Under the pieces are notes generated by a model. It was given only the letters and a program-made list of their open reading frames with translations, was not told where the DNA came from and ran no database searches. Positions 1-64,000 of a DNA stretch of 64,000 nt are shown in pieces (positions within the stretch are counted from its first letter, which is position 1; each line of letters opens with the position of its first letter). Both the position numbers and the translations under genes were made by a program. The DNA lies in assembly GCF_014645195.1 (NCBI RefSeq), contig NZ_BMLK01000011.1:1-64000 (forward strand). Reading direction: 5' to 3'. The DNA is from Novosphingobium indicum (GTDB lineage: Bacteria > Pseudomonadota > Alphaproteobacteria > Sphingomonadales > Sphingomonadaceae).

Positions 1-66
1 CATTCCATTCCTCCTTCGTGGCAAAATCTAAAACAGATTTTGGGCCACTCAGAAGGGGGCAGATCA
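1..66 (-). mobile_element. probable end of an insertion sequence running off the left edge
   Basis: Reading the minus strand leftwards, homology to acyl-CoA dehydrogenases stops near position 75 and is replaced by two back-to-back inverted repeats: AAGGGGG/CCCCCTT around 53-77 and AAAATCT/AGATTTT at 23-41. A strong ribosome-binding site (AAGGAGG, 10-16) and ATG codons at 8 and 3 follow, as if a transposase gene begins at the edge. The end TGATCTGCCCCC (minus strand from 66) is of the kind seen in IS3-like elements, but the transposase is outside the window and the exact boundary is a guess. Alternatives are a genomic rearrangement or an assembly join. Confidence 0.4.
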
Positions 67-1091
67 CCTTCCCCCTTGCTCTGCGCGCGTTGCTGCGGGG
101 TCATCGGCACGCGGGTCAGCCCGACCTGGTCGATGAGTTCGCAGTTCTTGAGTGTAAGCGCCACGGCGGCGGAGATGCGGGCCGCCGCCTCGCCGATCTC
201 GCCTTGCGCCATCACGGCTTCGGCCTGACGCGAATAGCTGGTGTAGATGATGGGCCGCTTCTGCGCCGCTTCCATCACGCGGTCGAGAATAGCGCTTGCC
301 GCGCCCGCCACGACGGCATGCGCAGTGGCGCGCAGGAACGGCATGAACGGCCAATAGTCGGACGGCTCGCCGACATGACGTTTGCCCGCCTCGTGCCCGC
401 CGATACCCAGCTTGGCGACATGGTAGAACTGCGCCTTAGGGATGAACACGTCCTTGGCGACGATGGTGTTCGAGCCGGTGCCCTTCATCCCCATCATGTG
501 CCAGGTATCTTCGATCGTATAATCTTCGCGGCGCAGGTAAGCAAAACCGCCGTGTTCGACCGAACCATCAGGATTGCGGATATTGACGCCGAGCTGTGCC
601 CATGACGCGTGGAGCGAGCCCGAGGCATAGGGCCAGCGGCCGTTGACAACGTAGCCGCCGTCAACTTCTTCCATCGTGCCTGGCGGATTGGCGATGCCGC
701 AGATCACCGGATGCTCGCTGCTGGAGCCGAAGATGGCTTCCTGCAGTTCGTCCGGCCCCAGGCTGGCGACCCAGGTGGTACCGTGCAGAACGGTATAGAC
801 CCAGCCGACCGAAGGGTCGGCCTTGGCCAGTTCGGCACCGACGAGCGACATGGCGCGGGCGCTGGTGCCCAGCCCGCCCCAGCGGCGCGGCGCGGCCATC
901 GCCCAGAAACCTGCGTCTGTCAGCGCGGCAAAGACGTCCGGGTGCAGCGTGCGGTGCTTATCGCCGTAAGCGGCGTGCTGCAGCAACAGCGGCTGAAGCT
1001 CGCGGGCGCGGCCGACCAACTCGCGTTCGGCCTCTTCGTTATAGCCGGTAGGTTCGACAGATAGGTCTGCAACTTTAAGAACGGTCGCCAT
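1..1091 (-). CDS. acyl-CoA dehydrogenase-type flavin monooxygenase, C-terminus apparently lost
   Basis: About 340 residues are homologous to the complete paralogue at 19481-20707 (408 aa). They share an N-terminal helical region, the PSVGWV segment (compare PAVSWVM in the paralogue), the WPYASGS segment and the MKGTGSNT motif of the HsaA / 4-hydroxyphenylacetate hydroxylase C2 branch. That branch uses reduced FMN or FAD to hydroxylate phenols. The start at 1091 has a good AGGAAAGGA site. The last 70-80 residues, which normally complete the helical bundle and flavin pocket, are missing: after QRAQSK the frame enters the IS-like sequence and stays open to the edge. Probably inactive. It follows the dioxygenase at 1110 by 18 bp and shares its transcript. 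Confidence 0.7.
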   Translation of the reverse strand, partial: MATVLKVADLSVEPTGYNEEAERELVGRARELQPLLLQHAAYGDKHRTLHPDVFAALTDAGFWAMAAPRRWGGLGTSARAMSLVGAELAKADPSVGWVYTVLHGTTWVASLGPDELQEAIFGSSSEHPVICGIANPPGTMEEVDGGYVVNGRWPYASGSLHASWAQLGVNIRNPDGSVEHGGFAYLRREDYTIEDTWHMMGMKGTGSNTIVAKDVFIPKAQFYHVAKLGIGGHEAGKRHVGEPSDYWPFMPFLRATAHAVVAGAASAILDRVMEAAQKRPIIYTSYSRQAEAVMAQGEIGEAAARISAAVALTLKNCELIDQVGLTRVPMTPQQRAQSKGEGDLPPSEWPKICFRFCHEGGME

Positions 1092-1109
1092 GATCCATTC
1101 CTTTCCTGG

Positions 1110-2051
1110 TTAGGCAGTGACTAGCGGCTGCCCGGCGGGCAGGGCCTCGGAATTGGCAATGAAATCCAATGGCGGCGGCGGCCCCCAAAGATAGAAGGCG
1201 TCCTGCGCCTTGTGGTCTCCCGGAGCCCGGTCGGAGTCGGCCGCGATCTGGTCGAGGCCGGCGGTCAGTTCCACATGGCAATCCCAGGGGTCGCGCACAT
1301 AGTGGAAGAAGTTGGAGCCCAGCGCGTGGCGGCCCATGCCCCATCCGGCTTCGTAGCCCTGCCGGGCGAGGTGGGCGGCGCGCAAGCCTATGGCGTCGAT
1401 CGTGCCCATTTCGAAACTGTAGTGGTGAAGGCCCGGACCGGACGATTTCACCAGCGCGAGAATATGATGATCGCCGCCGTGTCGGCTGTGCAGGAATACG
1501 AGGTCGCCGCCGCAGCGGTCCGACACGCGAAGACCCAGTACGCGGCAATAGAAGTCCAGTGCCTCGGGCATGGCCGATACGAAAATCGCTGCGTGACAAA
1601 GGGACTGCGGGCGCGGCGTGTCGATTTCACTGTGGCAAGGAGCGTGCGGGAAAATGAGCGCTTGGCAATCATAGGCTTTCACGTGCGGCACGTCCCGTGC
1701 GACAACTTCGCTTTCAATGCCGTTAGGGCCGGACATGAGAAGTGAGGCAGGGGTGGCGGCAATTACCATGTGGCCCGCTTCAATAGCCCGTGTGTGGATG
1801 GTTCCGATTTCCGATGGAGGCGCCGTGAATGTGATCCGGCGGAGCCGGCGCCGGCGTCCGGAAACGGGCCTGAGCGTCATGCAGTCGGCCTGTGCGACCG
1901 TATGCACCGAACACTGCGTGCCATCGCCAGTCGCAGTCACGCCGAGTGCCGCGAAAAACGGCGCTGCGGCCTCCAGATCGGGCACTTCCAGCGAGATGCC
2001 GCGCAGAGCAGCTACTCCAGGGATTGAACTGATTGAACAGTTTGTGTTCAT
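1110..2051 (-). CDS. type I extradiol ring-cleavage dioxygenase (VOC fold)
   Basis: 313 aa with two VOC modules, similar along its length to the product of 41125-42081. The Fe(II) ligands of type I extradiol dioxygenases appear conserved: His at the start of the second domain (LCHAAIF), His in GLHHYSFEMG and Glu in CHVELTA, plus the family block DHHILAL and the phrase YVRDPW. It should open a catecholic ring next to its hydroxyl pair. I use the second ATG (2051), which has AGGAGAGAC in front; the upstream ATG at 2111 lacks a site. Pairing with the flavin hydroxylase downstream gives a hydroxylate-then-cleave module like HsaA/HsaC, though the substrate is unknown. Confidence 0.8.
   Translation of the reverse strand: MNTNCSISSIPGVAALRGISLEVPDLEAAAPFFAALGVTATGDGTQCSVHTVAQADCMTLRPVSGRRRRLRRITFTAPPSEIGTIHTRAIEAGHMVIAATPASLLMSGPNGIESEVVARDVPHVKAYDCQALIFPHAPCHSEIDTPRPQSLCHAAIFVSAMPEALDFYCRVLGLRVSDRCGGDLVFLHSRHGGDHHILALVKSSGPGLHHYSFEMGTIDAIGLRAAHLARQGYEAGWGMGRHALGSNFFHYVRDPWDCHVELTAGLDQIAADSDRAPGDHKAQDAFYLWGPPPPLDFIANSEALPAGQPLVTA
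2033..2051. promoter_or_regulatory. TTGAACA-N5-TGTTCAT palindrome over a start codon
   Basis: Arms TTGAACA (2033-2039) and TGTTCAT (2045-2051) are separated by 5 bp and match the perfect copy at 25372-25390 in sequence and spacing, with one base different. It covers the first codons of the dioxygenase gene, so it may be coding coincidence or a repressor site blocking translation or transcription start. Confidence 0.35.
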
Positions 2052-2507
2052 TTTGTCTCTCCTGGGGTCGGTATAGATGGCCGAGGCTGAGAGGCCTTTG
2101 ATCTCGGTCAAAATTCAGCCGCCTAATTGGGCGGTCGCGAAATTAGGAGGTGTCAGGGGGGCGGCGGGGGGCTAAAGGCTGAAAGTGCCCGCATGCGGTC
2201 TGCTTTGAGCGGCTTGTCGAGAATTAGCCCAGGATGCTGGGCGCCCGCCCATGCATGCTTCATCTTCGATTCGGCCTTTGCCATAGACGCAAGCACCGCT
2301 GGCTTCAGCGGATGCGGACGTTCGGCCCCTTGGCACATGCCGGGATCGGCCGTCGTCCGTCCCGAATCGCCTGCCTGACTATCTTCGGGCAGGCGTGCGC
2401 ATCCCCGCGCCCGTTACACATGCCCGATCAGGACCTGGCCAGCGATGCGCCCGGTTCCAGATTTTGCCCTGCCGTCTGATGGCAGGCGGAAGCATTAGGG
2501 AGAGGCC
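2052..2507. other. 456-bp divergent intergenic region
   Basis: No convincing gene: small open frames here have no ribosome-binding site or recognisable product. It must hold the promoters of the dioxygenase (leftwards) and the luciferase-like gene (rightwards). An 8-bp hairpin CGCCTGCC/GGCAGGCG lies at 2368-2395, and its loop contains a weak match (ACTAT-N6-GCAGG, 2378-2393) to the palindrome that recurs across the window. Confidence 0.5.
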
Positions 2508-3530
2508 ATGACCAAGCGAAAGTCAGTATGGGCGCAACTTGTGCCGGCAAGCGGAGATGCGCTGGTCTCGCTCGCACAGGCTTACGAAGCGGGCGGCGTG
2601 GAGGGCGTGTGGGCTCCGCAGATGTTCGGCGCGCCGTTTTCCACGCTGGCCGCGGTGGCGCCCGCCACACAGCGGATCAAACTGGGTACCGGCATCGCAC
2701 TGGCTTTCGTCCGCAGTCCGCTCGAAACGGCGTGCAGCGCGATCGATCTAGACCTGATCAGTAACGGTCGAGTCGTTCTGGGCCTGGGGTCCAGTGCGCA
2801 GAGCCAGATCGAGGGTTCGTTCGGCAGCACTTATGGCAAGCCACTGGCGCATATGCGGGAAATCGTCGGCATGATTCGGGCGATAGTGGCGCGGGGGCAT
2901 ACTGGCGAACTGGAGCAGTTGGAGGGCGAGTATCACCGTTTGGATCTCTCAAATTTCCGGTTGCTTCAACCAGCGCCGCGCAGCGAAATTCCCATTGTCT
3001 TGCCCGCCGTGTTTCCGAAGGCCTGCGCGCAGGCGGCGGAGATTGCCGACGGGTTGCTGGGGCATCCCTTATGGAACGAGGCCTGGATCGAGCGCGAAGT
3101 GATCCCGAACGTCAAGGTCGGGCTGGAACGGGGCGGCCGGGCGCGGTCCGACTTCTCGCTCAACGTCTCCATCTTCACCGCGATTGCCGACGACCGGCGC
3201 GAGGCGATCGAGGACAGCCGCGCGACAGTTGCCTATTACAGTCAATCGCCACAGTATCTTCGCTATTTCGAGGGCATTGGTTTCGGGCGGGAGGCGGCAG
3301 CGATTCAGGCCGCGTTTGCTCGCGGCGATCTGGCTGCCATGGCAGGCGCGTGCCCGGATGCGATGGTGGAAAGCATCGCGGTCATCGGTTCGGCCGATGA
3401 AGTGCGCGCGCGTGTGGAGCAGCGGGCCGCACAGGCGGACGCGATCACGCCGGTGGTGCCACACTATGGCCTGTCGCCGGAAAAGAGCGCAGCCTACACC
3501 CGGCGTATAGCGGAGACCTTCTATGAATGA
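2508..3530 (+). CDS. luciferase-like (LLM) flavin/F420-dependent oxidoreductase
   Basis: 340 aa with the TIM-barrel pattern of the luciferase-like family: an early acidic/aromatic strand, VWAPQMFG, then KLGTGIALAFVRSP and the NGRVVLGLGSS block near residue 85-95 typical of LLM enzymes. Members use either FMNH2 with oxygen or coenzyme F420 as hydride carrier; sequence alone does not decide. A CofC-like F420 biosynthesis gene at 60293 makes F420 possible. The start is set by GAGAGG 8 bp upstream. The stop overlaps the next ORF by 8 bp (ATGAATGA), implying translational coupling with the methyltransferase. Confidence 0.75.
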   Translation: MTKRKSVWAQLVPASGDALVSLAQAYEAGGVEGVWAPQMFGAPFSTLAAVAPATQRIKLGTGIALAFVRSPLETACSAIDLDLISNGRVVLGLGSSAQSQIEGSFGSTYGKPLAHMREIVGMIRAIVARGHTGELEQLEGEYHRLDLSNFRLLQPAPRSEIPIVLPAVFPKACAQAAEIADGLLGHPLWNEAWIEREVIPNVKVGLERGGRARSDFSLNVSIFTAIADDRREAIEDSRATVAYYSQSPQYLRYFEGIGFGREAAAIQAAFARGDLAAMAGACPDAMVESIAVIGSADEVRARVEQRAAQADAITPVVPHYGLSPEKSAAYTRRIAETFYE

Positions 3531-4578
3531 GCCGGCGCCGTCATCGATAGCAGCGATGGCAGGAAGCGGCTTGTATAACCGCCACTCCGGGCTTCAGCAT
3601 GCCAACCTCCAGTCGGCTTTGCCGCTGTTGGAGGAAGCGGCCCGCATTGTCGGCCGTGAAGTGCATGGGCCGGTGACGATTGCCGACTATGGTGCATCGC
3701 AAGGCCGCAATTCGATGGGGCCAATGGCCAGTGCCATCGACCTGGTCAGGATCGGGCAAGCGGACCGGCCGGTCAGCATCATTCACACCGACCTTCCGTC
3801 CAACGATTTCGCTTCGCTGTTCACGCTTCTGGCGGATGATCCGGCAAGCTATATGGCGGACCGACGCGGCATTTATCCGCTGGCGGTTGGGAGATCCTAT
3901 TTCGGTGCCATCCTGCCACCGGGCAGCGTCGATCTTGGCTGGTCGTCGAATGCGCTCCACTGGATGAGCCGCAATCCGGTTGAAGTCGAGGACCATGGCT
4001 GGGCCGTCTTCAGTCGCTCTGCGGAAGCGAGGGCGGCGGTCGATGCGCTTCTCGCACAGGACTGGCTGCGCTTCCTGACGGCGCGAAGCAGGGAATTGCG
4101 CCCGGGTGGGCGGCTGGTCTGCCAGTTCATGGGCAGGGGCGACAACGGCCACGGTTTCGAATGGATGGCTGGCCATTTCTGGCAAGCGATCATGGCGCTG
4201 CGGAACCAAGGGCAGCTGACCGACGAGGAATTGCTGCGAATGACGGCGCCGTCTGCCGGGCGTTCGCTGGCGCAATTAGCGGCGCCCTTCGAAGCCGGCC
4301 TCGTTCCCGATTTGCGGATCGAGCATCTTTCGCGGTTTGCGGCGCCCGATCCTTATTGGGATGATTTCCAGCGCACCGCCGATGCCAACCGGCTCGGCGC
4401 GAATTGGGCCAATATGATGCGAGCGGCAAATGGCCCCAATTTCGTTGCCGCACTCGATCCCAAACGGAACCGCGAGGCGTTGCTGGACAATCTGACGGAA
4501 ATCCTTGCGGCCCGCACTGCCGCAGATCCCCAACGGAGCTGCTCATGGAATGTGCTGATCGCGATCCGCAGGGTCTGA
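3523..4578 (+). CDS. SABATH-family-like carboxyl/hydroxyl methyltransferase
   Basis: 351 aa. The order of motifs matches plant SABATH methyltransferases, which make methyl esters of salicylate, jasmonate and other small acids with S-adenosylmethionine: IADYGASQGRNS (SAM loop, around residue 50), HTDLPSNDFASLF (around 88), and SSNALHWMS (around 145), followed by LRPGGRLV. Bacterial members are known but uncommon. It is coupled to the luciferase-like gene by an 8-bp overlap, so the two probably act on one substrate, for example methylating a carboxylate or phenol released by oxidation. Substrate unknown; a generic methyltransferase annotation would also be defensible. Confidence 0.7.
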   Translation: MNEPAPSSIAAMAGSGLYNRHSGLQHANLQSALPLLEEAARIVGREVHGPVTIADYGASQGRNSMGPMASAIDLVRIGQADRPVSIIHTDLPSNDFASLFTLLADDPASYMADRRGIYPLAVGRSYFGAILPPGSVDLGWSSNALHWMSRNPVEVEDHGWAVFSRSAEARAAVDALLAQDWLRFLTARSRELRPGGRLVCQFMGRGDNGHGFEWMAGHFWQAIMALRNQGQLTDEELLRMTAPSAGRSLAQLAAPFEAGLVPDLRIEHLSRFAAPDPYWDDFQRTADANRLGANWANMMRAANGPNFVAALDPKRNREALLDNLTEILAARTAADPQRSCSWNVLIAIRRV

Positions 4579-4626
4579 CCGTGCTTGGACGCTAGGACAT
4601 TCGGGGGCGAGTAGCAGGTCCTGACC

Positions 4627-4884
4627 CTAGAGGTTGAAGAGAATGAGCAGTGCCAGGCAGGTGAGGGCGGCCCAGCCCTGAAATAGCCACAGCAGCAGTG
4701 GCGGTGCATGCCGCAGTTCCATGAATTCCCGGCCGACCATCAGCACTTTTGCAAAGGCGATGACAAGGATCACCGTGCGCGCCACGGCCGCACCGCCGAG
4801 CGTCTGGGTCTCGAATGAAAACAGCGTCGCCCCGACGAGTAGCGCCCAGACGAGCGTGATGCGTGTACGCAGGATCACAGACAT
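4627..4884 (-). CDS. cytochrome c oxidase subunit IV-type small membrane protein
   Basis: 85 aa with three hydrophobic helices (about 8-28, 34-52, 60-83) and the FAKVLMVGREFMELRHAP segment characteristic of the prokaryotic COX4/NorF-like family. These subunits assist assembly or stability of haem-copper oxidases. It follows the subunit III-like gene by 16 bp on the minus strand. No catalytic subunit I or II is in the window. Confidence 0.75.
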   Translation of the reverse strand: MSVILRTRITLVWALLVGATLFSFETQTLGGAAVARTVILVIAFAKVLMVGREFMELRHAPPLLLWLFQGWAALTCLALLILFNL

Positions 4885-4900
4885 GAAGTCTTCCGGTCCT

Positions 4901-5509
4901 TCAAAGCAGGTAAAGCAGCGCGAACAGGACGATCCACAGCAGATCGATCAGATGCCAGAAGGCGCCGCTGCCCTCGATCAGCGCGACGCCGCCAGGCATT
5001 CGGCCGGCCCGGTCAAAGCGCGACGCGGTGAAGCACAGCACGCCAAGCCCGATCAGCACATGAACCAGATGGATGCCGGTAAACATGTAGTAGTAGATCG
5101 AAAAGCTGTTGGTGTTCAGCGTGAAACCGTGCGCGATCTTGGCCGAATATTCGAAGGCCTTGACCACGACGAAGCTCGCGCCGAGTGCAATGCCTCCGAA
5201 CAGGAAAAGGCGCGCGCGCGGGTCACTGCGGCGCACGGCGGCAACCGCCTGAGCCACGCACAGGCTGCTGGTCAGCAGGATAAGCGTGTTGAGGAGACCG
5301 AGATCGCGATCGAGCAGCCGCTGCGACGTTTCGAACACGGCTAGTTCCTGCCGGCGCGCCACGGCGTAAGTGATGAAAAACACCGCGAACGCCAGAAGGT
5401 CGCCGCCGATAAAGACCCATATTCCCTCCTCGCCGGGGATGTGCCCGCGGGATGTACGGCCGGGGATCCCGGTGCTCTGGCTGGTCATGTCGGAAACCCG
5501 CGTCGCCAT
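4901..5509 (-). CDS. cytochrome c oxidase subunit III / NorE-like protein
   Basis: 202 aa, five or six membrane helices. The opening GEEGIWVFIGGDLLAF and the late GIHLVHVLIGLGVL plus the closing EGSGAFWHLIDLLWIVLF are typical of COX3/NorE proteins. The ATG at 5509 overlaps the TGA of the upstream membrane gene (ATGA), so translation is coupled; the reading frame extends further upstream but that part is antisense to nothing recognisable and out of register with the neighbour. NorE proteins normally accompany nitric oxide reductase or an oxidase; here the catalytic subunit is missing from the locus. Confidence 0.8.
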   Translation of the reverse strand: MATRVSDMTSQSTGIPGRTSRGHIPGEEGIWVFIGGDLLAFAVFFITYAVARRQELAVFETSQRLLDRDLGLLNTLILLTSSLCVAQAVAAVRRSDPRARLFLFGGIALGASFVVVKAFEYSAKIAHGFTLNTNSFSIYYYMFTGIHLVHVLIGLGVLCFTASRFDRAGRMPGGVALIEGSGAFWHLIDLLWIVLFALLYLL

Positions 5510-6210
5510 CAGTCGCCGGCCAGGGCGCGGCGCTTGATGGCGGCGAGCATGGCGAAGATCATCAGGTTGAACCAGATTCCGAAGACGACCGCCGGCAGCC
5601 AGAAGGCGAGGATACCGTTCCAGGCGAATGGCCCGACCTTGAACAGGCCAACAGCCAGTCCGGGAAGGAGCAGGACGCCCGTCCACAGGTTCATGTAACC
5701 CAGCCAGCGCGGCAGGATGGGCTGCGCGCGCTTGTCGCCCAGAATGACCACGCCCGTCAGGACGTTCTGCACGAAACCCGGCACGGCCGGCATCACGAAA
5801 AGGAAGAAGGCGATATCGCTCAGCGTGCGGATAATGGGATCGGGATTGTCGGGGCGGTAAGCGGCGGCGGTGAAGAACAGTCCTGCGAAGAACAGCGTCA
5901 CGAAGCCATAGGCGACAACCATCACGAAGGACCATGTCAGCGGAGAAACCGGGCCTTCGATCTTCTTCATGAACGTCGCCACCGCCGCGAGGAACGGGAA
6001 GAACAAGACCGAAGAGGTGGTGATGAGGATCCCGCCCACCAGGATGCCGGTCTGGTGCGCTCGGTAGTAATCGGCCACCTCTGCGGCGGATAACGTCGGT
6101 GCCAGCGGAGGGAACATTTGTGCCAGCGGCCAGATACCGACGAACATCATCGTTCCCGCCACGGCGCCCATGTAGGTGCACAGTTTCATTGTCGTGCTGC
6201 TTGCGTTCAT
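5509..6210 (-). CDS. six-helix membrane protein of unknown function
   Basis: 233 aa, about six or seven hydrophobic segments, no recognised catalytic motif. The start at 6210 is preceded by AGGAGGGG; a longer frame to 6318 lacks a site. It is the first gene of the unit that continues into the NorE-like and COX4-like subunits with a 1-base stop/start overlap, so it probably belongs to the same membrane complex. A loop with AEVADYYRAHQ follows helix 1. I do not recognise the family. Confidence 0.65.
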   Translation of the reverse strand: MNASSTTMKLCTYMGAVAGTMMFVGIWPLAQMFPPLAPTLSAAEVADYYRAHQTGILVGGILITTSSVLFFPFLAAVATFMKKIEGPVSPLTWSFVMVVAYGFVTLFFAGLFFTAAAYRPDNPDPIIRTLSDIAFFLFVMPAVPGFVQNVLTGVVILGDKRAQPILPRWLGYMNLWTGVLLLPGLAVGLFKVGPFAWNGILAFWLPAVVFGIWFNLMIFAMLAAIKRRALAGD

Positions 6211-6276
6211 GGCCCCTCCTAGCGCCGTCTCCCGGCGTTCGATGGCATATCGTGAAGAGGTCGCAACAAAGGGCCA

Positions 6277-6292
6277 CCCATCCGTGGATAGG
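6277..6292. promoter_or_regulatory. shared 16-bp operator, copy 1 (CCCAT-N6-ATAGG)
   Basis: Reads CCCATCCGTGGATAGG; the dyad extends by symmetric A/T-flanked bases (ACCCaTCC-GT-GGATAGGGT). Centre is 74 bp before the membrane operon start (6210) and 112 bp before the SnoaL start (6397), so it could serve either direction. Confidence 0.55.
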
Positions 6293-6396
6293 GTTCTTGG
6301 CAGGGGATGCCGCGACATGATCGGAGGGTTCGCTCAACGAGGCGGGCAGGGCCGGCCCAGCGTGGCTGACGCATTCAACCCTATTGGAGGTGGATG

Positions 6397-6786
6397 ATGA
6401 GCGATATCGAAGCGAACAAGGCGGTGGCGCGGCGTTACATGCGCGCGGTCGAGGAAGGCGACGTCGAGGCGATCGAGGCGCTGCAGCACCCGGACTGCAG
6501 CTGGTGGATTCTGGGCCATGGCGACATGAGCCGCGCCGATTTCATCGACAGCGTGAAGCTAGGGCTGCTGACCGCCGAGCGCCGCACCGCCGAAGTGGTG
6601 GGCATGACGGCGGAGGGGGACCGCGTCGCGATTGAAGTGCGCGGCGAAATGGTTTTTCCCGGCCACGTCTATCGCAACCAATACCACAACCTGCTCATCA
6701 TCCGGGACGGCCAGATCGTATCGGGCAAGGAGTTCATGGATACGCGCGCGGTGGCGGAGGCCTTCTCGACAGGTGGCGGCGCGTAA
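6397..6786 (+). CDS. SnoaL-like / ketosteroid-isomerase-fold protein
   Basis: 129 aa with the NTF2-like pattern: NKAVARRYMRAVEEGDVEAIEAL, a WW...HGDMSRADFIDSV middle, and a C-terminal strand pair ending YHNLLIIRDGQIVSGKEFMDT. This fold contains isomerases, cyclases and hydrolases acting on polycyclic substrates; the reaction here is not predictable. I chose the second of two adjacent ATGs because it gives a 6-bp spacing from GGAGG (6386-6390). One of five SnoaL-like proteins in the window. Downstream is a strong hairpin (6811-6862). Confidence 0.75.
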   Translation: MSDIEANKAVARRYMRAVEEGDVEAIEALQHPDCSWWILGHGDMSRADFIDSVKLGLLTAERRTAEVVGMTAEGDRVAIEVRGEMVFPGHVYRNQYHNLLIIRDGQIVSGKEFMDTRAVAEAFSTGGGA

Positions 6787-6810
6787 CCAGCAGGGGCGAC
6801 TACGACTGCT

Positions 6811-6862
6811 GCCGTCAGCCGGTCTGTCTCACCATCGGATAGGTTCGACAGACCGGGACGGC
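6811..6862. terminator. long hairpin after the SnoaL gene, operator in its loop
   Basis: GCCGTC-ag-CCGGTCTGTC (6811-6828) pairs with GACAGACCGG-GACGGC (6847-6862): 16 base pairs with a 2-nt bulge around an 18-nt loop. It sits 24 bp past the SnoaL stop and has no T-run, so it may be a factor-dependent or weak terminator. The loop contains the right half of operator copy 2. Confidence 0.5.
6828..6843. promoter_or_regulatory. shared 16-bp operator, copy 2 (CTCAC-N6-ATAGG)
   Basis: Reads CTCACCATCGGATAGG with a perfect right half-site and a degenerate left one. Centre lies 68 bp before the SDR start at 6904. Confidence 0.45.
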
Positions 6863-6903
6863 GCGTACCCTATGGTTGCGAGTGCAATACAGGAAGGCTG
6901 AAC

Positions 6904-7746
6904 ATGGGCGATCGGATAGTGCTGGTGACGGGCGCAACGCGCGGGTTGGGGCGGGGGATGGCGCGCGGCTTCGCATCGCGCGGCCACACGGTCGCCATCA
7001 CCGGCCGCGACCGGGCGCAACTGGCCGAGGTCGTTGGCGAGATCGAGAATGGCGGCGGCCAGGGCATCGCGCTGCAATGCGACCACCGCGACGACGAGGC
7101 GGTCGCACGCGCATTCGCGCAACTGGCCGATCAAACCGGTGGCCGTCTGGACGTGCTCGTCAACAACGCGGCAGCCGTTTATGGGCCCGAACTGGTTTCC
7201 CCGGGCCCGTTCTGGGAGAAGCCGCTTAAGCTGGCTGACATGATTGATGTCGGTTTGCGCTCGAGTTATGTCGCGGCCTATCATGCCGCACCGCTGATGG
7301 TGGCGGCGGGCCGCGGGCTGATCGCGAGCATCTCGTTCTATGGCGCCGTCTCGTACTTCCACGGCCCGGCTTATGGCGCGGCCAAGGCGGGTACGGACAA
7401 GATGATGGCCGACATGGCTGCGGACCTTGCGCCGCATGGCGTCGCCGCGGTCTCGTTCTGGCCTGGGTTTATCCTGACCGATGCGGTGCGGGCGATGCCG
7501 CCCGAAATGATTCCCGACGACATGCGCGCAATGCTGCCCTTTTGGGAGACGCCGGAATTTTCCGCGCTGGTGCTGGACGCTCTGGCGGACGACCCTGCGC
7601 TTTTGAGCTTCTGCGGCAGGGCCTTGATCGGCGCGGAACTGGCCGAGCGCTATGGCATCCAGGACAGCGACGGGAAGCAGCCGCAGTCCTACCGGGCGAT
7701 GATGGGCGCGCCGTTCGCGTTTCAGGGACCTGCCGTCCCAGCCTGA
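6904..7746 (+). CDS. short-chain dehydrogenase/reductase
   Basis: 280 aa classical SDR: TGATRGLG cofactor loop at residues 9-16, VNNAA near 88, a catalytic Ser in SISFYGAVS and YGAAK for Tyr/Lys. It should interconvert a hydroxyl and a keto group with NAD(P)H. The tail is longer than usual, ending in a 40-residue segment with GKQPQSYRAMM, as in DHRS1-like proteins. It is followed after 56 bp by the EthD-like gene, probably on the same transcript, which is preceded by operator copy 2. Confidence 0.85.
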   Translation: MGDRIVLVTGATRGLGRGMARGFASRGHTVAITGRDRAQLAEVVGEIENGGGQGIALQCDHRDDEAVARAFAQLADQTGGRLDVLVNNAAAVYGPELVSPGPFWEKPLKLADMIDVGLRSSYVAAYHAAPLMVAAGRGLIASISFYGAVSYFHGPAYGAAKAGTDKMMADMAADLAPHGVAAVSFWPGFILTDAVRAMPPEMIPDDMRAMLPFWETPEFSALVLDALADDPALLSFCGRALIGAELAERYGIQDSDGKQPQSYRAMMGAPFAFQGPAVPA

Positions 7747-7802
7747 TCCCCGCAAGGCCATTCGAGCCGGGACGCGATTACGAAAAGGGAGTGAGAGGGA
7801 CG

Positions 7803-8585
7803 ATGATTGATGCCGTACTGGTGGTGCTGACCAAGGCTGTGGAAGGCCGTGAAGCGGACATGGAGGACTGGTATACCAACATCCATATCCGTGATGCCTT
7901 GCGATTTCGCGGTTCGGTGACGGCACAGAGGTTCCGTTTTTCGACCGAGCAGCCTTGCCGGCCGCAGGGGTTCGACTGGCAATATCTGGCGCTCTACGAC
8001 GTTTTCGATCCTGTCCGCTTCAGTCGCGAACATCTGGAAAATGCCCTTACCTCGCGAATGCAGGTCTCGGACGCGATCGACGACAGCGTGCTTTACGATT
8101 TTCACTATTACCCCCTGGCATTTCACGACCACGATCCGGACGTGCCACACGAAGGTGGAGTGATTCTGGAGGAACTTCATTGCGCCGAAGGCCGCGAGGA
8201 CGAATTCCGCTCGTGGTACGCAGCGAACTATCTCCCGCAAGCCGCAGCTCGGCCGGGGGTGAAGTCGGCCGCGTTCCTGGTATTCCGGACGTTCGGGCAG
8301 ATGATTCCGGTGGCGCCAGAGTACCGTTACGTGGCGATCTATCGGATCAATGATGCCGATGCCGCCCGAACGGCGTGGCGGGGAGCGGATACTGCTCTTG
8401 AAAAATCCGGGCTGGTCGCGCCGCATGGTTCCCGCATTACCCAATGGGATGTCGCGACACCGCGGCTGACCAAGGATCATGTGCAGCATCCCACGGCTGC
8501 CGGTCTTGCCGAGGAAGAAAGGGCAAGGGCGCACATGGGCGGCAATGTGCGCGCTGCCGGCCTGGAAAAGCTGGCGGCAAGTTGA
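7803..8585 (+). CDS. tandem dimeric alpha/beta-barrel (EthD-like) protein
   Basis: 260 aa made of two related halves: residues 3-40 (VLTKAVEGREADMEDWY) and about 119-160 (EELHCAEGREDEFRSWY) share the EGRE...W-Y signature of small EthD/DUF4286-like ferredoxin-fold proteins. These usually act as dimers; here a duplication has fused two units. Possible roles include assisting P450 or Rieske chemistry or a cyclase/decarboxylase-like step; no function can be assigned. The ATG at 7803 follows GGGAGTGAGAGG; a longer frame reaches into the SDR gene and is unlikely. Confidence 0.65.
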   Translation: MIDAVLVVLTKAVEGREADMEDWYTNIHIRDALRFRGSVTAQRFRFSTEQPCRPQGFDWQYLALYDVFDPVRFSREHLENALTSRMQVSDAIDDSVLYDFHYYPLAFHDHDPDVPHEGGVILEELHCAEGREDEFRSWYAANYLPQAAARPGVKSAAFLVFRTFGQMIPVAPEYRYVAIYRINDADAARTAWRGADTALEKSGLVAPHGSRITQWDVATPRLTKDHVQHPTAAGLAEEERARAHMGGNVRAAGLEKLAAS

Positions 8586-8660
8586 CGTTCCGTTAGGTTT
8601 TCAGCCGCCTGAATGCCGATCGCCGTAGGGTCCGCCCACACCATGCAAATCAAGGAATGG

Positions 8661-8676
8661 CCTACCCTTCTATAGG
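8661..8676. promoter_or_regulatory. shared 16-bp operator, copy 3 (CCTAC-N6-ATAGG, both halves perfect)
   Basis: Reads CCTACCCTTCTATAGG, centred 57 bp before the SDR start at 8726. A TTGACT hexamer follows at 8683. The right part also reads TTCTATAGG, resembling the GntR-linked palindromes. Confidence 0.65.
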
Positions 8677-8725
8677 TGCCTATTGACTTCGCCCCGTGCT
8701 TCCGGGGCCGGTGAAGGAGACAGGT

Positions 8726-9553
8726 ATGAGCGGGAATCTCGAAGGGCGCGTCGCGATTGTAACTGGCGCGGGGCAAGGGATCGGGCTGGAAACGGCCCGC
8801 GTACTAGGCGAGCGCGGGGCAAAGGTGGTTCTGGCCGACATACTTGCCGACAGGGTGGAAACCGCTGCAGAGGGCCTGCGTTCTGAGGGTATGCTTGCCG
8901 ATGCCGCGGCATTCGATCTGACCGATGAGGGCGCTGTGGCGCAAGCCGTCGCGGCAATAGCCGAGCGGCATGGAAGAATAGATATCGTTCACAACAATGC
9001 TGCATTCCAGACGAGCGAGCAGCGTGGCTGTGATCTTGATGTGATCAACCTCTCCGCCGATGCCTGGGACAAGGCCTTCGCTGTTAATGCGCGCGGGCCG
9101 ATGCTGCTGTCCAAGCACGCCTTGCCGATAATGATTGCCGGCGGCGGCGGATCGCTGATCCATTCAGCGTCCGGCTTTGGCCTTCTGGGCGAAATGACGC
9201 TGACCTCGTACGGTGCCTCGAAGGCGGCGCTCATCAATCTCAGCCGTTTCCTCGCCACGCAATATGGCAAGCAGGGCATCCGTTCAAACGCCATCGCCAT
9301 CGGCTTCGTTCTGAGCGAGACCGCGGAAGCAACAACGCCGCAAGCGGTGAAGGACATCCTGCTCGACCACCACCTCAACCCAGAATTGGGCTCTCCGCGC
9401 GATATCGCCAATGTGGTGGCCTTCCTCGCATCGGATGAATCGAGGTTCATCAACGGCGCGCTCATCCCGGTCGATGGCGGTTTCACTGCCCACCAGCCGA
9501 CAATGGTGGATTTCCGGCGCCTGTTCGAGGCAGCGGGTAGCAACCAGCTCTGA
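8726..9553 (+). CDS. short-chain dehydrogenase/reductase
   Basis: 275 aa classical SDR with TGAGQGIG (residues 13-20), HNNAAF, Ser in IHSASGFG and YGASK, and the C-terminal NGALIPVDGGF typical of FabG-like enzymes. The start at 8726 has GAAGGAGA 7 bp upstream, better than the upstream in-frame ATG at 8696. It stands alone behind operator copy 3, with a hairpin after the stop at 9574-9600, so it is probably monocistronic. Confidence 0.85.
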   Translation: MSGNLEGRVAIVTGAGQGIGLETARVLGERGAKVVLADILADRVETAAEGLRSEGMLADAAAFDLTDEGAVAQAVAAIAERHGRIDIVHNNAAFQTSEQRGCDLDVINLSADAWDKAFAVNARGPMLLSKHALPIMIAGGGGSLIHSASGFGLLGEMTLTSYGASKAALINLSRFLATQYGKQGIRSNAIAIGFVLSETAEATTPQAVKDILLDHHLNPELGSPRDIANVVAFLASDESRFINGALIPVDGGFTAHQPTMVDFRRLFEAAGSNQL

Positions 9554-9573
9554 CCAAGAGAGGCGAAGGCCTG

Positions 9574-9600
9574 ACCCCAAGGGCCTGCTTCCTTCGGGGT
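9574..9600. terminator. hairpin after the SDR gene
   Basis: ACCCC-AAGG pairs with CCTT-c-GGGGT around a short loop, 21 bp past the stop at 9553. No T-run follows. The rest of 9601-9856 holds no gene: it contains operator copy 4 and an AT-rich stretch at about 9785-9820. Confidence 0.4.
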
Positions 9601-9717
9601 GATCTTCAAAGCGTAAGGATTGGCCCACAGGTCGATGTCGATCTAGGGGAGCTGCACCATGAAAGCCGGCAATCCACGCCGTAGAAGAGATCGCATAAGG
9701 AGCGGAGAAGGAGCATG

Positions 9718-9733
9718 CCTATCCTAATATAGG
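9718..9733. promoter_or_regulatory. shared 16-bp operator, copy 4 (CCTAT-N6-ATAGG, perfect)
   Basis: Reads CCTATCCTAATATAGG, a perfect pair of 5-bp arms. Centre is 131 bp before the Rieske oxygenase start, further out than in most copies, so a long 5' leader or a different promoter geometry is implied. Confidence 0.65.
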
Positions 9734-9856
9734 TTCGCGTCCTGGCGAGTGGATTACAAACTCTCTCCAATAGATTCAGTGCTTCGGAAATACAGCGTAA
9801 AAATAATAATATAGAACCGCACGCTGGCCGCCACGTTGACCTGAAGGGAGAATGAT

Positions 9857-11071
9857 ATGCGTCAAGCAGCACTCGAATTGCTCAACAAGACGATGGACGA
9901 GCAACTTTTGCGATCGGAACATCCCGAAGGGTTTCCGGCCCTGCCCCCGATACCGGCGGGCCGCTACACCGATCCGGGCTTTGCGGCGCTGGAGAACGAA
10001 CGCCTGTGGACGGGAGCCTGGCTGCTGGCGGGGATCGAGTCCGAACTGCCGTCGCCTGGGTCTTACCGGCTGTTCCAGCACCTTGACCGGTCCGTGATCC
10101 TTTCTCGTGCCAAGGACGGTCAGATTAGAGCCTTCCACAATGCCTGCCGGCATCGTGGATCCCCCCTGCTGCTCGAACCGGCCGGGCGCGCGATGCGCTT
10201 CATCTGCCCTTATCACGCCTGGGGATACGATCTCGAAGGTGAACTGAAATCGGTGCCCAGCCAGCACGACTTCCCTTGCCTGGAGAAAGCCGGCAATGGT
10301 CTGGTAGCAGTACGGTGCGAAAGCCACAGGGGGTTCATTTTCATCAACTTCGATGATGATGCCCCGCCGCTCACCGATTTTCTTGGGGAATTTGTCGCGC
10401 TGACGGAAGGGTATCCGCTGGAACGGCTGGTGGTGAAGGACCGTTTCCTGGTGGAAATGGAATGCAACTGGAAAATTGCCTACCACAATTTCCTCGAAAT
10501 CTATCACGTCAACACAGTTCATCCCCGGACACTGGCCCCACATCTCGATTCCAGCAGTTTCGTGATTGCGCTCTATGAGGGGGGGCACATGCGGTTCGGT
10601 ACGCGCAAGAAGGGCGGGGATTCGCTTTTTGAAACACCGCCGGTCCGTCCCGACGACATCGCCAGCGTCTTCCTCGAAAACACCATCGCCCTACCGACTT
10701 TCCCCAACACCTTCTTCTCGCTGGATCCGGTGGGCTTCAATCTGCAGTGTTTCTGGCCGATGGGGCCCGATCGATCGGTCATGGAAGTTCGCCAGCTCGG
10801 CTGGGAGTGCGACAGCGAAGCCGACAAGGCGTACTGGACGGGCATGCGCGCGGCGACGGAACACATCCTCTCGGAAGACCTGTGCCTCTTTTCGAGTATC
10901 CAGCAATCGCTGCGTAACGGCACGATAGAGACCATACTCGCAGGCTATCAGGAGCGGGCGCTTTACTGGTTCGAGGAAGAGATCGATCGTCGAATTGGGC
11001 CGGATCTCATTCCGGAAGATCTGCGGGTGCAACCGCGCCTGGCGCAGTTTACCGCGCCGCGCAGCGCCTGA
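9857..11071 (+). CDS. Rieske non-haem iron oxygenase, alpha subunit
   Basis: 404 aa. The Rieske [2Fe-2S] site is C97-x-H99 ... C117-x2-H120. The mononuclear iron site is in the block starting NWKIAYHNF, with E214, H217 and H222 as likely ligands; Glu appears where aromatic dioxygenases have Asp bridging the two centres. It should hydroxylate or demethylate an aromatic or alicyclic substrate using electrons from a ferredoxin and reductase. No beta subunit is adjacent, so it may be a homotrimeric monooxygenase type. The nearest electron carriers are the ferredoxin at 25421 and reductase at 22150. It stands alone between operator copy 4 and a strong terminator. Confidence 0.85.
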   Translation: MRQAALELLNKTMDEQLLRSEHPEGFPALPPIPAGRYTDPGFAALENERLWTGAWLLAGIESELPSPGSYRLFQHLDRSVILSRAKDGQIRAFHNACRHRGSPLLLEPAGRAMRFICPYHAWGYDLEGELKSVPSQHDFPCLEKAGNGLVAVRCESHRGFIFINFDDDAPPLTDFLGEFVALTEGYPLERLVVKDRFLVEMECNWKIAYHNFLEIYHVNTVHPRTLAPHLDSSSFVIALYEGGHMRFGTRKKGGDSLFETPPVRPDDIASVFLENTIALPTFPNTFFSLDPVGFNLQCFWPMGPDRSVMEVRQLGWECDSEADKAYWTGMRAATEHILSEDLCLFSSIQQSLRNGTIETILAGYQERALYWFEEEIDRRIGPDLIPEDLRVQPRLAQFTAPRSA

Positions 11072-11075
11072 TTTC

Positions 11076-11105
11076 AGGGGCGTACCGCCTCTGCGGTACG
11101 CCCCT
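11076..11105. terminator. strong hairpin terminator after the Rieske gene
   Basis: AGGGGCGTACCG / CGGTACGCCCCT, 12 perfect pairs, 6-nt loop CCTCTG, 4 bp past the stop, followed by TGT rather than a T-run. It separates the convergent Rieske and PYROXD2-like genes; 11106-11287 contains no gene I can support. Confidence 0.7.
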
Positions 11106-11287
11106 TGTCCGGCCCGTTTCGTTTCGTCCGTCGCGACGGGCAGTTTCGTGATATGGCTATCGAAAAGCTGCGCGACATCGAACGAAAGCGCCACAGTGCC
11201 CGGGGGCCGTGGCTAATATCGTGGCCTGGTAAGATGTGTCAGGGCGCAGACGAGAAACTGCCCGAAGGGGCGGCAGGCGCCGTTTTC

Positions 11288-12886
11288 CTATTTCATCTTC
11301 TTGAGTTCGCGCAGCGCCCGGTTGGCAGCGATACGTCCAGCGATCCCCGATACGCCTCCCCCCGGATGCGCACCGGCGCCACCGATGAGGAATCCGGGGA
11401 ACGGAGGCTTGGGACCACCGAAGCCCGTTGCCGGACGATGCACGCCCGAACGCAATGCGCCAAAATCGACGTGAGTGACGCAGCCGTTGGTCACGTTCAG
11501 GCGCTTCTCGCGTTCGCGCGCGGTTTCCACGAAACGCCCGACTTCGGCGTCGAGCCCGTCATAGAATTCGCTCAGGTGCAATTTGATGGATTCCATCGTC
11601 CGATCCTTGAGGGCAGGGGACCATCCTTCTCGGGCATCGACCGCTACGCCGGGCAGATAGACATAGGCTAGCGAGCCTCCCGGCGGGGCCTGGGTCGGAT
11701 CGGAATTCGACAGCGGTGTAAGCGACACCGCGTGCCGCTCGGGAATGTCGCCGCGCCGGGCCAGGGCGAAAGCATTGCGCACCTCGTCAGGGGTGCCGAT
11801 CAGACCTACGGCCTTGTTCAGATCGGCGTCGTCGTGCCGCATGTCCTGATGCTTTTTTAGCGTCAAGGGGCCGGACAGGGCCAGGTTGGCCAGGAACGGT
11901 GCGGCATTGGAGCGGTTGGCGGGGGCGTGCTCGATCCGCTGCGTCAAGGTGCGCGGGAGCCCCCCCGGGGTGGTCAAGCGCATTGCCGTGCGCGGATCGC
12001 AGGTGGCGATCACCATCTTGGCGCGGATGACCCGGCCGTCTTGCAGCCTGACCCCCTTCGCGGTGCCCTCGTCGATGATGATTTCCGCAACAGGAGCATT
12101 GAGCTCGATCATCGCGCCCGATGCCTCGATGCTGCGGGCGAGTGCATCGGAAAAGGACTGCAGGCTGCCGATCGGCTTGCCGGTGCCGTACTTGTGAGTC
12201 ACTGCAAAGATCATGTACGCGGCCGCGTTGCCGTCGTCATCAATCGGGCCGGCGCCTGCTGCGATGCCCAGCAGCAGGGCGATGGTGGCGGGGTGTTCGA
12301 ACCGTTCGCAGGCGATCTGGTCCGCAGTCCCCTTGGACATGGCGACGAGTTCGTCCTTGAGCCGCACGTTGCGAACGGCGCTGCCGATCATCCTGGATAG
12401 GTTCTTGATGTCAGGACGGCCCGGTTCCGCCATCATCAGCGGAAAGCCGATGTCCATCATGACGTTCAACGTCTCCATGAACTTCAGGTAGGCCTTGCCG
12501 TCGTTGCGATTGATGCGAGAAATATCTTCCGCTGTCCGGCGGTAGTCATAGAACAGGGCGATTGAACTGCCATCGGGGTGCAGATAGGCATAAGTCGGAT
12601 CGGGATCGACAGTGCGCAACCCGTACTTGTGAAGATCAAAATCCTCGATGATGCCAGACTTTCGCGCGAACAGCAGTTCGACGGCGCAAGGCGTGACCAG
12701 GTGACCGGGCGCTTCCGGAATCATGTACCCGGAACTTGTCATCCCGCCGACCTTGTCCAGCCGCTCGACGACAACCACCTTCTTGCCCTCGCGCGCAAGA
12801 TAGCCGGCTGCAGCCATGCCGTTGTGGCCCGCGCCGATGACGACGACGTCGACTTGTTCGCCAGCGACGCTCGATGCCTCGGTCAT
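11288..12886 (-). CDS. PYROXD2/phytoene-desaturase-like FAD-dependent oxidoreductase
   Basis: 532 aa amine-oxidase/CrtI-type flavoprotein. The dinucleotide motif VVIGAGHNGMAAAGYLA lies at residues 15-31, and the CrtI-like C-terminal signature GGAGAHPGGGVSGIAGR near 508-524. Relatives desaturate or isomerise hydrophobic substrates, but most bacterial members have no assigned reaction. The start at 12886 comes 5 bp after the SDR stop, so the two genes are one unit behind operator copy 5. A start at 12928 would overlap the SDR. Confidence 0.8.
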   Translation of the reverse strand: MTEASSVAGEQVDVVVIGAGHNGMAAAGYLAREGKKVVVVERLDKVGGMTSSGYMIPEAPGHLVTPCAVELLFARKSGIIEDFDLHKYGLRTVDPDPTYAYLHPDGSSIALFYDYRRTAEDISRINRNDGKAYLKFMETLNVMMDIGFPLMMAEPGRPDIKNLSRMIGSAVRNVRLKDELVAMSKGTADQIACERFEHPATIALLLGIAAGAGPIDDDGNAAAYMIFAVTHKYGTGKPIGSLQSFSDALARSIEASGAMIELNAPVAEIIIDEGTAKGVRLQDGRVIRAKMVIATCDPRTAMRLTTPGGLPRTLTQRIEHAPANRSNAAPFLANLALSGPLTLKKHQDMRHDDADLNKAVGLIGTPDEVRNAFALARRGDIPERHAVSLTPLSNSDPTQAPPGGSLAYVYLPGVAVDAREGWSPALKDRTMESIKLHLSEFYDGLDAEVGRFVETAREREKRLNVTNGCVTHVDFGALRSGVHRPATGFGGPKPPFPGFLIGGAGAHPGGGVSGIAGRIAANRALRELKKMK

Positions 12887-12891
12887 GCTGG

Positions 12892-13728
12892 TCAGGCGTC
12901 CGCTGCCGCGGTATATTCCTTGCCCCATTCCGCGAGCGCGACCAGCCGCGTCTTGCGGTCGGCCTGGATCTGCGGAATCTTGTCCTCGTCAGGGCCATCG
13001 GGCACCAGTACCAGCGGTTCATTGCCAAGGTTGGCAAGGGCAAGCGCGCAGACATCTGCGGGATCATAGGCCATCGAATAGTCGATGCCGAGGCCTTCGG
13101 TCGAACGGCGCAGGGTGGGTGTATCCATGATCGGCGCCGCGATTCCGACGATATCGACGTTCTTGCCGTCCAGTTCCGCCCAGAGCGATTCCACGAAGTT
13201 CAGTTCGAACGCCTTTGTTGCCGAGTACATTACCAGCCAGGGCTGTCCTCCCAGGCCCGCGCCGGAAGACATGATCACGATGCCGCCTCCGCCGCGCTTC
13301 AGGAAGCGATTACCGAAGCCGTGGGTGGCTTCCAGCACATTCGCGGCGTTCATCGTCAGAAGGCGCAATGACCGCTCGACAGGCGCGCCGAAGAAGCTGT
13401 TGCCGGCGCCGTCCGCCCCCGCATTGGAAATGTAGAGTCCGATGTCCAGATCGGCAGTCGCTGCGACGAGACGGGCGCCCGTACCCGGCTCGCTGAGATC
13501 CGCGGTCAGCGTGCGAAATTCTATGCCGTGATCCGCGGCCAGCCGCTGTCCAAGGGCATCCAGCGCTTCCTGTCGGCGCGAGACAAGGACCAGATTGATG
13601 CCCATCAATGCAAGCTGTTCGGCATAGCACGCGCCAGTGCCTTCGGATGCGCCGGCAATAATGGCCCAGGGTCCGTACTTTGCCGCGAACTGTCCCCGGT
13701 CGAAAGCGGGTACTTCAATCTTGCGCAT
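12892..13728 (-). CDS. short-chain dehydrogenase/reductase
   Basis: 278 aa. The cofactor loop reads AGASEGTG, with SNAGAD, a Ser pair in MSSGAG and YSATK as the catalytic Tyr/Lys. The length and the N-terminal GPWAIIAGAS resemble the steroid/retinol-type SDRs. It is the first gene of a two-gene minus-strand unit with the PYROXD2-like oxidoreductase, driven from the 13729-14057 region. Confidence 0.85.
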   Translation of the reverse strand: MRKIEVPAFDRGQFAAKYGPWAIIAGASEGTGACYAEQLALMGINLVLVSRRQEALDALGQRLAADHGIEFRTLTADLSEPGTGARLVAATADLDIGLYISNAGADGAGNSFFGAPVERSLRLLTMNAANVLEATHGFGNRFLKRGGGGIVIMSSGAGLGGQPWLVMYSATKAFELNFVESLWAELDGKNVDIVGIAAPIMDTPTLRRSTEGLGIDYSMAYDPADVCALALANLGNEPLVLVPDGPDEDKIPQIQADRKTRLVALAEWGKEYTAAADA

Positions 13729-13816
13729 AGCAAATCGTTCCTCTCAATCGTAAGCGGTGAAAAAGCACCTGCCATCCGTTTTGCGGCAAACCTAGACGAG
13801 GGCGCGTGTAGGCCTG

Positions 13817-13832
13817 CCTATCGGGGGGAAGG
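13817..13832. promoter_or_regulatory. shared 16-bp operator, copy 5 (CCTAT-N6-GAAGG)
   Basis: Reads CCTATCGGGGGGAAGG: perfect left half, degenerate right half. Centre is 96 bp before the SDR start (13728). Confidence 0.4.
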
Positions 13833-14006
13833 TTGAGGTCGGCCCTGGCGCTTCTGTGGCGTGCCGCTGTCGGCAAAAGAATGCGCCCGCAATCTTTCGG
13901 CATCACGGCAATTGGGTGACGCATTGCTGCCCCATTAGCCGCGACTACCTGGTTTCTGACCATTCTTCGCAATTCGCGAGGCGGGCGTTGGCCAATGAGA
14001 CGAATT

Positions 14007-14022
14007 CCTTCCCACGGATAGG
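14007..14022. promoter_or_regulatory. shared 16-bp operator, copy 6 (CCTTC-N6-ATAGG)
   Basis: Reads CCTTCCCACGGATAGG; centre 43 bp before the GntR start at 14058. With copy 5 it gives one site per divergent gene in the 329-bp spacer 13729-14057, which holds no coding sequence. Confidence 0.5.
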
Positions 14023-14045
14023 CGAAAGGGCCTGCCGACATCGCC

Positions 14046-14057
14046 ATTCTATAGAAT
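14046..14057. promoter_or_regulatory. ATTCTATAGAAT palindrome abutting the GntR start
   Basis: A perfect 12-bp palindrome ends on the base before the ATG at 14058, where a ribosome-binding site would be expected. Related palindromes occur at 32134-32147 and 43048-43070. Likely an autoregulatory site. Confidence 0.5.
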
Positions 14058-14792
14058 ATGGAATTAGCGCACTCTTCTCGTTTTGAGCCCTCGTGGTCGT
14101 CGTTGGCAGAGGCGTCCGATTTCTGGCCGTTGGGAGCTCACGTCACGCTTCGTCAGGCGGTGGTCAGCCAGTTGCGGGCTAGGATCGTGTCGGGGGTCTT
14201 AGCGCCTGGTACTCTCCTTCCTGAAACCGCGTTAGCGCAGCAACTCAAGGTCAGTGCAACCCCGATACGTGAAGCGATGGCGACGCTGGCTTCGGAGGGG
14301 CTGGTGGAAATCGAGGCGCACCGCCTCAAGCGGGTCGCGCCGCTCGACATGATTGTGACCCGTGATCTCCTCAGGGTGCAGGCTGAATTGTGGCGGCTGG
14401 GTTACCAATGGGGAATGCCGCGGATTTGCCCGGAGCAAGTGTCGCTGCTCGACGAGGCAATCACCCGCTATCGGGCGGCGCTGGCGTCGGGCGAGCATAT
14501 GGCGGCGATTTTCGCCGGGCTCGATTTCCATACCGTGTTCATCATGGCGTCGGACAATCGCGAGTTGCTACGATCCACGCTGGACCGGCGCGGGCTGATC
14601 GCTCGCTTCATCTTTCTTCACGGCATCCAGATGGTTTCCTCGATCGGTTTGTCGCAGCACGAGGCGATCCTCGCGGCATTCAAGGCTGATGATCATGCCG
14701 GGGTCCTCGCGTGTCTCGACAGGATGTCCGCGCGGCTGCTCACGCTGTGTGATCGCAACGAGCAATCAGCTACTTTTATCAGTGAGGTATAG
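14058..14792 (+). CDS. GntR-family (FCD) transcriptional regulator
   Basis: 244 aa. The winged helix-turn-helix is recognisable from LRQAVVSQLRARIVSG through LPETALAQQLKVSATPIREAM to ASEGLVEI (about residues 32-95), followed by an all-helical FCD effector domain with the usual His/Asp-rich helices. FCD regulators usually repress catabolic operons until a carboxylate ligand binds. The ATG at 14058 has no ribosome-binding site and touches a palindrome; a TTG a few codons on is a possible alternative. It is followed after 2 bp by the acyl-CoA dehydrogenase and P450 genes and has a distant paralogue at 43116. Confidence 0.8.
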   Translation: MELAHSSRFEPSWSSLAEASDFWPLGAHVTLRQAVVSQLRARIVSGVLAPGTLLPETALAQQLKVSATPIREAMATLASEGLVEIEAHRLKRVAPLDMIVTRDLLRVQAELWRLGYQWGMPRICPEQVSLLDEAITRYRAALASGEHMAAIFAGLDFHTVFIMASDNRELLRSTLDRRGLIARFIFLHGIQMVSSIGLSQHEAILAAFKADDHAGVLACLDRMSARLLTLCDRNEQSATFISEV

Positions 14793-14794
14793 CG

Positions 14795-15958
14795 ATGGAT
14801 TTTGAATTACCCGAGGAATACCGGGCTTTCCGCGATATGGTGCGGCGCTGGGTCGATAAGGAGGTCCCCAAGGAGTGGGCGCGGAGTCTGGAAAAGGACG
14901 AACATGCCTATCCCTTTGCCCTGTGGGACAAGTTTACCGAGGCGGGCTTTCACGGTGTCGGAATTTCCGAGGACTATGAAGGGCAGGGTGGCGACGTCGT
15001 CATGCAGATGCTGCTCGCGCGCGAACTGGCGCGTTCGCTGGGCGGCCTGGCGTGGATATGGGGCATCACCAGCTTTGCCGGTTCCAAGTCGATCGGCCTA
15101 TACGGCAGTGCCGAGCAGAAGGCGAAATACCTCCCGTTGATCGCGACGGGACAGCTCAAGGCGGCGATCGCCTTTACCGAGCCCGGCGGGGGAACCGATC
15201 TCTTGGGCGCCATGGCGACGACGGCCGAGCGGGTAGAGGGTGGCTGGAAGCTTAATGGTGAAAAGATCTGGTCGTCGTCTGCGCATGTGGCGGACTATCT
15301 TCTGGTCATCGCCCGGAGCGACAAGACGGTTGAAAAGAAGCATCAGGGACTGACGCTGTTCTGGGTTCCGACCGGGACCGAAGGTGTGAAGATCACCCCG
15401 CTCGCGAAGCTCGGCATGCGTTCCATGGGCAGTTGCTCGATCCATTTCGAGGATGCCTTCGTCGCAGACGAGCACGTGCTGGGGGAACCGGACCGGGCCT
15501 GGTACATGCTGCTGCCCACGCTCAACAACGAACGAATCATGGTCGGAGCCTTCTGCCTTGGCGTGATCGATGGCGTACTCGAAGACGCGCTCGACTACAT
15601 GAAGCAGCGCAAGGCGTTCGGTGGGATCATCGGCCGTTTCCAGGCCTTGCAGCATTACGTCGCCGACATCGCGACCATGCAGAAAACCACCGAACTGATG
15701 CTGCACTATTGCGCCGACAAGCAATGCCGCGGCGAGAACGTGGGGGTCGAAGCCAATATGCTGAAGCTGATGGCATCGGAGAATGCCAATGCAGCGTCGG
15801 ATTTGGGCATCCAGATTCTGGGCGGCATGGGCTATTCGGCTGAAACCGACATGCAGCGGTACTGGCGTGACAGCCGGCTGTGGCGGATCGGCCCCATCAC
15901 CAATGAAATGGTGCGCAACGGCATCGCTGAAAGTCTCGGGTTGCCCCGGTCGTTCTGA
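14795..15958 (+). CDS. acyl-CoA dehydrogenase
   Basis: 387 aa, same length as and highly similar to the protein from 37828-38991. The flavin and substrate motifs are present: AFTEPGGGTD near residue 126-135, a KLGMRSMGS region, and QILGGMGYSAETDMQRYWRD. The usual catalytic Glu of the GTSE loop is replaced (GPITNEM); Glu246 in the LNNERIMVG helix aligns with the base used by isovaleryl- and long-chain acyl-CoA dehydrogenases. It should oxidise a CoA thioester at C2-C3. It starts 2 bp after the GntR gene and precedes the P450. Confidence 0.85.
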   Translation: MDFELPEEYRAFRDMVRRWVDKEVPKEWARSLEKDEHAYPFALWDKFTEAGFHGVGISEDYEGQGGDVVMQMLLARELARSLGGLAWIWGITSFAGSKSIGLYGSAEQKAKYLPLIATGQLKAAIAFTEPGGGTDLLGAMATTAERVEGGWKLNGEKIWSSSAHVADYLLVIARSDKTVEKKHQGLTLFWVPTGTEGVKITPLAKLGMRSMGSCSIHFEDAFVADEHVLGEPDRAWYMLLPTLNNERIMVGAFCLGVIDGVLEDALDYMKQRKAFGGIIGRFQALQHYVADIATMQKTTELMLHYCADKQCRGENVGVEANMLKLMASENANAASDLGIQILGGMGYSAETDMQRYWRDSRLWRIGPITNEMVRNGIAESLGLPRSF

Positions 15959-16009
15959 GCAGCAGGCGGGCGCTGGCCGCGCCGCTTTGGTATCTCAAGG
16001 AGTGTGAAT

Positions 16010-17230
16010 ATGTTTTCGCAGCAGCCGATCCCGGATCATGTGCCGGAAGAATTGGTCAGACCCGATTTTCCTTTCATCTTCGGCCTGACTACGGACAAGG
16101 ACCCGTTCGAGGACTTCGCCATGCAAGTTCACGAAGGTCCGGACATTATCTACGCGCCTCATGCCTATCCTGGCGGCACGCCGGCGTGGGTGCCGCGGCG
16201 GATGGACATTCTGCGTGGCATTTATCTCGACACAGAGCACTTTTCCTCGACTGACTTTTCACCTTTTTCCAAGCTTGTCGGCGGTTCCTGGATCAATTCC
16301 CCGGCCGAACTGGACCCGCCGCAGCACGGACCATTCCGTCAGATGGTCAATCCGGCCTTCACGCCCAAGGCCATGGCGGCGCTGGAAGGCAAAATTCGCG
16401 ATTATGCAATAGGCTACATCGATGCTTTTGCGGAGCGATGCGAATGCGAGTTCATGAGTGAATTCGCATTCGAATTCCCGATCAGGGTGTTCATGGAACT
16501 GATGGGACTGCCGCAGGACCGGGTGGCGGAGTTCATGGAGTGGGAAATGAACCTGCTCCACAACCACGACATGTCGAAAATCGCGGAAGCTACCCGCAAT
16601 GTGCTCGACTACCTTGGCCAGGAGATCGACGATCGTCGCAGCCATCCGCGCGATGATCTCATCACGTTCGGCGTCCAAGGCAGAATTGATGGACGGCCGC
16701 TGACTCAGGACGAACTTCTGGGCTTCATGTTCAACCTGTTTATCGGCGGGCTGGATACTGTATCCACTAATATGGGGCTTCATTTCAGGCACTTGGGCGC
16801 CAACGTCGAGGACCAGCAGTTCCTGCGGGCGAATCCGGCTGAAATTCCCAATGCTATCGATGAACTGATGCGGGCCTATGGGGCCGTCACGACATTCCGC
16901 ACCTGTAAGAAGGAAATAGAAATCGCCGGTGTGCGTTTCCTGCCGGGAGACAAGGTGGCGATGTCAACGACATTGGCTGGGCGCGATCCGGCGGAATTTG
17001 ATGATCCGGCGGCAGTGCGATTGAACCGGCGCCCGCGCCATGTCGGATTTGGCTTTGGGATTCATACTTGTGCAGGCATGCATCTGGCGCGCCGGGAACT
17101 TCGGATCGCTATGGAAGAGTTCCTTGCGCGCATCCCCGACTTCCGCATCGCTCCCGGTCATACGGTCAATTATCATCTCGGCATGATCCAGCCGGTTGCG
17201 CTTCCGTTGGTCTGGAACCCGGCCGGGTAA
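16010..17230 (+). CDS. cytochrome P450
   Basis: 406 aa soluble bacterial P450. The haem-binding loop FGFGIHTCAG puts the thiolate ligand at Cys354. The I-helix oxygen-activation motif is GGLDT (246-250), and the acidic/arginine pair of the K helix is in DELMR. It should hydroxylate a hydrophobic substrate with electrons from a ferredoxin; the [3Fe-4S] ferredoxin at 25421 is of the type that commonly serves P450s. I chose the ATG at 16010, 7 bp from AAGGAG, rather than a GTG at 16004. Co-directional with GntR and ACAD genes. CYP family not assignable by eye. Confidence 0.9.
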   Translation: MFSQQPIPDHVPEELVRPDFPFIFGLTTDKDPFEDFAMQVHEGPDIIYAPHAYPGGTPAWVPRRMDILRGIYLDTEHFSSTDFSPFSKLVGGSWINSPAELDPPQHGPFRQMVNPAFTPKAMAALEGKIRDYAIGYIDAFAERCECEFMSEFAFEFPIRVFMELMGLPQDRVAEFMEWEMNLLHNHDMSKIAEATRNVLDYLGQEIDDRRSHPRDDLITFGVQGRIDGRPLTQDELLGFMFNLFIGGLDTVSTNMGLHFRHLGANVEDQQFLRANPAEIPNAIDELMRAYGAVTTFRTCKKEIEIAGVRFLPGDKVAMSTTLAGRDPAEFDDPAAVRLNRRPRHVGFGFGIHTCAGMHLARRELRIAMEEFLARIPDFRIAPGHTVNYHLGMIQPVALPLVWNPAG

Positions 17231-17233
17231 TCG

Positions 17234-17266
17234 GGAGCGGGGCCGCCGACAAGGTGGCCCTGCTCC
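17234..17266. terminator. bidirectional hairpin between convergent genes
   Basis: GGAGCGGGGCC / GGCCCTGCTCC, 11 pairs including one G-T, 11-nt loop, between the P450 stop and the nitroreductase stop. Confidence 0.6.
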
Positions 17267-17275
17267 GAACCCTAG

Positions 17276-17875
17276 CTACAAATCGAGGCATGCTTCGTCG
17301 AAATCGAGCCGGGGGTTTCGCGTGAACAGCGCCTCCGGCTCGCCATAGCCGATGTTGCACAGAAAATTGCTTTTCCACCGCCCGTCCGGGAAGAATTCGG
17401 CATCTGTTCCCGCTTGATTGAAACCCGACATCGGGCCGCAATCCAGACCCAGCGTGCGGGCCGCCATTATTAGATAGGCGCCTTGCAACGTTGAGGAACG
17501 GGCGATCGTATCCTCGATCAGGGCTTCCTGACCTTCAAATACGCTGCGCATGTCGCGCGAGGGGAACAGCTTGGGAAACAATTCGTAGAAACGGGTGTCT
17601 GCCGCGACTATGACCGTGCAGGGGGCCCGCCTGACCTTCTCGACATTGGTCGGATTGACGTGGGGAAGCAGCCGCGCCTTGGCCTGCGCAGACCGGATGA
17701 AGACGAATCTCGCCGGATTGCTGTTGGCGGCCGTTGGCCCCCATTTCGCCAGATCATAGATCGCGCGCACCGTAGCATCCGATACGCGGCGCCCGGTCCA
17801 CGCGTTATGCGTGCGGGCTTCGCGAAAGAGCCGATCCTGCGTGTTTGAATCGAGGCAATCTAGGTTGTCGTTCAT
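17276..17875 (-). CDS. nitroreductase-family protein (RutE/HadB-like)
   Basis: 199 aa FMN-dependent nitroreductase fold: the opening NAWTGRRVSDATVRAIYDLAKWGPTAANS, with PARFVF, and later GPMSGFNQAGTDAEFF and NIGYGEPE, as in malonic-semialdehyde reductase RutE. It may reduce an aldehyde, quinone or enoyl intermediate. The start (17875) overlaps the stop of the upstream acyltransferase-fold gene by 4 bp (ATGA). Last gene of the minus-strand unit. Confidence 0.8.
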   Translation of the reverse strand: MNDNLDCLDSNTQDRLFREARTHNAWTGRRVSDATVRAIYDLAKWGPTAANSNPARFVFIRSAQAKARLLPHVNPTNVEKVRRAPCTVIVAADTRFYELFPKLFPSRDMRSVFEGQEALIEDTIARSSTLQGAYLIMAARTLGLDCGPMSGFNQAGTDAEFFPDGRWKSNFLCNIGYGEPEALFTRNPRLDFDEACLDL

Positions 17876-18468
17876 GCCGTTGGTTCCTCCTGGTCGGTTT
17901 CCGCTATTCCTTGGCGTTGCCATGCCAGCCACTCCCGCGCGAGGATGGTATCGGCCTCCTGTCCCAGAGCAGCCAGGTCGGCGCGCTCCCAGGCGCGATG
18001 ATCTTCTGATGCATAGGCCCGGGCGTTGTCGCGATAGAGCAGGGCATCTATGATATTTGAACGGACCTTGTCGATACGGCGCGTGACCCGGCCCGGCGTT
18101 CCCATCACCATAGAGTGCGGCGGGATGATCGTCCCGGGCGGCAGAAACGCATGTCCGGCAACGATCGATCCGCGGCCTATCACACAGCCTTCCATGATGG
18201 TGGCGCCGGCGCCGATGAGACAGGCCGGCTCGATCGTGCAGCCATGCACGATGGCGCGATGCCCGATAGTGCAATAGGCCCCGATAATCGTCGGTTCGTT
18301 CCAGCCGATATGCACCATGGCGTGGTCCTGCAGGCTGGTGCAGGTGCCGATCGAAACATGATTCCGTTCGCAGCGAATGACCGCATAGGGCCACAGGCTG
18401 CAGTCCTCGCCCAGGCTGACGTTCCCGAACAGGCGAGCGGTGGGATCGACATAGGCGGCCCGGTTCAT
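17872..18468 (-). CDS. gamma-carbonic-anhydrase-like left-handed beta-helix protein (PaaY/CaiE-type)
   Basis: 198 aa of hexapeptide repeats (for example VSLGEDCSLWPYAVIRCE and TIGHRAIVHGCTIEPACLIG) with the three His positions of gamma-carbonic anhydrase homologues in DHAMVHIG and IGHRAIVHG. PaaY of the phenylacetate pathway is a thioesterase of this family that clears dead-end CoA esters, and CaiE accompanies carnitine-CoA metabolism; either role fits a CoA-thioester pathway. It overlaps the nitroreductase by 4 bp and lies 4 bp after the MDR gene. Confidence 0.75.
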   Translation of the reverse strand: MNRAAYVDPTARLFGNVSLGEDCSLWPYAVIRCERNHVSIGTCTSLQDHAMVHIGWNEPTIIGAYCTIGHRAIVHGCTIEPACLIGAGATIMEGCVIGRGSIVAGHAFLPPGTIIPPHSMVMGTPGRVTRRIDKVRSNIIDALLYRDNARAYASEDHRAWERADLAALGQEADTILAREWLAWQRQGIAETDQEEPTA

Positions 18469-18472
18469 CGAG

Positions 18473-19393
18473 TCAGAACCGGATCACGATCTTGCCATGG
18501 GGGCTCCCGGCCTGTGCAGCCCAGGCCTCCGCCGCGTCGTCGAAAGCGTAGCACCGGGTATTGACCTTCAGGTTGCCTTCGCAAGCCATCGCCATCAAAC
18601 GGTCAAAGGCGGCGCGGCGTTCCGCCGCCGGCCGCTGGCCGGTGCCTACGCCGATATGGCTGCGCGATACCAACTCGCGCAAGGACAGGCTAACAGTCTG
18701 TCCCGCCTGTACGCCGATGCTCATCATCCGCGCCCCAGGGCGGGTGGCGCGCATAGCCGCCTCTGCCGGCGAACCGTAGATGACATCGAGTACGACATCG
18801 TATCCGCCTGCGGCGGCGCCTTTCAGCGCATTTTCGTCATCGCCCTGGCCCAGCACGACGATGGCATCGGCATCCCCTCTTGCCTTCATGGCCTCCAGTG
18901 CGGGCCGATTGCGAGCTGCGGCGACAACCCTGCCAGCACCGAGGAGGCGGGCGACCTGTGCGCCGATCTGGCCTACGGGGCCGGTGGCGCCAAGGATCAG
19001 GACAGACTCGCCTGGAACGATCCGGGCTTCTTGCAAAGGCAGGAGCGCGCCCGTTCCGGAAATGGCAAGCGCGACGACCTGATCGTCGCTGAGGGTGGGT
19101 GGCGCGGCCCATATCTCGTCATCGGGAACCAGTGTCCGTTCGGCGAGCGCACCGTACGGTGGTTTGCTGTGCCCAAAATAGACGCGGCGGCCGTCGGCCA
19201 GATGCCCCAGGCCTTCGCCCGCGGGAACGTAGGGCGCGCCCACCGGGCCAAAAAATCCTTTGGCGCGCATCAGGTCGGTAGGGCCCAATCCCGCCACCGA
19301 AACCGTGACGAGGCTGCAGCCCGGCTCCGGCTGCGGCTCAGCGAAAGTTCCCACGGAAAAGCTGCCGTCGGTTCCTATCAGCGCCGCGCGCAT
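18473..19393 (-). CDS. quinone-oxidoreductase-like MDR protein
   Basis: 306 aa medium-chain dehydrogenase/reductase without the structural zinc cysteines. The Rossmann motif LGATGPVGQIGAQVA is near residue 130, with VAAARNR after it. It should reduce an activated double bond or quinone with NADPH. Overall length is short for the family (about 325). It lies in the minus-strand unit between the flavin monooxygenase and the beta-helix gene. Confidence 0.75.
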   Translation of the reverse strand: MRAALIGTDGSFSVGTFAEPQPEPGCSLVTVSVAGLGPTDLMRAKGFFGPVGAPYVPAGEGLGHLADGRRVYFGHSKPPYGALAERTLVPDDEIWAAPPTLSDDQVVALAISGTGALLPLQEARIVPGESVLILGATGPVGQIGAQVARLLGAGRVVAAARNRPALEAMKARGDADAIVVLGQGDDENALKGAAAGGYDVVLDVIYGSPAEAAMRATRPGARMMSIGVQAGQTVSLSLRELVSRSHIGVGTGQRPAAERRAAFDRLMAMACEGNLKVNTRCYAFDDAAEAWAAQAGSPHGKIVIRF

Positions 19394-19480
19394 GTCATTC
19401 TCCAGTCTGGTGGTACGAAACCGGCAGGGGCCGCCCGCTTATGCAAGCGGACGGCCCCCATTTTCCGCGAATGTGGCCGA

Positions 19481-20707
19481 TCAGTAGGAGCCGGGAGGTG
19501 AAATCGGATCGGCGTCCGTCGTGCTGCGGCCGTAGATTTCGTATCCGATCGTCGGGATGTTTTGGATGTGGCGTACGCCCATCGAAACGTCGCGCCAGTA
19601 GCGGTTGATCGGCTTGTCCAACGAGAATGCCGAAGAGCCGGCCAAGAACATCAGTGATTCGCTGGCGCCGTGGATCAGTTCGATCATCTGCGCGCCGGCC
19701 GCGCGGTGGCGCGCCTTTTCGGCCAGTGAAAACTCCTCGCCCAGACCCACCCGGTCCAGCTTGGCGGTGAGGTCGAACAGGATCACTTTGGCTGTGTCGA
19801 GCTTTGCCGCAACTTCGCCAAGATCGCGCATATAGGCGCCCGAATTGGTGCGCGGTGTCATGAAGGTGGTCAAAACCGGCTTCTTTGGCGCTTCGGCGGC
19901 GACAATTTCCAGCATTGCTTCGACCGCCCCAAGCAACTGGGCGATGCCGGTGGTGCGGACGACCGGGACAGCCGGCAGCAAGTCCGAAGGGGCGCCGAAA
20001 TGGCGTTTGGTGCGGTCAATCTGCCCTGCGCGTTCGTCCATCAGCGCCATCTGTGCGTCGGGGATGAACACATCCTTGGCGATCGCGGTGTCAGAACCGG
20101 TACCCTGCATGCCCGAGACGAACCAGGTGTTTTCGATGGTCATGCTATCCATCGGCAGATAGCACATGTTGATGCCGGGCACGACCGGGCCGTCGTAGCC
20201 TTCGAGCACGACACCCTGCTGTGCCCAGGTCGACTGGCGCGAGCCGGACATATAGGGCCACTTGCCGTTGATGATCCAGCCGCCATCGACCTTGCGCGCC
20301 TTGCCCGGGGGGTTGTAGGCGCCGCAGACCGGCTGCGGACCTTCGCCGAATACCGCGTCCTGTACGCCGTCGGGGGCCAGGCTCGTGATCCAACTGGTGC
20401 CGTTTACGATCTGCATGACCCAGCTCACGGCAGGATCGCCTTTCGCGATTTCAATCTGGACGCGGCAAAAGTCGGTTGGAGAAAGGCCAAAGCCGCCAAG
20501 GCGTTGCGGCAGCAACAACCGGAGGAAGCCCTCGTCCTTCAGCATTTTGTCGACGGCAGGCGTAGGGTTTCTGCGCTTTTCGCCTTCGGGGGCCTCGTCC
20601 TGCAGGAATTTCCGCAGGCTGCGGGCCTTATCCACGAACGCATCGGCGATCGATTTGTCCGCGAAGCTGCCTGGCGCTTCGGAATCCAGTTTTGCTACGG
20701 TAGCCAT
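19481..20707 (-). CDS. acyl-CoA-dehydrogenase-type flavin-dependent monooxygenase (HsaA/HpaH C2-like)
   Basis: 408 aa, full-length version of the truncated gene at the left edge. Signature stretches: GDPAVSWVMQI, INGKWPYMSG, and the MQGTGSDT motif, followed by a C-terminal helical region ending YEIYGR. HsaA and related two-component oxygenases hydroxylate phenols ortho to the OH with FMNH2 or FADH2 supplied by a separate reductase; the FMN reductase at 39055 is a candidate. Codes directly downstream of the TetR gene with a 4-bp gap. Confidence 0.75.
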   Translation of the reverse strand: MATVAKLDSEAPGSFADKSIADAFVDKARSLRKFLQDEAPEGEKRRNPTPAVDKMLKDEGFLRLLLPQRLGGFGLSPTDFCRVQIEIAKGDPAVSWVMQIVNGTSWITSLAPDGVQDAVFGEGPQPVCGAYNPPGKARKVDGGWIINGKWPYMSGSRQSTWAQQGVVLEGYDGPVVPGINMCYLPMDSMTIENTWFVSGMQGTGSDTAIAKDVFIPDAQMALMDERAGQIDRTKRHFGAPSDLLPAVPVVRTTGIAQLLGAVEAMLEIVAAEAPKKPVLTTFMTPRTNSGAYMRDLGEVAAKLDTAKVILFDLTAKLDRVGLGEEFSLAEKARHRAAGAQMIELIHGASESLMFLAGSSAFSLDKPINRYWRDVSMGVRHIQNIPTIGYEIYGRSTTDADPISPPGSY

Positions 20708-20711
20708 GAGG

Positions 20712-21344
20712 TCATCCTTTCTTGTGATCGGTTTGCGAGTTGGCGATCTGCAGGGCCCATTCGGAAAGCCGGTCAGGCGTGCTGTTCCAGATCGCCAGCC
20801 ATTCTGGCGTGGCGGGAATGATGAGGGTACTCAGCTGCATCCGAACCATCGTGTCGCAGAAGGCGTCGCGGTCGATGGACGTGCCGATCAAGGATTCGAA
20901 ATAGTCGAACACCGGGCCGAGGGCGCGCGCGACGGCGGCCTTGTGCCGATTGAAGTGGCTGCGCAGGAATTGGAGATGAAAGGCGGGTTCGACTTCGAAA
21001 ATGCCATCCGGCGAGCGTTCGATCGTAAATCGGCCATAGAACCGCATGACCGCACGAAAGCGTTCGATGGGATCGGCAATGCCTTCTCCCGCTTCGACAA
21101 TACCTCTCTCAAAACTGCTGCAGACAAACTCGCTCACCGCGGCCAGCACGTCTTCCTTGGACGTGAAATAGCGATAGAGGGTGCCGCGCGAAACGCCGCT
21201 GCTTTCGCAGATATCACTCATCGACAGGCGGCGTGTACCCATGCTGCCGATCGCTCGCAAAGTACCGTCAAGAATCTTGAGGACACTGCCTGATTGATCG
21301 GTAGCTACGAGTTGGCTCCAGTCAGGATGCGGCACCATTTTCAT
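20712..21344 (-). CDS. TetR-family transcriptional regulator
   Basis: 210 aa. The N-terminal helix-turn-helix MSDICESSGVSRGTLYRYFTSKEDVLAAV (about residues 42-70) is diagnostic; the C-terminal ligand domain is unassigned. The start overlaps the stop of the upstream SDR by 4 bp, so it is embedded in the catabolic transcript rather than standing alone. A perfect TTGAACA-N5-TGTTCAA palindrome at the head of the same unit (25372-25390) has the size expected of a TetR operator and is a candidate target. Confidence 0.85.
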   Translation of the reverse strand: MKMVPHPDWSQLVATDQSGSVLKILDGTLRAIGSMGTRRLSMSDICESSGVSRGTLYRYFTSKEDVLAAVSEFVCSSFERGIVEAGEGIADPIERFRAVMRFYGRFTIERSPDGIFEVEPAFHLQFLRSHFNRHKAAVARALGPVFDYFESLIGTSIDRDAFCDTMVRMQLSTLIIPATPEWLAIWNSTPDRLSEWALQIANSQTDHKKG

Positions 21345-22153
21345 GTATGGTTTTCCATCTCGGCAAGGTTATGCGGGACACTGACATACCCGGGGAGATG
21401 TTGGCCGCCATCGACATTGATCAATTCGCCATTGACGAAGCGGGACATTTCCGAGGCCAGGAACAGCACGACTGGCCCAATATCCTTTTCCGGATCGCCC
21501 GCGCGCTTCAGAGGATTGCTTGCCGTCGCCATCTCCAGAAAGCCGGGCACATTTTCGGCAAGTTCGGCGAAAACCTGACCCATCCCGGTAGGGGCAATCG
21601 CGTTGGTACGGATATTGAAGCGTCCCCATTCAACCGCTGCGCTGCGCGTCAGGCCCATGATCGCGCCCTTGTTCATATTGTAGTCCGCGTGGAGCCATGC
21701 GCCCGTCTGGGCGTCGATCGAGTAGAAGTTGACGATGGAGCCACCGCCACGGGCCTTCATGTGGGGGAAGGCGGCCCGCATCGCCCACCAACTGCCCCAT
21801 GTGCCGATTTCCAGCGTACGCTTGAGCATTTCGTCGGTCTTCTGTTCCAGAAGGACGTTAGGCGAAAGCAGCGAGGCGTTGTTGACCAGAATGTCGAGGC
21901 CGCCGAATTCGGCGACGGCACGATCGATCATCGCCTCGACGTCTTCCTTTACGCCCATGTCGGCCGACATGCCGGCGGCGCGAACGCCGAATTCTTCCGT
22001 GATTTGTGTCGCGACCGTTTCCGCAGCAGCGCCGTCGCGGCCCGTGACCAAGATATTCGCGCCGTCCCGGGCCAGGCAGCGGGATATGCCGAAACCGAGC
22101 CCCTTGGCCCCCCCGGTGACGATTGCAACCTTGCCCTGCACCAAACCCGTCAT
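21341..22153 (-). CDS. short-chain dehydrogenase/reductase
   Basis: 270 aa with TGGAKGLGFG, VNNASLL, a Ser in NFYSIDAQTG, YNMNK as the Tyr/Lys motif, and the C-terminal NGELINVDGGQHLPGY. Overlaps the ferredoxin reductase by 4 bp upstream and the TetR gene by 4 bp downstream. It may act as the dihydrodiol dehydrogenase for the Rieske dioxygenase encoded in the same unit; that is inference from position. Confidence 0.85.
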   Translation of the reverse strand: MTGLVQGKVAIVTGGAKGLGFGISRCLARDGANILVTGRDGAAAETVATQITEEFGVRAAGMSADMGVKEDVEAMIDRAVAEFGGLDILVNNASLLSPNVLLEQKTDEMLKRTLEIGTWGSWWAMRAAFPHMKARGGGSIVNFYSIDAQTGAWLHADYNMNKGAIMGLTRSAAVEWGRFNIRTNAIAPTGMGQVFAELAENVPGFLEMATASNPLKRAGDPEKDIGPVVLFLASEMSRFVNGELINVDGGQHLPGYVSVPHNLAEMENHT

Positions 22154-23322
22154 GCCGCCGTTCCCATCATTTGCTCGCTCAGGGTGCGGTCCATGTCCAT
22201 CCGCTCCTGGCAGTAGTCTCTTGTGAATACATAGCCCCGGACGATCCCATCGGCATCGCGGAACAGATACTTGAGGCCCTTCTCGTCATTCGCTTCTTCT
22301 TTCCACTCACCATCGACGCCGAATGGTGCAGGAAGGAGAACGACGGGATAGGCAGTGGTCTTGACCTGTACCGAAAGCGGCGGGAAGCGGATTTCGGTTG
22401 GCGTGCCCAGCGCACTGGGCGCGATAGCGCGCGCCGCGGACATGATCGGGGTTACATAGGCGGCAAGGCCCTGTGGATATTCCGCGCAGTCGCCAATCGC
22501 ATAGATATCAGGGTCGCTGGTGCGGCCCGTCTGATCGACCCTGATGCCATGGCTGACTTCAAGACCGGCATCCCGGGCAAGCGCCACATGCGGACGCAAG
22601 CCTACGGCGGATAACACGGCAGGGGCATCGATAGTGACGCCATTGTCCAGTTCCGCGCGAATGCCGCCATCGATCTTGCGAAGCGCCACGACCTTGCGCC
22701 CAAGGTGCCATTCGACCCCCTTGGCGGCGAGGGCGTCTCGTATCATGTTCCCGACGCCGGGCGGGACAAGCTGGGCGAGTGGGTGGCTGAGCATATCGAC
22801 CACGACTGGCTGGTAGCCGGTCGCCGAGAGATCGTTTGCGAATTCAGTGCCAACAAGCCCGCCGCCCATGATCAGCACGCGCGCGCCATCCGGCAGTTTT
22901 TCGCGAAATGTGCGATAATCGTCGAGATTATTGACGGCCATCGCCAGATGGACGGCATCCCCGTCGATCGGCGGCCGTACCGGATCGGCGCCTAATGCCA
23001 GCACCAGCTTGTCGTAAAAGATCGGGCCGCCCGTGGTCAGCACGGCCTTGTCCTCGCGGTCGATCGCTTCGACCAGACGGCCGGCGCGCAAGTCGAGCTT
23101 GAGCTGCGCGGTCATCTTTTCCGCCGGCGTGGTAATGAGGGTATCGGCGACCTTGCCCTTGGCGAGCGCCGTGGAGAGCGCGGGCTTCGAGTAGAAATGC
23201 CCGTCATCCTGCGTTACCAGCGTCAGCCTGGCGTCCGGCGCGAGCTTGCGAAGCTCACGCAGGACGCCGTAGCCGGCCAGGCCGCTGCCGATAACCACGA
23301 TATGCGAGGACGATGCCGTCAC
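22150..23322 (-). CDS. ferredoxin/rubredoxin reductase (FAD, NAD(P)H)
   Basis: 390 aa with two Rossmann sites: VVIGSGLAGYGVLREL for FAD at residues 9-24 and LIMGGGLVGTEFANDL for NAD(P)H near 150, plus the DPDIYAIGDCAEYP FAD motif near 270. It resembles rubredoxin and oxygenase-coupled ferredoxin reductases. It should feed the [3Fe-4S] ferredoxin at 25421, completing the electron chain of the Rieske dioxygenase and possibly of the P450. It lies 13 bp after the beta-subunit gene. Confidence 0.85.
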   Translation of the reverse strand: MTASSSHIVVIGSGLAGYGVLRELRKLAPDARLTLVTQDDGHFYSKPALSTALAKGKVADTLITTPAEKMTAQLKLDLRAGRLVEAIDREDKAVLTTGGPIFYDKLVLALGADPVRPPIDGDAVHLAMAVNNLDDYRTFREKLPDGARVLIMGGGLVGTEFANDLSATGYQPVVVDMLSHPLAQLVPPGVGNMIRDALAAKGVEWHLGRKVVALRKIDGGIRAELDNGVTIDAPAVLSAVGLRPHVALARDAGLEVSHGIRVDQTGRTSDPDIYAIGDCAEYPQGLAAYVTPIMSAARAIAPSALGTPTEIRFPPLSVQVKTTAYPVVLLPAPFGVDGEWKEEANDEKGLKYLFRDADGIVRGYVFTRDYCQERMDMDRTLSEQMMGTAA

Positions 23323-23335
23323 CGTTTATCCCCGC

Positions 23336-23911
23336 TCAAAGGAAGACCGCGAGGTTGGACATGCCCAGGGTCGACTGGTCGAGGATGATCTCGCGGCGGG
23401 CCAGTTTGTAGGCGCCGTCGACCAGCCGCCAGATGTCGCGACGCTCGGCGCTGAGTCTCTCGTTCTCGGGATTGTCCATTCGGCTGCGCTCGAGATAGAG
23501 GTAGCTCACTACTTCATATTCACCCGCCGTTTCGCTTTCGCCAACCCTGACGTTGGTGACGAACCGGCGCGTGCGCGATGGCGGATCTTCCGCCCATGCG
23601 CTTTTTGCCAGACGGCCCGTGCGCATCAGCATCGAGCCGTAAGTCTCGTCGAAATGTTTCATAGTTCGAACGACGTCGCGGTCCTTGTTCGGACCATTGC
23701 GGGTCAGGCGCAGAGGCGCGGTATAGACGAGGTCCGTCTCAAGATAAGCCACCCAGTCGTCGAACCGGCGCTCATCGAGTGCGGCAGCCTCGTCATAGAG
23801 CGTTTCGAGAATACGGTTGTAGATTTCCGATCCCAGCGGCACGCGCTTGGTGGAAACCAGTCCGCGCATGACACTGGCCTTGTCGACGGCGGCTGTCGCG
23901 TAATTCACCAT
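23336..23911 (-). CDS. ring-hydroxylating dioxygenase beta subunit
   Basis: 191 aa with the SnoaL-like fold of oxygenase small subunits: an early EIYNRILETLYDEAAALDERRFDDWVAYL, a central FDETYGSMLMRTGRL and RRFVTNVRVGE. Small subunits are structural partners of the alpha subunit in an alpha3beta3 complex. It lies 31 bp after the alpha-subunit gene and has GAGAGGATC before its ATG. Together with 22150, 23943 and 25421 it makes a complete multi-component oxygenase. Confidence 0.85.
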   Translation of the reverse strand: MVNYATAAVDKASVMRGLVSTKRVPLGSEIYNRILETLYDEAAALDERRFDDWVAYLETDLVYTAPLRLTRNGPNKDRDVVRTMKHFDETYGSMLMRTGRLAKSAWAEDPPSRTRRFVTNVRVGESETAGEYEVVSYLYLERSRMDNPENERLSAERRDIWRLVDGAYKLARREIILDQSTLGMSNLAVFL

Positions 23912-23942
23912 TTTATGATCCTCTCTGTTCGCGTCGGCAGGC

Positions 23943-25328
23943 TCAGGATTCAGCCATCAGATTGTAGTAGGCCATCCACCATGCCCACTGCGTGTCATCC
24001 TTGGTGAAGCCGGGATAGAGGTCGCCGCCACCGACCCAGCCTTCGGGCCGTTCGTGACCGTGCAGGGCCTGATACTTGAGTGTGATCGACTTGCTCATGT
24101 GGCCGCGCGAATTGCGCATGATTTGCGGCCAGGTATCGGCATCGTCCTGTTCGATGGTGCCCGATGTGCCGGTGTTCCAGATGGCATTCTGCAGCATGTC
24201 GCGCTTGACTTCTTCGGGAGCGTCCTTCTCCGCGAAGATGAAATTCACGAATTCCACCTTGTCCGGTCCCTTGGGCACGTAAGTGTGCAGCGACAGCGCG
24301 CCCGAGGCACCGCCATCGGCGCGCGGCGCGAAGATGAAGGCAACAAGGATGTTGGGAAACATGCCGCCAACCTGCGGCGGGATGGTCGCGAGCTGGTTGA
24401 CCTGGTCTTCCGACAGGTTCTTGAACAGCTGCGGAATCAGGTCCTTGGTGATACCCGGCGGCGGCAGCAGGTTGAGGCGTTCTTCGGTGGATTTGCCCTC
24501 GAAGCTGACGTCGGCGAACATCTTGAAGGTCTGCGCTGCTTCCAGGCAGCGCAGTGTGTGGCCTTGCGGAACCGACAGATCGACGCCGTACATCCCTGGC
24601 GCCGTGTCATAGATCGATTCGGCGGTGCCGCCCATGATCCCGCCTTCCATCAGCGAGCGGTGCAGCGTCAGCGTGTGGAAGCCGTCCGAACCGGACTGTT
24701 CGCCGGGGATCTTCCAGTTGCAGGGCAGCATGAAGCGCTGCGGCGGGCCAAGCATCTCAAGGCCGCTGTCGGTACGGCAGAAGAGCTGGTCCAGATAGAA
24801 CTTAGCGTCTCCCAGGTAATCCTCGAAGGAGAGTTCCTCGTTCCAGGTCGCGAAGATCAGGCCGCCGTAGAGATGCACGCGCGCCTTCTTGAGGCCAAGC
24901 TCCTCCTTGGACCGCTTGTTGCCGTGCATCTGCTCCTTCTCGATCGGCGCGCCGATGAAGCTGCCGTCTGCGCGGAATGCCCAGCCATGATAGATGCAGC
25001 GGTGCGCATGGGCGTTTCCGGCCTCGGCCGTGCAGACTTTCATGCCGCGATGCGGGCAGACATTGAGCATGACATGAACGTCGCCGGCACGGTCGCGCGA
25101 GACGATCACGTTGTCCTCGGCCATGTCGCGCATCACGTAGTCGCCGGCTTTGGGGATTTCGGATTCGTGGCCGAGAAGCAGCCATGTTCGCGCAAAGATG
25201 CGCTCCATCTCGAACTCATAGAGTTCCTTGTCGTTCATCACCCGCAACGACACTTCGTTCATGTCGCGGTTGATGAGATCGTTGAGCGTGGTTCCATCGC
25301 TCAAGGTTAGCCCGGCGTTGTGCAGCAT
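23943..25328 (-). CDS. ring-hydroxylating dioxygenase alpha subunit (Rieske)
   Basis: 461 aa. Rieske cluster ligands C91-x-H93 and C111-x2-H114; mononuclear iron ligands H218 and H223 with the bridging D215 in SGSDGFHTLTLH. It should dihydroxylate or otherwise oxygenate an aromatic ring. The start at 25328 is supported by AAGGAGAGGG; an upstream ATG at 25379 lies inside the palindrome region and is unlikely. It heads the leftward unit reaching to 17276 and is divergent from its ferredoxin. Confidence 0.9.
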   Translation of the reverse strand: MLHNAGLTLSDGTTLNDLINRDMNEVSLRVMNDKELYEFEMERIFARTWLLLGHESEIPKAGDYVMRDMAEDNVIVSRDRAGDVHVMLNVCPHRGMKVCTAEAGNAHAHRCIYHGWAFRADGSFIGAPIEKEQMHGNKRSKEELGLKKARVHLYGGLIFATWNEELSFEDYLGDAKFYLDQLFCRTDSGLEMLGPPQRFMLPCNWKIPGEQSGSDGFHTLTLHRSLMEGGIMGGTAESIYDTAPGMYGVDLSVPQGHTLRCLEAAQTFKMFADVSFEGKSTEERLNLLPPPGITKDLIPQLFKNLSEDQVNQLATIPPQVGGMFPNILVAFIFAPRADGGASGALSLHTYVPKGPDKVEFVNFIFAEKDAPEEVKRDMLQNAIWNTGTSGTIEQDDADTWPQIMRNSRGHMSKSITLKYQALHGHERPEGWVGGGDLYPGFTKDDTQWAWWMAYYNLMAES

Positions 25329-25371
25329 GTCCCTCTCCTTGGGAAATCCGTATCGAGTCGATCTATACATA

Positions 25372-25390
25372 TTGAACAAAAGTTGTTCAA
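25372..25390. promoter_or_regulatory. TTGAACA-N5-TGTTCAA operator between divergent oxygenase genes
   Basis: A 19-bp sequence with perfect 7-bp arms, 44 bp before the alpha-subunit start and 31 bp before the ferredoxin start, placed to control both. It replaces the shared CCTAY-type operator, which is absent from this spacer. TetR at 20712 is the nearest candidate binder. Confidence 0.6.
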
Positions 25391-25420
25391 GTTGTAAAGG
25401 CGGTGCAGAAGGAGAGAGAG

Positions 25421-25627
25421 ATGACTCAGAAGTTGAAAGTGGTTATCGATAAGGCGGCTTGCTGCGGCTATGGGGTCTGCGCGGAAATCTGCCCTCAGGT
25501 GTACAAGCTGGACGACAACGGCATTGTCTATGTGGACGATGAGATCGTGCCCGAAGGGCTTGAAGAACTGGCTCGCGAAGGTGCGGAAGCCTGCCCGCAA
25601 GCCGCTTTGGAAATCGTCGACGCCTGA
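25421..25627 (+). CDS. [3Fe-4S]-type ferredoxin
   Basis: 68 aa. Cysteines are arranged C14-x2-Y17-x2-C20-x3-C24-P and C58-P: the second cysteine of a [4Fe-4S] motif is replaced by Tyr, the pattern of [3Fe-4S] ferredoxins that serve bacterial P450s and some phthalate-type dioxygenases. The start follows AAGGAGAGAG. It is divergent from the dioxygenase alpha subunit and probably receives electrons from the reductase at 22150. Confidence 0.85.
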   Translation: MTQKLKVVIDKAACCGYGVCAEICPQVYKLDDNGIVYVDDEIVPEGLEELAREGAEACPQAALEIVDA

Positions 25628-25666
25628 GCCTCTCCTGTTCGATTATTGAACGTAGCATGCGCCTGT

Positions 25667-25712
25667 CGCTTCGCCGGCAAACCTGTCCGAGGGTAGGTCT
25701 GCCGGCGAAGCG
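25667..25712. other. 46-bp dyad with the shared operator at its centre
   Basis: CGCTTCGCCGGCA (25667-25679) and TGCCGGCGAAGCG (25700-25712) are perfect 13-bp arms. Their axis (25689.5) coincides exactly with that of operator copy 7. It lies 40 bp past the ferredoxin stop, so as RNA it could terminate that transcript (no T-run) while as DNA it carries the operator for the next gene. Confidence 0.65.
25682..25697. promoter_or_regulatory. shared 16-bp operator, copy 7 (CCTGT-N6-GTAGG)
   Basis: Reads CCTGTCCGAGGGTAGG; centre 63 bp before the GTG start at 25753. Confidence 0.55.
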
Positions 25713-25752
25713 TCTTTAGGAACATGCGTGCAAACGAGAGGAGAGCTGTAGC

Positions 25753-26904
25753 GTGGGTATCGACACAGGCATTCTGTTCCAACCCTTCGAAACCGGGGGG
25801 CTGCATCTGCGTAACCGGTTCGTAATGGCGCCCATGACTCGCAATTTCTCGCCCGGCGGAATTCCCTCCGACGGCGTCGCGGCCTACTATCGCCGCCGCG
25901 CTGAGGCTGATGTCGGCCTGATCGTCACTGAGGGCATCGGTGTCGATCATCCTTCCGCCCTCGGACAGGAGTCGATGGGCGGCGGTGCCTCGCCGGTGCT
26001 TCATGGAGACGCGGCGCTGGCCAAGTGGCGCGAGATCGTCGCCGGCGTGCACCAGGCCGGCGGGGTCATCGTCCCCCAGCTATGGCATCAGGGCGTGATC
26101 CGCGTTCCCGGCACAGGCTATCATCCGGAGGTACCCAGCGCGCGTCCGTCGGGCATCTGGGGGCCGTTCGATGGCGCCATGGTCCCGCCGGACTATCTGC
26201 AACTCGTGCGCGAACCCACCGCCCCCTTAACGGAAAACGAGATAGCGGATATTATCGCGGCGTTCGCGCGCAGTGCCGCCAATGCAAAAGCTGTGGGCTT
26301 CGATGGCGTCGCCCTCCACGGTGCGCATGGCTACTTGATCGACAGTTTCCTGTGGGCGCAAACCAACCTGCGGGATGACGGATGGGGGGGCGACGGCCCG
26401 TCACGCGCGCGATTTGCCGCAGAAGTTGTCCGTGCAGTCCGGGCCGCGACGGCGCCGGATTTCCCAATTATCTTCCGCTTCTCGCAATGGAAGCTCCAGG
26501 ACTACGGGGCCCGCAACGTCGCGACGCCGGCTGAACTGGAAGCGATGCTGGCACCCATTGTCGATGCGGGCGTGGATATCATGGACGTCAGTACGCGTAT
26601 CTGGTCAACTCCGGCGTTCGAAGGATCGGACCTGAGCCTTGCGGGATGGGTCAAGAAGCTCACGGGCAAGCCGGCCATTGCCGTGGGGGGCGTTGGCCTG
26701 AGCAAGGACCTGCAATCTTCGTTCGCCCAGCCGACAGTGATGACGAACAATCTTCCGCTTGTGGCGGAACGGCTGGCCAGCGGCGAATTCGATCTGGTCG
26801 GCGTGGGGCGTGCGCTGCTTATGGATCCTCATTGGGTGCAGTGTATGCGCAGCGGGACCGAAGTAAGCCCGTTTCGGCTGGAGGCGTACGCCTCTCTTTA
26901 TTAG
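25753..26904 (+). CDS. old yellow enzyme-like NADH:flavin oxidoreductase
   Basis: 383 aa TIM barrel with the OYE opening LFQPFETGGLHLRNRFVMAPMTR and the substrate/FMN motif HGAHGYLIDSFLW near residue 178-190, as in 2,4-dienoyl-CoA reductase-like and xenobiotic reductases. It should reduce an alpha,beta-unsaturated carbonyl. The start is a GTG with GAGAGGAGAG upstream. Its stop overlaps by 4 bp with the convergent SDR stop at 26901, leaving no terminator between them. Confidence 0.85.
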   Translation: MGIDTGILFQPFETGGLHLRNRFVMAPMTRNFSPGGIPSDGVAAYYRRRAEADVGLIVTEGIGVDHPSALGQESMGGGASPVLHGDAALAKWREIVAGVHQAGGVIVPQLWHQGVIRVPGTGYHPEVPSARPSGIWGPFDGAMVPPDYLQLVREPTAPLTENEIADIIAAFARSAANAKAVGFDGVALHGAHGYLIDSFLWAQTNLRDDGWGGDGPSRARFAAEVVRAVRAATAPDFPIIFRFSQWKLQDYGARNVATPAELEAMLAPIVDAGVDIMDVSTRIWSTPAFEGSDLSLAGWVKKLTGKPAIAVGGVGLSKDLQSSFAQPTVMTNNLPLVAERLASGEFDLVGVGRALLMDPHWVQCMRSGTEVSPFRLEAYASLY

Positions 26905-27626
26905 TGGCTGTCGGCGGCGGCATAGATCTGGATGCGGGCCATATTGGTGCGCTGCGATTGTTGCGCCATGAAGCTGACGGCTTGGGCAACGTCGTCGGGC
27001 TGCATCGGCGGTATGAAGCTGTCCCATGACGGCTGGCCACGGCTCTTCATGTCTTCGAATATTTCCGTGCTGGTCGTTCCAGGGGCAACGATGCCGACCT
27101 TGACTCCGGTGCCGGCCAGTTCAATGCGCAGGCAGTCGGTGAAGGCTTCCAGCGCGCGTTTCAGTCCGCCATAGACGCCGACGCCTGGTGCCCGGATATT
27201 CGCGCCGATGCTCGAGATGTTGATGATCTGGCCACGGCCCGCCGCCTTCATCGTTCGCCCGAACAGCGTGCTGGTGCGGACGACCGTTTCATAGTTGAGC
27301 GCGATCATCGGCCGCAGTTGATCAAGGTCGAAGGCGTCGAGCGGCGCCGCGTGCAGAATGCCTGCATTGTTGACCAGGATGTCGGCACGCTCGAAGCGCT
27401 CCATTACGAAATCGTGCAAGGCCTGCGCGGCGTCCGGTTGGGTCATGTCGATGACAAAAGGCAGGCTGCCCCGGCCGAGTTCCGCCGTCAGGGCCGCAAG
27501 CCGGTCCTTCCGGCGTGCGACGGCGACGATGGTCGCGCCGGCATCCGCCAGGGCACGCGCGCAGGCCGCGCCAATACCTGAAGACGCGCCGGTAACGACA
27601 GCGATCCTTCCCTCAAGTGCGGTCAC
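26901..27626 (-). CDS. short-chain dehydrogenase/reductase
   Basis: 241 aa with TGASSGIG, VNNAG, ISSIG and YGGLK. The start is GTG at 27626, with GGGAGG 6 bp upstream, overlapping the TGA of the PTGR-like gene (GTGA). Third gene of a three-gene minus-strand unit starting at 29084. Confidence 0.85.
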   Translation of the reverse strand: MTALEGRIAVVTGASSGIGAACARALADAGATIVAVARRKDRLAALTAELGRGSLPFVIDMTQPDAAQALHDFVMERFERADILVNNAGILHAAPLDAFDLDQLRPMIALNYETVVRTSTLFGRTMKAAGRGQIINISSIGANIRAPGVGVYGGLKRALEAFTDCLRIELAGTGVKVGIVAPGTTSTEIFEDMKSRGQPSWDSFIPPMQPDDVAQAVSFMAQQSQRTNMARIQIYAAADSH

Positions 27627-28648
27627 TGGTTTCCTCCCGCGTCGTCGCCGACGAGCCTGATCAGGCGCTTGCCGTCGTTTTCTCCGCGATAGAGACCGGC
27701 CAGTGCATCGGGGCACGCCTCGATGCCGTCCAATATGTCCTCCCGCCATAGCAGGCGGCCCTCCGAGATCCATGTGCGCAGTTGACCCACGGCGTCTTGA
27801 TACCGATCCATGTGGTCGAAAATGACAAACCCTTCCATCCGAGCACGTTTGACGAGCAGGTGGCGTTCGACGCGAGGCCCGGTGGGCCACGGGGTCCAGC
27901 GATCGATCGATGCCGTGCCGCAAACGATCACACGCGCCCGTAGTGCGAGATGGGGCAGGACCGCGTCGCTGATCGGGCCCGCGACATTGTCAAAGTAGAT
28001 GTCGATTCCGTCGGGCGCGTGCCCGGCGAGCGCCGCCGAAACGTCCTGCGCGCGGTAGTCGATCGCCGCATCGTAACCGAACTCGCCGATGCAGCGGCTT
28101 ACCTTGTCAGGGCCGCCCGCTATGCCGATCGTACGGCACCCCAGGATGCGGGCAATCTGCCCGGCCGCGGAACCGACCGCACCGGCCGCAGTCGACACCA
28201 GCACGGTTTCGCCGGCCCGAGGCTGGCCGATCAAGGTGAGAGCAAGGTAGGCCGTCACGCCGTTCGTGCCCAGAATGCCGAGCGAGGCGCGCATTTCGCT
28301 CGCGGTGGTCCGCTGGACGATCTGGTCGGGCGTGATGCAGGCATAGTCCTGCCAGCCGAACCAGCCCGACACGCAATCTCCCTCACGATAATCCGGATGC
28401 CGCGATTCTATGACTACGCCCGATGCCAAACTGCGCATTACCGAACCAAGCTCAATTGGCTTCGTATAGTTGCCCGTGTCGGCGATCCATCCGCGCATAG
28501 CCGGCTCTACCGACAGATAATGGTTGCGCACGAGCAATTCGCCGGGGCCGGCAGCGGGCACTGCGGCTTCGCGTATGGTGAAATTCTCAGCCTGCGCGAT
28601 ACCGGAAGGCCGGAGGGTCAACAGGACTTGCCGGTTCATATCAGTCAT
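27623..28648 (-). CDS. PTGR/CurA-like NADP-dependent double-bond reductase
   Basis: 341 aa MDR protein of the leukotriene-B4-dehydrogenase type: LSVEPAMRGWI near residue 45, VSTAAGAVGSAAGQIARILG (cofactor loop, about 150) and the family's YFDNVAG. These reduce enones with NADPH without zinc. It overlaps the SnoaL gene by 8 bp and the SDR by 4 bp, so the three are translated together. A second ATG at 28639 is an alternative start. Confidence 0.85.
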   Translation of the reverse strand: MTDMNRQVLLTLRPSGIAQAENFTIREAAVPAAGPGELLVRNHYLSVEPAMRGWIADTGNYTKPIELGSVMRSLASGVVIESRHPDYREGDCVSGWFGWQDYACITPDQIVQRTTASEMRASLGILGTNGVTAYLALTLIGQPRAGETVLVSTAAGAVGSAAGQIARILGCRTIGIAGGPDKVSRCIGEFGYDAAIDYRAQDVSAALAGHAPDGIDIYFDNVAGPISDAVLPHLALRARVIVCGTASIDRWTPWPTGPRVERHLLVKRARMEGFVIFDHMDRYQDAVGQLRTWISEGRLLWREDILDGIEACPDALAGLYRGENDGKRLIRLVGDDAGGNQ

Positions 28649-29084
28649 CCAGCCCGGCCTTGACCATTGTGAACCGGCGGCGCGAAATCTTCCATCCGTC
28701 CGATGTCCGGATCAGGGTGTCGTCATAGAATCCCGCGGCGCGATGGGTGTGCCCTCCCTGAGTTGCCTCGGTCAGGATCGCATCGACATAGCTGTGTGCG
28801 ATGACCTCGCCGTTTCGGCTTTCGATCACGATGTTTGTGATGCGGTGCATCGTGGCGCCCAGATGCCTATGCGCGCCCTCCATATATTCGACTATTTCGC
28901 GCGGGCCGTGCCAGGTGCCGAACGTCCCGTAGTCGGCTTCGAGGTCCGGCGAAAAGCAACTTCGGAACAATGGCCAGTCGCGCGTGTCGATACCGGTCGC
29001 GTATCGTAACAGTACGCCGCAAATCTCGCGTTCGTCTTCTGCAGATACCGGCATTTGTCTGATCAGATTGCCATGTGCTCGCAT
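28641..29084 (-). CDS. SnoaL-like protein
   Basis: 147 aa NTF2-fold protein: EREICGVLLRYATGIDTRDWPLFRSCF, a GPREIVEYM segment, MHRITNIVIE and a C-terminal DGWKISRRRF. The type is the same as at 31667 and 52717. Reaction unknown. It is the first gene of the unit with the PTGR-like and SDR genes, has GGGAGAG before its ATG and operator copy 8 centred 61 bp upstream. Confidence 0.8.
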   Translation of the reverse strand: MRAHGNLIRQMPVSAEDEREICGVLLRYATGIDTRDWPLFRSCFSPDLEADYGTFGTWHGPREIVEYMEGAHRHLGATMHRITNIVIESRNGEVIAHSYVDAILTEATQGGHTHRAAGFYDDTLIRTSDGWKISRRRFTMVKAGLDD

Positions 29085-29137
29085 CCCGCTCTCCCTTTTC
29101 TCTGGGTGACAGCTTAAGTGCAGTGCACCTGAGCTTG

Positions 29138-29153
29138 CCCGTCGAAGGATAGG
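29138..29153. promoter_or_regulatory. shared 16-bp operator, copy 8 (CCCGT-N6-ATAGG)
   Basis: Reads CCCGTCGAAGGATAGG on the plus strand, CCTATCC... towards the gene; centre 61 bp before 29084. The rest of the 201-bp spacer 29085-29285 shows nothing else. Confidence 0.55.
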
Positions 29154-29285
29154 AAAACCCGGCGATGCCGCTGGATTTTGTGCACACAGATCGGCGATGG
29201 TCGCAGAGCGGACAGGCTGTGACTGGCATCAGAATCGAAACTGGCGCCAACCTTTTGGGCAGGGCCGCGTTGAACGGCGGCGTTA

Positions 29286-31622
29286 TCACGGCTTGGGTAG
29301 CGCGTAGGCGATCAGTTCGTCACTGGAACCGGAAAGCATCGCGCCATGTCCGCCCGCCGCGATCACCACGAACTGGCGCCCGCTCTCCTGTGACCAATAC
29401 GTCGTCGGCGAAGCATTGCCCCCGGCGGGAAGCCGCGTCTTCCAAAGGAGCCGGCCCGTAGCCGTCTCATAGGCACGGAAGGCATGCTCCTGTGTCGCTC
29501 CGATAAAGGTGAGGCCACTTGCTGTCGCTACCGATCCGCCGATATTGGGCACGCCCATGGGAATCGGTACGAACGTGGGAAGGGCCAGGGGACCGCTGTC
29601 GCGGGATGTGCCGAAGATCTTGCTCCAGACCATCTTTCCGGTCTTGAGATCGACAGCGCTGATCCGGCCATAGGGTGGCTGCTGGCAGGGGATCGCAATC
29701 GGGGAGAGAAAGGGGGCAATCTGGGCTGCGTAGGGCACGCCCATCTGTGCAGCCGGGCCGCCGACATCGCTCATATGCGACGCCGTCATGGGCTTGATGC
29801 CGCGGCGGTCGGCTGCGGTGCGGGGAATGAGGTAGTTGTAGTTCGCCACCTGGTTGTTGTTGACGATCATCAGTCCGCGCTCGGGATCGACCGCAACGCC
29901 CCCCCAATCGATGCCCCCTAAATAGCCGGGCCAGGTGATCGTGGGGTGTTCTGTCGAAAGCGGCGTCATGTCGCCATCGAAGCGCGCTTCCTTGAAGCGG
30001 ATGCGGCACATGGCCTGATCGATGGGGGTTAGCCCCCACATGCGCTGTTCGGTCGGGCGGGGGCCACCGAAACTGGGCATCGCGATCGAATAGGGCTGGG
30101 TTTTCGCCAGCCGCTCGCCTTTTACGCCGCCCTGCGGCACGGGCCGCTCCGCCACCGGAAGAATGGGCTTTCCGGTGACCCGGTCCAGGAAAAAGATCTC
30201 GCCGCGCTTGGTTGGCTGAAGTAGTCCCTTGGTACCGCCAGGAAGGTCGACCAGAGTTGGTTGGGACGCCACGTCATAGTCCCACAAGTCATGATGTGTT
30301 GTCTGGAACGACCAGCGCACCGCGCCGCTTTCAGCGTCGAGCGCGACGACTGCGCTGGAGAAGCGATCGTCGTTTGCCGTGCGATGGCCACCAAAATAAT
30401 CCGGGGTGGCATTGCCGGTCGGGACATAGATGAGGCCGAGAGCTTCGTCCGAACTCATCGGTGCCCAGCTGTTGGGCGATCCGCGCGTAAAAGTCTGACC
30501 TTCAGGAGGGAGCCCGTGCCGGTTGGGGCGCCCGATGTCGAATGCCCAGACGAAATCTCCGGTCACCGCGTCGAATGCGCGCATCACGCCGGATGGTTCG
30601 CCGGTCTTCTGGCCATCGATGACCCAGCCGCCCAACACCAGCTTGCCGCGCACCAGAGCCGGCGGAGATGTGACGAAGTAGTATCCCTTTTCCACTTTGC
30701 CGAGCCCGCTGGTCAGATCTACCTGTCCGCCGCGCCCAAAGCTGGGGCAGGGCCGGCCCGTCGCAGCGTCCAGCGCTATCAGCCGCGCATCAAGCGTCGC
30801 GGTGTAGATGCGCTCGGCGCAGAGTCCGCGCGCCTCGGGCACGGAATAATACGTAACGCCCCGGCAGACTGCACCGTAGACACCGGTCAGGTCGGTCTTC
30901 GGACTGTGACGCCACAATGTGCGCCCGGTTTCCGGATCGAGCGCGATCACGTCGTTGTTGGCGGCGCACAGGTAGAGCCGGCTGCCAACCTTGATCGGAT
31001 TGGCCTGGAATGAGGTTCGCACTTTTCCGTCGGCCAATTTGCCGGCATGGAAGGTCCACGCCGGTTTCAGGTTTCCAACATTGCTCGGTGTAATTTGCTC
31101 CAGCGGCGAAAACCGTGATCCACCGCGATCATTGCCATAGGCGATCCAGTCCCCGTCTGCTGGCCTCGCAGGGCTTGGGCCCCACGCCGTGCTGGTGCCC
31201 GCAGGGGTGCTGTCGGCCCAGAAGGCAAGGGCAATCCCGCCCGCAATCAGGGTGGCCAATCCCGGCCATAGAATGCGCGCGCCGGGCAGCGGCCGGTCGA
31301 GGCAGACGTGGCGGCGGTAGGCTGGCGTGAGCATGTACAGCCCCATGCAGACAGGCATGGCAAGGCGCGGCGCTAGCGCCCAGTAATCGAGCCCGGCTTC
31401 CCACAAGGCCCAGATGAGATTTGCGCCCAGGAAAGCCCAGTAAAGCGTTATCGACAGCGGCTTTCTACGCCAGATGAGCGCTGCAGTCGTCAGCGTGACG
31501 AACCCTGAAAGCAGATACCAGGGCGAGCCGCCCAGCAATGCCAGGCGCCCGCCCAGCCAAAGCAGCGCCACGGCGCTGGTGGCCATAATGAGCAGGAACA
31601 GAACATTCAAAACGCGCAGCAT
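29286..31622 (-). CDS. membrane-bound PQQ-dependent dehydrogenase (mGDH/quinate type)
   Basis: 778 aa. The N-terminal 115 residues form about five membrane helices, as in membrane glucose and quinate dehydrogenases; the rest is an eight-bladed propeller in the periplasm with the family phrases GDWIAYGNDRGGSRFSPL, DPETGRTLW and the late GGSVATASGLTFIGATQEHAFRAYE. It would oxidise an alcohol, polyol or alicyclic hydroxyl and pass electrons to ubiquinone. PQQ biosynthesis genes are not in the window. The start at 31622 places the first helix correctly; a longer frame overlaps the SnoaL gene. Confidence 0.85.
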   Translation of the reverse strand: MLRVLNVLFLLIMATSAVALLWLGGRLALLGGSPWYLLSGFVTLTTAALIWRRKPLSITLYWAFLGANLIWALWEAGLDYWALAPRLAMPVCMGLYMLTPAYRRHVCLDRPLPGARILWPGLATLIAGGIALAFWADSTPAGTSTAWGPSPARPADGDWIAYGNDRGGSRFSPLEQITPSNVGNLKPAWTFHAGKLADGKVRTSFQANPIKVGSRLYLCAANNDVIALDPETGRTLWRHSPKTDLTGVYGAVCRGVTYYSVPEARGLCAERIYTATLDARLIALDAATGRPCPSFGRGGQVDLTSGLGKVEKGYYFVTSPPALVRGKLVLGGWVIDGQKTGEPSGVMRAFDAVTGDFVWAFDIGRPNRHGLPPEGQTFTRGSPNSWAPMSSDEALGLIYVPTGNATPDYFGGHRTANDDRFSSAVVALDAESGAVRWSFQTTHHDLWDYDVASQPTLVDLPGGTKGLLQPTKRGEIFFLDRVTGKPILPVAERPVPQGGVKGERLAKTQPYSIAMPSFGGPRPTEQRMWGLTPIDQAMCRIRFKEARFDGDMTPLSTEHPTITWPGYLGGIDWGGVAVDPERGLMIVNNNQVANYNYLIPRTAADRRGIKPMTASHMSDVGGPAAQMGVPYAAQIAPFLSPIAIPCQQPPYGRISAVDLKTGKMVWSKIFGTSRDSGPLALPTFVPIPMGVPNIGGSVATASGLTFIGATQEHAFRAYETATGRLLWKTRLPAGGNASPTTYWSQESGRQFVVIAAGGHGAMLSGSSDELIAYALPKP

Positions 31623-31666
31623 GGCCAAGACCTGGTGTATATCGAAGAAAGGGGATCGAACGCCGT

Positions 31667-32122
31667 TCAGGCCGGCAGTTGCGCGGCAAGCCAGTCGGGC
31701 ACATTCATGCTGTAGCATTTCTGTTCGTAAAGCCGGCTGATCCGCCAGCCCTCAGCCGTCCGAACGAAGTCGTGGATATACCAAAGGCCAAAGACCAGCG
31801 TGTCGGCCTTGCCGCCGTTGCTAACAGTCATCGGGTTGTAACAGGCAGTCTTGGTCTGCGCCCGATCGCCGTTAAACGTGTATTGCGTGGTCGAAACCGC
31901 ATGCTGAAATGCCAGAATCGGCGTCAGGCTTTCGGCAAGGAATCGCTTGATTTCCTGTAAGCCACCGGACACGCCGACCATCTCGGAATAGTCGATGACC
32001 GCGTCGGGCATGAAAAACCGGTCCAGTGCGTCCCAGTCGGATGAGTCCACGGCATAGCAATACCCGACGATCAGATCCTGGATCTCGAACCGATCCGACA
32101 TTTCTTCCACAGTCAGCGGCAT
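31667..32122 (-). CDS. SnoaL-like protein
   Basis: 151 aa with the NTF2-fold pattern FEIQDLIVGYCYAVDSSDWDALDRFFMPDAVIDYSEM and a closing EGWRISRLYEQ. Divergent from another SnoaL-like gene at 32277, across a spacer carrying operator copy 9 and an AATTCTATAGAATT palindrome. GAGGAGGG precedes the ATG. It precedes the PQQ dehydrogenase by 44 bp and may share its transcript. Confidence 0.8.
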   Translation of the reverse strand: MPLTVEEMSDRFEIQDLIVGYCYAVDSSDWDALDRFFMPDAVIDYSEMVGVSGGLQEIKRFLAESLTPILAFQHAVSTTQYTFNGDRAQTKTACYNPMTVSNGGKADTLVFGLWYIHDFVRTAEGWRISRLYEQKCYSMNVPDWLAAQLPA

Positions 32123-32133
32123 GTTCCCTCCTC

Positions 32134-32147
32134 AATTCTATAGAATT
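32134..32147. promoter_or_regulatory. AATTCTATAGAATT perfect 14-bp palindrome
   Basis: Lies just behind the ribosome-binding site of the SnoaL gene at 32122. Same core (TTCTATAGAA) as beside the GntR gene at 14058, and close to the palindrome at 43048. Confidence 0.55.
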
Positions 32148-32176
32148 TTGCTGACATGGTTCATACGCGTCGCCGC

Positions 32177-32192
32177 CTTTCGTTGGGTAGGT
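32177..32192. promoter_or_regulatory. shared 16-bp operator, copy 9 (CCTTT-N6-GTAGG)
   Basis: Reads CCTTTCGTTGGGTAGG. It and copy 11 (46397-46412) differ at one base and share flanking CGC...TGC. Centre 62 bp before 32122 and 92 bp before 32277. Confidence 0.6.
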
Positions 32193-32276
32193 GCAGGTCC
32201 GGCCGCGAGAGAAGATCAGCCAGCAACGCTGCAAGATTTGCTGCGTTCAATTTTGATGATGCAAGGAGAGATAATT

Positions 32277-32801
32277 ATGGGCCTCGCCCCGTTCACCGAA
32301 GCCGATTTCGTCCTGTCCAAGGAGAAGCGGGCTGAAATCAACGCCGGGCTGACCGAGCGCCAGGCTTTCATGGTCAATCAGTGGATGGACCTGCACGAAG
32401 TTATCAACCGCGGCGATTGGGACGGCATGGATGCATTCTTCCACACCGACACGATGACCTACGACAACCCTAATCGTCCCGATCTGGGCACATACGCGGT
32501 TTGGAAGTCCTCGCCGCAGGGCCTCTACAAGACGTTTCCGCCCAGCCTCTATCGCACACTGAAGGCTTGGGGCAGCGGCGAAAATGAAGTCTGCGTCCTG
32601 TGCCATCACCATGGCAAGCACACCGGCGGCCCTTACATGGGTGTCCAGCCGACGGGCAATGAACTCAATGTGCTGTGGTTCTCTTGGCTGCGCTTCCGCG
32701 GCGACAAGATCGATCACATCTATTCGATCTCGGACGTCTTGACGATGTTCAAGGATCTGGAAATCATCGACGTGCCCCAGCCGGTCGATCCCTACAAGTA
32801 A
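32277..32801 (+). CDS. SnoaL-like protein, larger type
   Basis: 174 aa. NTF2-like core: VNQWMDLHEVINRGDWDGMDAFFHTD, followed by YDNPNRPDLGTYAVWKSSPQG and a C-terminal NVLWFSWLRFRGDKIDHIYSISD typical of SnoaL polyketide-cyclase-like proteins. AAGGAGAG precedes the ATG. Reaction unknown. It ends in a hairpin and is probably monocistronic. Confidence 0.75.
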   Translation: MGLAPFTEADFVLSKEKRAEINAGLTERQAFMVNQWMDLHEVINRGDWDGMDAFFHTDTMTYDNPNRPDLGTYAVWKSSPQGLYKTFPPSLYRTLKAWGSGENEVCVLCHHHGKHTGGPYMGVQPTGNELNVLWFSWLRFRGDKIDHIYSISDVLTMFKDLEIIDVPQPVDPYK

Positions 32802-32809
32802 GTCGTATT

Positions 32810-32842
32810 CCCCCTCGACTGGTAACGATCCGGTCGAGGGGG
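32810..32842. terminator. hairpin after the SnoaL gene
   Basis: CCCCCTCGAC / GTCGAGGGGG, 10 perfect pairs around a 13-nt loop, 9 bp past the stop at 32801; no T-run. Confidence 0.6.
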
Positions 32843-33253
32843 CATCTGGCGACAGGGAAAGTCGCGTTTCTACACCCGTAGGCGGATGAGGATCGCCAAG
32901 ACTATTCGTCCGTTTGAGGCACCGCATTTCCGGTTTATGGACGGTATCGTTCAGTAGAATCATCGCTACCCCTGCAATCCACTCATGGTGATCGAGGCGC
33001 GCACCCACCGCATCACCGTTCATGACGAAAACAACGCCTCAGCCATCTGGGCGCAAGGGGCAGGTTTTTTGTCCCGATGCCACAGGCAGGTTTTCCATTC
33101 CGTTTCTTGCAAGAGTGTTGGGCGCGCTGAGCATAGCCTGCAGATCATCGGTGCTGGTGAGCCATCAGCTCGGCGGACATGTCGTTACATTCAGGACCGT
33201 GGTGGCGCCGTTCGGTTGAAAGGCAGTGGTTTGCAGCAGGGGGAGAGAAGTGA
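32843..33253. other. 411-bp region before the MFS gene, no supported gene
   Basis: Short open frames on both strands lack ribosome-binding sites and recognisable products. A CTAC-N4-GTAG repeat at about 32869-32881 has the wrong spacing for the shared operator. It presumably contains the MFS promoter. Confidence 0.4.
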
Positions 33254-34588
33254 TTGACCGATCTTGATGCCGCGGGCGCGCCGGATGCGTCTTGTACTGC
33301 GAAAATATCGGGATGCTCACGCCATTATCCGTGGTACGTGCTTGGTATATTGACGCTTGCCCAGACGTGCCATGGCATCGATCGCGCGATCATCGGCCTT
33401 GTCCTTGCACCTCTGGGGCGGGAATTTTTCCTTTCCGATGGCGAGCTGGGATTTCTTGCCGGCTTTGCCTACGGCATTTTCTTTGCGCTTGCTGCCCTTC
33501 CTTTTGGTTTCGCGGCCGACACTTTCAATCGGCGCAACCTTATGACCGTAGCGCTGTCGCTATGGAGCGGGGCGACAGCGCTGTGCGGTCTGGCAACCGG
33601 ATTTTGGACATTGATGCTGGGACGGGCCGCAGTGGGTACCGCCGAGGCTGCAGGGTCGCCTACAGGGATGTCTCTGATCAGTGACTATTTCGGAAAGGAC
33701 CGGCGGGCGACGGCCATTGGCATCTGGTATCTCAGTTCCGGGATAGGGCTGGCCATCGCGTTTGTAGTGGGGGGCGCGATCGTCGAGCAATGGGGGTGGC
33801 GCTGGGCGTTTGCCGCTGCGGGGGTTCCTGGGCTGCTTCTTGCCCCCGTGCTGTTCTTGACGGTCCGTGAGCCGCCGAGAGGCGGTCAGGACGGACCGGA
33901 TGAAGTAGTAAGCGATGAACAGCAACAGCTAAGCTTGCCTGCCCGCCTGCGGCTGCTGGCCGCAAGGCCGGGCTTGCTTTACTGCATTTTCGCAATCGTG
34001 ATGATCGCCACCGGCATTTACGGCATGAGCACGTGGCTGTCGACCTATTTGATCAGGGTTTATGATGTGCCGATTGGGCGTTCGGGAATGATCATTGCCG
34101 GTGCCTATGGCGGTCTGGGATCGCTTGGCGGGTTTCTGGCCGGCGGGGCTATCGACTGGGTCAACCGGCGCCGAAACGGCTTCGAGCCTGCGCTAACTGC
34201 CCGGTTCGGAGCGGCCATACCGATCCTCACAGCCCTTGCCGGCCTAGGCATGGTCATGGTGTCTGACTATGCAACCATGCTCGTCATGCTCATGGCCTGC
34301 GGCTTCCTCAGCGCGTCCTACAACGGACCGATATATGCCGTAATCGTCACAATAGCGGGACCTCGCCTTCGCGGGCTGGCGGTCTCTACGGTGCAACTGG
34401 GCGCCAATCTGGTGGGGGTCGGGGCGGGCGCCTATCTCATCGGCGCGGTCAGCGACTACGTTGGCGGAGTTGGCGGCGTCGCCTGGGGGATAGGAGCCGC
34501 CATGCTGTTCACGTTCGCGGGAGGCATATTGTTGCTGCTGGGCGCGCGGGCTATCGATCAGGATAGAAAGCGCAGTCTGGCGGCATAA
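33254..34588 (+). CDS. major facilitator superfamily transporter
   Basis: 444 aa with 12 predicted helices. The MFS loop between helices 2 and 3 reads LPFGFAADTFNRRNLM, and the second half has a related FLAGGAIDWVNRR. HGIDRAIIGLVLAPLGREF opens helix 1. The family resembles aromatic-acid/spinster-type carriers, so it may import a substrate or intermediate. The best start is a TTG at 33254 with GGGAGAG upstream. No copy of the shared operator is visible in front of it. Confidence 0.85.
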   Translation: MTDLDAAGAPDASCTAKISGCSRHYPWYVLGILTLAQTCHGIDRAIIGLVLAPLGREFFLSDGELGFLAGFAYGIFFALAALPFGFAADTFNRRNLMTVALSLWSGATALCGLATGFWTLMLGRAAVGTAEAAGSPTGMSLISDYFGKDRRATAIGIWYLSSGIGLAIAFVVGGAIVEQWGWRWAFAAAGVPGLLLAPVLFLTVREPPRGGQDGPDEVVSDEQQQLSLPARLRLLAARPGLLYCIFAIVMIATGIYGMSTWLSTYLIRVYDVPIGRSGMIIAGAYGGLGSLGGFLAGGAIDWVNRRRNGFEPALTARFGAAIPILTALAGLGMVMVSDYATMLVMLMACGFLSASYNGPIYAVIVTIAGPRLRGLAVSTVQLGANLVGVGAGAYLIGAVSDYVGGVGGVAWGIGAAMLFTFAGGILLLLGARAIDQDRKRSLAA

Positions 34589-34787
34589 GGCGCCCAAGGT
34601 CAACGGGTGAAACTGCAGGATCACGAACGGGGCGGCAGCGGCAGGCCCATTCTGGCAAGGTCCTCTGTTGCAGTCCCGCTGCCGGTGCGTCACGGCGTGT
34701 TCGTGAAGCGTTTGCCGCTTCGAAGTTTGGGCAGGCGTTGGGCCTGGCTTCGTATCGGGCCTGACACGATGCGCGCTATCTCAGCCG

Positions 34788-35543
34788 TTACAGGCTGAAG
34801 CCGCCATCCACGATCAAGGTTTGCCCGGTGATGTATTCGGCCTGCCCGGATGCCAGGAACGCCACGGCGTTCGCGATATCCTTGCCATGGCCAAAGCGCC
34901 GCAGTGCGATCCGCTTGCGCTGGCTTTCCCAGATTTCTGGCGTGTAGAGCGACTGGAGGAAATCGGCTCCCAGTCCGGCATCGATAATTCCTGGAGCGAC
35001 CGCGTTGGCTCGTATGCCGAAGCGTCCTTCTTCCTTGGCGATGGCCCGGCTCAGCGCCTCGATCCCCGCCTTGGGCACGGACGACAGGGCGTCCCCGGGC
35101 GGAAAGCAATAATTCGCTACCGAGACCACCGATACAAAATTGCCGAAACCCTGATCACGGAAATGGGGAAGGGTGGCCGCGATGATCCGGGTGAAGCCGA
35201 TCAGTTCAACTTCGATCACCTCGCGCCACTGATCTTCGGAGATCATGCTGACAAACGGTTGTTCGATCGCCACGCCGCCAGCAAAGATCATCGTTCCGAT
35301 CGCACCGAAGCGTTCCACGGTCGCGCGAATGCCGGATTCGATCGAAGTGCGATCCGAAAGATCGCAGGAAACGGCTATTGCCTGCTTTTTGGTGTCGCCC
35401 ATGGCTTCAATGACGGCATGCGCTTTGCCGGGGGCCGAGCGATAGCCGACCGACACGCCTTCCCATTCTGAGGCGAGACGGTGACAAATCTCGCGACCCA
35501 GGCCGCCGGTCCCGCCCACTACGAAGGCTGCCCCGCGGTTCAA
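34788..35543 (-). CDS. SDR-fold protein lacking the catalytic tyrosine
   Basis: 251 aa with the SDR cofactor loop (GGTGGLG) and the C-terminal ITGQTLIVDGGFSL of FabG-like enzymes. However, the Tyr-x3-Lys motif reads SSVPK: Lys is kept but Tyr is Ser, and the NNAG motif is replaced by AGG. It may be a non-catalytic or altered-mechanism member. It overlaps the alpha/beta hydrolase by 4 bp and is the last gene of the minus-strand unit from 38991. The 199-bp gap to the MFS stop shows nothing else. Confidence 0.75.
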   Translation of the reverse strand: MNRGAAFVVGGTGGLGREICHRLASEWEGVSVGYRSAPGKAHAVIEAMGDTKKQAIAVSCDLSDRTSIESGIRATVERFGAIGTMIFAGGVAIEQPFVSMISEDQWREVIEVELIGFTRIIAATLPHFRDQGFGNFVSVVSVANYCFPPGDALSSVPKAGIEALSRAIAKEEGRFGIRANAVAPGIIDAGLGADFLQSLYTPEIWESQRKRIALRRFGHGKDIANAVAFLASGQAEYITGQTLIVDGGFSL

Positions 35544-36388
35544 AGCGGCATGTGCCTGGCGAGATGCTGCAACAGGCGCTCAGCGAAGCTGTCGTTGCGG
35601 TCACCCGTGAACATATGACCGACACCAGCGGCGGTTTCGACCTCAAGTTGCGGCGTCAGGTCCTTGAAGCGTTGCACGCTCTCTTTCGACACGATCTCGC
35701 TGAGTTCGGCGCGGACGAGGACGACGGGGGTCGTGACGCGCCGGGCCGCAGCTACCAACGCCTCGGCTTCAGACGGCGGATGCAGGAATTGGGGCTCCGC
35801 AGTACGCGGGTCCCAATGCCAGAATAGCCGCCCGTCCTGTTCGCGCATGGCCTTGGCAAGGCCCGAAACATCGGGCAGCAGCGGCTGACCTAGATGCTGA
35901 TTAAGGGCTGCGGCCGCTTGTTCCAGAGAGGTGAAGCCGGCTTCACTAGCCTTGAAGAAAGCCCGAATTTCATTGACCCCGGTGTCGTGAATGTGGGGCG
36001 CAACATCGGCCAGCATGATCAGGCGTACCAGGTCGGGATGGCGCGATCCACCCACAAGTGCCGATTGTCCTCCGCGCGACGCGCCGACCAGGGCCGAAGG
36101 ACGACCCAGTGCCTGGAGAACGGCTTCGACATCGCGACCATAAGCTTCAAGAAGATAGTCGCCATTCGTAGCCCAGCCACTTTCACCGTGACCGCGCAAG
36201 TCGAAGGTTATCCCATAGTAACCCGCCTGCGCCACGCGGCGCGCCGAACCCGTCCATGACCGGCGGCTTTGGCCGCCTCCGTGGAAGAAGCACACCGGTG
36301 GGGCCGCCGGATCGCCATAGGCGTCGGCGGCTAGGGTCAAACCGTCGCCGGGCACGTTTATCCGGTTCTTGGCGATCGTGCCCGGCAA
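35540..36388 (-). CDS. alpha/beta-fold hydrolase
   Basis: 282 aa. Oxyanion segment HGGGQSRRSW near residue 35, nucleophile elbow GASRGG (Ser about 104) and the catalytic His in GVGHMFTG near 257. It resembles C-C bond hydrolases and esterases. Overlaps the SDR-like gene by 4 bp and follows the VOC gene by 6 bp within the beta-oxidation block. Confidence 0.8.
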   Translation of the reverse strand: MPGTIAKNRINVPGDGLTLAADAYGDPAAPPVCFFHGGGQSRRSWTGSARRVAQAGYYGITFDLRGHGESGWATNGDYLLEAYGRDVEAVLQALGRPSALVGASRGGQSALVGGSRHPDLVRLIMLADVAPHIHDTGVNEIRAFFKASEAGFTSLEQAAAALNQHLGQPLLPDVSGLAKAMREQDGRLFWHWDPRTAEPQFLHPPSEAEALVAAARRVTTPVVLVRAELSEIVSKESVQRFKDLTPQLEVETAAGVGHMFTGDRNDSFAERLLQHLARHMPL

Positions 36389-36394
36389 GGGATC

Positions 36395-36949
36395 TTACCC
36401 GGCCGTTACCGGCGGAACCATTTCGGCAAAGGAGGGGTGTTCGCCCGGGCCCTTGTAGGCGAATTTGCCGGGAGCATGGTGCCATTTGCCGTCGTTGCGG
36501 CTTTCATAGGGTGAGGCGACTTCGATCAGGCAGCCATGCGTGCTCTTGGCACCAACCCAGCTCCACTTCTGCCAGGTCATGTCGGGATCGTTGTAGGTCT
36601 GGCCATCGCCGGGCAGGTGGAGCCCCTCGGCCTTCAGCTTTTCCATAGCTCCGGGAACATCGTCCGTCGAATAGCACAAGTGGTGTACATGCTCGCCGAC
36701 CTTGTCGAGGCGATTGCCCATCGGTGTGCCGGGGGCGGGCTGGATGAACTGGATTTCCGTACCGCCATTGTTGACGAAGGTGGCCCACTTCATGCCTGCA
36801 TCGTCGCCACTGGAGAACTCGTCATACTTGACGATCCGCTCTTCCAGCGATGCGGGATCGAGCACGCGCAGGATGCGCGTCCAGTCGTCGATGGCCTTGT
36901 CGAGATCACGGACGACCATGCAAACGTGAGCGAAAGGTCCACTAGGCAT
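36395..36949 (-). CDS. VOC-family (glyoxalase/epimerase-like) protein
   Basis: 184 aa. Two VOC repeats with metal-ligand candidates His8 in PFAHVCMVVRD, Glu in TEIQFIQPA, His in VHHLCYSTDD and Glu in GCLIEVASPYE: the H-E-H-E layout of methylmalonyl-CoA epimerase and glyoxalase I. GAGGAGATAG precedes the ATG at 36949. Its place among acyl-CoA enzymes favours an epimerase or lyase on a CoA ester. Confidence 0.75.
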   Translation of the reverse strand: MPSGPFAHVCMVVRDLDKAIDDWTRILRVLDPASLEERIVKYDEFSSGDDAGMKWATFVNNGGTEIQFIQPAPGTPMGNRLDKVGEHVHHLCYSTDDVPGAMEKLKAEGLHLPGDGQTYNDPDMTWQKWSWVGAKSTHGCLIEVASPYESRNDGKWHHAPGKFAYKGPGEHPSFAEMVPPVTAG

Positions 36950-36968
36950 ACAACTATCTCCTCGAATT

Positions 36969-37358
36969 TCAGATTTGCACGATTGCTGTGCCGGCGTTGA
37001 CCGTGCCGCGGCCCTTGACGTCGAGGGCAAACTCGCATGTCACTGCATTGCCCTCGATCGCCGTGACCTTGCCGGTCACCACAGCGCTGTCGCCGCCATA
37101 GACGTTATCCAGGAAGCGCGAATCCATCGCCTTGATCGTTCCGCCGGGAAACGCCTGCATCAGCATGTTCATCATGTAGGCGACATTGATCGGGCCCTGA
37201 TTGATGACCCGGTCGCCCAGGCCCTTGGCCTTGACCACTTCGACATCAAGGTGGATCGGGTTGGGATCGGCCAGAAACACGGCCCACTGCTTCATGGCTT
37301 CCGGACTTACGCTGACGATAGTGAAAGGCGGCAGTTCGTCTCCGACGGCGTAACTCAT
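36969..37358 (-). CDS. MaoC-like hydratase, catalytic half
   Basis: 129 aa hot-dog protein with the hydratase motif around ADPNPIHLDVEVVKAKGLGDRVINQG (Asp/His dyad of R-hydratases). The start overlaps the stop of the next gene upstream by 4 bp. It pairs with the 37355-37813 product in a heterodimeric enoyl-CoA hydratase, as in the ChsH1/ChsH2 enzyme of steroid side-chain degradation. Confidence 0.8.
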   Translation of the reverse strand: MSYAVGDELPPFTIVSVSPEAMKQWAVFLADPNPIHLDVEVVKAKGLGDRVINQGPINVAYMMNMLMQAFPGGTIKAMDSRFLDNVYGGDSAVVTGKVTAIEGNAVTCEFALDVKGRGTVNAGTAIVQI

Positions 37359-37813
37359 GCTGCGAACTCCTTGCGTGGCAGGACCCAGACATTGTCGGTT
37401 TCCAGAACCTGCGTACCGTCGAGCAAGTGGAGGCGGAGGCGATAAGTGAGCACGTCCATGACGCCCAGCTTGCGGCTGCGTTTGCGCACCAGGCTCAGAA
37501 TTTCGCCTGTAACCTTATAGCTTTCGCCGACTTTGAGCGGCGCAGCGAAACGAACGCCGCTGCTGCCCATCATCGGGCCGTCCTCGACATCAAACTCGCA
37601 AGCTTCGCAAACCCCGGCCACGGTCTTGCCCATCGCGACCTGGGTCGCGACGTAATAGTAGATGGGGTGGGCCGTTCCGTCCGCCGCAGGCTCGATCCCG
37701 GTCGAGCGGCACATCGCAGCGTTTTCCTCAGCCGTGATCGTAAACACCTTGGTGCCGTCCAGCGAGGTGCCGGCAGCGGGCGGTGCGGGGGGCAGTTCGT
37801 CAAGCTCGCTCAT
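37355..37813 (-). CDS. MaoC-like dehydratase partner (FAS1-type N-terminal domain)
   Basis: 152 aa hot-dog domain without the catalytic Asp/His motif: VFTITAEENAAMCRSTGIEPAADGTAHPIYYYVA, then KVGESYKVTGEI and RSRKLGVMDVLTYRLRL. Such domains form the substrate tunnel of heteromeric hydratases acting on bulky CoA esters. ATGA overlap with the catalytic half, and 14 bp from the acyl-CoA dehydrogenase upstream. Confidence 0.75.
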   Translation of the reverse strand: MSELDELPPAPPAAGTSLDGTKVFTITAEENAAMCRSTGIEPAADGTAHPIYYYVATQVAMGKTVAGVCEACEFDVEDGPMMGSSGVRFAAPLKVGESYKVTGEILSLVRKRSRKLGVMDVLTYRLRLHLLDGTQVLETDNVWVLPRKEFAA

Positions 37814-37827
37814 AACATAAGTGGTCC

Positions 37828-38991
37828 CTAGAATGAACGCGGCAGACCGAGACTCTCGGCGATCGTGTTGCGCACCATTTCATTGCTGATCGGCGTCATG
37901 CGCAGGATGCGATGGTCGCGCCAGTACCGCTGCATGTCGGTTTCGGCAGAATACCCCATGCCGCCCAGAATCTGGATACCCAGGTCCGCCGCCTTCACGG
38001 CATTTTCCGTGGCCACCATCTTGAGCATGTTCGCCTCGACTCCGCAGGGCATGCCGTTGGCCTGCATCCAGGCGACGTTGTTGAGCAGCAACTCGGTGGT
38101 CTTCTGCCAGGTTGCGATGTCGGCCACGTAATGCTGGAGCACTTGGAACCGGCCAATGATACCGCCGAAGGCCTTGCGCTGCTTCATGTAGTCGAGCGCG
38201 TCTTCCAGAACCCCGTCGATTGCGCCCAGGCACTGCGCTCCGACCATGATGCGTTCGTTGTTGAGTGTCGGCAGCATCGCATACCAGGCCTGGCCCGGCT
38301 CACCCAGCACGTCCTCGTCCGGGACAAAGACGTCTTCGTAGTGCACTTCACACGACCCCATCGCACGCATTCCCAGCTTTGGAAGCAGTGACGTGGTGAT
38401 GCCGGGCGACTTGGCATCGACAAAGAACATGGTCAGGCCATGGTGCTTTTTCTCGACGTTCTTGTCGGTACGGGCGAGGACCAGTAGCCTGTCTGCAGCT
38501 TTGGCGCCGGTCGTCCACATTTTGGCGCCATTGAGGCACCAGCCGCCATCGACCTTTTCGGCATGGGTCTTCATAGCCCCCAGCACGTCCGTGCCGCCGT
38601 CAGGTTCGGTCATGGACAGTGAGACACGCAGTTGCCCTTGCGCCATGGGTCGCAGCCAGCGGTTCTTCTGTTCCTCCGTGCCGACAGCGCCGATGGTCTT
38701 GGCGCCGCCAAAGGATGTCAGGCCCCAGACCCACAACAGACCGCCTGCAGTCCGTGCGAATTCGCGGGCGAAGATCATCTGCATCATGACGTCGCCGCCA
38801 AGGCCGTCATATTCCTCGGGAATGCCGATGCCGAAGAATCCCTGCTCGGTCAGCTTGTCCCACAGCGCATAGGGGTAATTTTCTTCGTCAGCCTCCAGCG
38901 AGCGCATCCAGTCTTTGGGCGCTTCGGCATCGACCCAACGCCGTACAACGTCGCGAAATGACCGTTGCTCCTCAGTCAGCGAAAAATCCAT
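37828..38991 (-). CDS. acyl-CoA dehydrogenase
   Basis: 387 aa, clear duplicate of 14795-15958 with identical length and the same ends (MDF...SLGLPRSF). Motifs: SMTEPDGGTDVLGAM, TLNNERIMVGAQCLG and ILGGMGYSAETDMQRYWRD. The GTSE-loop Glu is again replaced (TPISNEM), with the NNER Glu as probable base. It heads the hydratase/VOC/hydrolase unit; operator copy 10 is centred 62 bp upstream. Confidence 0.9.
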   Translation of the reverse strand: MDFSLTEEQRSFRDVVRRWVDAEAPKDWMRSLEADEENYPYALWDKLTEQGFFGIGIPEEYDGLGGDVMMQMIFAREFARTAGGLLWVWGLTSFGGAKTIGAVGTEEQKNRWLRPMAQGQLRVSLSMTEPDGGTDVLGAMKTHAEKVDGGWCLNGAKMWTTGAKAADRLLVLARTDKNVEKKHHGLTMFFVDAKSPGITTSLLPKLGMRAMGSCEVHYEDVFVPDEDVLGEPGQAWYAMLPTLNNERIMVGAQCLGAIDGVLEDALDYMKQRKAFGGIIGRFQVLQHYVADIATWQKTTELLLNNVAWMQANGMPCGVEANMLKMVATENAVKAADLGIQILGGMGYSAETDMQRYWRDHRILRMTPISNEMVRNTIAESLGLPRSF

Positions 38992-39045
38992 TGTCGTTCC
39001 TGTTCCTTTGCCGGAACACCAGACACGCCCGGTGCCCTGTCAAAA

Positions 39046-39061
39046 CCTACCAATCTATAGG
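39046..39061. promoter_or_regulatory. shared 16-bp operator, copy 10 (CCTAC-N6-ATAGG, both halves perfect)
   Basis: Reads CCTACCAATCTATAGG; centre 62 bp before 38991. It overlaps the stop codon of the FMN reductase gene (39055-39057), so a new promoter begins inside the run of minus-strand genes. Confidence 0.65.
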
Positions 39062-39609
39062 GTGGGAGGGACGAAGTGGAACATTTGGTCAATCATCATG
39101 CCAATTTGGTCAGGCACTGGCGCTTGCTCGACAGGATCACCGTCACTGCCAGCTGTGTTGATCGCAATGCCCAGAGGCGTCGGCCAGCCTCGAAGCGCGT
39201 GCGTGATCGCCCGAAGCTGCTGGAGCGTTGCGACGGCGGCCTGCCATCCGGCAGCGGTTGCAATGCTGCCTACCGGGAGGCCGTCGAAATAGCAGCGCTC
39301 ATCCCGGCTTAAATCCTCAACATAATCAAGCGCGTTCTTCACGAAGCCGGATATTGCGCCATGATAACCCGGCGAACCAATTATAACGGCATCAGCAGAC
39401 CGGAGTGTGGCAATATATGCGCGCGCAGCTTCGGACCTATCGGCAGACTCCGGTGCGTAATGTGGGAAGTTGATTGCCTCGCCGGATAGCAATGTGGTGC
39501 GAGCGCCTTTCGTCTCGGCAATCGAAAGAGCCTTCCGAAGGGCGCGCTCGGTCGAAGAGTAAGCGCGCATGGTGCCGCCAATAGCGACAAAATGAAGTTG
39601 GCGAGTCAA
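39055..39609 (-). CDS. NADPH-dependent FMN reductase
   Basis: 184 aa flavodoxin-like reductase: IGGTMRAYSSTERALRKAL near residue 10 (FMN phosphate loop), SPGYHGAISGFVKNALDYVEDL near 100-120 and VATLQQLRAITHALRGW. Such proteins supply reduced flavin to two-component monooxygenases; the HsaA-like protein at 19481 (and originally the one at 1-1091) would be natural clients. The start overlaps the SDR stop by 4 bp. Confidence 0.85.
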   Translation of the reverse strand: MTRQLHFVAIGGTMRAYSSTERALRKALSIAETKGARTTLLSGEAINFPHYAPESADRSEAARAYIATLRSADAVIIGSPGYHGAISGFVKNALDYVEDLSRDERCYFDGLPVGSIATAAGWQAAVATLQQLRAITHALRGWPTPLGIAINTAGSDGDPVEQAPVPDQIGMMIDQMFHFVPPTL

Positions 39610-40382
39610 ATCGAAAGCCCTCCCTCGACCGGTATGATAGAACCCGTCACATAGGCGCCGGCACGCGATGCGAGATAAATGGCTGTGCCGGCCAGATCTT
39701 CCGGTGTACCCACACGGCCGCGCGGCACCATGTCTTCGATCATCTTGCGCATTTCATCAGACGTGATGACGGTCATTTCGGATTCAAAGAACCCGGGGGC
39801 GATCACATTCGCGGTGATGTGGTCTCGGCCGAGCCGTTTGGCGAGGCCCTTGGCCATCCAGTGGATCGCTCCCTTGGACGCCTGATAGGCATAGTTTTCC
39901 TTGGGTCCGACTTTCAGTGCGCCGACCGAGCCGATATTGATCAGCGACGCGGGGCGGTCCGCGGTGCCGCCTGCGCGCAGTAGCGGCAGGAACTTCTGCA
40001 GGATGAAGAACGGAGCCTTCAGATTGAGATCGACTACGGGATCCCAGTCTTCCTCGCTATAATCGTCGATGGGGGCTTCTGCCATCGTCCCGGCATTGTT
40101 GACCAGAATGTGCAGCGCAGCTTCTTTGGTGGCCACGCGGGCCGCCAAAGCTTCGATTCCGGGCAGAGTCGAAACGTCTGCGGCGAGCCCGATGCAGGCC
40201 CCGCCCGTTGTTTCGCTGATTTCCCGCGCAGCGGTAAGGACTTTGGCTTCCGTGCGGGCGCAGATATAAACCTTGGCGCCCGCCATTGCGAGCCCCGTTG
40301 CGATATGCTTGCCGATCCCGGCCGATCCGCCGGTGACCATGGCCACGCGGCCTTCGACGGAGAACAGATCGGCCACGTTCAT
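39606..40382 (-). CDS. short-chain dehydrogenase/reductase
   Basis: 258 aa with TGGSAGIG, VNNAG, Ser in NIGSVG and YQASK, close in style to 53318-54094 (both have LVNNAGxxxEAPIDD/ GFF...M features and the C-terminal GAYVTGSxIPVEGG). Starts with a 4-bp overlap on the hydrolase and ends with a 4-bp overlap on the FMN reductase. Confidence 0.85.
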   Translation of the reverse strand: MNVADLFSVEGRVAMVTGGSAGIGKHIATGLAMAGAKVYICARTEAKVLTAAREISETTGGACIGLAADVSTLPGIEALAARVATKEAALHILVNNAGTMAEAPIDDYSEEDWDPVVDLNLKAPFFILQKFLPLLRAGGTADRPASLINIGSVGALKVGPKENYAYQASKGAIHWMAKGLAKRLGRDHITANVIAPGFFESEMTVITSDEMRKMIEDMVPRGRVGTPEDLAGTAIYLASRAGAYVTGSIIPVEGGLSI

Positions 40383-41119
40383 GCCGACACCTTGCGGCCG
40401 ACGATCTTGAGGATAAGGTCTACCGTGCCCTCGGGGTCGCCGACGAGCAGCGCATGATCGCCCGGATGCTGATGCATCGTCCAGCCGAGCGCGCGGGCGC
40501 GTTCGTGCATGGCGGTCATGACGGTGACTGCGGCCGCAATGTAGTCCACCGGCTGCTTGATCGTTTCCGCCCCAACGGCGATCCGGCCCGCCGTGGCCTT
40601 CATCGGCTGATCGGACAACTTGTCCAGCAGCCATTGCTCGCGGGCAGGGTCCATCAGGTGTGGGTGTTCCTTGGCGGCGGCGCGCTGCATCTCGTGCACG
40701 CCTGAGCCGACAGGGCCTTCGCCGGCTTCCAGCATGGCATCCAGGGTGGCGACGTGCTCTTCGGGCATATAGCCCATCAGCGAGGCAATCCGTTCGCCCG
40801 AATAGGGCACGATGGCGTCGAGATAGATGACAGAGGCAATCCGGTCGCCGACTTGTGCGATCACGCCGGGCGCTACGGTGCCGGCATAGCTGTGCGCGAC
40901 GAGGATCACATCATGAAGGTCTTCATATTTGAAGACATTGACGATGTCCTGCACATGGGTCGCGTTGCCGACGTCGCGGCCGGTCAGGTGCTCGCGCTCA
41001 CCGAAGCCGGTGAACGTCGGCGTATAGACGGTGTGGCCCTTGGCCTCCAGCAGGGCGCGGACATATTTCCATGTCCAGCCGCCCATGCCGCCGCCGTGAA
41101 GAAGTACGAACGTGCTCAT
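40379..41119 (-). CDS. alpha/beta hydrolase
   Basis: 246 aa, small esterase/hydroxynitrile-lyase-like hydrolase: LLHGGGMGGWTWKYV, nucleophile in VAHSYAGTVAP (Ser about 78) and catalytic His in HPGDHALLVGD near the end. In this position it could hydrolyse the meta-cleavage product or an ester. The start at 41119 follows directly on the dioxygenase stop (6-bp gap). Confidence 0.8.
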   Translation of the reverse strand: MSTFVLLHGGGMGGWTWKYVRALLEAKGHTVYTPTFTGFGEREHLTGRDVGNATHVQDIVNVFKYEDLHDVILVAHSYAGTVAPGVIAQVGDRIASVIYLDAIVPYSGERIASLMGYMPEEHVATLDAMLEAGEGPVGSGVHEMQRAAAKEHPHLMDPAREQWLLDKLSDQPMKATAGRIAVGAETIKQPVDYIAAAVTVMTAMHERARALGWTMHQHPGDHALLVGDPEGTVDLILKIVGRKVSA

Positions 41120-41124
41120 GGTTT

Positions 41125-42081
41125 TTACGCCTCCGCCGGTTCTGTGTTCTGGATGAATTCCGGGAAAGGGTCCGGCCCCCATAGGAACATGCTGTCCTCG
41201 GGGGCGTGGTTCTCCGCAGGCCAGTCCACGTTGTGCGGAATGAAATCGATGTCTGCGGAATATTCGCTGAAGCTGCCCCAGGGGTCACGCACGTAATAGA
41301 AATAGTTGGCGCCCAGGACGTGCTGACCGAGGCCCCAGTTAGGCCCGTATCCTGCGCGGGACATGGCCGCGCCGCCAAGGCCGATTTCCTGAATCGATCC
41401 CATGTCCCAACTGTTGTGGTGCATGCCGCGGCGATCGGAAAGGACCAGGGCCAACAAGTGATGATCGCTGCCATGGACGCCATGGAGGAACGCGACAGCC
41501 GGCTCGCTCTTGTCCGACAGGCGCAGCCCCAGGGTCTTCTCGTAGAATTCGATGGCGGCGTTCACGTCCGTCGTGAAGATCGCGAAGTGTGACAGGCGGC
41601 GCGGATGAACCTGCGGCGCCTGGCTGTTCAGGATCGCGCCCGATGTGCCGGGGGCGGCACTGGGCGAGGTGAACGCGCACTTTTCGTCGGGAGTGGCCTT
41701 CTCGCCGACGCGGACATTCAGCGGCAGCTTGTCGAAACCCTCGAACCAGATGCCATCCGGATCCGCGCCAACTGGCGGGTCGATATATGTCACACCGCAT
41801 GCGTCGAGGTGCTTGCGGAACGCATCGATCTCGTCGGCATAGACGCCAAAGCTCAGGTAACGCAGCTTCCTGGCGCCGTTGCCCTTGGTGATGACGGCCC
41901 AGCAATGCGGATGGTCCTTGGTATAGAGCTCGAGCGCACCGTCCCTGTCTCGAACCTCGAGACCGAAGAGCGTGTAGAACGTCCGGGCCTCTTCTAGGTC
42001 GGGCACTTGCAAAGCAAAATGGTCGATCGAGTGGACGCCCAGCACATGGGGCCGGCGGCCGGATTTCACTTGGTCTTTCAT
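41125..42081 (-). CDS. type I extradiol ring-cleavage dioxygenase (VOC fold)
   Basis: 318 aa, paralogue of the protein at 1110-2051. Fe(II) ligands: His in LSHFAIFTTDV, His in MHHNSWDMG and Glu in FSEYSADID; DHHLLAL and YVRDPW are conserved. Both paralogues end with a shared LWGP.P tail. It should cleave a catecholic intermediate. It is flanked by an alpha/beta hydrolase and an FAH-type hydrolase, the usual partners of meta-cleavage. Confidence 0.85.
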   Translation of the reverse strand: MKDQVKSGRRPHVLGVHSIDHFALQVPDLEEARTFYTLFGLEVRDRDGALELYTKDHPHCWAVITKGNGARKLRYLSFGVYADEIDAFRKHLDACGVTYIDPPVGADPDGIWFEGFDKLPLNVRVGEKATPDEKCAFTSPSAAPGTSGAILNSQAPQVHPRRLSHFAIFTTDVNAAIEFYEKTLGLRLSDKSEPAVAFLHGVHGSDHHLLALVLSDRRGMHHNSWDMGSIQEIGLGGAAMSRAGYGPNWGLGQHVLGANYFYYVRDPWGSFSEYSADIDFIPHNVDWPAENHAPEDSMFLWGPDPFPEFIQNTEPAEA

Positions 42082-42133
42082 GCTGTCCTCCCTGCGCGGG
42101 GCCGGGCGGCTCTATCGAGCCGCCCGTGTCGTT

Positions 42134-42985
42134 TCAGGCTGCCTTGATCGGGTTGACCAGCAGGCCGACTTTTTCGATCTCTACTTCGCAGACATCGCCA
42201 TCCTTCATGAACAGCGGGGGATTGCGTGCCAGGCCAATGCCGGACGGGGTGCCCATGACCAGAATGTCGCCGACCTCAAGCGTGAAGCAGGTTGAAAGCA
42301 GGGCAATGGTGTCGACCACGTCGAAGACCATGTCGGAGGTATTGGCGCTCTGGACGACCTGGCCGTTGAGGCGGGTTTCGATCTTGAGGCCAGCGCCGCC
42401 TGCGGGCAGTTCGTCCGCCGTGACAAGCCATGGGCCGAAAGCGCCGGTGTCGTCGAAGTTCTTGCCCACGGTCCACTGCGGAGTCTTGAGCTGGTAATCG
42501 CGAATCGAGCCGTCATTGAATACCGAATAGGCAACGACGTGAGACAGGGCGTCTTCCTTGCTGATGTCCTTGCCACCCTTGCCCAGAACCGCGATGAGTT
42601 CGCCTTCGTAGTCGAGCTGGTCGGAACATTCCGGCTTGATGATCGGTGCGCCGTGACCGATCAGGCTGGAATTGAAACGGCCGAACACGGTCGGGAACTC
42701 GGGCACTTGGAACCCGCCTTCGGCCGCGTGATCCTTGTAGTTCAGGCCAAGGCAGATGATCTTGGGCGCCTTTACCAGTGGAGGAAGGAACGTCAGGTCG
42801 TCCATCGCCACGGACGTGCCCGCGGACAGGACCTTTGTGCCGGCCTCGGTGAGGGCGTTGCCGCCTTCCGCCACGAGCGCGTCAAGATCACAAAGGGCGC
42901 TGTCACCGAACAGCACCTTGATGTCCTCGCCGGTATCGACCGCCAGACCGGTCTGCCCGTCCTTGGAAACTTTAGCGAAACGCAT
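42134..42985 (-). CDS. fumarylacetoacetate-hydrolase-family protein
   Basis: 283 aa with the FAH fold: LGLNYKDHAAEGG near residue 78, the metal-binding Glu/Glu/Asp set in DYEGELIAVLGKGGKD, and the signature TPSGIGLARNPPLFMKDGDVCEVEIE. Members hydrolyse, decarboxylate or isomerise ring-cleavage products such as 2-hydroxy-2,4-dienoates. AGGAGGATC precedes the ATG. First gene of the ring-cleavage unit; a long AT-rich palindrome lies 63-85 bp upstream. Confidence 0.85.
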   Translation of the reverse strand: MRFAKVSKDGQTGLAVDTGEDIKVLFGDSALCDLDALVAEGGNALTEAGTKVLSAGTSVAMDDLTFLPPLVKAPKIICLGLNYKDHAAEGGFQVPEFPTVFGRFNSSLIGHGAPIIKPECSDQLDYEGELIAVLGKGGKDISKEDALSHVVAYSVFNDGSIRDYQLKTPQWTVGKNFDDTGAFGPWLVTADELPAGGAGLKIETRLNGQVVQSANTSDMVFDVVDTIALLSTCFTLEVGDILVMGTPSGIGLARNPPLFMKDGDVCEVEIEKVGLLVNPIKAA

Positions 42986-43047
42986 GATTCGATCCTCCTG
43001 AAACGCCTTGTCCGTGCAGCCCGCCGGGGCGATGGTCAACATTAAAA

Positions 43048-43070
43048 TATATTTCTATAGATGAAATATA
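43048..43070. promoter_or_regulatory. TATATTTC-N7-GAAATATA palindrome, GntR-type operator candidate
   Basis: Perfect 8-bp arms with TCTATAGA-like centre (TTCTATAGAT). It lies between the FAH gene (start 42985) and the GntR gene (start 43116), placed to control both. This spacer has no CCTAY-type operator. Confidence 0.6.
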
Positions 43071-43115
43071 CTTACATTAGTTGCTCCGGTTTCCAAAGCT
43101 GCTATTGCTTTTGAG

Positions 43116-43823
43116 ATGAAGAAAAAGATGAGCCTGACCGAGCGGGCGTACCGCCATTTGCGCGACGATCTCCTGACCTGTCGGCTGGTGCCTGGCGAGC
43201 GGATCAACATCAAGGATGTCTCCGACAGCCTTGGTTTCAGTCTCGGTGCGGTGAGGGAAGCGCTTTCGCGCCTCACCTCCGAAGGGTTCGTAACGCAGGA
43301 CGAAGCGCGGGGCTTTCGCGCGACGCCGATTTCGATGGCGGATCTCAATGATCTGGTGACTGTGCGCAGCGAAATTGAGGGCCAGTGTTTGCGCCGTGCG
43401 ATCGCGTGTGGCGGGATCGATTGGGAGTCTGCGATTGTCAGTGCCGCGCACCGCCTCAGCAAGACTCCGACGCGCGATCCGGCCGATCCGGCACGGCTCA
43501 ACGAAGACTATGCCGATGCCCATGCCGCTTTGCATCATGCCCTTGTGGCTGCGTGCGACAGTCCTTGGTTGCTGAAGATGCGTGACTGGCTCTACAACCA
43601 ATCGGAACGCTATCGCTATCTGACTGTTCCGCTCGCCAATGGTGAACGGGATCTGGCCCATGAACATGCTGAAATCGTGGCGGCGGCGCTGGCGCGCGAT
43701 GCGGACCGCGCCGTCAAGTTGCTGGGCCATCACCTTGTCACGACGGCCCGCCTTTTGATCGATGCAAGGGCGGGTGCCGCAGCCGATGAGGGAATCCCTT
43801 TTCTCGGCGTCAAGGCGGGCTGA
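43116..43823 (+). CDS. GntR-family (FCD) transcriptional regulator
   Basis: 235 aa. Winged helix: SLTERAYRHLRDDLLTCRLVPGERINIKDVSDSLGFSLGAVREALSRLTSEGF (residues 6-58), followed by an FCD domain with the usual helix Ser/His/Asp positions. Probably regulates the divergent ring-cleavage unit through the palindrome at 43048. The ATG at 43116 has no obvious site; a second ATG at 43128 is possible. The stop is 8 bp from the convergent SDR stop. Confidence 0.85.
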   Translation: MKKKMSLTERAYRHLRDDLLTCRLVPGERINIKDVSDSLGFSLGAVREALSRLTSEGFVTQDEARGFRATPISMADLNDLVTVRSEIEGQCLRRAIACGGIDWESAIVSAAHRLSKTPTRDPADPARLNEDYADAHAALHHALVAACDSPWLLKMRDWLYNQSERYRYLTVPLANGERDLAHEHAEIVAAALARDADRAVKLLGHHLVTTARLLIDARAGAAADEGIPFLGVKAG

Positions 43824-43831
43824 AGCCATAT

Positions 43832-44614
43832 TCAGTTCTGCCGCTTCTGTCCGGTGCCGCCTCCGCTAGCCGGCATCAGCATATTGCTCATCCCGCCATC
43901 GACCAGCACGTCGATCCCGGTGATGTGACTGGCCAGTGGGCTGATCAGAAACAGGATGGCGTTGGCCACCTCCTCGGCCGTGCCTAGCTTGTGTAGCGCA
44001 ATATTCGCTTCGCGCTCGTCCCGCGCGGTCGGATCGCTGTAGCCCGCGGCTGTCATCGGCGTGTAGGTCGGACCCGGTGACACGGTGTTGCATCGAATGC
44101 CGTCGGTGCCCCATTCGATGCTGAGCTGCCGGATCATCATCAACAATGCCGCCTTGCTGGTCGAATAGAAGCCTAGGGCAGGGGTCGGCTGGGTGGCCGA
44201 CATAGACGCGGTGGCCACGAATGCGCCCTTGCTGGCTTTCAGGTGCGGGTGCGCGGCCTTGCCGAGCAGCCAGGCCGACTTGGTGTTTATAGCGAAGATA
44301 CGATCGAAATCGGCGACAGGCAGATCGACGAGCGCGCCGCCCATGATGATGCCGGCATTGCTGATGACGGCATCGATGCCGCCCATGTGGGCAAGAGCGG
44401 CTGCGACGATCCGTTCGCCGCAGTACTCTTCGGCGAGATCTACAACGCAGGCAGCCGCGGCAGGGCCGATCATCTCGGCAACCTGCCTGAGGTTCTCCGC
44501 GTCGCGGTCGGCAAGGAGCATCCGGTGTTGCCCTGCGATGACCTTTCCACCCGCCAGCAGCTCGGCGCAGGCCCGGCCAATGCCACTCGCCGCACCGGTG
44601 ATGATCACACGCAT
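43832..44614 (-). CDS. short-chain dehydrogenase/reductase
   Basis: 260 aa with TGAASGIG, ISNAGI, Ser in TASMSAT and YSTSK; the C-terminal ITGIDVLVDGGMSNM is FabG-like. It lies 41 bp after the CoA ligase gene on the minus strand and may serve as a 3-hydroxyacyl-CoA or alcohol dehydrogenase for the same substrate. Confidence 0.85.
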   Translation of the reverse strand: MRVIITGAASGIGRACAELLAGGKVIAGQHRMLLADRDAENLRQVAEMIGPAAAACVVDLAEEYCGERIVAAALAHMGGIDAVISNAGIIMGGALVDLPVADFDRIFAINTKSAWLLGKAAHPHLKASKGAFVATASMSATQPTPALGFYSTSKAALLMMIRQLSIEWGTDGIRCNTVSPGPTYTPMTAAGYSDPTARDEREANIALHKLGTAEEVANAILFLISPLASHITGIDVLVDGGMSNMLMPASGGGTGQKRQN

Positions 44615-44655
44615 TTGTCTCTCCCTTTGTCGCTGGCCGGTATTGGGCCGGCAGG

Positions 44656-46326
44656 TCAGTCGCTCAACCCAAGCTCATCCATCAGCGCGGTGCGCAGCTT
44701 GAATTTCTGGATCTTGGACGCGGACATCGGCCATTCCTTGATGAAGCGGATGTGCCGCGGCACCTTGAACGAGGCGATGCGCGCCTTGGCGTAGGCGATC
44801 AGTTCATCCGCATCCACCGTCAGTTCGTCATTGCATTCGATATAGGCGGCGGGTATCTCAGCCAGCCGTTCGTCCGGGAGGCCCACGACTTGCGCCAGCC
44901 GGACAGCGGGATGGGTGGCAAGCACCGCCTCGACTTCGGCGGCAGCGACATTCTCGCCGCCAACCTTGAGCATGTCCTTGAAACGGCCATGGAACATGAC
45001 GTGGCCGTGTTCGTCGATCGATCCGATATCGGCGCTGTGATACCAGCCTTCCAGATCAAAGGCTTCCGCTGTCTTTTTCGCGTCCTTGTAGTAGCCGTCG
45101 AACAGATTATAGCCACGGATGAGGATTTCGCCGCGTTCATCGACGCCCATTTCTTCGCCGGTCTCGGGATCCACGATCTTCATTTCGATCCCCGCAAGCG
45201 GATAACCTAGTTTCTTGAAGCCCATCTCGGGGTCCATCGCGTAGCCGCCGGTCGTTACGATGCCGGTGGCCTCGGTCATGCCCATCGTGCCGACTTGCAG
45301 CATGTTCGGGGCCTTTTCGCGATAGGCCTGCCCGACACGGTCCGGCATGAACGCGAAGCAACTGTTTTGCAGCCGGACGGACGAAAGGTCTGCGGTTTTC
45401 CACAAGGGATGGGCAATCATCGCCTGGTGGAACGTGACGAACGGCAGGAACATCATCGTTACCCGTTCGTCCTCGATCTGCCTGAGACTTTCACCCGCAT
45501 CGAAATGGGGCTGGCCGATGAACGTGCCGCCTACCTCGATTGCTCCCAGCATGCAGAGCATTGCGGCGATGTGGAACAGCGGCAGCGGCGACCATGCCCG
45601 CTCGTCATGCTGAAACGCCCAGCGGTAGCGGGCCAGATTGGCGGCCTCACGCGTGACCGCCTCATGACTGAGCAGGCATCCCTTGGGATTGGCTGACGTG
45701 CCCGACGTATACAGTATCATGGCAGTGTCGCGAATGCGCACTGTCAGGCGGGTCCGGTGGATGTCCTGATCGCTGACGGTCATGGCCGCGGCGTCAAACA
45801 TCGCCTGATCGATAAAGCCGGACGCGCTGCGCCCGCCGAGCATGACGATACGCCGCAGCAGCGGCGCTTCGGGCAGATGCAGGGTCCGGGCATCGGCCTG
45901 GCTGGCCAGGTCCGGGAACGCCTCGCCCAGACGTTTGCCGAAATCGACGTGCTCGCTGACCACGTCATTGGTGACAATCGTGGTCAAGTCGGCGTTCTCG
46001 GCCACGTAGGCCATTTCGGGCGCCTTGTAGCGTGCGTTCATCAAGACCGAGATGGCCCCAAGCATCGCATTGGCGAACAGGGTCTCGACGAACTCGATGC
46101 TCGACGGCAGCAGAATGCCAACATGATCGCCGCGCTTTACGCCCAGCGCCTTCAGCCCCCTGGCCCGGCGCAGCACGCTGGCGGCAACTTCGTTGTACGT
46201 CTTGCGCTCGCCTGGAAAAACCAGCGCTTCCTTGTCTCCGGCAACGTCCCTCCCTTTCAGCAAAAGGTCGCCCAGAGTCGTCGCAGAGACGCGAATTGCG
46301 GCGTAGTCCTCGCCCTTAGTGCCCAC
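44656..46326 (-). CDS. acyl/aryl-CoA ligase (ANL superfamily)
   Basis: About 556 aa. AMP-forming motifs: the P-loop YTSGTSANPKG, MGMTEATG, GWYHSADIG and the C-terminal lysine region SASKIQKFKLR. It activates a carboxylate to a CoA thioester for beta-oxidation. No ATG lies near the expected N-terminus; the reading frame continues upstream to 46470, but I prefer a GTG at 46326 (preceded by GGAGCGG), which leaves the shared operator outside the gene. Divergent from the thiolase. Confidence 0.75.
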   Translation of the reverse strand: MGTKGEDYAAIRVSATTLGDLLLKGRDVAGDKEALVFPGERKTYNEVAASVLRRARGLKALGVKRGDHVGILLPSSIEFVETLFANAMLGAISVLMNARYKAPEMAYVAENADLTTIVTNDVVSEHVDFGKRLGEAFPDLASQADARTLHLPEAPLLRRIVMLGGRSASGFIDQAMFDAAAMTVSDQDIHRTRLTVRIRDTAMILYTSGTSANPKGCLLSHEAVTREAANLARYRWAFQHDERAWSPLPLFHIAAMLCMLGAIEVGGTFIGQPHFDAGESLRQIEDERVTMMFLPFVTFHQAMIAHPLWKTADLSSVRLQNSCFAFMPDRVGQAYREKAPNMLQVGTMGMTEATGIVTTGGYAMDPEMGFKKLGYPLAGIEMKIVDPETGEEMGVDERGEILIRGYNLFDGYYKDAKKTAEAFDLEGWYHSADIGSIDEHGHVMFHGRFKDMLKVGGENVAAAEVEAVLATHPAVRLAQVVGLPDERLAEIPAAYIECNDELTVDADELIAYAKARIASFKVPRHIRFIKEWPMSASKIQKFKLRTALMDELGLSD

Positions 46327-46396
46327 CAGTGTCCGCTCCAGAATGGTCGTTCGATTTAGATGCAAGGTTTGTTTGCAGCACGGCCGGTGGCGTGCG

Positions 46397-46412
46397 CCTT
46401 TCGTTGGATAGG
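46397..46412. promoter_or_regulatory. shared 16-bp operator, copy 11 (CCTTT-N6-ATAGG)
   Basis: Reads CCTTTCGTTGGATAGG; nearly identical to copy 9 including flanks. Centre 79 bp before the thiolase start and about 78 bp before the proposed ligase start. Confidence 0.6.
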
Positions 46413-46483
46413 TGCGGAAAGGGCAGGTCACCTCAAGAGCGGATTGGAAATCAAAAATCTGGAAGATCACTGGTCGGGAATTT

Positions 46484-47689
46484 ATGATGGAAGCCTATGT
46501 CTACGATCATGTTCGCACGCCGCGCGGCAAGGGCCGTCCTGATGGCGCGCTGCATGAGGTCACGTCGGTCGAGATGGCAACGCAGCTGCTGCAGGCGTTG
46601 CAGCAGCGCAACGACCTGGACACGTCGCTTCTGGACGATGTCATTATCGGCATGGCCCAGCCGGTGGGCGAGCAAGGCGGGGTGCTGGCGCGCGCGGCGG
46701 TGCTTCAGGCCGGTTACGCCCAGACCGTCGGTGGGCAGCAGATCCATCGATTCTGCGCTACCGGCCTTGACGCCGTCAGCCTGATCGCAGCGCAGGTTCA
46801 TGCGGGGATGATCCAGGCCGGTATCGGCGGGGGTGTTGAATCCATGAGCCGGACGGTCATGGGGTATGACTCGGGCGCCTGGACTTCAGATCCCGCAGTG
46901 GCTTGCCAAAATCACTATGCGCCCCAGGGTATCGGGGCGGACATGATCGCGACGCTTGATGGCTATACCCGTGAAGACGTCGACAGATTCGCGGTCGAGA
47001 GCCAGCGCAAGGCGGCCAATGCCTGGGAGCAGGGCTATTTCAAGAAGTCCATCGTCCCTGTGAAGGATGTTCTCGGCGAAGTTCTGCTCGACCATGATGA
47101 GCACATGCGCCCCGGCACGACCGTGGACAGTCTGGCCAAGCTGAAGCCGGCATTCGAAGGGTTCGGGAAGGCGGGCTTCGAGGCGGTCGCCAAGGCCAGG
47201 TATCCCGAGATCGAAGATATCAGCTACGTCCATCACGGCGGCAACAGTTCGGGCATTGTCGATGGATCAGGCCTGGTGATGGTGGGGTCGAAGGAATTCG
47301 GCGTGAAGGCCGGACTCAAGCCGCGAGGCAGGATCCGTTCCTATGCCAATATCGGATCGGAACCGACGATCATGCTGACGGCCCCGTCGGCCGTTTCGCG
47401 CAAGGCGCTCAATGCTGGCGGGATGACCGAGAAGGACATCGATCTGTGGGAGCTTAACGAGGCCTTCGCCAGCGTGGTCCTGCGCTATCAGCGCGAGATG
47501 GACATTCCCGATGACAAGATCAACGTCAACGGCGGGGCGATCGCCATGGGCCATCCGCTCGGCGCCACTGGTGCCATGCTTGTAGGCACTGTGCTGGACG
47601 AGCTGGAGCGCCGGGACCTGAACGCCGGTCTCATCACCCTTTGCGCTGCCAATGGCCTCGGCACGGCCGCGATCATCGAGCGCGTCTGA
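46484..47689 (+). CDS. acetyl-CoA acyltransferase (thiolase)
   Basis: 401 aa. Catalytic Cys91 in RFCATGLDAV, His in NEAFASV, GHPLGATGA and the second Cys in CAANGLGTA. It cleaves 3-ketoacyl-CoA in the last step of beta-oxidation. First gene of a five-gene operon with the multifunctional enzyme, dehydrogenase, hydratase and a membrane protein. A second ATG at 46487 is equally possible. Confidence 0.9.
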   Translation: MMEAYVYDHVRTPRGKGRPDGALHEVTSVEMATQLLQALQQRNDLDTSLLDDVIIGMAQPVGEQGGVLARAAVLQAGYAQTVGGQQIHRFCATGLDAVSLIAAQVHAGMIQAGIGGGVESMSRTVMGYDSGAWTSDPAVACQNHYAPQGIGADMIATLDGYTREDVDRFAVESQRKAANAWEQGYFKKSIVPVKDVLGEVLLDHDEHMRPGTTVDSLAKLKPAFEGFGKAGFEAVAKARYPEIEDISYVHHGGNSSGIVDGSGLVMVGSKEFGVKAGLKPRGRIRSYANIGSEPTIMLTAPSAVSRKALNAGGMTEKDIDLWELNEAFASVVLRYQREMDIPDDKINVNGGAIAMGHPLGATGAMLVGTVLDELERRDLNAGLITLCAANGLGTAAIIERV

Positions 47690-47723
47690 GCTCGCAACCG
47701 AAATTAGAGAGCGGGAACATCCC

Positions 47724-49874
47724 ATGAAGACTATGCGACTGGATAAGGCCGAGGACGGCTTCGCGATCCTGACCCTTGACGCCGATGGCGCAATGAACGT
47801 CGTCAACGACGATTTCATCGCCGACATGGAGCAGGTCACCAAGCTGGTGGCCGGCGACGACGCCATCAAGGGCGTGATCGTCACGTCGGCCAAGAAGACG
47901 TTCATGGCGGGCGCCGACCTCAAGCAGCTCGTGATCGGCTTTGAGACGCTGACCCCTGCAGAAGCTTATGCCTTTTCCCAGCGCGCCACCGGAATGCATC
48001 GTGCGATCGAACACTCGGGCAAGCCCTGGGTCGCCGCGATCAACGGGCTGGCCCTGGGCGGCGGCTTCGAACTGGCGCTGGCCTGTCATCACCGCATCCT
48101 GGTCGACGATCCCAAGGCGCTCGTCGGCCTTCCCGAAGTTAACGTGGGCCTGCTGCCGGGCTCGGGCGGCACCGTGCGCCTGGGCATTATCGCGGGAATG
48201 AAGACCGCGCTCGATCTGCTGCTGTCCGGCCGCTCGGTCGGCCCGGCAGAGGCGCTGAAGCTGAAGATCGTCGACGAGGTCGTCCCTGCCGGCACGCTGA
48301 TCGACGCAGCAAAGGCCTGGCTCGCCACTGGTCCCGATGCGGTGAAGCCTTGGGATGTCAAAGGCTGGGTTCCGCCTCAGAAAAAGGGCATGACCGTACC
48401 CGAGGATTCGGCTGCCTACATGATGGCCACGGGCGGCCTCGCGAAGAGTGGCTACAATCAGCCGGCCCCCTTGGCGATTCTCAATTCGGTGTTCCAGGGG
48501 CTCCAGCTCCCCTTCGACAAGGCGCTGGCGGTCGAGGGCAAGCATTTCGCCAAGCTGCTGACCAATCCCGTGGCGCGCAACATCATCCGCACCACCTTCA
48601 TCTCCAGGCTGGCCGCCGAAAAGGGTGCGCGCCGTCCGGAAGGCGTGCCCAAGTTCGAGGCGAAGAAGGTCGGCGTGCTGGGCGCGGGTATGATGGGCGC
48701 CGGCATTGCCTTCGTTTCGGCCAATGCCGGGATCGATGTCGTGCTGATCGATCGCGACACGGTAACGGCCGAGAAGGGCAAGGCCTATTCGGCCAAGGTT
48801 CTCGGCAAGCTGACGCAGGACCAGGCCGACGCCGTGCTGGCACGGATCACACCGACCGACGATTTCGCGCTGCTGGAAGGATGCGATCTGGTGGTCGAGG
48901 CGGTGTTCGAGGATACCGAGATCAAGGCCGAGACCACGAAGAAGGCCGAGGCGGTGCTGCCCGCCCATGCCGTCTTTGCTTCCAACACATCGACCCTGCC
49001 GATTTCGCAGCTGGCCAAGGCTTCGCTGCGGCCCGACCAGTTCATCGGCCTGCATTTCTTCTCGCCGGTCGATCGCATGGCTCTCGTGGAAGTCATCATG
49101 GGCCAGCAGACCAGCAAGGAAACGCTGGCCAAGGGGCTCGATTTCGTCGCCCAATTGCGCAAGACGCCGATCGTCGTCAATGACAGCCGCGGCTTTTATA
49201 CCAGCCGTGTGTTCCAGATGCTGATCCATGAAGGCGCGGCGATGCTGGCGGAAGGCGTACCCCCCGCCGTGATCGAGAATTCCGCAAAGGCTGTCGGCAT
49301 GCCGGTAGGGCCGCTCGCGCTGCTCGATGAACTGACTCTCGACCTGCCGCTAAAGATCGTCGATCAGGCGATTGCCGAGGAAGGCGACAAGTACACGCCG
49401 CCTGCGGGAACGGCCGTGATGCGGCGCATGAAGGATGAAATCGGCCGGTCCGGCCGCAAGTCCGGCGGCGCGTTCTACGAATATCCGGAGGGCGGTAAAA
49501 AGCACCTGTGGGCCGGCCTCGGTGAATACTTCCCCGTAAAGGACGGATGGGATGTCGAAGAGCTGAAGCGGCGCTATCTCTATGCCCAGGCCATGGAAAC
49601 GGCACGGTGTCTGGAAGAAGGCGTCCTCGAGACGCCCGAGGACGCCGATCTGGGTGCCGTCTATGGCTGGGGGTTCCCGACCTGGACCGGCGGGACGATC
49701 AGTTACATCGATACGATCGGCATCGAGAATTTCGTCAAAGAGGCGGACCGCATGGCGCAGCTTTACGGGCCGCGCTTCCTGCCCTCTGCCTGGCTGCGGG
49801 AAAAGGCTGCCAGAAGCGAAGCGTTCTATGCCCCGGCTGAAGACGCCAGCACCAAGGAAGCGGTGCCGGCATGA
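47724..49874 (+). CDS. bifunctional enoyl-CoA hydratase / 3-hydroxyacyl-CoA dehydrogenase (FadB/FadJ-like)
   Basis: 716 aa. The N-terminal crotonase half has the oxyanion loop ALGGGFELALACH and the Glu-bearing LPEVNVGLLPGSGGT; the C-terminal half has the NAD loop VGVLGAGMMGAGIAF (around 316-330) and the HFFSPVDRM catalytic His. It carries out the hydration and (S)-hydroxy oxidation steps. GAGAGCGGG precedes the ATG. The stop overlaps the next ORF by 4 bp. Confidence 0.9.
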   Translation: MKTMRLDKAEDGFAILTLDADGAMNVVNDDFIADMEQVTKLVAGDDAIKGVIVTSAKKTFMAGADLKQLVIGFETLTPAEAYAFSQRATGMHRAIEHSGKPWVAAINGLALGGGFELALACHHRILVDDPKALVGLPEVNVGLLPGSGGTVRLGIIAGMKTALDLLLSGRSVGPAEALKLKIVDEVVPAGTLIDAAKAWLATGPDAVKPWDVKGWVPPQKKGMTVPEDSAAYMMATGGLAKSGYNQPAPLAILNSVFQGLQLPFDKALAVEGKHFAKLLTNPVARNIIRTTFISRLAAEKGARRPEGVPKFEAKKVGVLGAGMMGAGIAFVSANAGIDVVLIDRDTVTAEKGKAYSAKVLGKLTQDQADAVLARITPTDDFALLEGCDLVVEAVFEDTEIKAETTKKAEAVLPAHAVFASNTSTLPISQLAKASLRPDQFIGLHFFSPVDRMALVEVIMGQQTSKETLAKGLDFVAQLRKTPIVVNDSRGFYTSRVFQMLIHEGAAMLAEGVPPAVIENSAKAVGMPVGPLALLDELTLDLPLKIVDQAIAEEGDKYTPPAGTAVMRRMKDEIGRSGRKSGGAFYEYPEGGKKHLWAGLGEYFPVKDGWDVEELKRRYLYAQAMETARCLEEGVLETPEDADLGAVYGWGFPTWTGGTISYIDTIGIENFVKEADRMAQLYGPRFLPSAWLREKAARSEAFYAPAEDASTKEAVPA

Positions 49875-51028
49875 AGCGGTTGACGTTCGAGCCCGAGCAC
49901 GAGCAGTTCCGCGACAGCGTCGTCAAGTTCATGAAGGCGGAAGTGGGGCCCCATGCCGAACGTTTCCGCGAGCAGGGCATCGTTGACCGCGAACTGTTTC
50001 GGAAAGCGGGCGCTCAGGGACTGCTGTGCACTTGGGCCGATGAGAAATATGGCGGGGCGGGGACCGATGATTTCCGCTTCGAGCAGATCATCATCGAAGA
50101 AAACATGCGCCACGGCGACATCGGTTTCTATATCAATCTGCATAACGATCTCGTCGCGCCCTACATCGCCAAGTTGGGCACGGAGGAGCAGAAGGATCGC
50201 TGGATGCCGGGCATCGTCAGCGGGGATAAGATCCTTGCCGTCGCGATGACCGAGCCATCGACCGGCAGCGACCTGGCCGGCATGCGCTCCAGCGCGGTGG
50301 ACAAGGGCGATCACTGGCTGCTGAACGGCGCCAAGACCTATATCTCCAACGGCATCCTGAGTGATTTGATTGTGGTGGCGGCGCGCACCGATCCGGAAAG
50401 CCGCCACGGCCTGGGGCTGTTTGTCGTCGAGCGGGGCATGGAAGGCTTCGAGCGCGGTCGCAAACTTGAGAAGATGGGCATGAAGGCGCAGGATACTGCC
50501 GAACTCTTTTTCAGCGACGTCAAGGTGCCGAAGGACAATGTGCTGGGCGATCCGGCGCAGGGGTTCCGTTATCTGGCCCGCTTTCTAGCTCAGGAACGTC
50601 TCGTTGCCGCGATTGGCTTCATGGCCACCGCGCAGACCGCGTTCGACATCACGCTCGACTACGTCAAGGAACGCAAGGCGTTCGGCAAGCCCATCGGGGC
50701 GTTTCAGAACAGCCGCTTCAAGATGGCATCCATGCGCGCTGAACTGGATGCGATCCAGACATATGTCGATCAATGCGTACTGCTCCTCAACGCTGGCGAA
50801 CTTAGCGCAGAGGATGCGTCGGCTGCCAAGCTGCTAGCGAGCGAGCTTGAGGGTCGGGTCATGGACGAATGTGTCCAACTCCACGGCGGGGCGGGCTACA
50901 TGGAAGAATATCGGATCTGCCGCATGTATACGGATGCGCGCATCAGCCGCATTTTTGCCGGTACGAGCGAGATCATGCGCGAGATCATCGGACGCGGCCT
51001 CGGGCTGGATGAGAGAAAGCTCGGCTGA
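49871..51028 (+). CDS. acyl-CoA dehydrogenase (long-chain/isovaleryl-like)
   Basis: 385 aa with AMTEPSTGSDLAGM, KMGMKAQDTAELFF, QLHGGAGYMEEYRICRMYTDARI and FAGTSEIM. The GTSE loop Glu is Ala (FAGTSEI), while AQERLVAA carries the Glu used as base in long-chain and isovaleryl enzymes. Overlaps FadB-like by 4 bp and the hydratase by 1 bp (TGATG). Confidence 0.9.
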   Translation: MKRLTFEPEHEQFRDSVVKFMKAEVGPHAERFREQGIVDRELFRKAGAQGLLCTWADEKYGGAGTDDFRFEQIIIEENMRHGDIGFYINLHNDLVAPYIAKLGTEEQKDRWMPGIVSGDKILAVAMTEPSTGSDLAGMRSSAVDKGDHWLLNGAKTYISNGILSDLIVVAARTDPESRHGLGLFVVERGMEGFERGRKLEKMGMKAQDTAELFFSDVKVPKDNVLGDPAQGFRYLARFLAQERLVAAIGFMATAQTAFDITLDYVKERKAFGKPIGAFQNSRFKMASMRAELDAIQTYVDQCVLLLNAGELSAEDASAAKLLASELEGRVMDECVQLHGGAGYMEEYRICRMYTDARISRIFAGTSEIMREIIGRGLGLDERKLG

Positions 51029-51894
51029 TGGCAGTGCTGGATATCGATCGGCTACTTTCCTATCCGGTGCCGGAATATCGTGAATCCTACGATTTGCGCG
51101 ACACGATTCTTTATGCTCTCGGGGTCGGGGCAGGGCTATCAGAAAACGTCGATGAGCTTGGTTTCCTTTACGAACGTGACCTCAAGGCGCTGCCGACGAT
51201 GGCATTGGTGCTGGGAACGCCCGGCTTCTGGGCCATGGACCCGAAGACCGGGCTGGACTGGCAGCATATCCTGCACGGGGAAGAATCGCTCGTGCTACAT
51301 CGGCCGATCGAGGCTGAAGGCGAACTGGTCGGTAAAACGTGGGTCGAGGATATCGCCGACAAGGGGCCTGGCAAACCGGTCATGATCCGAAGCCGCCGGA
51401 CGCTTTCGACACTTTCGGGGCTGCTCGTGGCGGAAATGTCTGAATTGTGGGTGGTGCGCGGCGCAGGCGGTTTTGGCGGCGAGCGCAACCTTCCGGGCGA
51501 ACCTTTGCCGCCGCTGCCCGATCTGCCAGCCGACTGCACCATCGAACTCCCGACCAGCCGCAATCAGGCGCTGATCTATCGTTTGTCGGGTGACCGTAAT
51601 CCGCTTCACGCCGATCCCGAACTGGCCAGAAGCGTCGGTTTCGATGGACCGATCCTGCACGGGCTATCGACCATGGGCGTGATCGGCCGGGCACTGATCC
51701 ATATGTGCGCGGAGGGCAATCCCCGTCACCTGCGCTCTATGAAGCTGCGCTTTACGGCGCCAGTCGTGCCCGGGGACGTAATAGCGACCGAGATCTGGGA
51801 CGAAGGGGATGGCTCGGCGCGTTTCCGTGCATCGGTGCCCGCACGCGGTGTGGTCGTCGCGGATTGCGGTATCGCCACGTTCGGCAGGATATGA
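51028..51894 (+). CDS. double hot-dog enoyl-CoA hydratase 2 (MaoC family)
   Basis: 288 aa with two hot-dog domains, like the hydratase-2 part of peroxisomal multifunctional enzyme 2. The catalytic motif is in the C-terminal half: YRLSGDRNPLHADPELARSVGFDGPILHGL. It adds water with R-stereochemistry, complementary to the S-specific FadB-like enzyme of the same operon, which suggests branched or bulky CoA esters. The stop overlaps the membrane protein start (ATGA). Confidence 0.85.
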   Translation: MAVLDIDRLLSYPVPEYRESYDLRDTILYALGVGAGLSENVDELGFLYERDLKALPTMALVLGTPGFWAMDPKTGLDWQHILHGEESLVLHRPIEAEGELVGKTWVEDIADKGPGKPVMIRSRRTLSTLSGLLVAEMSELWVVRGAGGFGGERNLPGEPLPPLPDLPADCTIELPTSRNQALIYRLSGDRNPLHADPELARSVGFDGPILHGLSTMGVIGRALIHMCAEGNPRHLRSMKLRFTAPVVPGDVIATEIWDEGDGSARFRASVPARGVVVADCGIATFGRI

Positions 51895-52655
51895 TTCCCA
51901 GCACAGTCATCGCGGTTCCCGCTCATCCTGCTCCGGCTGCGGCCGGGTTGTCATTCCTGGTCGGCACTTGTGTTATCTTGGCCGCGATCCTGCTGTGGTG
52001 GCTGTTGTCGGGCGAACGTCACCGGCACGGTTATATGCTGCCACTGGTGTTCGCAGGCACGGCGCTCTCCGCCGTTCTGATCGAGCCGATCTTCGACAAT
52101 ACGCTGCTCTACTGGTATCCGCCGGTCAACGATCTTGCGTTTTTCCGTGGCTACGACAGGACGATCCCGTACTACGTGCCGCTGGGCTACGCGTGGTTTT
52201 TCGGCGGTAATGCCTATCTGCTTGCACGGCTGTTCGCGAAAGGGGTCGGCCGGGGACTGGTGTGGCTGCTGTTCGCCGGCACTGTGGCGATCGACTGGCT
52301 GGCAGTCTCGATTTGTGAGTGGCTTGACCTCAGTGCCTTTTATGGCCCGCAGCCGTTCCATCTTGTCGGTTCGCCGCTGTGGTTCTCGTTTTGCGACGCC
52401 ACCGGCGCTTTCGTACTGGCGGCAGCCTTGCGCCTGTTCGGCAATCACCTGACCGGCGAGCGGCAGGCGTGGTTGCTTGTCCTGCCCACGTTCACGTACG
52501 GTGGAACGCTGGGCTCGGTGACGGCGCCTGTCTCGCTGGCGCTCAATTCCGGCTGGTCCGCGCCGTGGGTCTGGGCAGGAGGCGCAGCTACGATGGTGCT
52601 GTGCATGATGGCGATACACGTGATCGCCGGGTTCGCCTCTCGGGAGCGCGGCTGA
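51891..52655 (+). CDS. multi-helix membrane protein, possibly AveC-like
   Basis: 254 aa with about seven hydrophobic helices. A conserved-looking loop contains EPIFDNTLLYWYPP followed by IPYYVPLGYAWFFGG, reminiscent of AveC-type proteins, named for a spirocyclase of avermectin biosynthesis; the homology is from memory and weak. It overlaps the hydratase by 4 bp, so it belongs to the beta-oxidation operon and may handle a hydrophobic intermediate. Confidence 0.5.
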   Translation: MIPSTVIAVPAHPAPAAAGLSFLVGTCVILAAILLWWLLSGERHRHGYMLPLVFAGTALSAVLIEPIFDNTLLYWYPPVNDLAFFRGYDRTIPYYVPLGYAWFFGGNAYLLARLFAKGVGRGLVWLLFAGTVAIDWLAVSICEWLDLSAFYGPQPFHLVGSPLWFSFCDATGAFVLAAALRLFGNHLTGERQAWLLVLPTFTYGGTLGSVTAPVSLALNSGWSAPWVWAGGAATMVLCMMAIHVIAGFASRERG

Positions 52656-52716
52656 GACCATCAACGCGCATACGTTGACACCAGGATCAAGCTTCACCGG
52701 ACCACGCGTGCGCGGA

Positions 52717-53223
52717 TCACGCAGGCCAGCTGGGCGCCCGCTCGTGCATCGCGGAAAAGGCTGGACGCATCGCTTCGGGTACCTGGCCTATGCCGACGCC
52801 GGTGCCGAAGTTGACGCCGCGACGTTCGTAGATCCGCCATCCCGCCGGCGTCCGGCGCAAGCGGTCTTCGTAGCCGCCCACTGCCAGCAGCTCGCTAGGG
52901 CGCAGCGGATCGGCGTCGGCAATGGCGAACCAGTGCCAGGCTAGAACGCGGCTCGCAGCGCGGGCTTCATCACCGGTGACTTCGATCATGAGATTGCTGA
53001 CGTTGTGCGAACAGCCCAGCAGGGCGCCCCGGTAAGCCATGCACTGGGCATGGATCGCCTCGCGCCCGACGGCCAGGGTGGCGCCGAACTCGATACGCCC
53101 GTCCTCCGCGAAGACCTCGTCGGCGACACGGTGGAATTGCAGGGAATCGATCAGGTGCGCGTAGCGGTAAACGCATTCTTCGATGGCGATGCGATCGGCG
53201 ATCGTCTGCAATTCCAGGCTCAT
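52717..53223 (-). CDS. SnoaL-like protein
   Basis: 168 aa NTF2-fold protein with IAIEECVYRYAHLIDSLQFHRVADEVFAEDGRIEF, a GREAIHAQCM middle and WRIYERRGVNFG near the end, same type as at 28641 and 31667. I start at 53223, where GGGAG is about 10 bp upstream; a longer frame to 53343 runs into the SDR. Convergent with the membrane gene; last of the minus-strand trio from 55092. Confidence 0.75.
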   Translation of the reverse strand: MSLELQTIADRIAIEECVYRYAHLIDSLQFHRVADEVFAEDGRIEFGATLAVGREAIHAQCMAYRGALLGCSHNVSNLMIEVTGDEARAASRVLAWHWFAIADADPLRPSELLAVGGYEDRLRRTPAGWRIYERRGVNFGTGVGIGQVPEAMRPAFSAMHERAPSWPA

Positions 53224-53317
53224 GGCAAGTTTACTCCCTGGCGCACAGCAAGTTGGGACATGCAGCCCCATGGCTGCGCCGTTCGCGCGGGTCGGTGCCA
53301 GCCCGCGCACCTTGGTG

Positions 53318-54094
53318 TCAGCTGCAGCCGACGATGCCCCCATCGACCGGGAGCTGTGCTCCGGTTACATAGGCTCCCGCGCGCGAGCACAGGAAGATCA
53401 CGATACCGGCGATGTCCTCGGGCGTGCCCATCCGCTTCATCGGGATGTGTGCCAGCAATGCCGGGTCGACCGTATCCTCGTCCCGCATGTGCGCGGTCAT
53501 TTTGGTTGGGAAGAAGCCAGGGATAACCGCGTTGACAGTGATATTGCGGTCTGCAAGGTCGCCGGCCAGATCCCGGCTCATCATGTGGACTGCGGCCTTG
53601 CTGGCAGCGTAGCTGTAGGCGTGAAGCTTCTCGGTCCTCATGCCCGCGACTGATCCGATGTTGATGACACGCGCCGGGTCGAATGCCGATCCGGCGGCTG
53701 CGAGTTCAGGCAGCAGTTCGCGGATAATCGTGAAGGGCGTCTGGACATTAACGGCCATGACGCCGGGCCAGGCTTTGTCCGGGAAGCTGTCGATCTCGCC
53801 GCCCCAGGTCTTGCCGGCATTGTTGACGAGGATATTGCACTGGCCGACCGCGCCGCGATAGCGGGCGACGAGATCGACTGCCGCCTCGGGAGTGGAAAGA
53901 TCGGCGGGCAGGGCAATGCACTGGCCGAGCGATGCCATCTCTGCTGCTGCCGCCTCGCAGATGTCGGCCTTGCGTGAAGTGATGGCAACCGTGGCGCCAG
54001 CCTTGAGCAGGCCTTCTGCGATCATGCGCCCAAGTCCTTGTGCGCCCCCGGTTACAAGCGCCTTCTTTCCGGCGAGACTGAACAAATCACTCAC
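53318..54094 (-). CDS. short-chain dehydrogenase/reductase
   Basis: 258 aa with TGGAQGLG, VNNAG, Ser in NIGSVAG and YAASK; similar in length and layout to 39606-40382. Start overlaps the MDR stop by 4 bp. FabG-like tail GAYVTGAQLPVDGG. Confidence 0.85.
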   Translation of the reverse strand: MSDLFSLAGKKALVTGGAQGLGRMIAEGLLKAGATVAITSRKADICEAAAAEMASLGQCIALPADLSTPEAAVDLVARYRGAVGQCNILVNNAGKTWGGEIDSFPDKAWPGVMAVNVQTPFTIIRELLPELAAAGSAFDPARVINIGSVAGMRTEKLHAYSYAASKAAVHMMSRDLAGDLADRNITVNAVIPGFFPTKMTAHMRDEDTVDPALLAHIPMKRMGTPEDIAGIVIFLCSRAGAYVTGAQLPVDGGIVGCS

Positions 54095-55092
54095 ATCGAC
54101 ACCACGACTTTGCCGAACTTGTGGCTGTCACGCAGGTGGAGCAGGGCTTCCTTGGCCTGGTCGAGCGGATATGTCGCCTCGATCACCGGCTTGATCTTGT
54201 GTGTGTCGGCGAAGGCCAGCATGTCCTGGAAATCCTGCGGATCGCCAACCTGGCTGCCCACGATGCTGGCGCTTTTCAGGAAAATGTCAGTCGCGTTGAA
54301 TTTCACTTCGTTGCCGGCGGTCGAACCATAGATTACGATCCGCGCGCCCGGATTGATAGCGCGCACGTAATTGGCGAAGCTGGGCGAGGGGGCACCGTCG
54401 AGTACCACGTCGATGCCTCCGGTCAGCTTGCCCACCTGCTTGCGCCAGTCGGGATCGGTATAGAGCAGGCCGCCCTTTGCCCCCATGGCAACGGCACGGT
54501 CGATCACGTCCTGGCTTTCACCGGTAACATAGACGTTAGCGCGTTTGGCCACCGCGAAAGCGAGACCGAACGTTGCCACGCCGCCGCCCACGCCGCTGAT
54601 GAGCAGCGTTTCGCCGGCCTGGAGTTGGCCTTTGAACATGAGCGCTCGCCAGGAGGTCAGTGCCGTGAGCGGCATCGCGCCTGCTTCCTCGAAGGTCATG
54701 AACGCCGGCTTGGGCGCGAGGTTTTCCGCCGGAACGCAGATATATTCGGCGATGGTACCAGCAAACGGCATGCCCAGCAGGCCGAAGTCCGCCGCTGGTG
54801 CGTGACGGTTCGGCCCCCAGTTTCGGGCCGGATACAAAACGACTTCGTCGCCTTCGCCTACGCCCGAAACACCATCTCCGATCATGTCCACGACACCAGC
54901 ACCGTCGCAGCCCAGCGAGACCGGCACCACCATGCCGGGATACTGGCCGTGGGTGATGAACAACTCGCGGTGATTTACTGAGGCGGCTTTGACCGCAACG
55001 CGGACTTCACCAGGGCCCGGAACCGGCGTCTCGATATCCTTTACGACGACGGAATCCGGTCCATCGGTCTTTTCGAGATAGAGAGCCTTCAT
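54091..55092 (-). CDS. zinc-independent MDR oxidoreductase
   Basis: 333 aa quinone-oxidoreductase/crotonyl-reductase-like protein: LGCDGAGVVDMIGDGVSGV, the cofactor loop ISGVGGGVATFGLAF near residue 170 and VLDGAPSPSFANYVRAI. It should reduce a double bond with NADPH. The ATG at 55092 follows AAAGG. First gene of the minus-strand unit with an SDR and a SnoaL-like protein; it faces the regulator gene. Confidence 0.8.
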   Translation of the reverse strand: MKALYLEKTDGPDSVVVKDIETPVPGPGEVRVAVKAASVNHRELFITHGQYPGMVVPVSLGCDGAGVVDMIGDGVSGVGEGDEVVLYPARNWGPNRHAPAADFGLLGMPFAGTIAEYICVPAENLAPKPAFMTFEEAGAMPLTALTSWRALMFKGQLQAGETLLISGVGGGVATFGLAFAVAKRANVYVTGESQDVIDRAVAMGAKGGLLYTDPDWRKQVGKLTGGIDVVLDGAPSPSFANYVRAINPGARIVIYGSTAGNEVKFNATDIFLKSASIVGSQVGDPQDFQDMLAFADTHKIKPVIEATYPLDQAKEALLHLRDSHKFGKVVVSM

Positions 55093-55217
55093 GGTCAACC
55101 TTTCCTATTTTGCCGTCCGTTCGGCTTTTGCCGTTGATTCTGGGGCAACGATTCGACGCCGTGGCGCGGATCGTTCCCTCTCTCTCCTGCGTGGACAATG
55201 TCGCTGTGATTTGATGA

Positions 55218-55233
55218 CCTATCTGCCGATAGG
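55218..55233. promoter_or_regulatory. shared 16-bp operator, copy 12 (CCTAT-N6-ATAGG, perfect)
   Basis: Reads CCTATCTGCCGATAGG. Centre 97 bp before the LuxR-type regulator start and 133 bp before the MDR start. The best-matched copy beside the only large regulator in the window. Confidence 0.7.
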
Positions 55234-55322
55234 GAAGAAGGATTGCATTTATGATTTCATTGCCCGAAATATATTTCAGTTGAAAGAACGAATCGCACCA
55301 AGCGATTCGCGGGAGAGACACA

Positions 55323-58004
55323 ATGAGCGTTGTTCCAACGACTATCCTGCCGCCGCGCGTGACGCGCACGCTTGTGCATCGACCGGCCTTAGAGGCTTTG
55401 ACAGACAAGATCGCCCAGTCGCGGCTGACGGCAGTTTCCGCACCTGCAGGCAGCGGAAAAACCACCGCCATGCTCTTTTGGGCTGATCTCCTGAAAGAGC
55501 AAGGAAGGCCTGTCCTGTGGTTGGCGGCGCGGGCCGGGATCGAGAGTAAACGCTCGTTTCTGATGGCGCTCCAGGCTGCGGGCGTTGCCGCCGGTCTTGG
55601 GTGGGATGGCCTGAACGAGGACGCGGCCGACATGGACTGGCTCCACATGATCGCCTCTAACGAGACGGCGAGGCCGGTCATCGTTGTTGATGACGCGCAA
55701 CTGCTGGGCGAACCTGTCCTGGACTTCCTCGGCCAGCTTTCAGCCAGCGCGCGCGATGCCTTGACGATCATCGTCGCGTCCCGAGGAACCATCGGGCTAC
55801 CGCTTGCGCGCATGCGTGCGCTCGGGTTCCTGGTCGAGGTCGGCAATGGGGAACTCGCCTTCACGCTTGCTGAAGCGACCGAACTGGTATCGCGCAGCGT
55901 CGGCGGACCGATTGATGCTCAGACCTTGCAGGACATCGTTCGCGACACGCAGGGCTGGGTGTCGGGTATTGTCATGGCCTGTGATCTTTACCGCCGAGAG
56001 GGCATGGGCAAGAGTAATATGCGGCTTACCGGACTGCGTCCGGAGTTCGCAGAATATTTTCACGAGGAGGTCGTCGGGCAACAGACCGACGAGGTCCGCC
56101 GTTTCCTCGTCGACACGTCGATTCTTGACGAATTGACGCCGTCTGCCTGCGCTGCGGTCACCGGCGACGAAAATGCGCGCAAGATGCTGGATCATGTGTT
56201 CCGTCAGGGGCTGTTCCTTCATGCCATCGATCAGGAGCATAGCCGGTATTCCTATCATCGGCTGTTTCGCGAGATGGTGCTGGGCCGGCTGATGGACAGG
56301 GCGCCCGCTCGTGCCGCCGTCATGCACCGCCGCGCGAGTGAGCATTTTGCCGCAGAAGGCCAGCTTCCGAGAGCCATCGAACATGCGCGGCTAAGCGGCA
56401 GCCAGGACTTCCTGGCGGAGCAACTCGACCGCCTTGCGGACCCGCTTACGTATTCCGGATATCTCTATCGTATAGATGAACTGGGAGCCGAATTGCCGTG
56501 GTCGGTGCTGTCGGGTCATCCCAATTTGCTGCTCGCCCTGGCATGGCGCCGTATCAGGCAATTGTCCTTTGCTTCGGCAGAACGTCTGATCGCTGCCGCA
56601 AGCGCGGCTTGCGGAACACAGGTCGCATGCGGCGTGTTGTCCGACCATGAGGCGGCAGAGTTTGCGCTTACCATCCGTCATCGTCAGGTCATGCTGCACG
56701 CGGCGCGCGATGATATGGTCAGCGTCGAGGCTGAAGCGGAGGCGCTGCTGAGCGAACTGGGCGATGGCCATGCCTACCTGAGTTGCACACTGCTGGCCCA
56801 GCTGATGTCAGCGCGACGGGAACTCTACCATTTCGGCGACATGCTGAAGCTGGAGGCGGAAACCCGCGTGGCGCTCTCCCGGCCGGGCTCGGATTTTGCC
56901 TCGATCGCTCTCAAAGCATCCGTCGCGCCTACCCTTATGGCGCAGGGCAAGACGCAGATGGCGCGGCGCTTTCTGGATGAGGCATTTGCTCTGGCCCGCC
57001 AGCTTCATGGCGATGGCTCGGGCGTTGCAGCCCTTCCGGCGCTGCCGCTGGCCGAGATGCTCTACGATGCCAACGACATCGACGCCGCCGCCGAACTGAC
57101 TGAAAGCTATCTGCCGGTGGTCCGGCAGTGGGCCTTCGCTGACCAGATGGCCTCGGGCTTTCTCGTTACGGCCCGGCTTCGCGCGGCACGCGGCGATCTT
57201 GCCGGGGCCCTGTCCATTCTGAACGATGCCCACCTCGTCGCGATCGAATGCGGGCTCCTGAGGCTGAGGTCGATCGTGGTGGCGGAAGAGGTGCGGTTGC
57301 TGGTGAAGGCCGGACATGTCGAGGAGGCCGAGCGGCATTTCCTCGCAGGCGATCCGCAGATCGATGGTGAACCGGTCCCGACCTTGCGTCCGACCCGGAG
57401 GAACGAAAGCATCGCGATTGCGTGGCTACGGATCGAGATGCAGCACCACCGGCTTGGGCGTGCGCGTAAGGTCGCACACCGCTGGCTTGAGTTCGTGAAG
57501 CGCAGCGGGGCCATTCGCTCGGCCGTGACATTCGAACTGCTCCTTGCGGAAATCGCGGTGCTTCAGGGGAACCGTTCGGAAGCGCGCCGGGCCGTTCGTG
57601 CGGCCGTGGAAATGGCAGAGCCGGCGGGCTGGGTCCGCATCTTCATTGATGAGGGTGAGGTGATCTCGACCCTGCTGACCGAGGCGTATGCCAATGGTCC
57701 GGACCTGGAAACCCCGGCAGATCGGTTCGCTGTCAAGCTTGTGTCGCTGATGCGGGGCGGCCCCAGGATCGAAAGCGACGAGACCGAGGATGACGAATTC
57801 GGGCTCACCGGCCGACTTGCCAATCGGGAAGTGGATATTCTCACCATGGTCGGTGGCGGACTGCGCAATCGTGAGATCGGCGACAGGCTGGGCCTGACCG
57901 AGGGCACGGTCAAATGGTACATGCAGCAGATATACGACAAGTTGGGCGTGCGCCGACGGCCGCAGGCAGTTCAGCGTGCGCGGCAACTGGGCATCCTTCC
58001 CTGA
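55323..58004 (+). CDS. LuxR-family STAND (MalT/LAL-type) transcriptional activator
   Basis: 893 aa. N-terminal NTPase with Walker A PAGSGKTT (41-48) and Walker B VIVVDDAQ (119-126), a large middle of helical repeats (about 380-800, TPR-like), and a C-terminal LuxR helix-turn-helix (about 830-890) with LANREVDILTMVGGGLRNREIG and LTEGTVKWYMQQIYDKLGV. Proteins of this build (MalT, AlkS) are ATP-dependent activators that sense a small molecule. NarL/LuxR-type domains bind 7-2-7 dyads, matching the operator family described here, so I infer this protein is its activator. GGGAGAGAC precedes the ATG. Confidence 0.9.
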   Translation: MSVVPTTILPPRVTRTLVHRPALEALTDKIAQSRLTAVSAPAGSGKTTAMLFWADLLKEQGRPVLWLAARAGIESKRSFLMALQAAGVAAGLGWDGLNEDAADMDWLHMIASNETARPVIVVDDAQLLGEPVLDFLGQLSASARDALTIIVASRGTIGLPLARMRALGFLVEVGNGELAFTLAEATELVSRSVGGPIDAQTLQDIVRDTQGWVSGIVMACDLYRREGMGKSNMRLTGLRPEFAEYFHEEVVGQQTDEVRRFLVDTSILDELTPSACAAVTGDENARKMLDHVFRQGLFLHAIDQEHSRYSYHRLFREMVLGRLMDRAPARAAVMHRRASEHFAAEGQLPRAIEHARLSGSQDFLAEQLDRLADPLTYSGYLYRIDELGAELPWSVLSGHPNLLLALAWRRIRQLSFASAERLIAAASAACGTQVACGVLSDHEAAEFALTIRHRQVMLHAARDDMVSVEAEAEALLSELGDGHAYLSCTLLAQLMSARRELYHFGDMLKLEAETRVALSRPGSDFASIALKASVAPTLMAQGKTQMARRFLDEAFALARQLHGDGSGVAALPALPLAEMLYDANDIDAAAELTESYLPVVRQWAFADQMASGFLVTARLRAARGDLAGALSILNDAHLVAIECGLLRLRSIVVAEEVRLLVKAGHVEEAERHFLAGDPQIDGEPVPTLRPTRRNESIAIAWLRIEMQHHRLGRARKVAHRWLEFVKRSGAIRSAVTFELLLAEIAVLQGNRSEARRAVRAAVEMAEPAGWVRIFIDEGEVISTLLTEAYANGPDLETPADRFAVKLVSLMRGGPRIESDETEDDEFGLTGRLANREVDILTMVGGGLRNREIGDRLGLTEGTVKWYMQQIYDKLGVRRRPQAVQRARQLGILP

Positions 58005-58018
58005 CGCTTCGGCGGCCT

Positions 58019-58034
58019 CCTACCGAAGGATAGA
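58019..58034. promoter_or_regulatory. shared 16-bp operator, copy 13 (CCTAC-N6-ATAGA)
   Basis: Reads CCTACCGAAGGATAGA; centre 59 bp before the BKACE start. CGCTTC (58005-58010) and GAAGCG (58043-58048) flank it on the same axis (58026.5), echoing the larger dyad at copy 7. Confidence 0.6.
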
Positions 58035-58085
58035 TTACTCTGGAAGCGCCACTTGCAAAGCGCGCTTGGCGCGAAAGGAAAAGTC

Positions 58086-59015
58086 ATGGCCAAACGAAAA
58101 GTAATTATCAGCTGCGCTGTCACCGGCGCGATCCATACGCCGTCGATGTCTCCCTATCTGCCCATCACGGCGGAAGACATAGCCGAATCGGCGATCGGGG
58201 CGGCAGAGGCGGGGGCCGCGATCATCCATCTTCATGCACGCAATCCGGTTGACGGTCGGCCGGACCAGAACCCGGATCTGTTCGAACCCTTCCTCAAGGT
58301 TATCAAGCAGCGCAGCGACGCGGTGCTCAATCTGACCACCGGCGGCCATCCGTCCATGCCGGTCGAAGAGCGCATCCGCCCGGCCCGGACCTTCGCACCA
58401 GAAGTGGCCAGCCTCAACATGGGGACGATGGGCTTTGGACTTTTCCCGATGCTGGAGCGCTACAAGGATTTCAAGCATGACTGGGAGCCGGCCGCGCTGG
58501 AAGCTTCGCGCGATCTTGTGTTCAAGAACACGTATGCTGACATTGAACATCTGCTGACGACGCTTTCGCCGCTCGGCACGCGGTTCGAATTTGAATGCTA
58601 CGACACCAGCCATCTTTACAATCTCAAGTATTTCCTTGATCGCGGCCTTGTGAAGGCGCCCCTGTTCATCCAGACTTGCTTTGGGATTCTGGGAGGTATC
58701 GGCAGCCATCCCGATGATATCATGCACATGAAGCGGACGGCCGACCGGCTGTTTGGCGATCAGTATCAATGGTCGGTTCTGGGCGCTGGTGCGCGGCAGA
58801 TGAGCATTGTCGCGATGGCGGCTTCTATGGGAGGCAACATTCGCGTGGGTCTGGAGGATTCGCTCTGGGGCGGCCCGGGCCGCCTGGCTGAGACGAACGC
58901 CGAGCAGGTTCGTACCGCACGTCAGATCATCGAAGGCATGGGGCTGGAAGCGGCTAACGCAGATGAGGCACGCGAAATGCTCGACCTCAAGGGCGGCGAC
59001 CGGACGAACATCTGA
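58086..59015 (+). CDS. beta-keto acid cleavage enzyme (BKACE, DUF849)
   Basis: 309 aa TIM-barrel protein. The opening VIISCAVTGAIHTPSMSPYLPITAEDIAESAIGAAEAGAAIIHLHARN carries the zinc ligand pair H48-x-H50; NLTTGG near residue 86 and FGILGGIGSHPDD later are family hallmarks. BKACEs condense a beta-keto acid with acetyl-CoA to give acetoacetate and a new CoA ester. It begins a four-ORF operon. Confidence 0.85.
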   Translation: MAKRKVIISCAVTGAIHTPSMSPYLPITAEDIAESAIGAAEAGAAIIHLHARNPVDGRPDQNPDLFEPFLKVIKQRSDAVLNLTTGGHPSMPVEERIRPARTFAPEVASLNMGTMGFGLFPMLERYKDFKHDWEPAALEASRDLVFKNTYADIEHLLTTLSPLGTRFEFECYDTSHLYNLKYFLDRGLVKAPLFIQTCFGILGGIGSHPDDIMHMKRTADRLFGDQYQWSVLGAGARQMSIVAMAASMGGNIRVGLEDSLWGGPGRLAETNAEQVRTARQIIEGMGLEAANADEAREMLDLKGGDRTNI

Positions 59016-60109
59016 TGACGGAAGGCAAGGGGCCGCTCGCCGGCATCCGTATTGTCGAAATAGACGCAATTGGACCGGTTCCCCTGGCAGCCATGTTGCT
59101 TGCGGACTTGGGGGCCGACATCGTGCGGGTTGCCCGTCCGGCAACCGCAGGGGGCGGGGATTGGGAAGATGTCGGCGGCGACATCCTGCATCGTAGCCGT
59201 TCAGTCACGCACCTCGACCTCAAGAATGACCGGCATCGCGCGCTGCTGCTCGACCTGATCGAGCGGGCCGATGGCTTGATCGAGGGCTATCGCCCGGGGG
59301 TGATGGAGCGCCTTGGTGTGGGGCCCGAGGTGTGCCTTGCCCGCAATCCGCGGCTGGTCTTCGGCCGGATGACGGGATGGGGGCAGTCCGGGCCGCTGGC
59401 CCTGCGTGCCGGGCACGACATCAATTATCTCTCGATTACCGGAGCCCTGCACGCAATGGGGGCGAAGGGTGAGCCGCCACCGGTCCCGCTCAACCTTGTC
59501 GGGGACTATGGCGGTGGTTCGATGTTCCTGATCATGGGCATGCTCAGCGCGCTCCTTTCCGCGAAGATGACCGGAAAGGGACAGGTAGTCGATGTCGCTA
59601 TTACGGATGGCGTCGTCTCGTTGATGAGCCTGTTCTATGCATGGCTACCCAAGGGCCTGTGGAGCGATGAACCCGCCACCAACCTGCTTGACGGCGCGGC
59701 TCCTTTCTATCGCTGCTATACTTGCGCCGATGGGCGGCATGTCGCGGTTGGATCTCTTGAGCCCAAGTTTTTCGCACAAATGGTTGCGGGGCTGGGGCTT
59801 GCCGATCGAGAGTACGATCAGAACGACCGGGCAGGATGGCCGGTTATGCAGGCAGACTTCGCGGCGGCTTTCGCGTCACGAACCCGCGACGAATGGGCTG
59901 CGGTGTTCGAAGCGACCGATGCCTGTGTCACGCCGGTGCTTTCGATGGAAGAGGCACCTGTGCATCCGCACAACCACGAGCGCGCCATATTCGTCGACCG
60001 GAACGCCACGAAGCAGCCTGCTCCGGCGCCGCGATTGTCGGTGACACCGGGAACCGTAGAGGAGCCGCAAGTGCTCGACATCTCGGATGCAATCGAATCG
60101 TGGTCATGA
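59015..60109 (+). CDS. alpha-methylacyl-CoA racemase-like family III CoA-transferase fold protein
   Basis: 364 aa CaiB/BaiF-fold protein. The racemase residues are present: H134 in AGHDINYLSITGALHAMG and D164 in LVGDYGGGSMFL, 30 residues apart as in mycobacterial MCR, together with GKGQVVDVAITDG. AMACR enzymes epimerise 2-methylacyl-CoA so that side-chain beta-oxidation can proceed. This is a strong hint that the substrate carries an alpha-methyl branch. The start overlaps the BKACE stop (TGATG). Confidence 0.8.
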   Translation: MTEGKGPLAGIRIVEIDAIGPVPLAAMLLADLGADIVRVARPATAGGGDWEDVGGDILHRSRSVTHLDLKNDRHRALLLDLIERADGLIEGYRPGVMERLGVGPEVCLARNPRLVFGRMTGWGQSGPLALRAGHDINYLSITGALHAMGAKGEPPPVPLNLVGDYGGGSMFLIMGMLSALLSAKMTGKGQVVDVAITDGVVSLMSLFYAWLPKGLWSDEPATNLLDGAAPFYRCYTCADGRHVAVGSLEPKFFAQMVAGLGLADREYDQNDRAGWPVMQADFAAAFASRTRDEWAAVFEATDACVTPVLSMEEAPVHPHNHERAIFVDRNATKQPAPAPRLSVTPGTVEEPQVLDISDAIESWS

Positions 60110-60128
60110 TGACCAGGAGGGCCATTTA

Positions 60129-60296
60129 ATGGCACGCGACCTTCTCCCGGCCATATGCTTGAGGGCGCCCAGCGGAAACAGGTCGGAATGGCCCCGCGGC
60201 GGCGCCCGGCCGCTCAGGGCGAAGCGGACGATCGGCAGCGAGCCGTGTGCCTACTGCTTTGCGTTCACGGAGTGCTGGCGGGCGGCGCAGTGGTGA
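60129..60296 (+). CDS. small basic ORF between racemase and CofC-like genes
   Basis: 55 aa, with AGGAGG 8 bp before its ATG (60116-60121) and a stop that overlaps the proposed GTG of the next gene (GTGA). It is Arg-rich with a C-terminal EPCAYCFAFTEC segment, and GC at third positions is high, as in real genes here. No family recognised. It could be a small protein, a leader peptide for coupled translation, or a relic. Confidence 0.4.
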   Translation: MARDLLPAICLRAPSGNRSEWPRGGARPLRAKRTIGSEPCAYCFAFTECWRAAQW

Positions 60297-60859
60297 GTTG
60301 GACAGCCGTCGTCCCGCTCAAGGCGGCTGCGGCCCGCAAGACCCGCCTCGCTTCGGTGCTTGCGCCTGAAGCGCGCGTGGTGTTGACCGACCGGATGGCG
60401 CGGCATGTGATTGCGGTGCTCCGACAGGTGCGATCGATTGAGCGGGTGCTGTTGTTGTCGCCCGTTCCACTGAGCGCCTGTGACGCGGAGTGGATCGAAG
60501 ACCGGGGCGCGGGGCTCAATGCCGAGTTGGCGCGGGTTTACGCTGGCTTGGATGGCGCCTTGCTGATCGTGCACGCCGACCTGCCGCTGCTTGCGACCCC
60601 TGACATTTCAGCGCTACTCGCGGCAGCTGAAAACAGCGGCAGGGCGATCGCCTCCGACCGCCACGGACGAGGTACCAATGCCATCGCTCTGTTCGACAGG
60701 CAGCCGATCGTGTTCGCCTTCGGCCCCGGCAGTTTTCTAAATCATGCCGCGCAAGGCACCGCAACCCGGGTGCGTCGGTCCGGACTGTCCCTGGATGTCG
60801 ATTTCCCGGATGATTTGGCCGTCGCCTTGGCGACACAGGAATTTCTTCAGGCGCATTAA
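60293..60859 (+). CDS. CofC-like nucleotidyltransferase (F420 biosynthesis type)
   Basis: 188 aa. Features of CofC/FbiD guanylyltransferases: TAVVPLKAAAARKTRLASVL at the N-terminus (phosphate loop with Lys/Arg), VHADLPLLATPDISALL for the metal site, ASDRHGRGTNAIAL and FAFGPGSFLNHA. CofC couples PEP or phospholactate to GTP in coenzyme F420 biosynthesis. I start at GTG 60293, which places the family's N-terminus and is coupled to the preceding small ORF; a longer frame from 60155 exists. The two luciferase-like genes in the window are potential F420 users. Confidence 0.75.
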   Translation: MSWTAVVPLKAAAARKTRLASVLAPEARVVLTDRMARHVIAVLRQVRSIERVLLLSPVPLSACDAEWIEDRGAGLNAELARVYAGLDGALLIVHADLPLLATPDISALLAAAENSGRAIASDRHGRGTNAIALFDRQPIVFAFGPGSFLNHAAQGTATRVRRSGLSLDVDFPDDLAVALATQEFLQAH

Positions 60860-61200
60860 CAATACTGGCTCGTGACGAAGAACGGGTGTTTCGCGCCTGA
60901 GTGCGCGTTCAAAACAACGACGCTTGCTGCTGGCAGCACTCGCTTCCTGATGCAGGGCATTTGCAGCAACTCACTGAAATTTGGCTCATATGTGGCAAAA
61001 ATGTCGCAATGCGCGAGCCTTATCTAGGGTTGTCCGCAGCGGGAACTGTCTTTGGCAACAAGAATCCTTCGCATTGCCAATCCTTTGCCTATCCGTCGAC
61101 AGGTGGAGGCGAGGCATTTGGATCGTCTTCGTGCGCCACCATCCGTACCTGGCCAGAGATCAGGACGGCTTCCGAGGCCTGGTCCTTATGAGGGGAACCC
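60860..61200. other. 341-bp spacer before the TonB receptor
   Basis: No supported gene. It contains operator copy 14 at 61088-61103 and the receptor's promoter and leader. Confidence 0.5.
61088..61103. promoter_or_regulatory. shared 16-bp operator, copy 14 (CCTAT-N6-ACAGG)
   Basis: Reads CCTATCCGTCGACAGG; centre 105 bp before the TonB receptor start. Confidence 0.5.
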
Positions 61201-63576
61201 ATGAATAATCGAATTTTGAAATGCGTCCTGTTGTCGACGGCAGTGTTCATTGCGGCACCCGTTGCCGCACAGGACACAGGTGCCGAGGTGAGCGATGCCG
61301 ATGCGGCGAGCTCGGGCGATATTGTTGTCACTGCCCGCCGCCGCGAGGAGAGGTTGCAGGACGTACCTGTTTCGATTTCGGCCTTCTCGCCCGAAGCATT
61401 GCAGCGCAGTACTGTTCAGACGGTCAGCGACATCAAGACGATCGCACCGGGATTCACGTTTTCGTCCGAAGGCGGCAAGGACAACGTCTCGTTGACCCTG
61501 CGCGGTATCGGCCAGTTGCCGCTGGGCGAAGTGACGCCGGGCGTGGTCATCTATCTCAACGATACGCCGCTTCCGTCCGTCGGGTCGAACGTTCCGACTT
61601 ACGACATTAGCAGTATTCAGGTGCTCAAGGGGCCGCAGGGCACGCTGTTCGGCCGCAACACACTCGGCGGCGCGGTCGTCATTGGCAGTCAGAAGCCCAC
61701 CTACTATTTCGAGGGTTATGTCGAGGGGACTTACGGTCGGTTCGACTACCGCGAAGTGCAGGGCGCGGTGAATATCCCGATCATCGAGGACAAGGTGGCG
61801 TTTCGTGCGGCCGGCCAGATTCGGCGCCAGGACCCTCGCACCGTCGCATTCGATGGCGGGCCGGGTTTTGACGACGTGCATCAGGATGCCTTTCGCCTGT
61901 CGCTCCTCCTTGAACCGTTCGAAGGGTTCAAGAGCACGACGGTTTACGAATATTTCAAGGCCGATGAACTGGCCGGCGGGCTCTACTTGCTGCGCCAGAA
62001 CTATCCTTTCGCGGCGCTCGGTCTGGGGGTAGTTGATCCGCAGGTGGCGGCCGCACTGGAAACGCAGCGGGCTAACCGGCGCGGCTCCTTCGACGGGGGG
62101 ATCGACGGAGGTCTTTCCTATCGCAAGACCACCGCGATCACCAACGATACATCGTACACTTTCGGCGCGCTGACGCTGCGGAATATCTTTGGCTACCGTA
62201 AGAACTACAGCGACCAGTTGATCAATAGCGGCGGCCTGCCGTTGCTGCAGATCCCGACCGGCCTGGCTGATCCGGCAACCGTGCCGTTCACGCTGTTCAA
62301 TGCCTCGTCCGCCCTTGATCGTCAGTACCTGACCAATGAGACACAGTTGCTAGGGGAGTTCAGCGGCTTCAACTTCATCGTTGGTGTCTTTTACAACAAC
62401 GACAAGCCCGACGGCCCGAGCGGTTCGCAGTTCACCGCCTTTTCGGTCGGCAGCGTTCCCGCACCGGCGGTGACGGCCCACGTACGCAACAAGAACTGGG
62501 CTGTTTACGGTCAGATCGGGTACGAGATCACCGAAAAGCTGAAACTGAACCTGGGCGCGCGTTACAGCTGGGACAAGGTTTCGGCATGTGGCGGAACTAT
62601 TGGCAGCACCTACGTTGACGAGTCCACTTGCCTCGACGTTGCCGCCACGGGCCTGATTGACGGCGTCGGCACGGTATCCAACAAGGGCGAGGAGCCGAGC
62701 TGGACCATTGGCCTGGACTATAAGGCCAATCCGGACTGGCTGCTCTATATCGTCTCACGTCGCGGCTACCGCGGTGCGAACGTCAATACGCCGTTGTTCG
62801 AGACACCTTATACGACTGGCGGCACCGATCCCGCCTGCACTGCAACGGGCGGCGTCTGCCCGGACTTGCGTCCGTTCCAGAAGACCGGCGAGGAGACGAT
62901 CACCGACGTTGAGATCGGTTCGAAGTACAATTACCGGGTGGGGGCGGCGCGCGGCCTGCTGAACATCGCGGCGTATTACAGCAAGTACAAGAACGCGCTG
63001 CAGTTCCTCAATACTCAGACCACTGTACCCAATGGAACGCCCGATTCCCCCACCAACGGGTCTCTGGCGGTCAACGCGGCGGACTTGAGGATATGGGGCG
63101 TCGAACTTGAAGCTTCGATCAGCCCGGTGCGCAGCCTGACCGTGGGCTTCAACGCGGCTTACACCAACGTGAAGGTTGAAAAGCTGGCACTGCCCGCCGT
63201 TCTGCCCTCGACGATCGAGCTGGGGCCGGATCAGGTCAACAAGTATTCGCCCAGCTTTTCCGGCACCGCGAGCATCAGTTGGACCTTGCCGGTTCGCCCG
63301 GTGGATGGCGATCTCATCTTTAATGCCGACGTGTTCATGACCGATGACTTCGGCGGCCAGAACGGTGAAAAACTACCGGGTTACGAACTTGCGAATGCCC
63401 GCCTTGACTGGCGCAGCATTGCCGGAACCGGTCTCGATCTGGGCGTTTTCGTGAAAAACGTCTTCGACGTGGATTACTACTCCGCATCAAGCGTCCTGTT
63501 GTCCTCCTTCCCGACCAATTCTGTCTATGTCGGCGAACCGCGGACCTGGGGCGTGTCGGCCAAATATTCCTTCTGA
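61201..63576 (+). CDS. TonB-dependent outer-membrane receptor
   Basis: 791 aa. Signal peptide (about residues 1-23, cut after PVAAQ), a TonB-box-like stretch DIVVTARRREERLQDVPVSIS, then a plug domain with LKGPQGTLFGRNTLGG near 140 and a 22-strand barrel ending in the terminal aromatic KYSF. This plug style is common in sphingomonads, where such receptors import hydrophobic catabolic substrates as well as siderophores. GAGGGGAACCC precedes the ATG. Position under operator copy 14 suggests it takes up the pathway substrate. Confidence 0.9.
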   Translation: MNNRILKCVLLSTAVFIAAPVAAQDTGAEVSDADAASSGDIVVTARRREERLQDVPVSISAFSPEALQRSTVQTVSDIKTIAPGFTFSSEGGKDNVSLTLRGIGQLPLGEVTPGVVIYLNDTPLPSVGSNVPTYDISSIQVLKGPQGTLFGRNTLGGAVVIGSQKPTYYFEGYVEGTYGRFDYREVQGAVNIPIIEDKVAFRAAGQIRRQDPRTVAFDGGPGFDDVHQDAFRLSLLLEPFEGFKSTTVYEYFKADELAGGLYLLRQNYPFAALGLGVVDPQVAAALETQRANRRGSFDGGIDGGLSYRKTTAITNDTSYTFGALTLRNIFGYRKNYSDQLINSGGLPLLQIPTGLADPATVPFTLFNASSALDRQYLTNETQLLGEFSGFNFIVGVFYNNDKPDGPSGSQFTAFSVGSVPAPAVTAHVRNKNWAVYGQIGYEITEKLKLNLGARYSWDKVSACGGTIGSTYVDESTCLDVAATGLIDGVGTVSNKGEEPSWTIGLDYKANPDWLLYIVSRRGYRGANVNTPLFETPYTTGGTDPACTATGGVCPDLRPFQKTGEETITDVEIGSKYNYRVGAARGLLNIAAYYSKYKNALQFLNTQTTVPNGTPDSPTNGSLAVNAADLRIWGVELEASISPVRSLTVGFNAAYTNVKVEKLALPAVLPSTIELGPDQVNKYSPSFSGTASISWTLPVRPVDGDLIFNADVFMTDDFGGQNGEKLPGYELANARLDWRSIAGTGLDLGVFVKNVFDVDYYSASSVLLSSFPTNSVYVGEPRTWGVSAKYSF

Positions 63577-63584
63577 TATCGGTG

Positions 63585-63616
63585 AAAGGCCAGGGCGCAT
63601 ATTCGCCCTGGCCTTT
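63585..63616. terminator. perfect hairpin terminator after the TonB receptor
   Basis: AAAGGCCAGGGCG / CGCCCTGGCCTTT, 13 perfect pairs with a 6-nt loop, 8 bp past the stop; the 3' arm itself ends in TTT. Confidence 0.85.
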
Positions 63617-63684
63617 CCATGGATGGGTTCGGGAGAACTGGCCAAGCCTTATTGCCGGAGCGGAAAGGAACGCGAGGAGGAGAC

Positions 63685-64000
63685 ATGAAACTCGGTATTT
63701 GCAGCATGTGGGGCGACAGCCTTGATGTCTTTCGCAACGAGGTCCGGCTGGCGTCGGACCTGGGTTTCGACCTCGTGACAGTCGGTGATTCTCCTGCGGG
63801 GTGGCATGAGCTGCATGTCTCGCTGACGCTTGCGGCCCTCGAGGCGCCTCGCGCGAGGCTGGCGCCGCTGGTGACGTCACCGTTCATGCGCCATCCGATC
63901 GTGACCACTGCGGCGCTTTGCAGTATCGACGACCTTTCCGGCGGGCGTGTTGCGCTGGGTCTGGCGACCGGCGGCAGCACGGTCATGGCCATTGGCAGGC
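63685..64000 (+). CDS. luciferase-like (LLM) oxidoreductase, 5' part
   Basis: The first 105 codons, open to the right edge. MKLGICSMWGDSLDVFRNEV, VTVGDSPAGWHELHVSLTL and the closing DDLSGGRVALGLATGG are typical of Mer/F420-dependent LLM enzymes (the SGGRVALGLATGG block matches the NGRVVLGLGSS block of the 2508 gene). GAGGAGGAGAC precedes the ATG. With the CofC-like gene upstream it points to F420-dependent chemistry, although FMN use is not excluded. Confidence 0.8.
   Translation, partial: MKLGICSMWGDSLDVFRNEVRLASDLGFDLVTVGDSPAGWHELHVSLTLAALEAPRARLAPLVTSPFMRHPIVTTAALCSIDDLSGGRVALGLATGGSTVMAIGR

Follow-up and report, generated by a model that had tools for sequence, protein, structure and literature searches.

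The regulator gene and its catabolic surroundings

The window analyzed here, a 64-kb stretch of Novosphingobium indicum DNA, contains a large catabolic cluster with genes for Rieske oxygenases, a P450, acyl-CoA dehydrogenases, a thiolase, a BKACE protein, a CoA-transferase, a PQQ dehydrogenase, and a TonB receptor. It includes a regulator of 893 residues, whose open reading frame begins with the ATG at 55323, and a perfect copy of a palindromic operator lies before this gene. The features at the regulator locus are as follows, with the basis of each in brackets:

55218-55233, plus strand: perfect operator CCTATC-TGCC-GATAGG of the regulator promoter (sequence; N4 site upstream of most helix/loop-matched homologs)
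55243-55248, plus strand: predicted -35 element TTGCAT, 9 nt past the dyad (sequence; TTG at the same distance in relatives)
55323-58004, plus strand: STAND/MalT-like LuxR regulator, 893 aa, proposed operator reader (Pfam, PDB sequence match, upstream sites in relatives)
57816-57980, plus strand: GerE/NarL-type helix-turn-helix (HTH; residues 832-886) with recognition helix TEGTVKWYMQQIYDKL, loop GVRRR, and C-terminal helix (Pfam, AlphaFold2, Foldseek)

The N-terminal part of the protein holds a P-loop STAND NTPase (nSTAND_NTPase5 and AAA matches around residues 24-156), and residues 9-407 align to the MalT structure 8bob in a PDB sequence match (6.7e-35). A MalT-like TPR region is present at residues 534-788 (PF17874, 2.1e-26), as is a C-terminal GerE/LuxR HTH at residues 832-886 (PF00196, 2e-13). 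In an AlphaFold2 model, the last 78 residues form four helices with a mean pLDDT of 81.7, with the recognition helix at model residues 45-59, the loop at 60-63, and the last helix at 64-73; structural matches of the HTH found with Foldseek are DegU, LiaR-DNA, GerE, and NarL-DNA. By these domain tests the 893-aa protein is a STAND/LAL LuxR regulator. It has the same domain layout as MalT of Escherichia coli, and the NCBIfam MalT model matches it nearly end to end but below the cut-off (equivalog score 249.8 bits, cut-off 537), so by this measure it is not MalT proper. The initial annotation called it the only large activator in the window; the STAND-LuxR gene and its site are indeed there, and the window also encodes two other regulators. 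A search against Rfam at the gathering threshold gave no match in 44000-64000.

14058-14792, plus strand: GntR/FCD regulator, possibly a target and rejected as reader (ortholog comparisons)
20712-21344, minus strand: TetR regulator, judged an unlikely reader (ortholog, flank, and neighbourhood comparisons)

An array of operator copies

The window contains 15 CCTATC-N4-GATAGG sites at up to two mismatches, 11 of which are intergenic according to our own gene list (4963 intergenic bases). For 59 control palindromes built from permuted half-sites, the means are 1.69 sites in total and 0.20 intergenic, with maxima of 8 and 1. When the half-sites are kept and the spacer is set to 0-3 or 5-10, no intergenic site is found in the window at any of these distances. 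When up to three mismatches are allowed, 32 sites are observed in the window as compared with a mean of 17.45 in dinucleotide shuffles, and none of 100 shuffles reaches 32. The site array thus exceeds chance. In addition to the perfect copy, the following copies, all given on the plus strand, are found:

6277-6292, plus strand: one mismatch, ~100 bp before SnoaL-like 6394-6786
8661-8676, plus strand: two mismatches, before SDR 8696-9553
9718-9733, plus strand: one mismatch, before Rieske oxygenase 9857-11071
13817-13832, plus strand: two mismatches, before SDR 12892-13728 (minus strand)
14007-14022, plus strand: two mismatches, before GntR 14058-14792
25682-25697, plus strand: two mismatches, between Rieske 23943-25379 (minus strand) and FMN oxidoreductase 25753-26904 (plus strand)
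29138-29153, plus strand: two mismatches, before SnoaL 28641-29084 (minus strand)
32176-32191, plus strand: two mismatches, near the PQQ dehydrogenase/SnoaL divergent region
39046-39061, plus strand: two mismatches, before acyl-CoA dehydrogenase 37828-38991 (minus strand)
46397-46412, plus strand: one mismatch (CCTTTCGTTGGATAGG), between AMP-ligase 44656-46340 (minus strand) and thiolase 46487-47689 (plus strand)
58019-58034, plus strand: two mismatches, before the BKACE/CoA-transferase/CofC genes (58087 onwards)
61088-61103, plus strand: one mismatch, before TonB-dependent receptor 61201-63576
63612-63627, plus strand: two mismatches, a weak operator-like copy downstream of the TonB receptor gene

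Several relatives have sites at the place corresponding to the 46397 copy and one-mismatch sites at that corresponding to the 58019 copy, and the pSA2 counterpart of the 61088 copy is perfect. The 6277 copy falls within a called open reading frame on the minus strand (4901-6337), and the 32176 copy within another (32121-32801); in both cases the called start may be too early.

In the genome as a whole there are 15 sites with at most one mismatch, compared with two for the reversed pattern. Six of the 15 are on this contig, including one at 74103, outside the window. On the other contigs, eight of nine one-mismatch sites are inside automatically called open reading frames, so the regulon appears to be confined to the cluster.

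Conservation of the operator and its co-variation with the regulator HTH

The center of the dyad at 55218-55233 lies ~97 bp before the regulator ATG, as the initial annotation had it, with 89 nt between the dyad end and the ATG; a divergently transcribed ADH gene (54091-55098) sits ~120 bp from the operator. We compared 56 loci with regulator homologs of 29-85% identity, which were picked by protein peptides, irrespective of the site. Upstream of the regulator, 44 of the 56 have a site with at most one mismatch; three of the 56 (L033, L038, and L047) are without usable upstream sequence. Sites with at most two mismatches precede 49 of the 54 regulators that have upstream sequence, the window included. 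Conservation extends to homologs with only 29-30% protein identity, with perfect sites at L049, L052, L055, and L056 (Burkholderia and Paraburkholderia); the Hydrogenophaga homolog L051, at 31% identity, has no site. On a Caballeronia plasmid, one perfect site precedes the regulator and a second lies ~340 bp before a dioxygenase gene, adjoined by genes for maleylacetate reductase and flavin reductase. The site is constant while the divergent neighbor differs, being an ADH in the nearest clade, an SDR at L010, and, at loci such as L014-L018, L023, L026-L028, and L031, a different acyl-CoA dehydrogenase that is only 28-32% identical to that of the window. A blastn search of plasmids with 136 bp around the regulator-promoter site gave no match.

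Alignment of the regulator promoters also defines the geometry of the element. In a 49-site logo, the inner dyad positions 7 and 10 are non-complementary, so the conserved element is 6-4-6; the 7-2-7 reading of the initial annotation, that is, a NarL-type operator of complementary heptamers with a 2-nt spacer, is ruled out by these positions. A TTG starts exactly 9 nt after the dyad at 38 of 48 aligned regulator-promoter sites of relatives, and the logo shows an A/T-richer, -10-like region beyond it.

To relate the site to the protein, HTH sequences of 119 regulators (81 after removal of those at least 90% identical) were compared with the sites found at up to one mismatch in the 400 bp upstream. 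Left out of this comparison were L033, L038, and L047 (cut or partial), L143 and L144 (partial matches), and, as the same gene or near copies, L057, L058, L069, L070, L081, L135, L146, L148, L150, and L151. Among non-redundant homologs with helix VKWY(M/L)QQ and loop GVRRR, 36 of 41 have an N4 site upstream (34/39 for the M variant of the helix and 2/2 for the L variant), and among those with all other helices or loops there are none (0/36), one of this group, L045, having an N8 match with one mismatch. The five VKWYMQQ/GVRRR homologs lacking a site at this threshold are L040 and L044, which have two-mismatch sites, L030 and L034, which have half-sites only, and L051, which has none; L037, the one homolog with helix IKWYMQQ and loop GVRRR, likewise reaches no better than two mismatches. 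No site precedes six homologs that combine helix VKWY(M/L)QQ with other loops (four with GVNRR, one with GTRRR, and one with GTRPR), so the operator cannot be predicted from the helix alone. Nor is there a CCTATC dyad at five non-redundant homologs with helix IKTHIRN, which we take to be MalT-type. The MalT box differs in kind, being described in an excerpt of PMC9628970 as a short non-palindromic motif.

The surprising part of the system is a spacing dialect in a sister clade. All three regulators with loop GIRNR have the same half-sites upstream, with spacers of 6, 5, and 6. Eight perfect N6 sites and one perfect N5 site surround these regulators: four N6 sites within ~17 kb in G076, together with the N5 site before its regulator, three N6 sites in G193, and one in G138. 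One of the eight (G076, 241722) is within a called open reading frame. A few further matches with one mismatch occur in the GIRNR regions examined, at spacers 1, 5, 6, and 7, as does a single perfect match at spacer 11, which overlaps one of the N6 sites; no match at spacer 4 was found there. At the 56 loci compared above, the spacer is 4 in all 42 perfect dyads and in 99 of 109 dyads with at most one mismatch. Perfect N6 dyads occur in 22 of 298 family genomes, with more than two only in G076 (four) and G193 (three). We note that the surroundings in G076 also look catabolic, with SDRs, an FMN oxidoreductase, and a TonB receptor.

Half-site and recognition helix thus appear, from these alignments, to stay fixed while the spacing shifts between clades. 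We lean toward a two-part operator code, in which helix VKWY(M/L)QQ would fix the hexamer CCTATC and changes outside the helix would set the distance between the hexamers. These changes would be those of the loop (GVRRR vs. GIRNR) and the neighboring C-terminal helix, giving a spacer of 4 in most members and of 6 (once 5) in the sister clade. In the related HTH of RcsB, according to an excerpt of PMC5829831, base contacts are made by the recognition helix, and dimer contacts by the helix 7-8 loop together with the last helix. The link between loop and spacing is a correlation on one clade split, because it involves three regulators only, two of them of one genus. The M/L difference within the helix was rejected as the cause of the spacer change, as VKWYLQQ regulators with loop GVRRR (L140 and L084) keep N4.

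The probable reader of the operator and its proposed mode of control

The site array, its conservation, the co-variation with helix and loop, and the promoter spacing are established by sequence comparison. The initial annotation proposed the STAND-LuxR protein as the probable reader, one that may also control itself; this proposal finds good support in the phylogenetic footprinting and HTH co-variation, and we consider it highly probable that the protein reads the operator and, upon inducer, activates itself and the surrounding catabolic operons. We infer that the NarL/GerE-type HTH at the C terminus of the 893-aa protein binds CCTATC-N4-GATAGG directly and that two such domains probably act together, one on each hexamer. 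Binding of a pathway compound by the sensor part (STAND/TPR) would switch the regulator on, and it would then most likely activate its own transcription, in positive feedback, together with the surrounding catabolic operons. The fixed position of the TTG 9 nt past the dyad suggests positive autoregulation, presumably as in AlkS; it would place the dyad center near -52, a position more consistent with activation than with RNA polymerase being occluded.

That the STAND regulator binds the site yet represses, or is negatively autoregulated, is unlikely, although it survives best among the alternatives. There is a precedent in SCO6993 of Streptomyces coelicolor, which is, according to PMC9628970, an ATP-binding LuxR-type (LAL) regulator with palindromes in its target and own promoters; it binds its own promoter and represses. 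Moreover, the fixed -35 (TTG) spacing was sought at target promoters in 33 contexts and is absent, so the mode of control there is less clear. At the regulator's own promoter, however, 9 nt separate the end of the dyad from the -35 downstream of it (38/48), and the dyad covers neither the -35 nor the -10; MalT and AlkS are described as activators in excerpts of PMC9628970 and PMC8784404. SCO6993 differs from the system described here in that it represses antibiotic regulators, and the authors of that paper were unable to predict a consensus for its sites.

Co-occurrence bears on which protein is the reader. We examined 298 family genomes, N. indicum included, six of which have a regulator homolog of at least 50% identity. 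Four of these six have a perfect N4 site, as compared with 19 among the 292 others (Fisher P = 3.7e-4, with the threshold chosen post hoc), and five of the six perfect sites in the four homolog genomes are directly before a regulator gene. Operators kept in genomes without the regulator, which the initial annotation had named as counterevidence, are not clearly above background, given that the 19/292 compares with 13/298 genomes for the reversed control pattern (counted by eye). At least 10 one-mismatch sites are found in five of the six homolog genomes and in nine of the 292 others (P = 6e-7, with thresholds post hoc and the nine counted by eye). The remaining homolog genome, G049, is close to background, with six one-mismatch sites compared with four for the control, and six genomes with only diverged homologs have three to eight compared with three to six.

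These patterns do not by themselves set the STAND protein apart from the TetR protein, which would read the palindrome as a repressor and have the STAND regulator merely as one target. Palindromes are typical TetR operators, and all six genomes with a regulator homolog of at least 50% identity also have a TetR ortholog (E ≤ 1e-20), whereas none of the six with diverged homologs does, so co-occurrence alone is insufficient against it. What speaks most strongly against TetR is that the site and the HTH of the STAND protein vary together; in addition, the site is positioned before the -35. The flanks of up to 10 kb of the perfect-site loci of Burkholderia, Paraburkholderia, and Caballeronia contain no TetR homolog (E ≤ 1e-20, 60% coverage), which is limited evidence since the TetR gene is 34 kb from the regulator in the window. 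At up to two mismatches, four of five TetR neighborhoods (5.1-6.5 kb) are devoid of sites, and in the remaining one the single site is at a distance of 4.4 kb. We therefore regard TetR as an improbable reader.

A reader encoded outside the cluster, with the STAND gene as a conserved target, is less probable still. Footprinting cannot reveal the identity of the binder, but an outside reader would need to follow the STAND gene across Alpha- and Betaproteobacteria and among unrelated neighbors while tracking its helix and loop, and genomes without the STAND gene have near-background site counts. The GntR/FCD protein can be dismissed as reader: an operator copy precedes its own gene (14007) and two of three orthologs (~130 bp before the aligned region, with one and two mismatches), but an ortholog (E ≤ 1e-20) is missing in two of the six genomes that keep the regulator and upstream site (G156 and G290).

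The STAND-LuxR protein as reader and activator would resemble AlkS of Pseudomonas putida GPo1, which, in the excerpted text of PMC8784404, is a LuxR/MalT-family activator of a catabolic operon with positive feedback and recognizes an inverted repeat before PalkB and PalkS2. An inverted-repeat operator before both the regulator's own gene and its proposed targets is common to the two, as a likeness of arrangement; the pathway differs, and the present array extends to 15 sites across the 64-kb window. The initial view that a STAND regulator with a symmetric site would be unusual does not hold, as AlkS and SCO6993 are known with inverted repeats or palindromes (excerpts of PMC8784404 and PMC9628970). 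ComA of Bacillus subtilis has the same kind of tetrahelical HTH and binds inverted hexamers with a 4-nt spacer; in the excerpted part of PMC4797271, it tolerates 5 nt and rejects 6 in vitro. ComA belongs to the NarL family and is not a STAND protein, its hexamer is different, and it rejects the spacer of 6 seen in the sister clade. In the open-licence PMC literature, searched largely as titles, abstracts, and passages, we found no description of the CCTATC operator-reader pair or of the regulator family.

A likely reader and its operator can now be assigned within a family of regulators of catabolic clusters, of which we found no description. This could allow regulons to be recognized from sequence and inducible promoters to be constructed. 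The spacings of 4 and 6 with constant half-sites offer a natural and directly testable example of how operator specificity may evolve through geometry, and a spacer of 6 is beyond what the related ComA accepts in vitro (PMC4797271). If the spacing code is true, related regulons would be insulated from one another through spacing instead of sequence.

Half-site arrangements upstream of the regulator

Upstream of the regulator at two of the loci compared, L139 and L147, the operator (the CCTATC-N4-GATAGG dyad, or N4 site) occurs as a tandem pair 26 bp apart, with one perfect copy and one carrying a mismatch. At L030 and L041, the dyad is replaced by a possibly different half-site arrangement, located 55-102 bp upstream of the regulator match: two GATAGG half-sites lie in direct orientation, 20 bp apart, with CCTATC 26 bp beyond. 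One genome, G237, encodes three regulator paralogs (78, 61, and 54% identity), of which two have a perfect N4 site and the third is without one. This genome also has the highest count of sites with at most one mismatch among the 298 family genomes, with 22 versus 2 for the reversed-pattern control. Cross-talk among the three paralogs is possible.

Genes in and beside the catabolic cluster

The catabolic cluster includes coenzyme F420 genes, and CofC, CofGH, NpdG, and an F420-dependent LLM oxidoreductase all exceed their NCBIfam cut-offs. A methyltransferase gene of a mainly plant family, PF03492, adjoins the cluster.

Window 3523-4578: SAM-dependent carboxyl methyltransferase (PF03492, 3.9e-32)
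Window 60155-60859: coenzyme F420 gene(s) (NCBIfam)
Locus L071 683-4852 (contig positions 64683-68852): coenzyme F420 gene(s) (NCBIfam)

A plasmid-borne stretch with the regulator and operator sites

Plasmid pSA2 of N. resinovorum carries a 32.7-kb stretch (L081, NZ_CP017077.1 322847-355537) that contains the regulator, four operator sites, a large share of the window's right half, and F420 genes. Because this plasmid is typed as conjugative, the regulon may spread horizontally.
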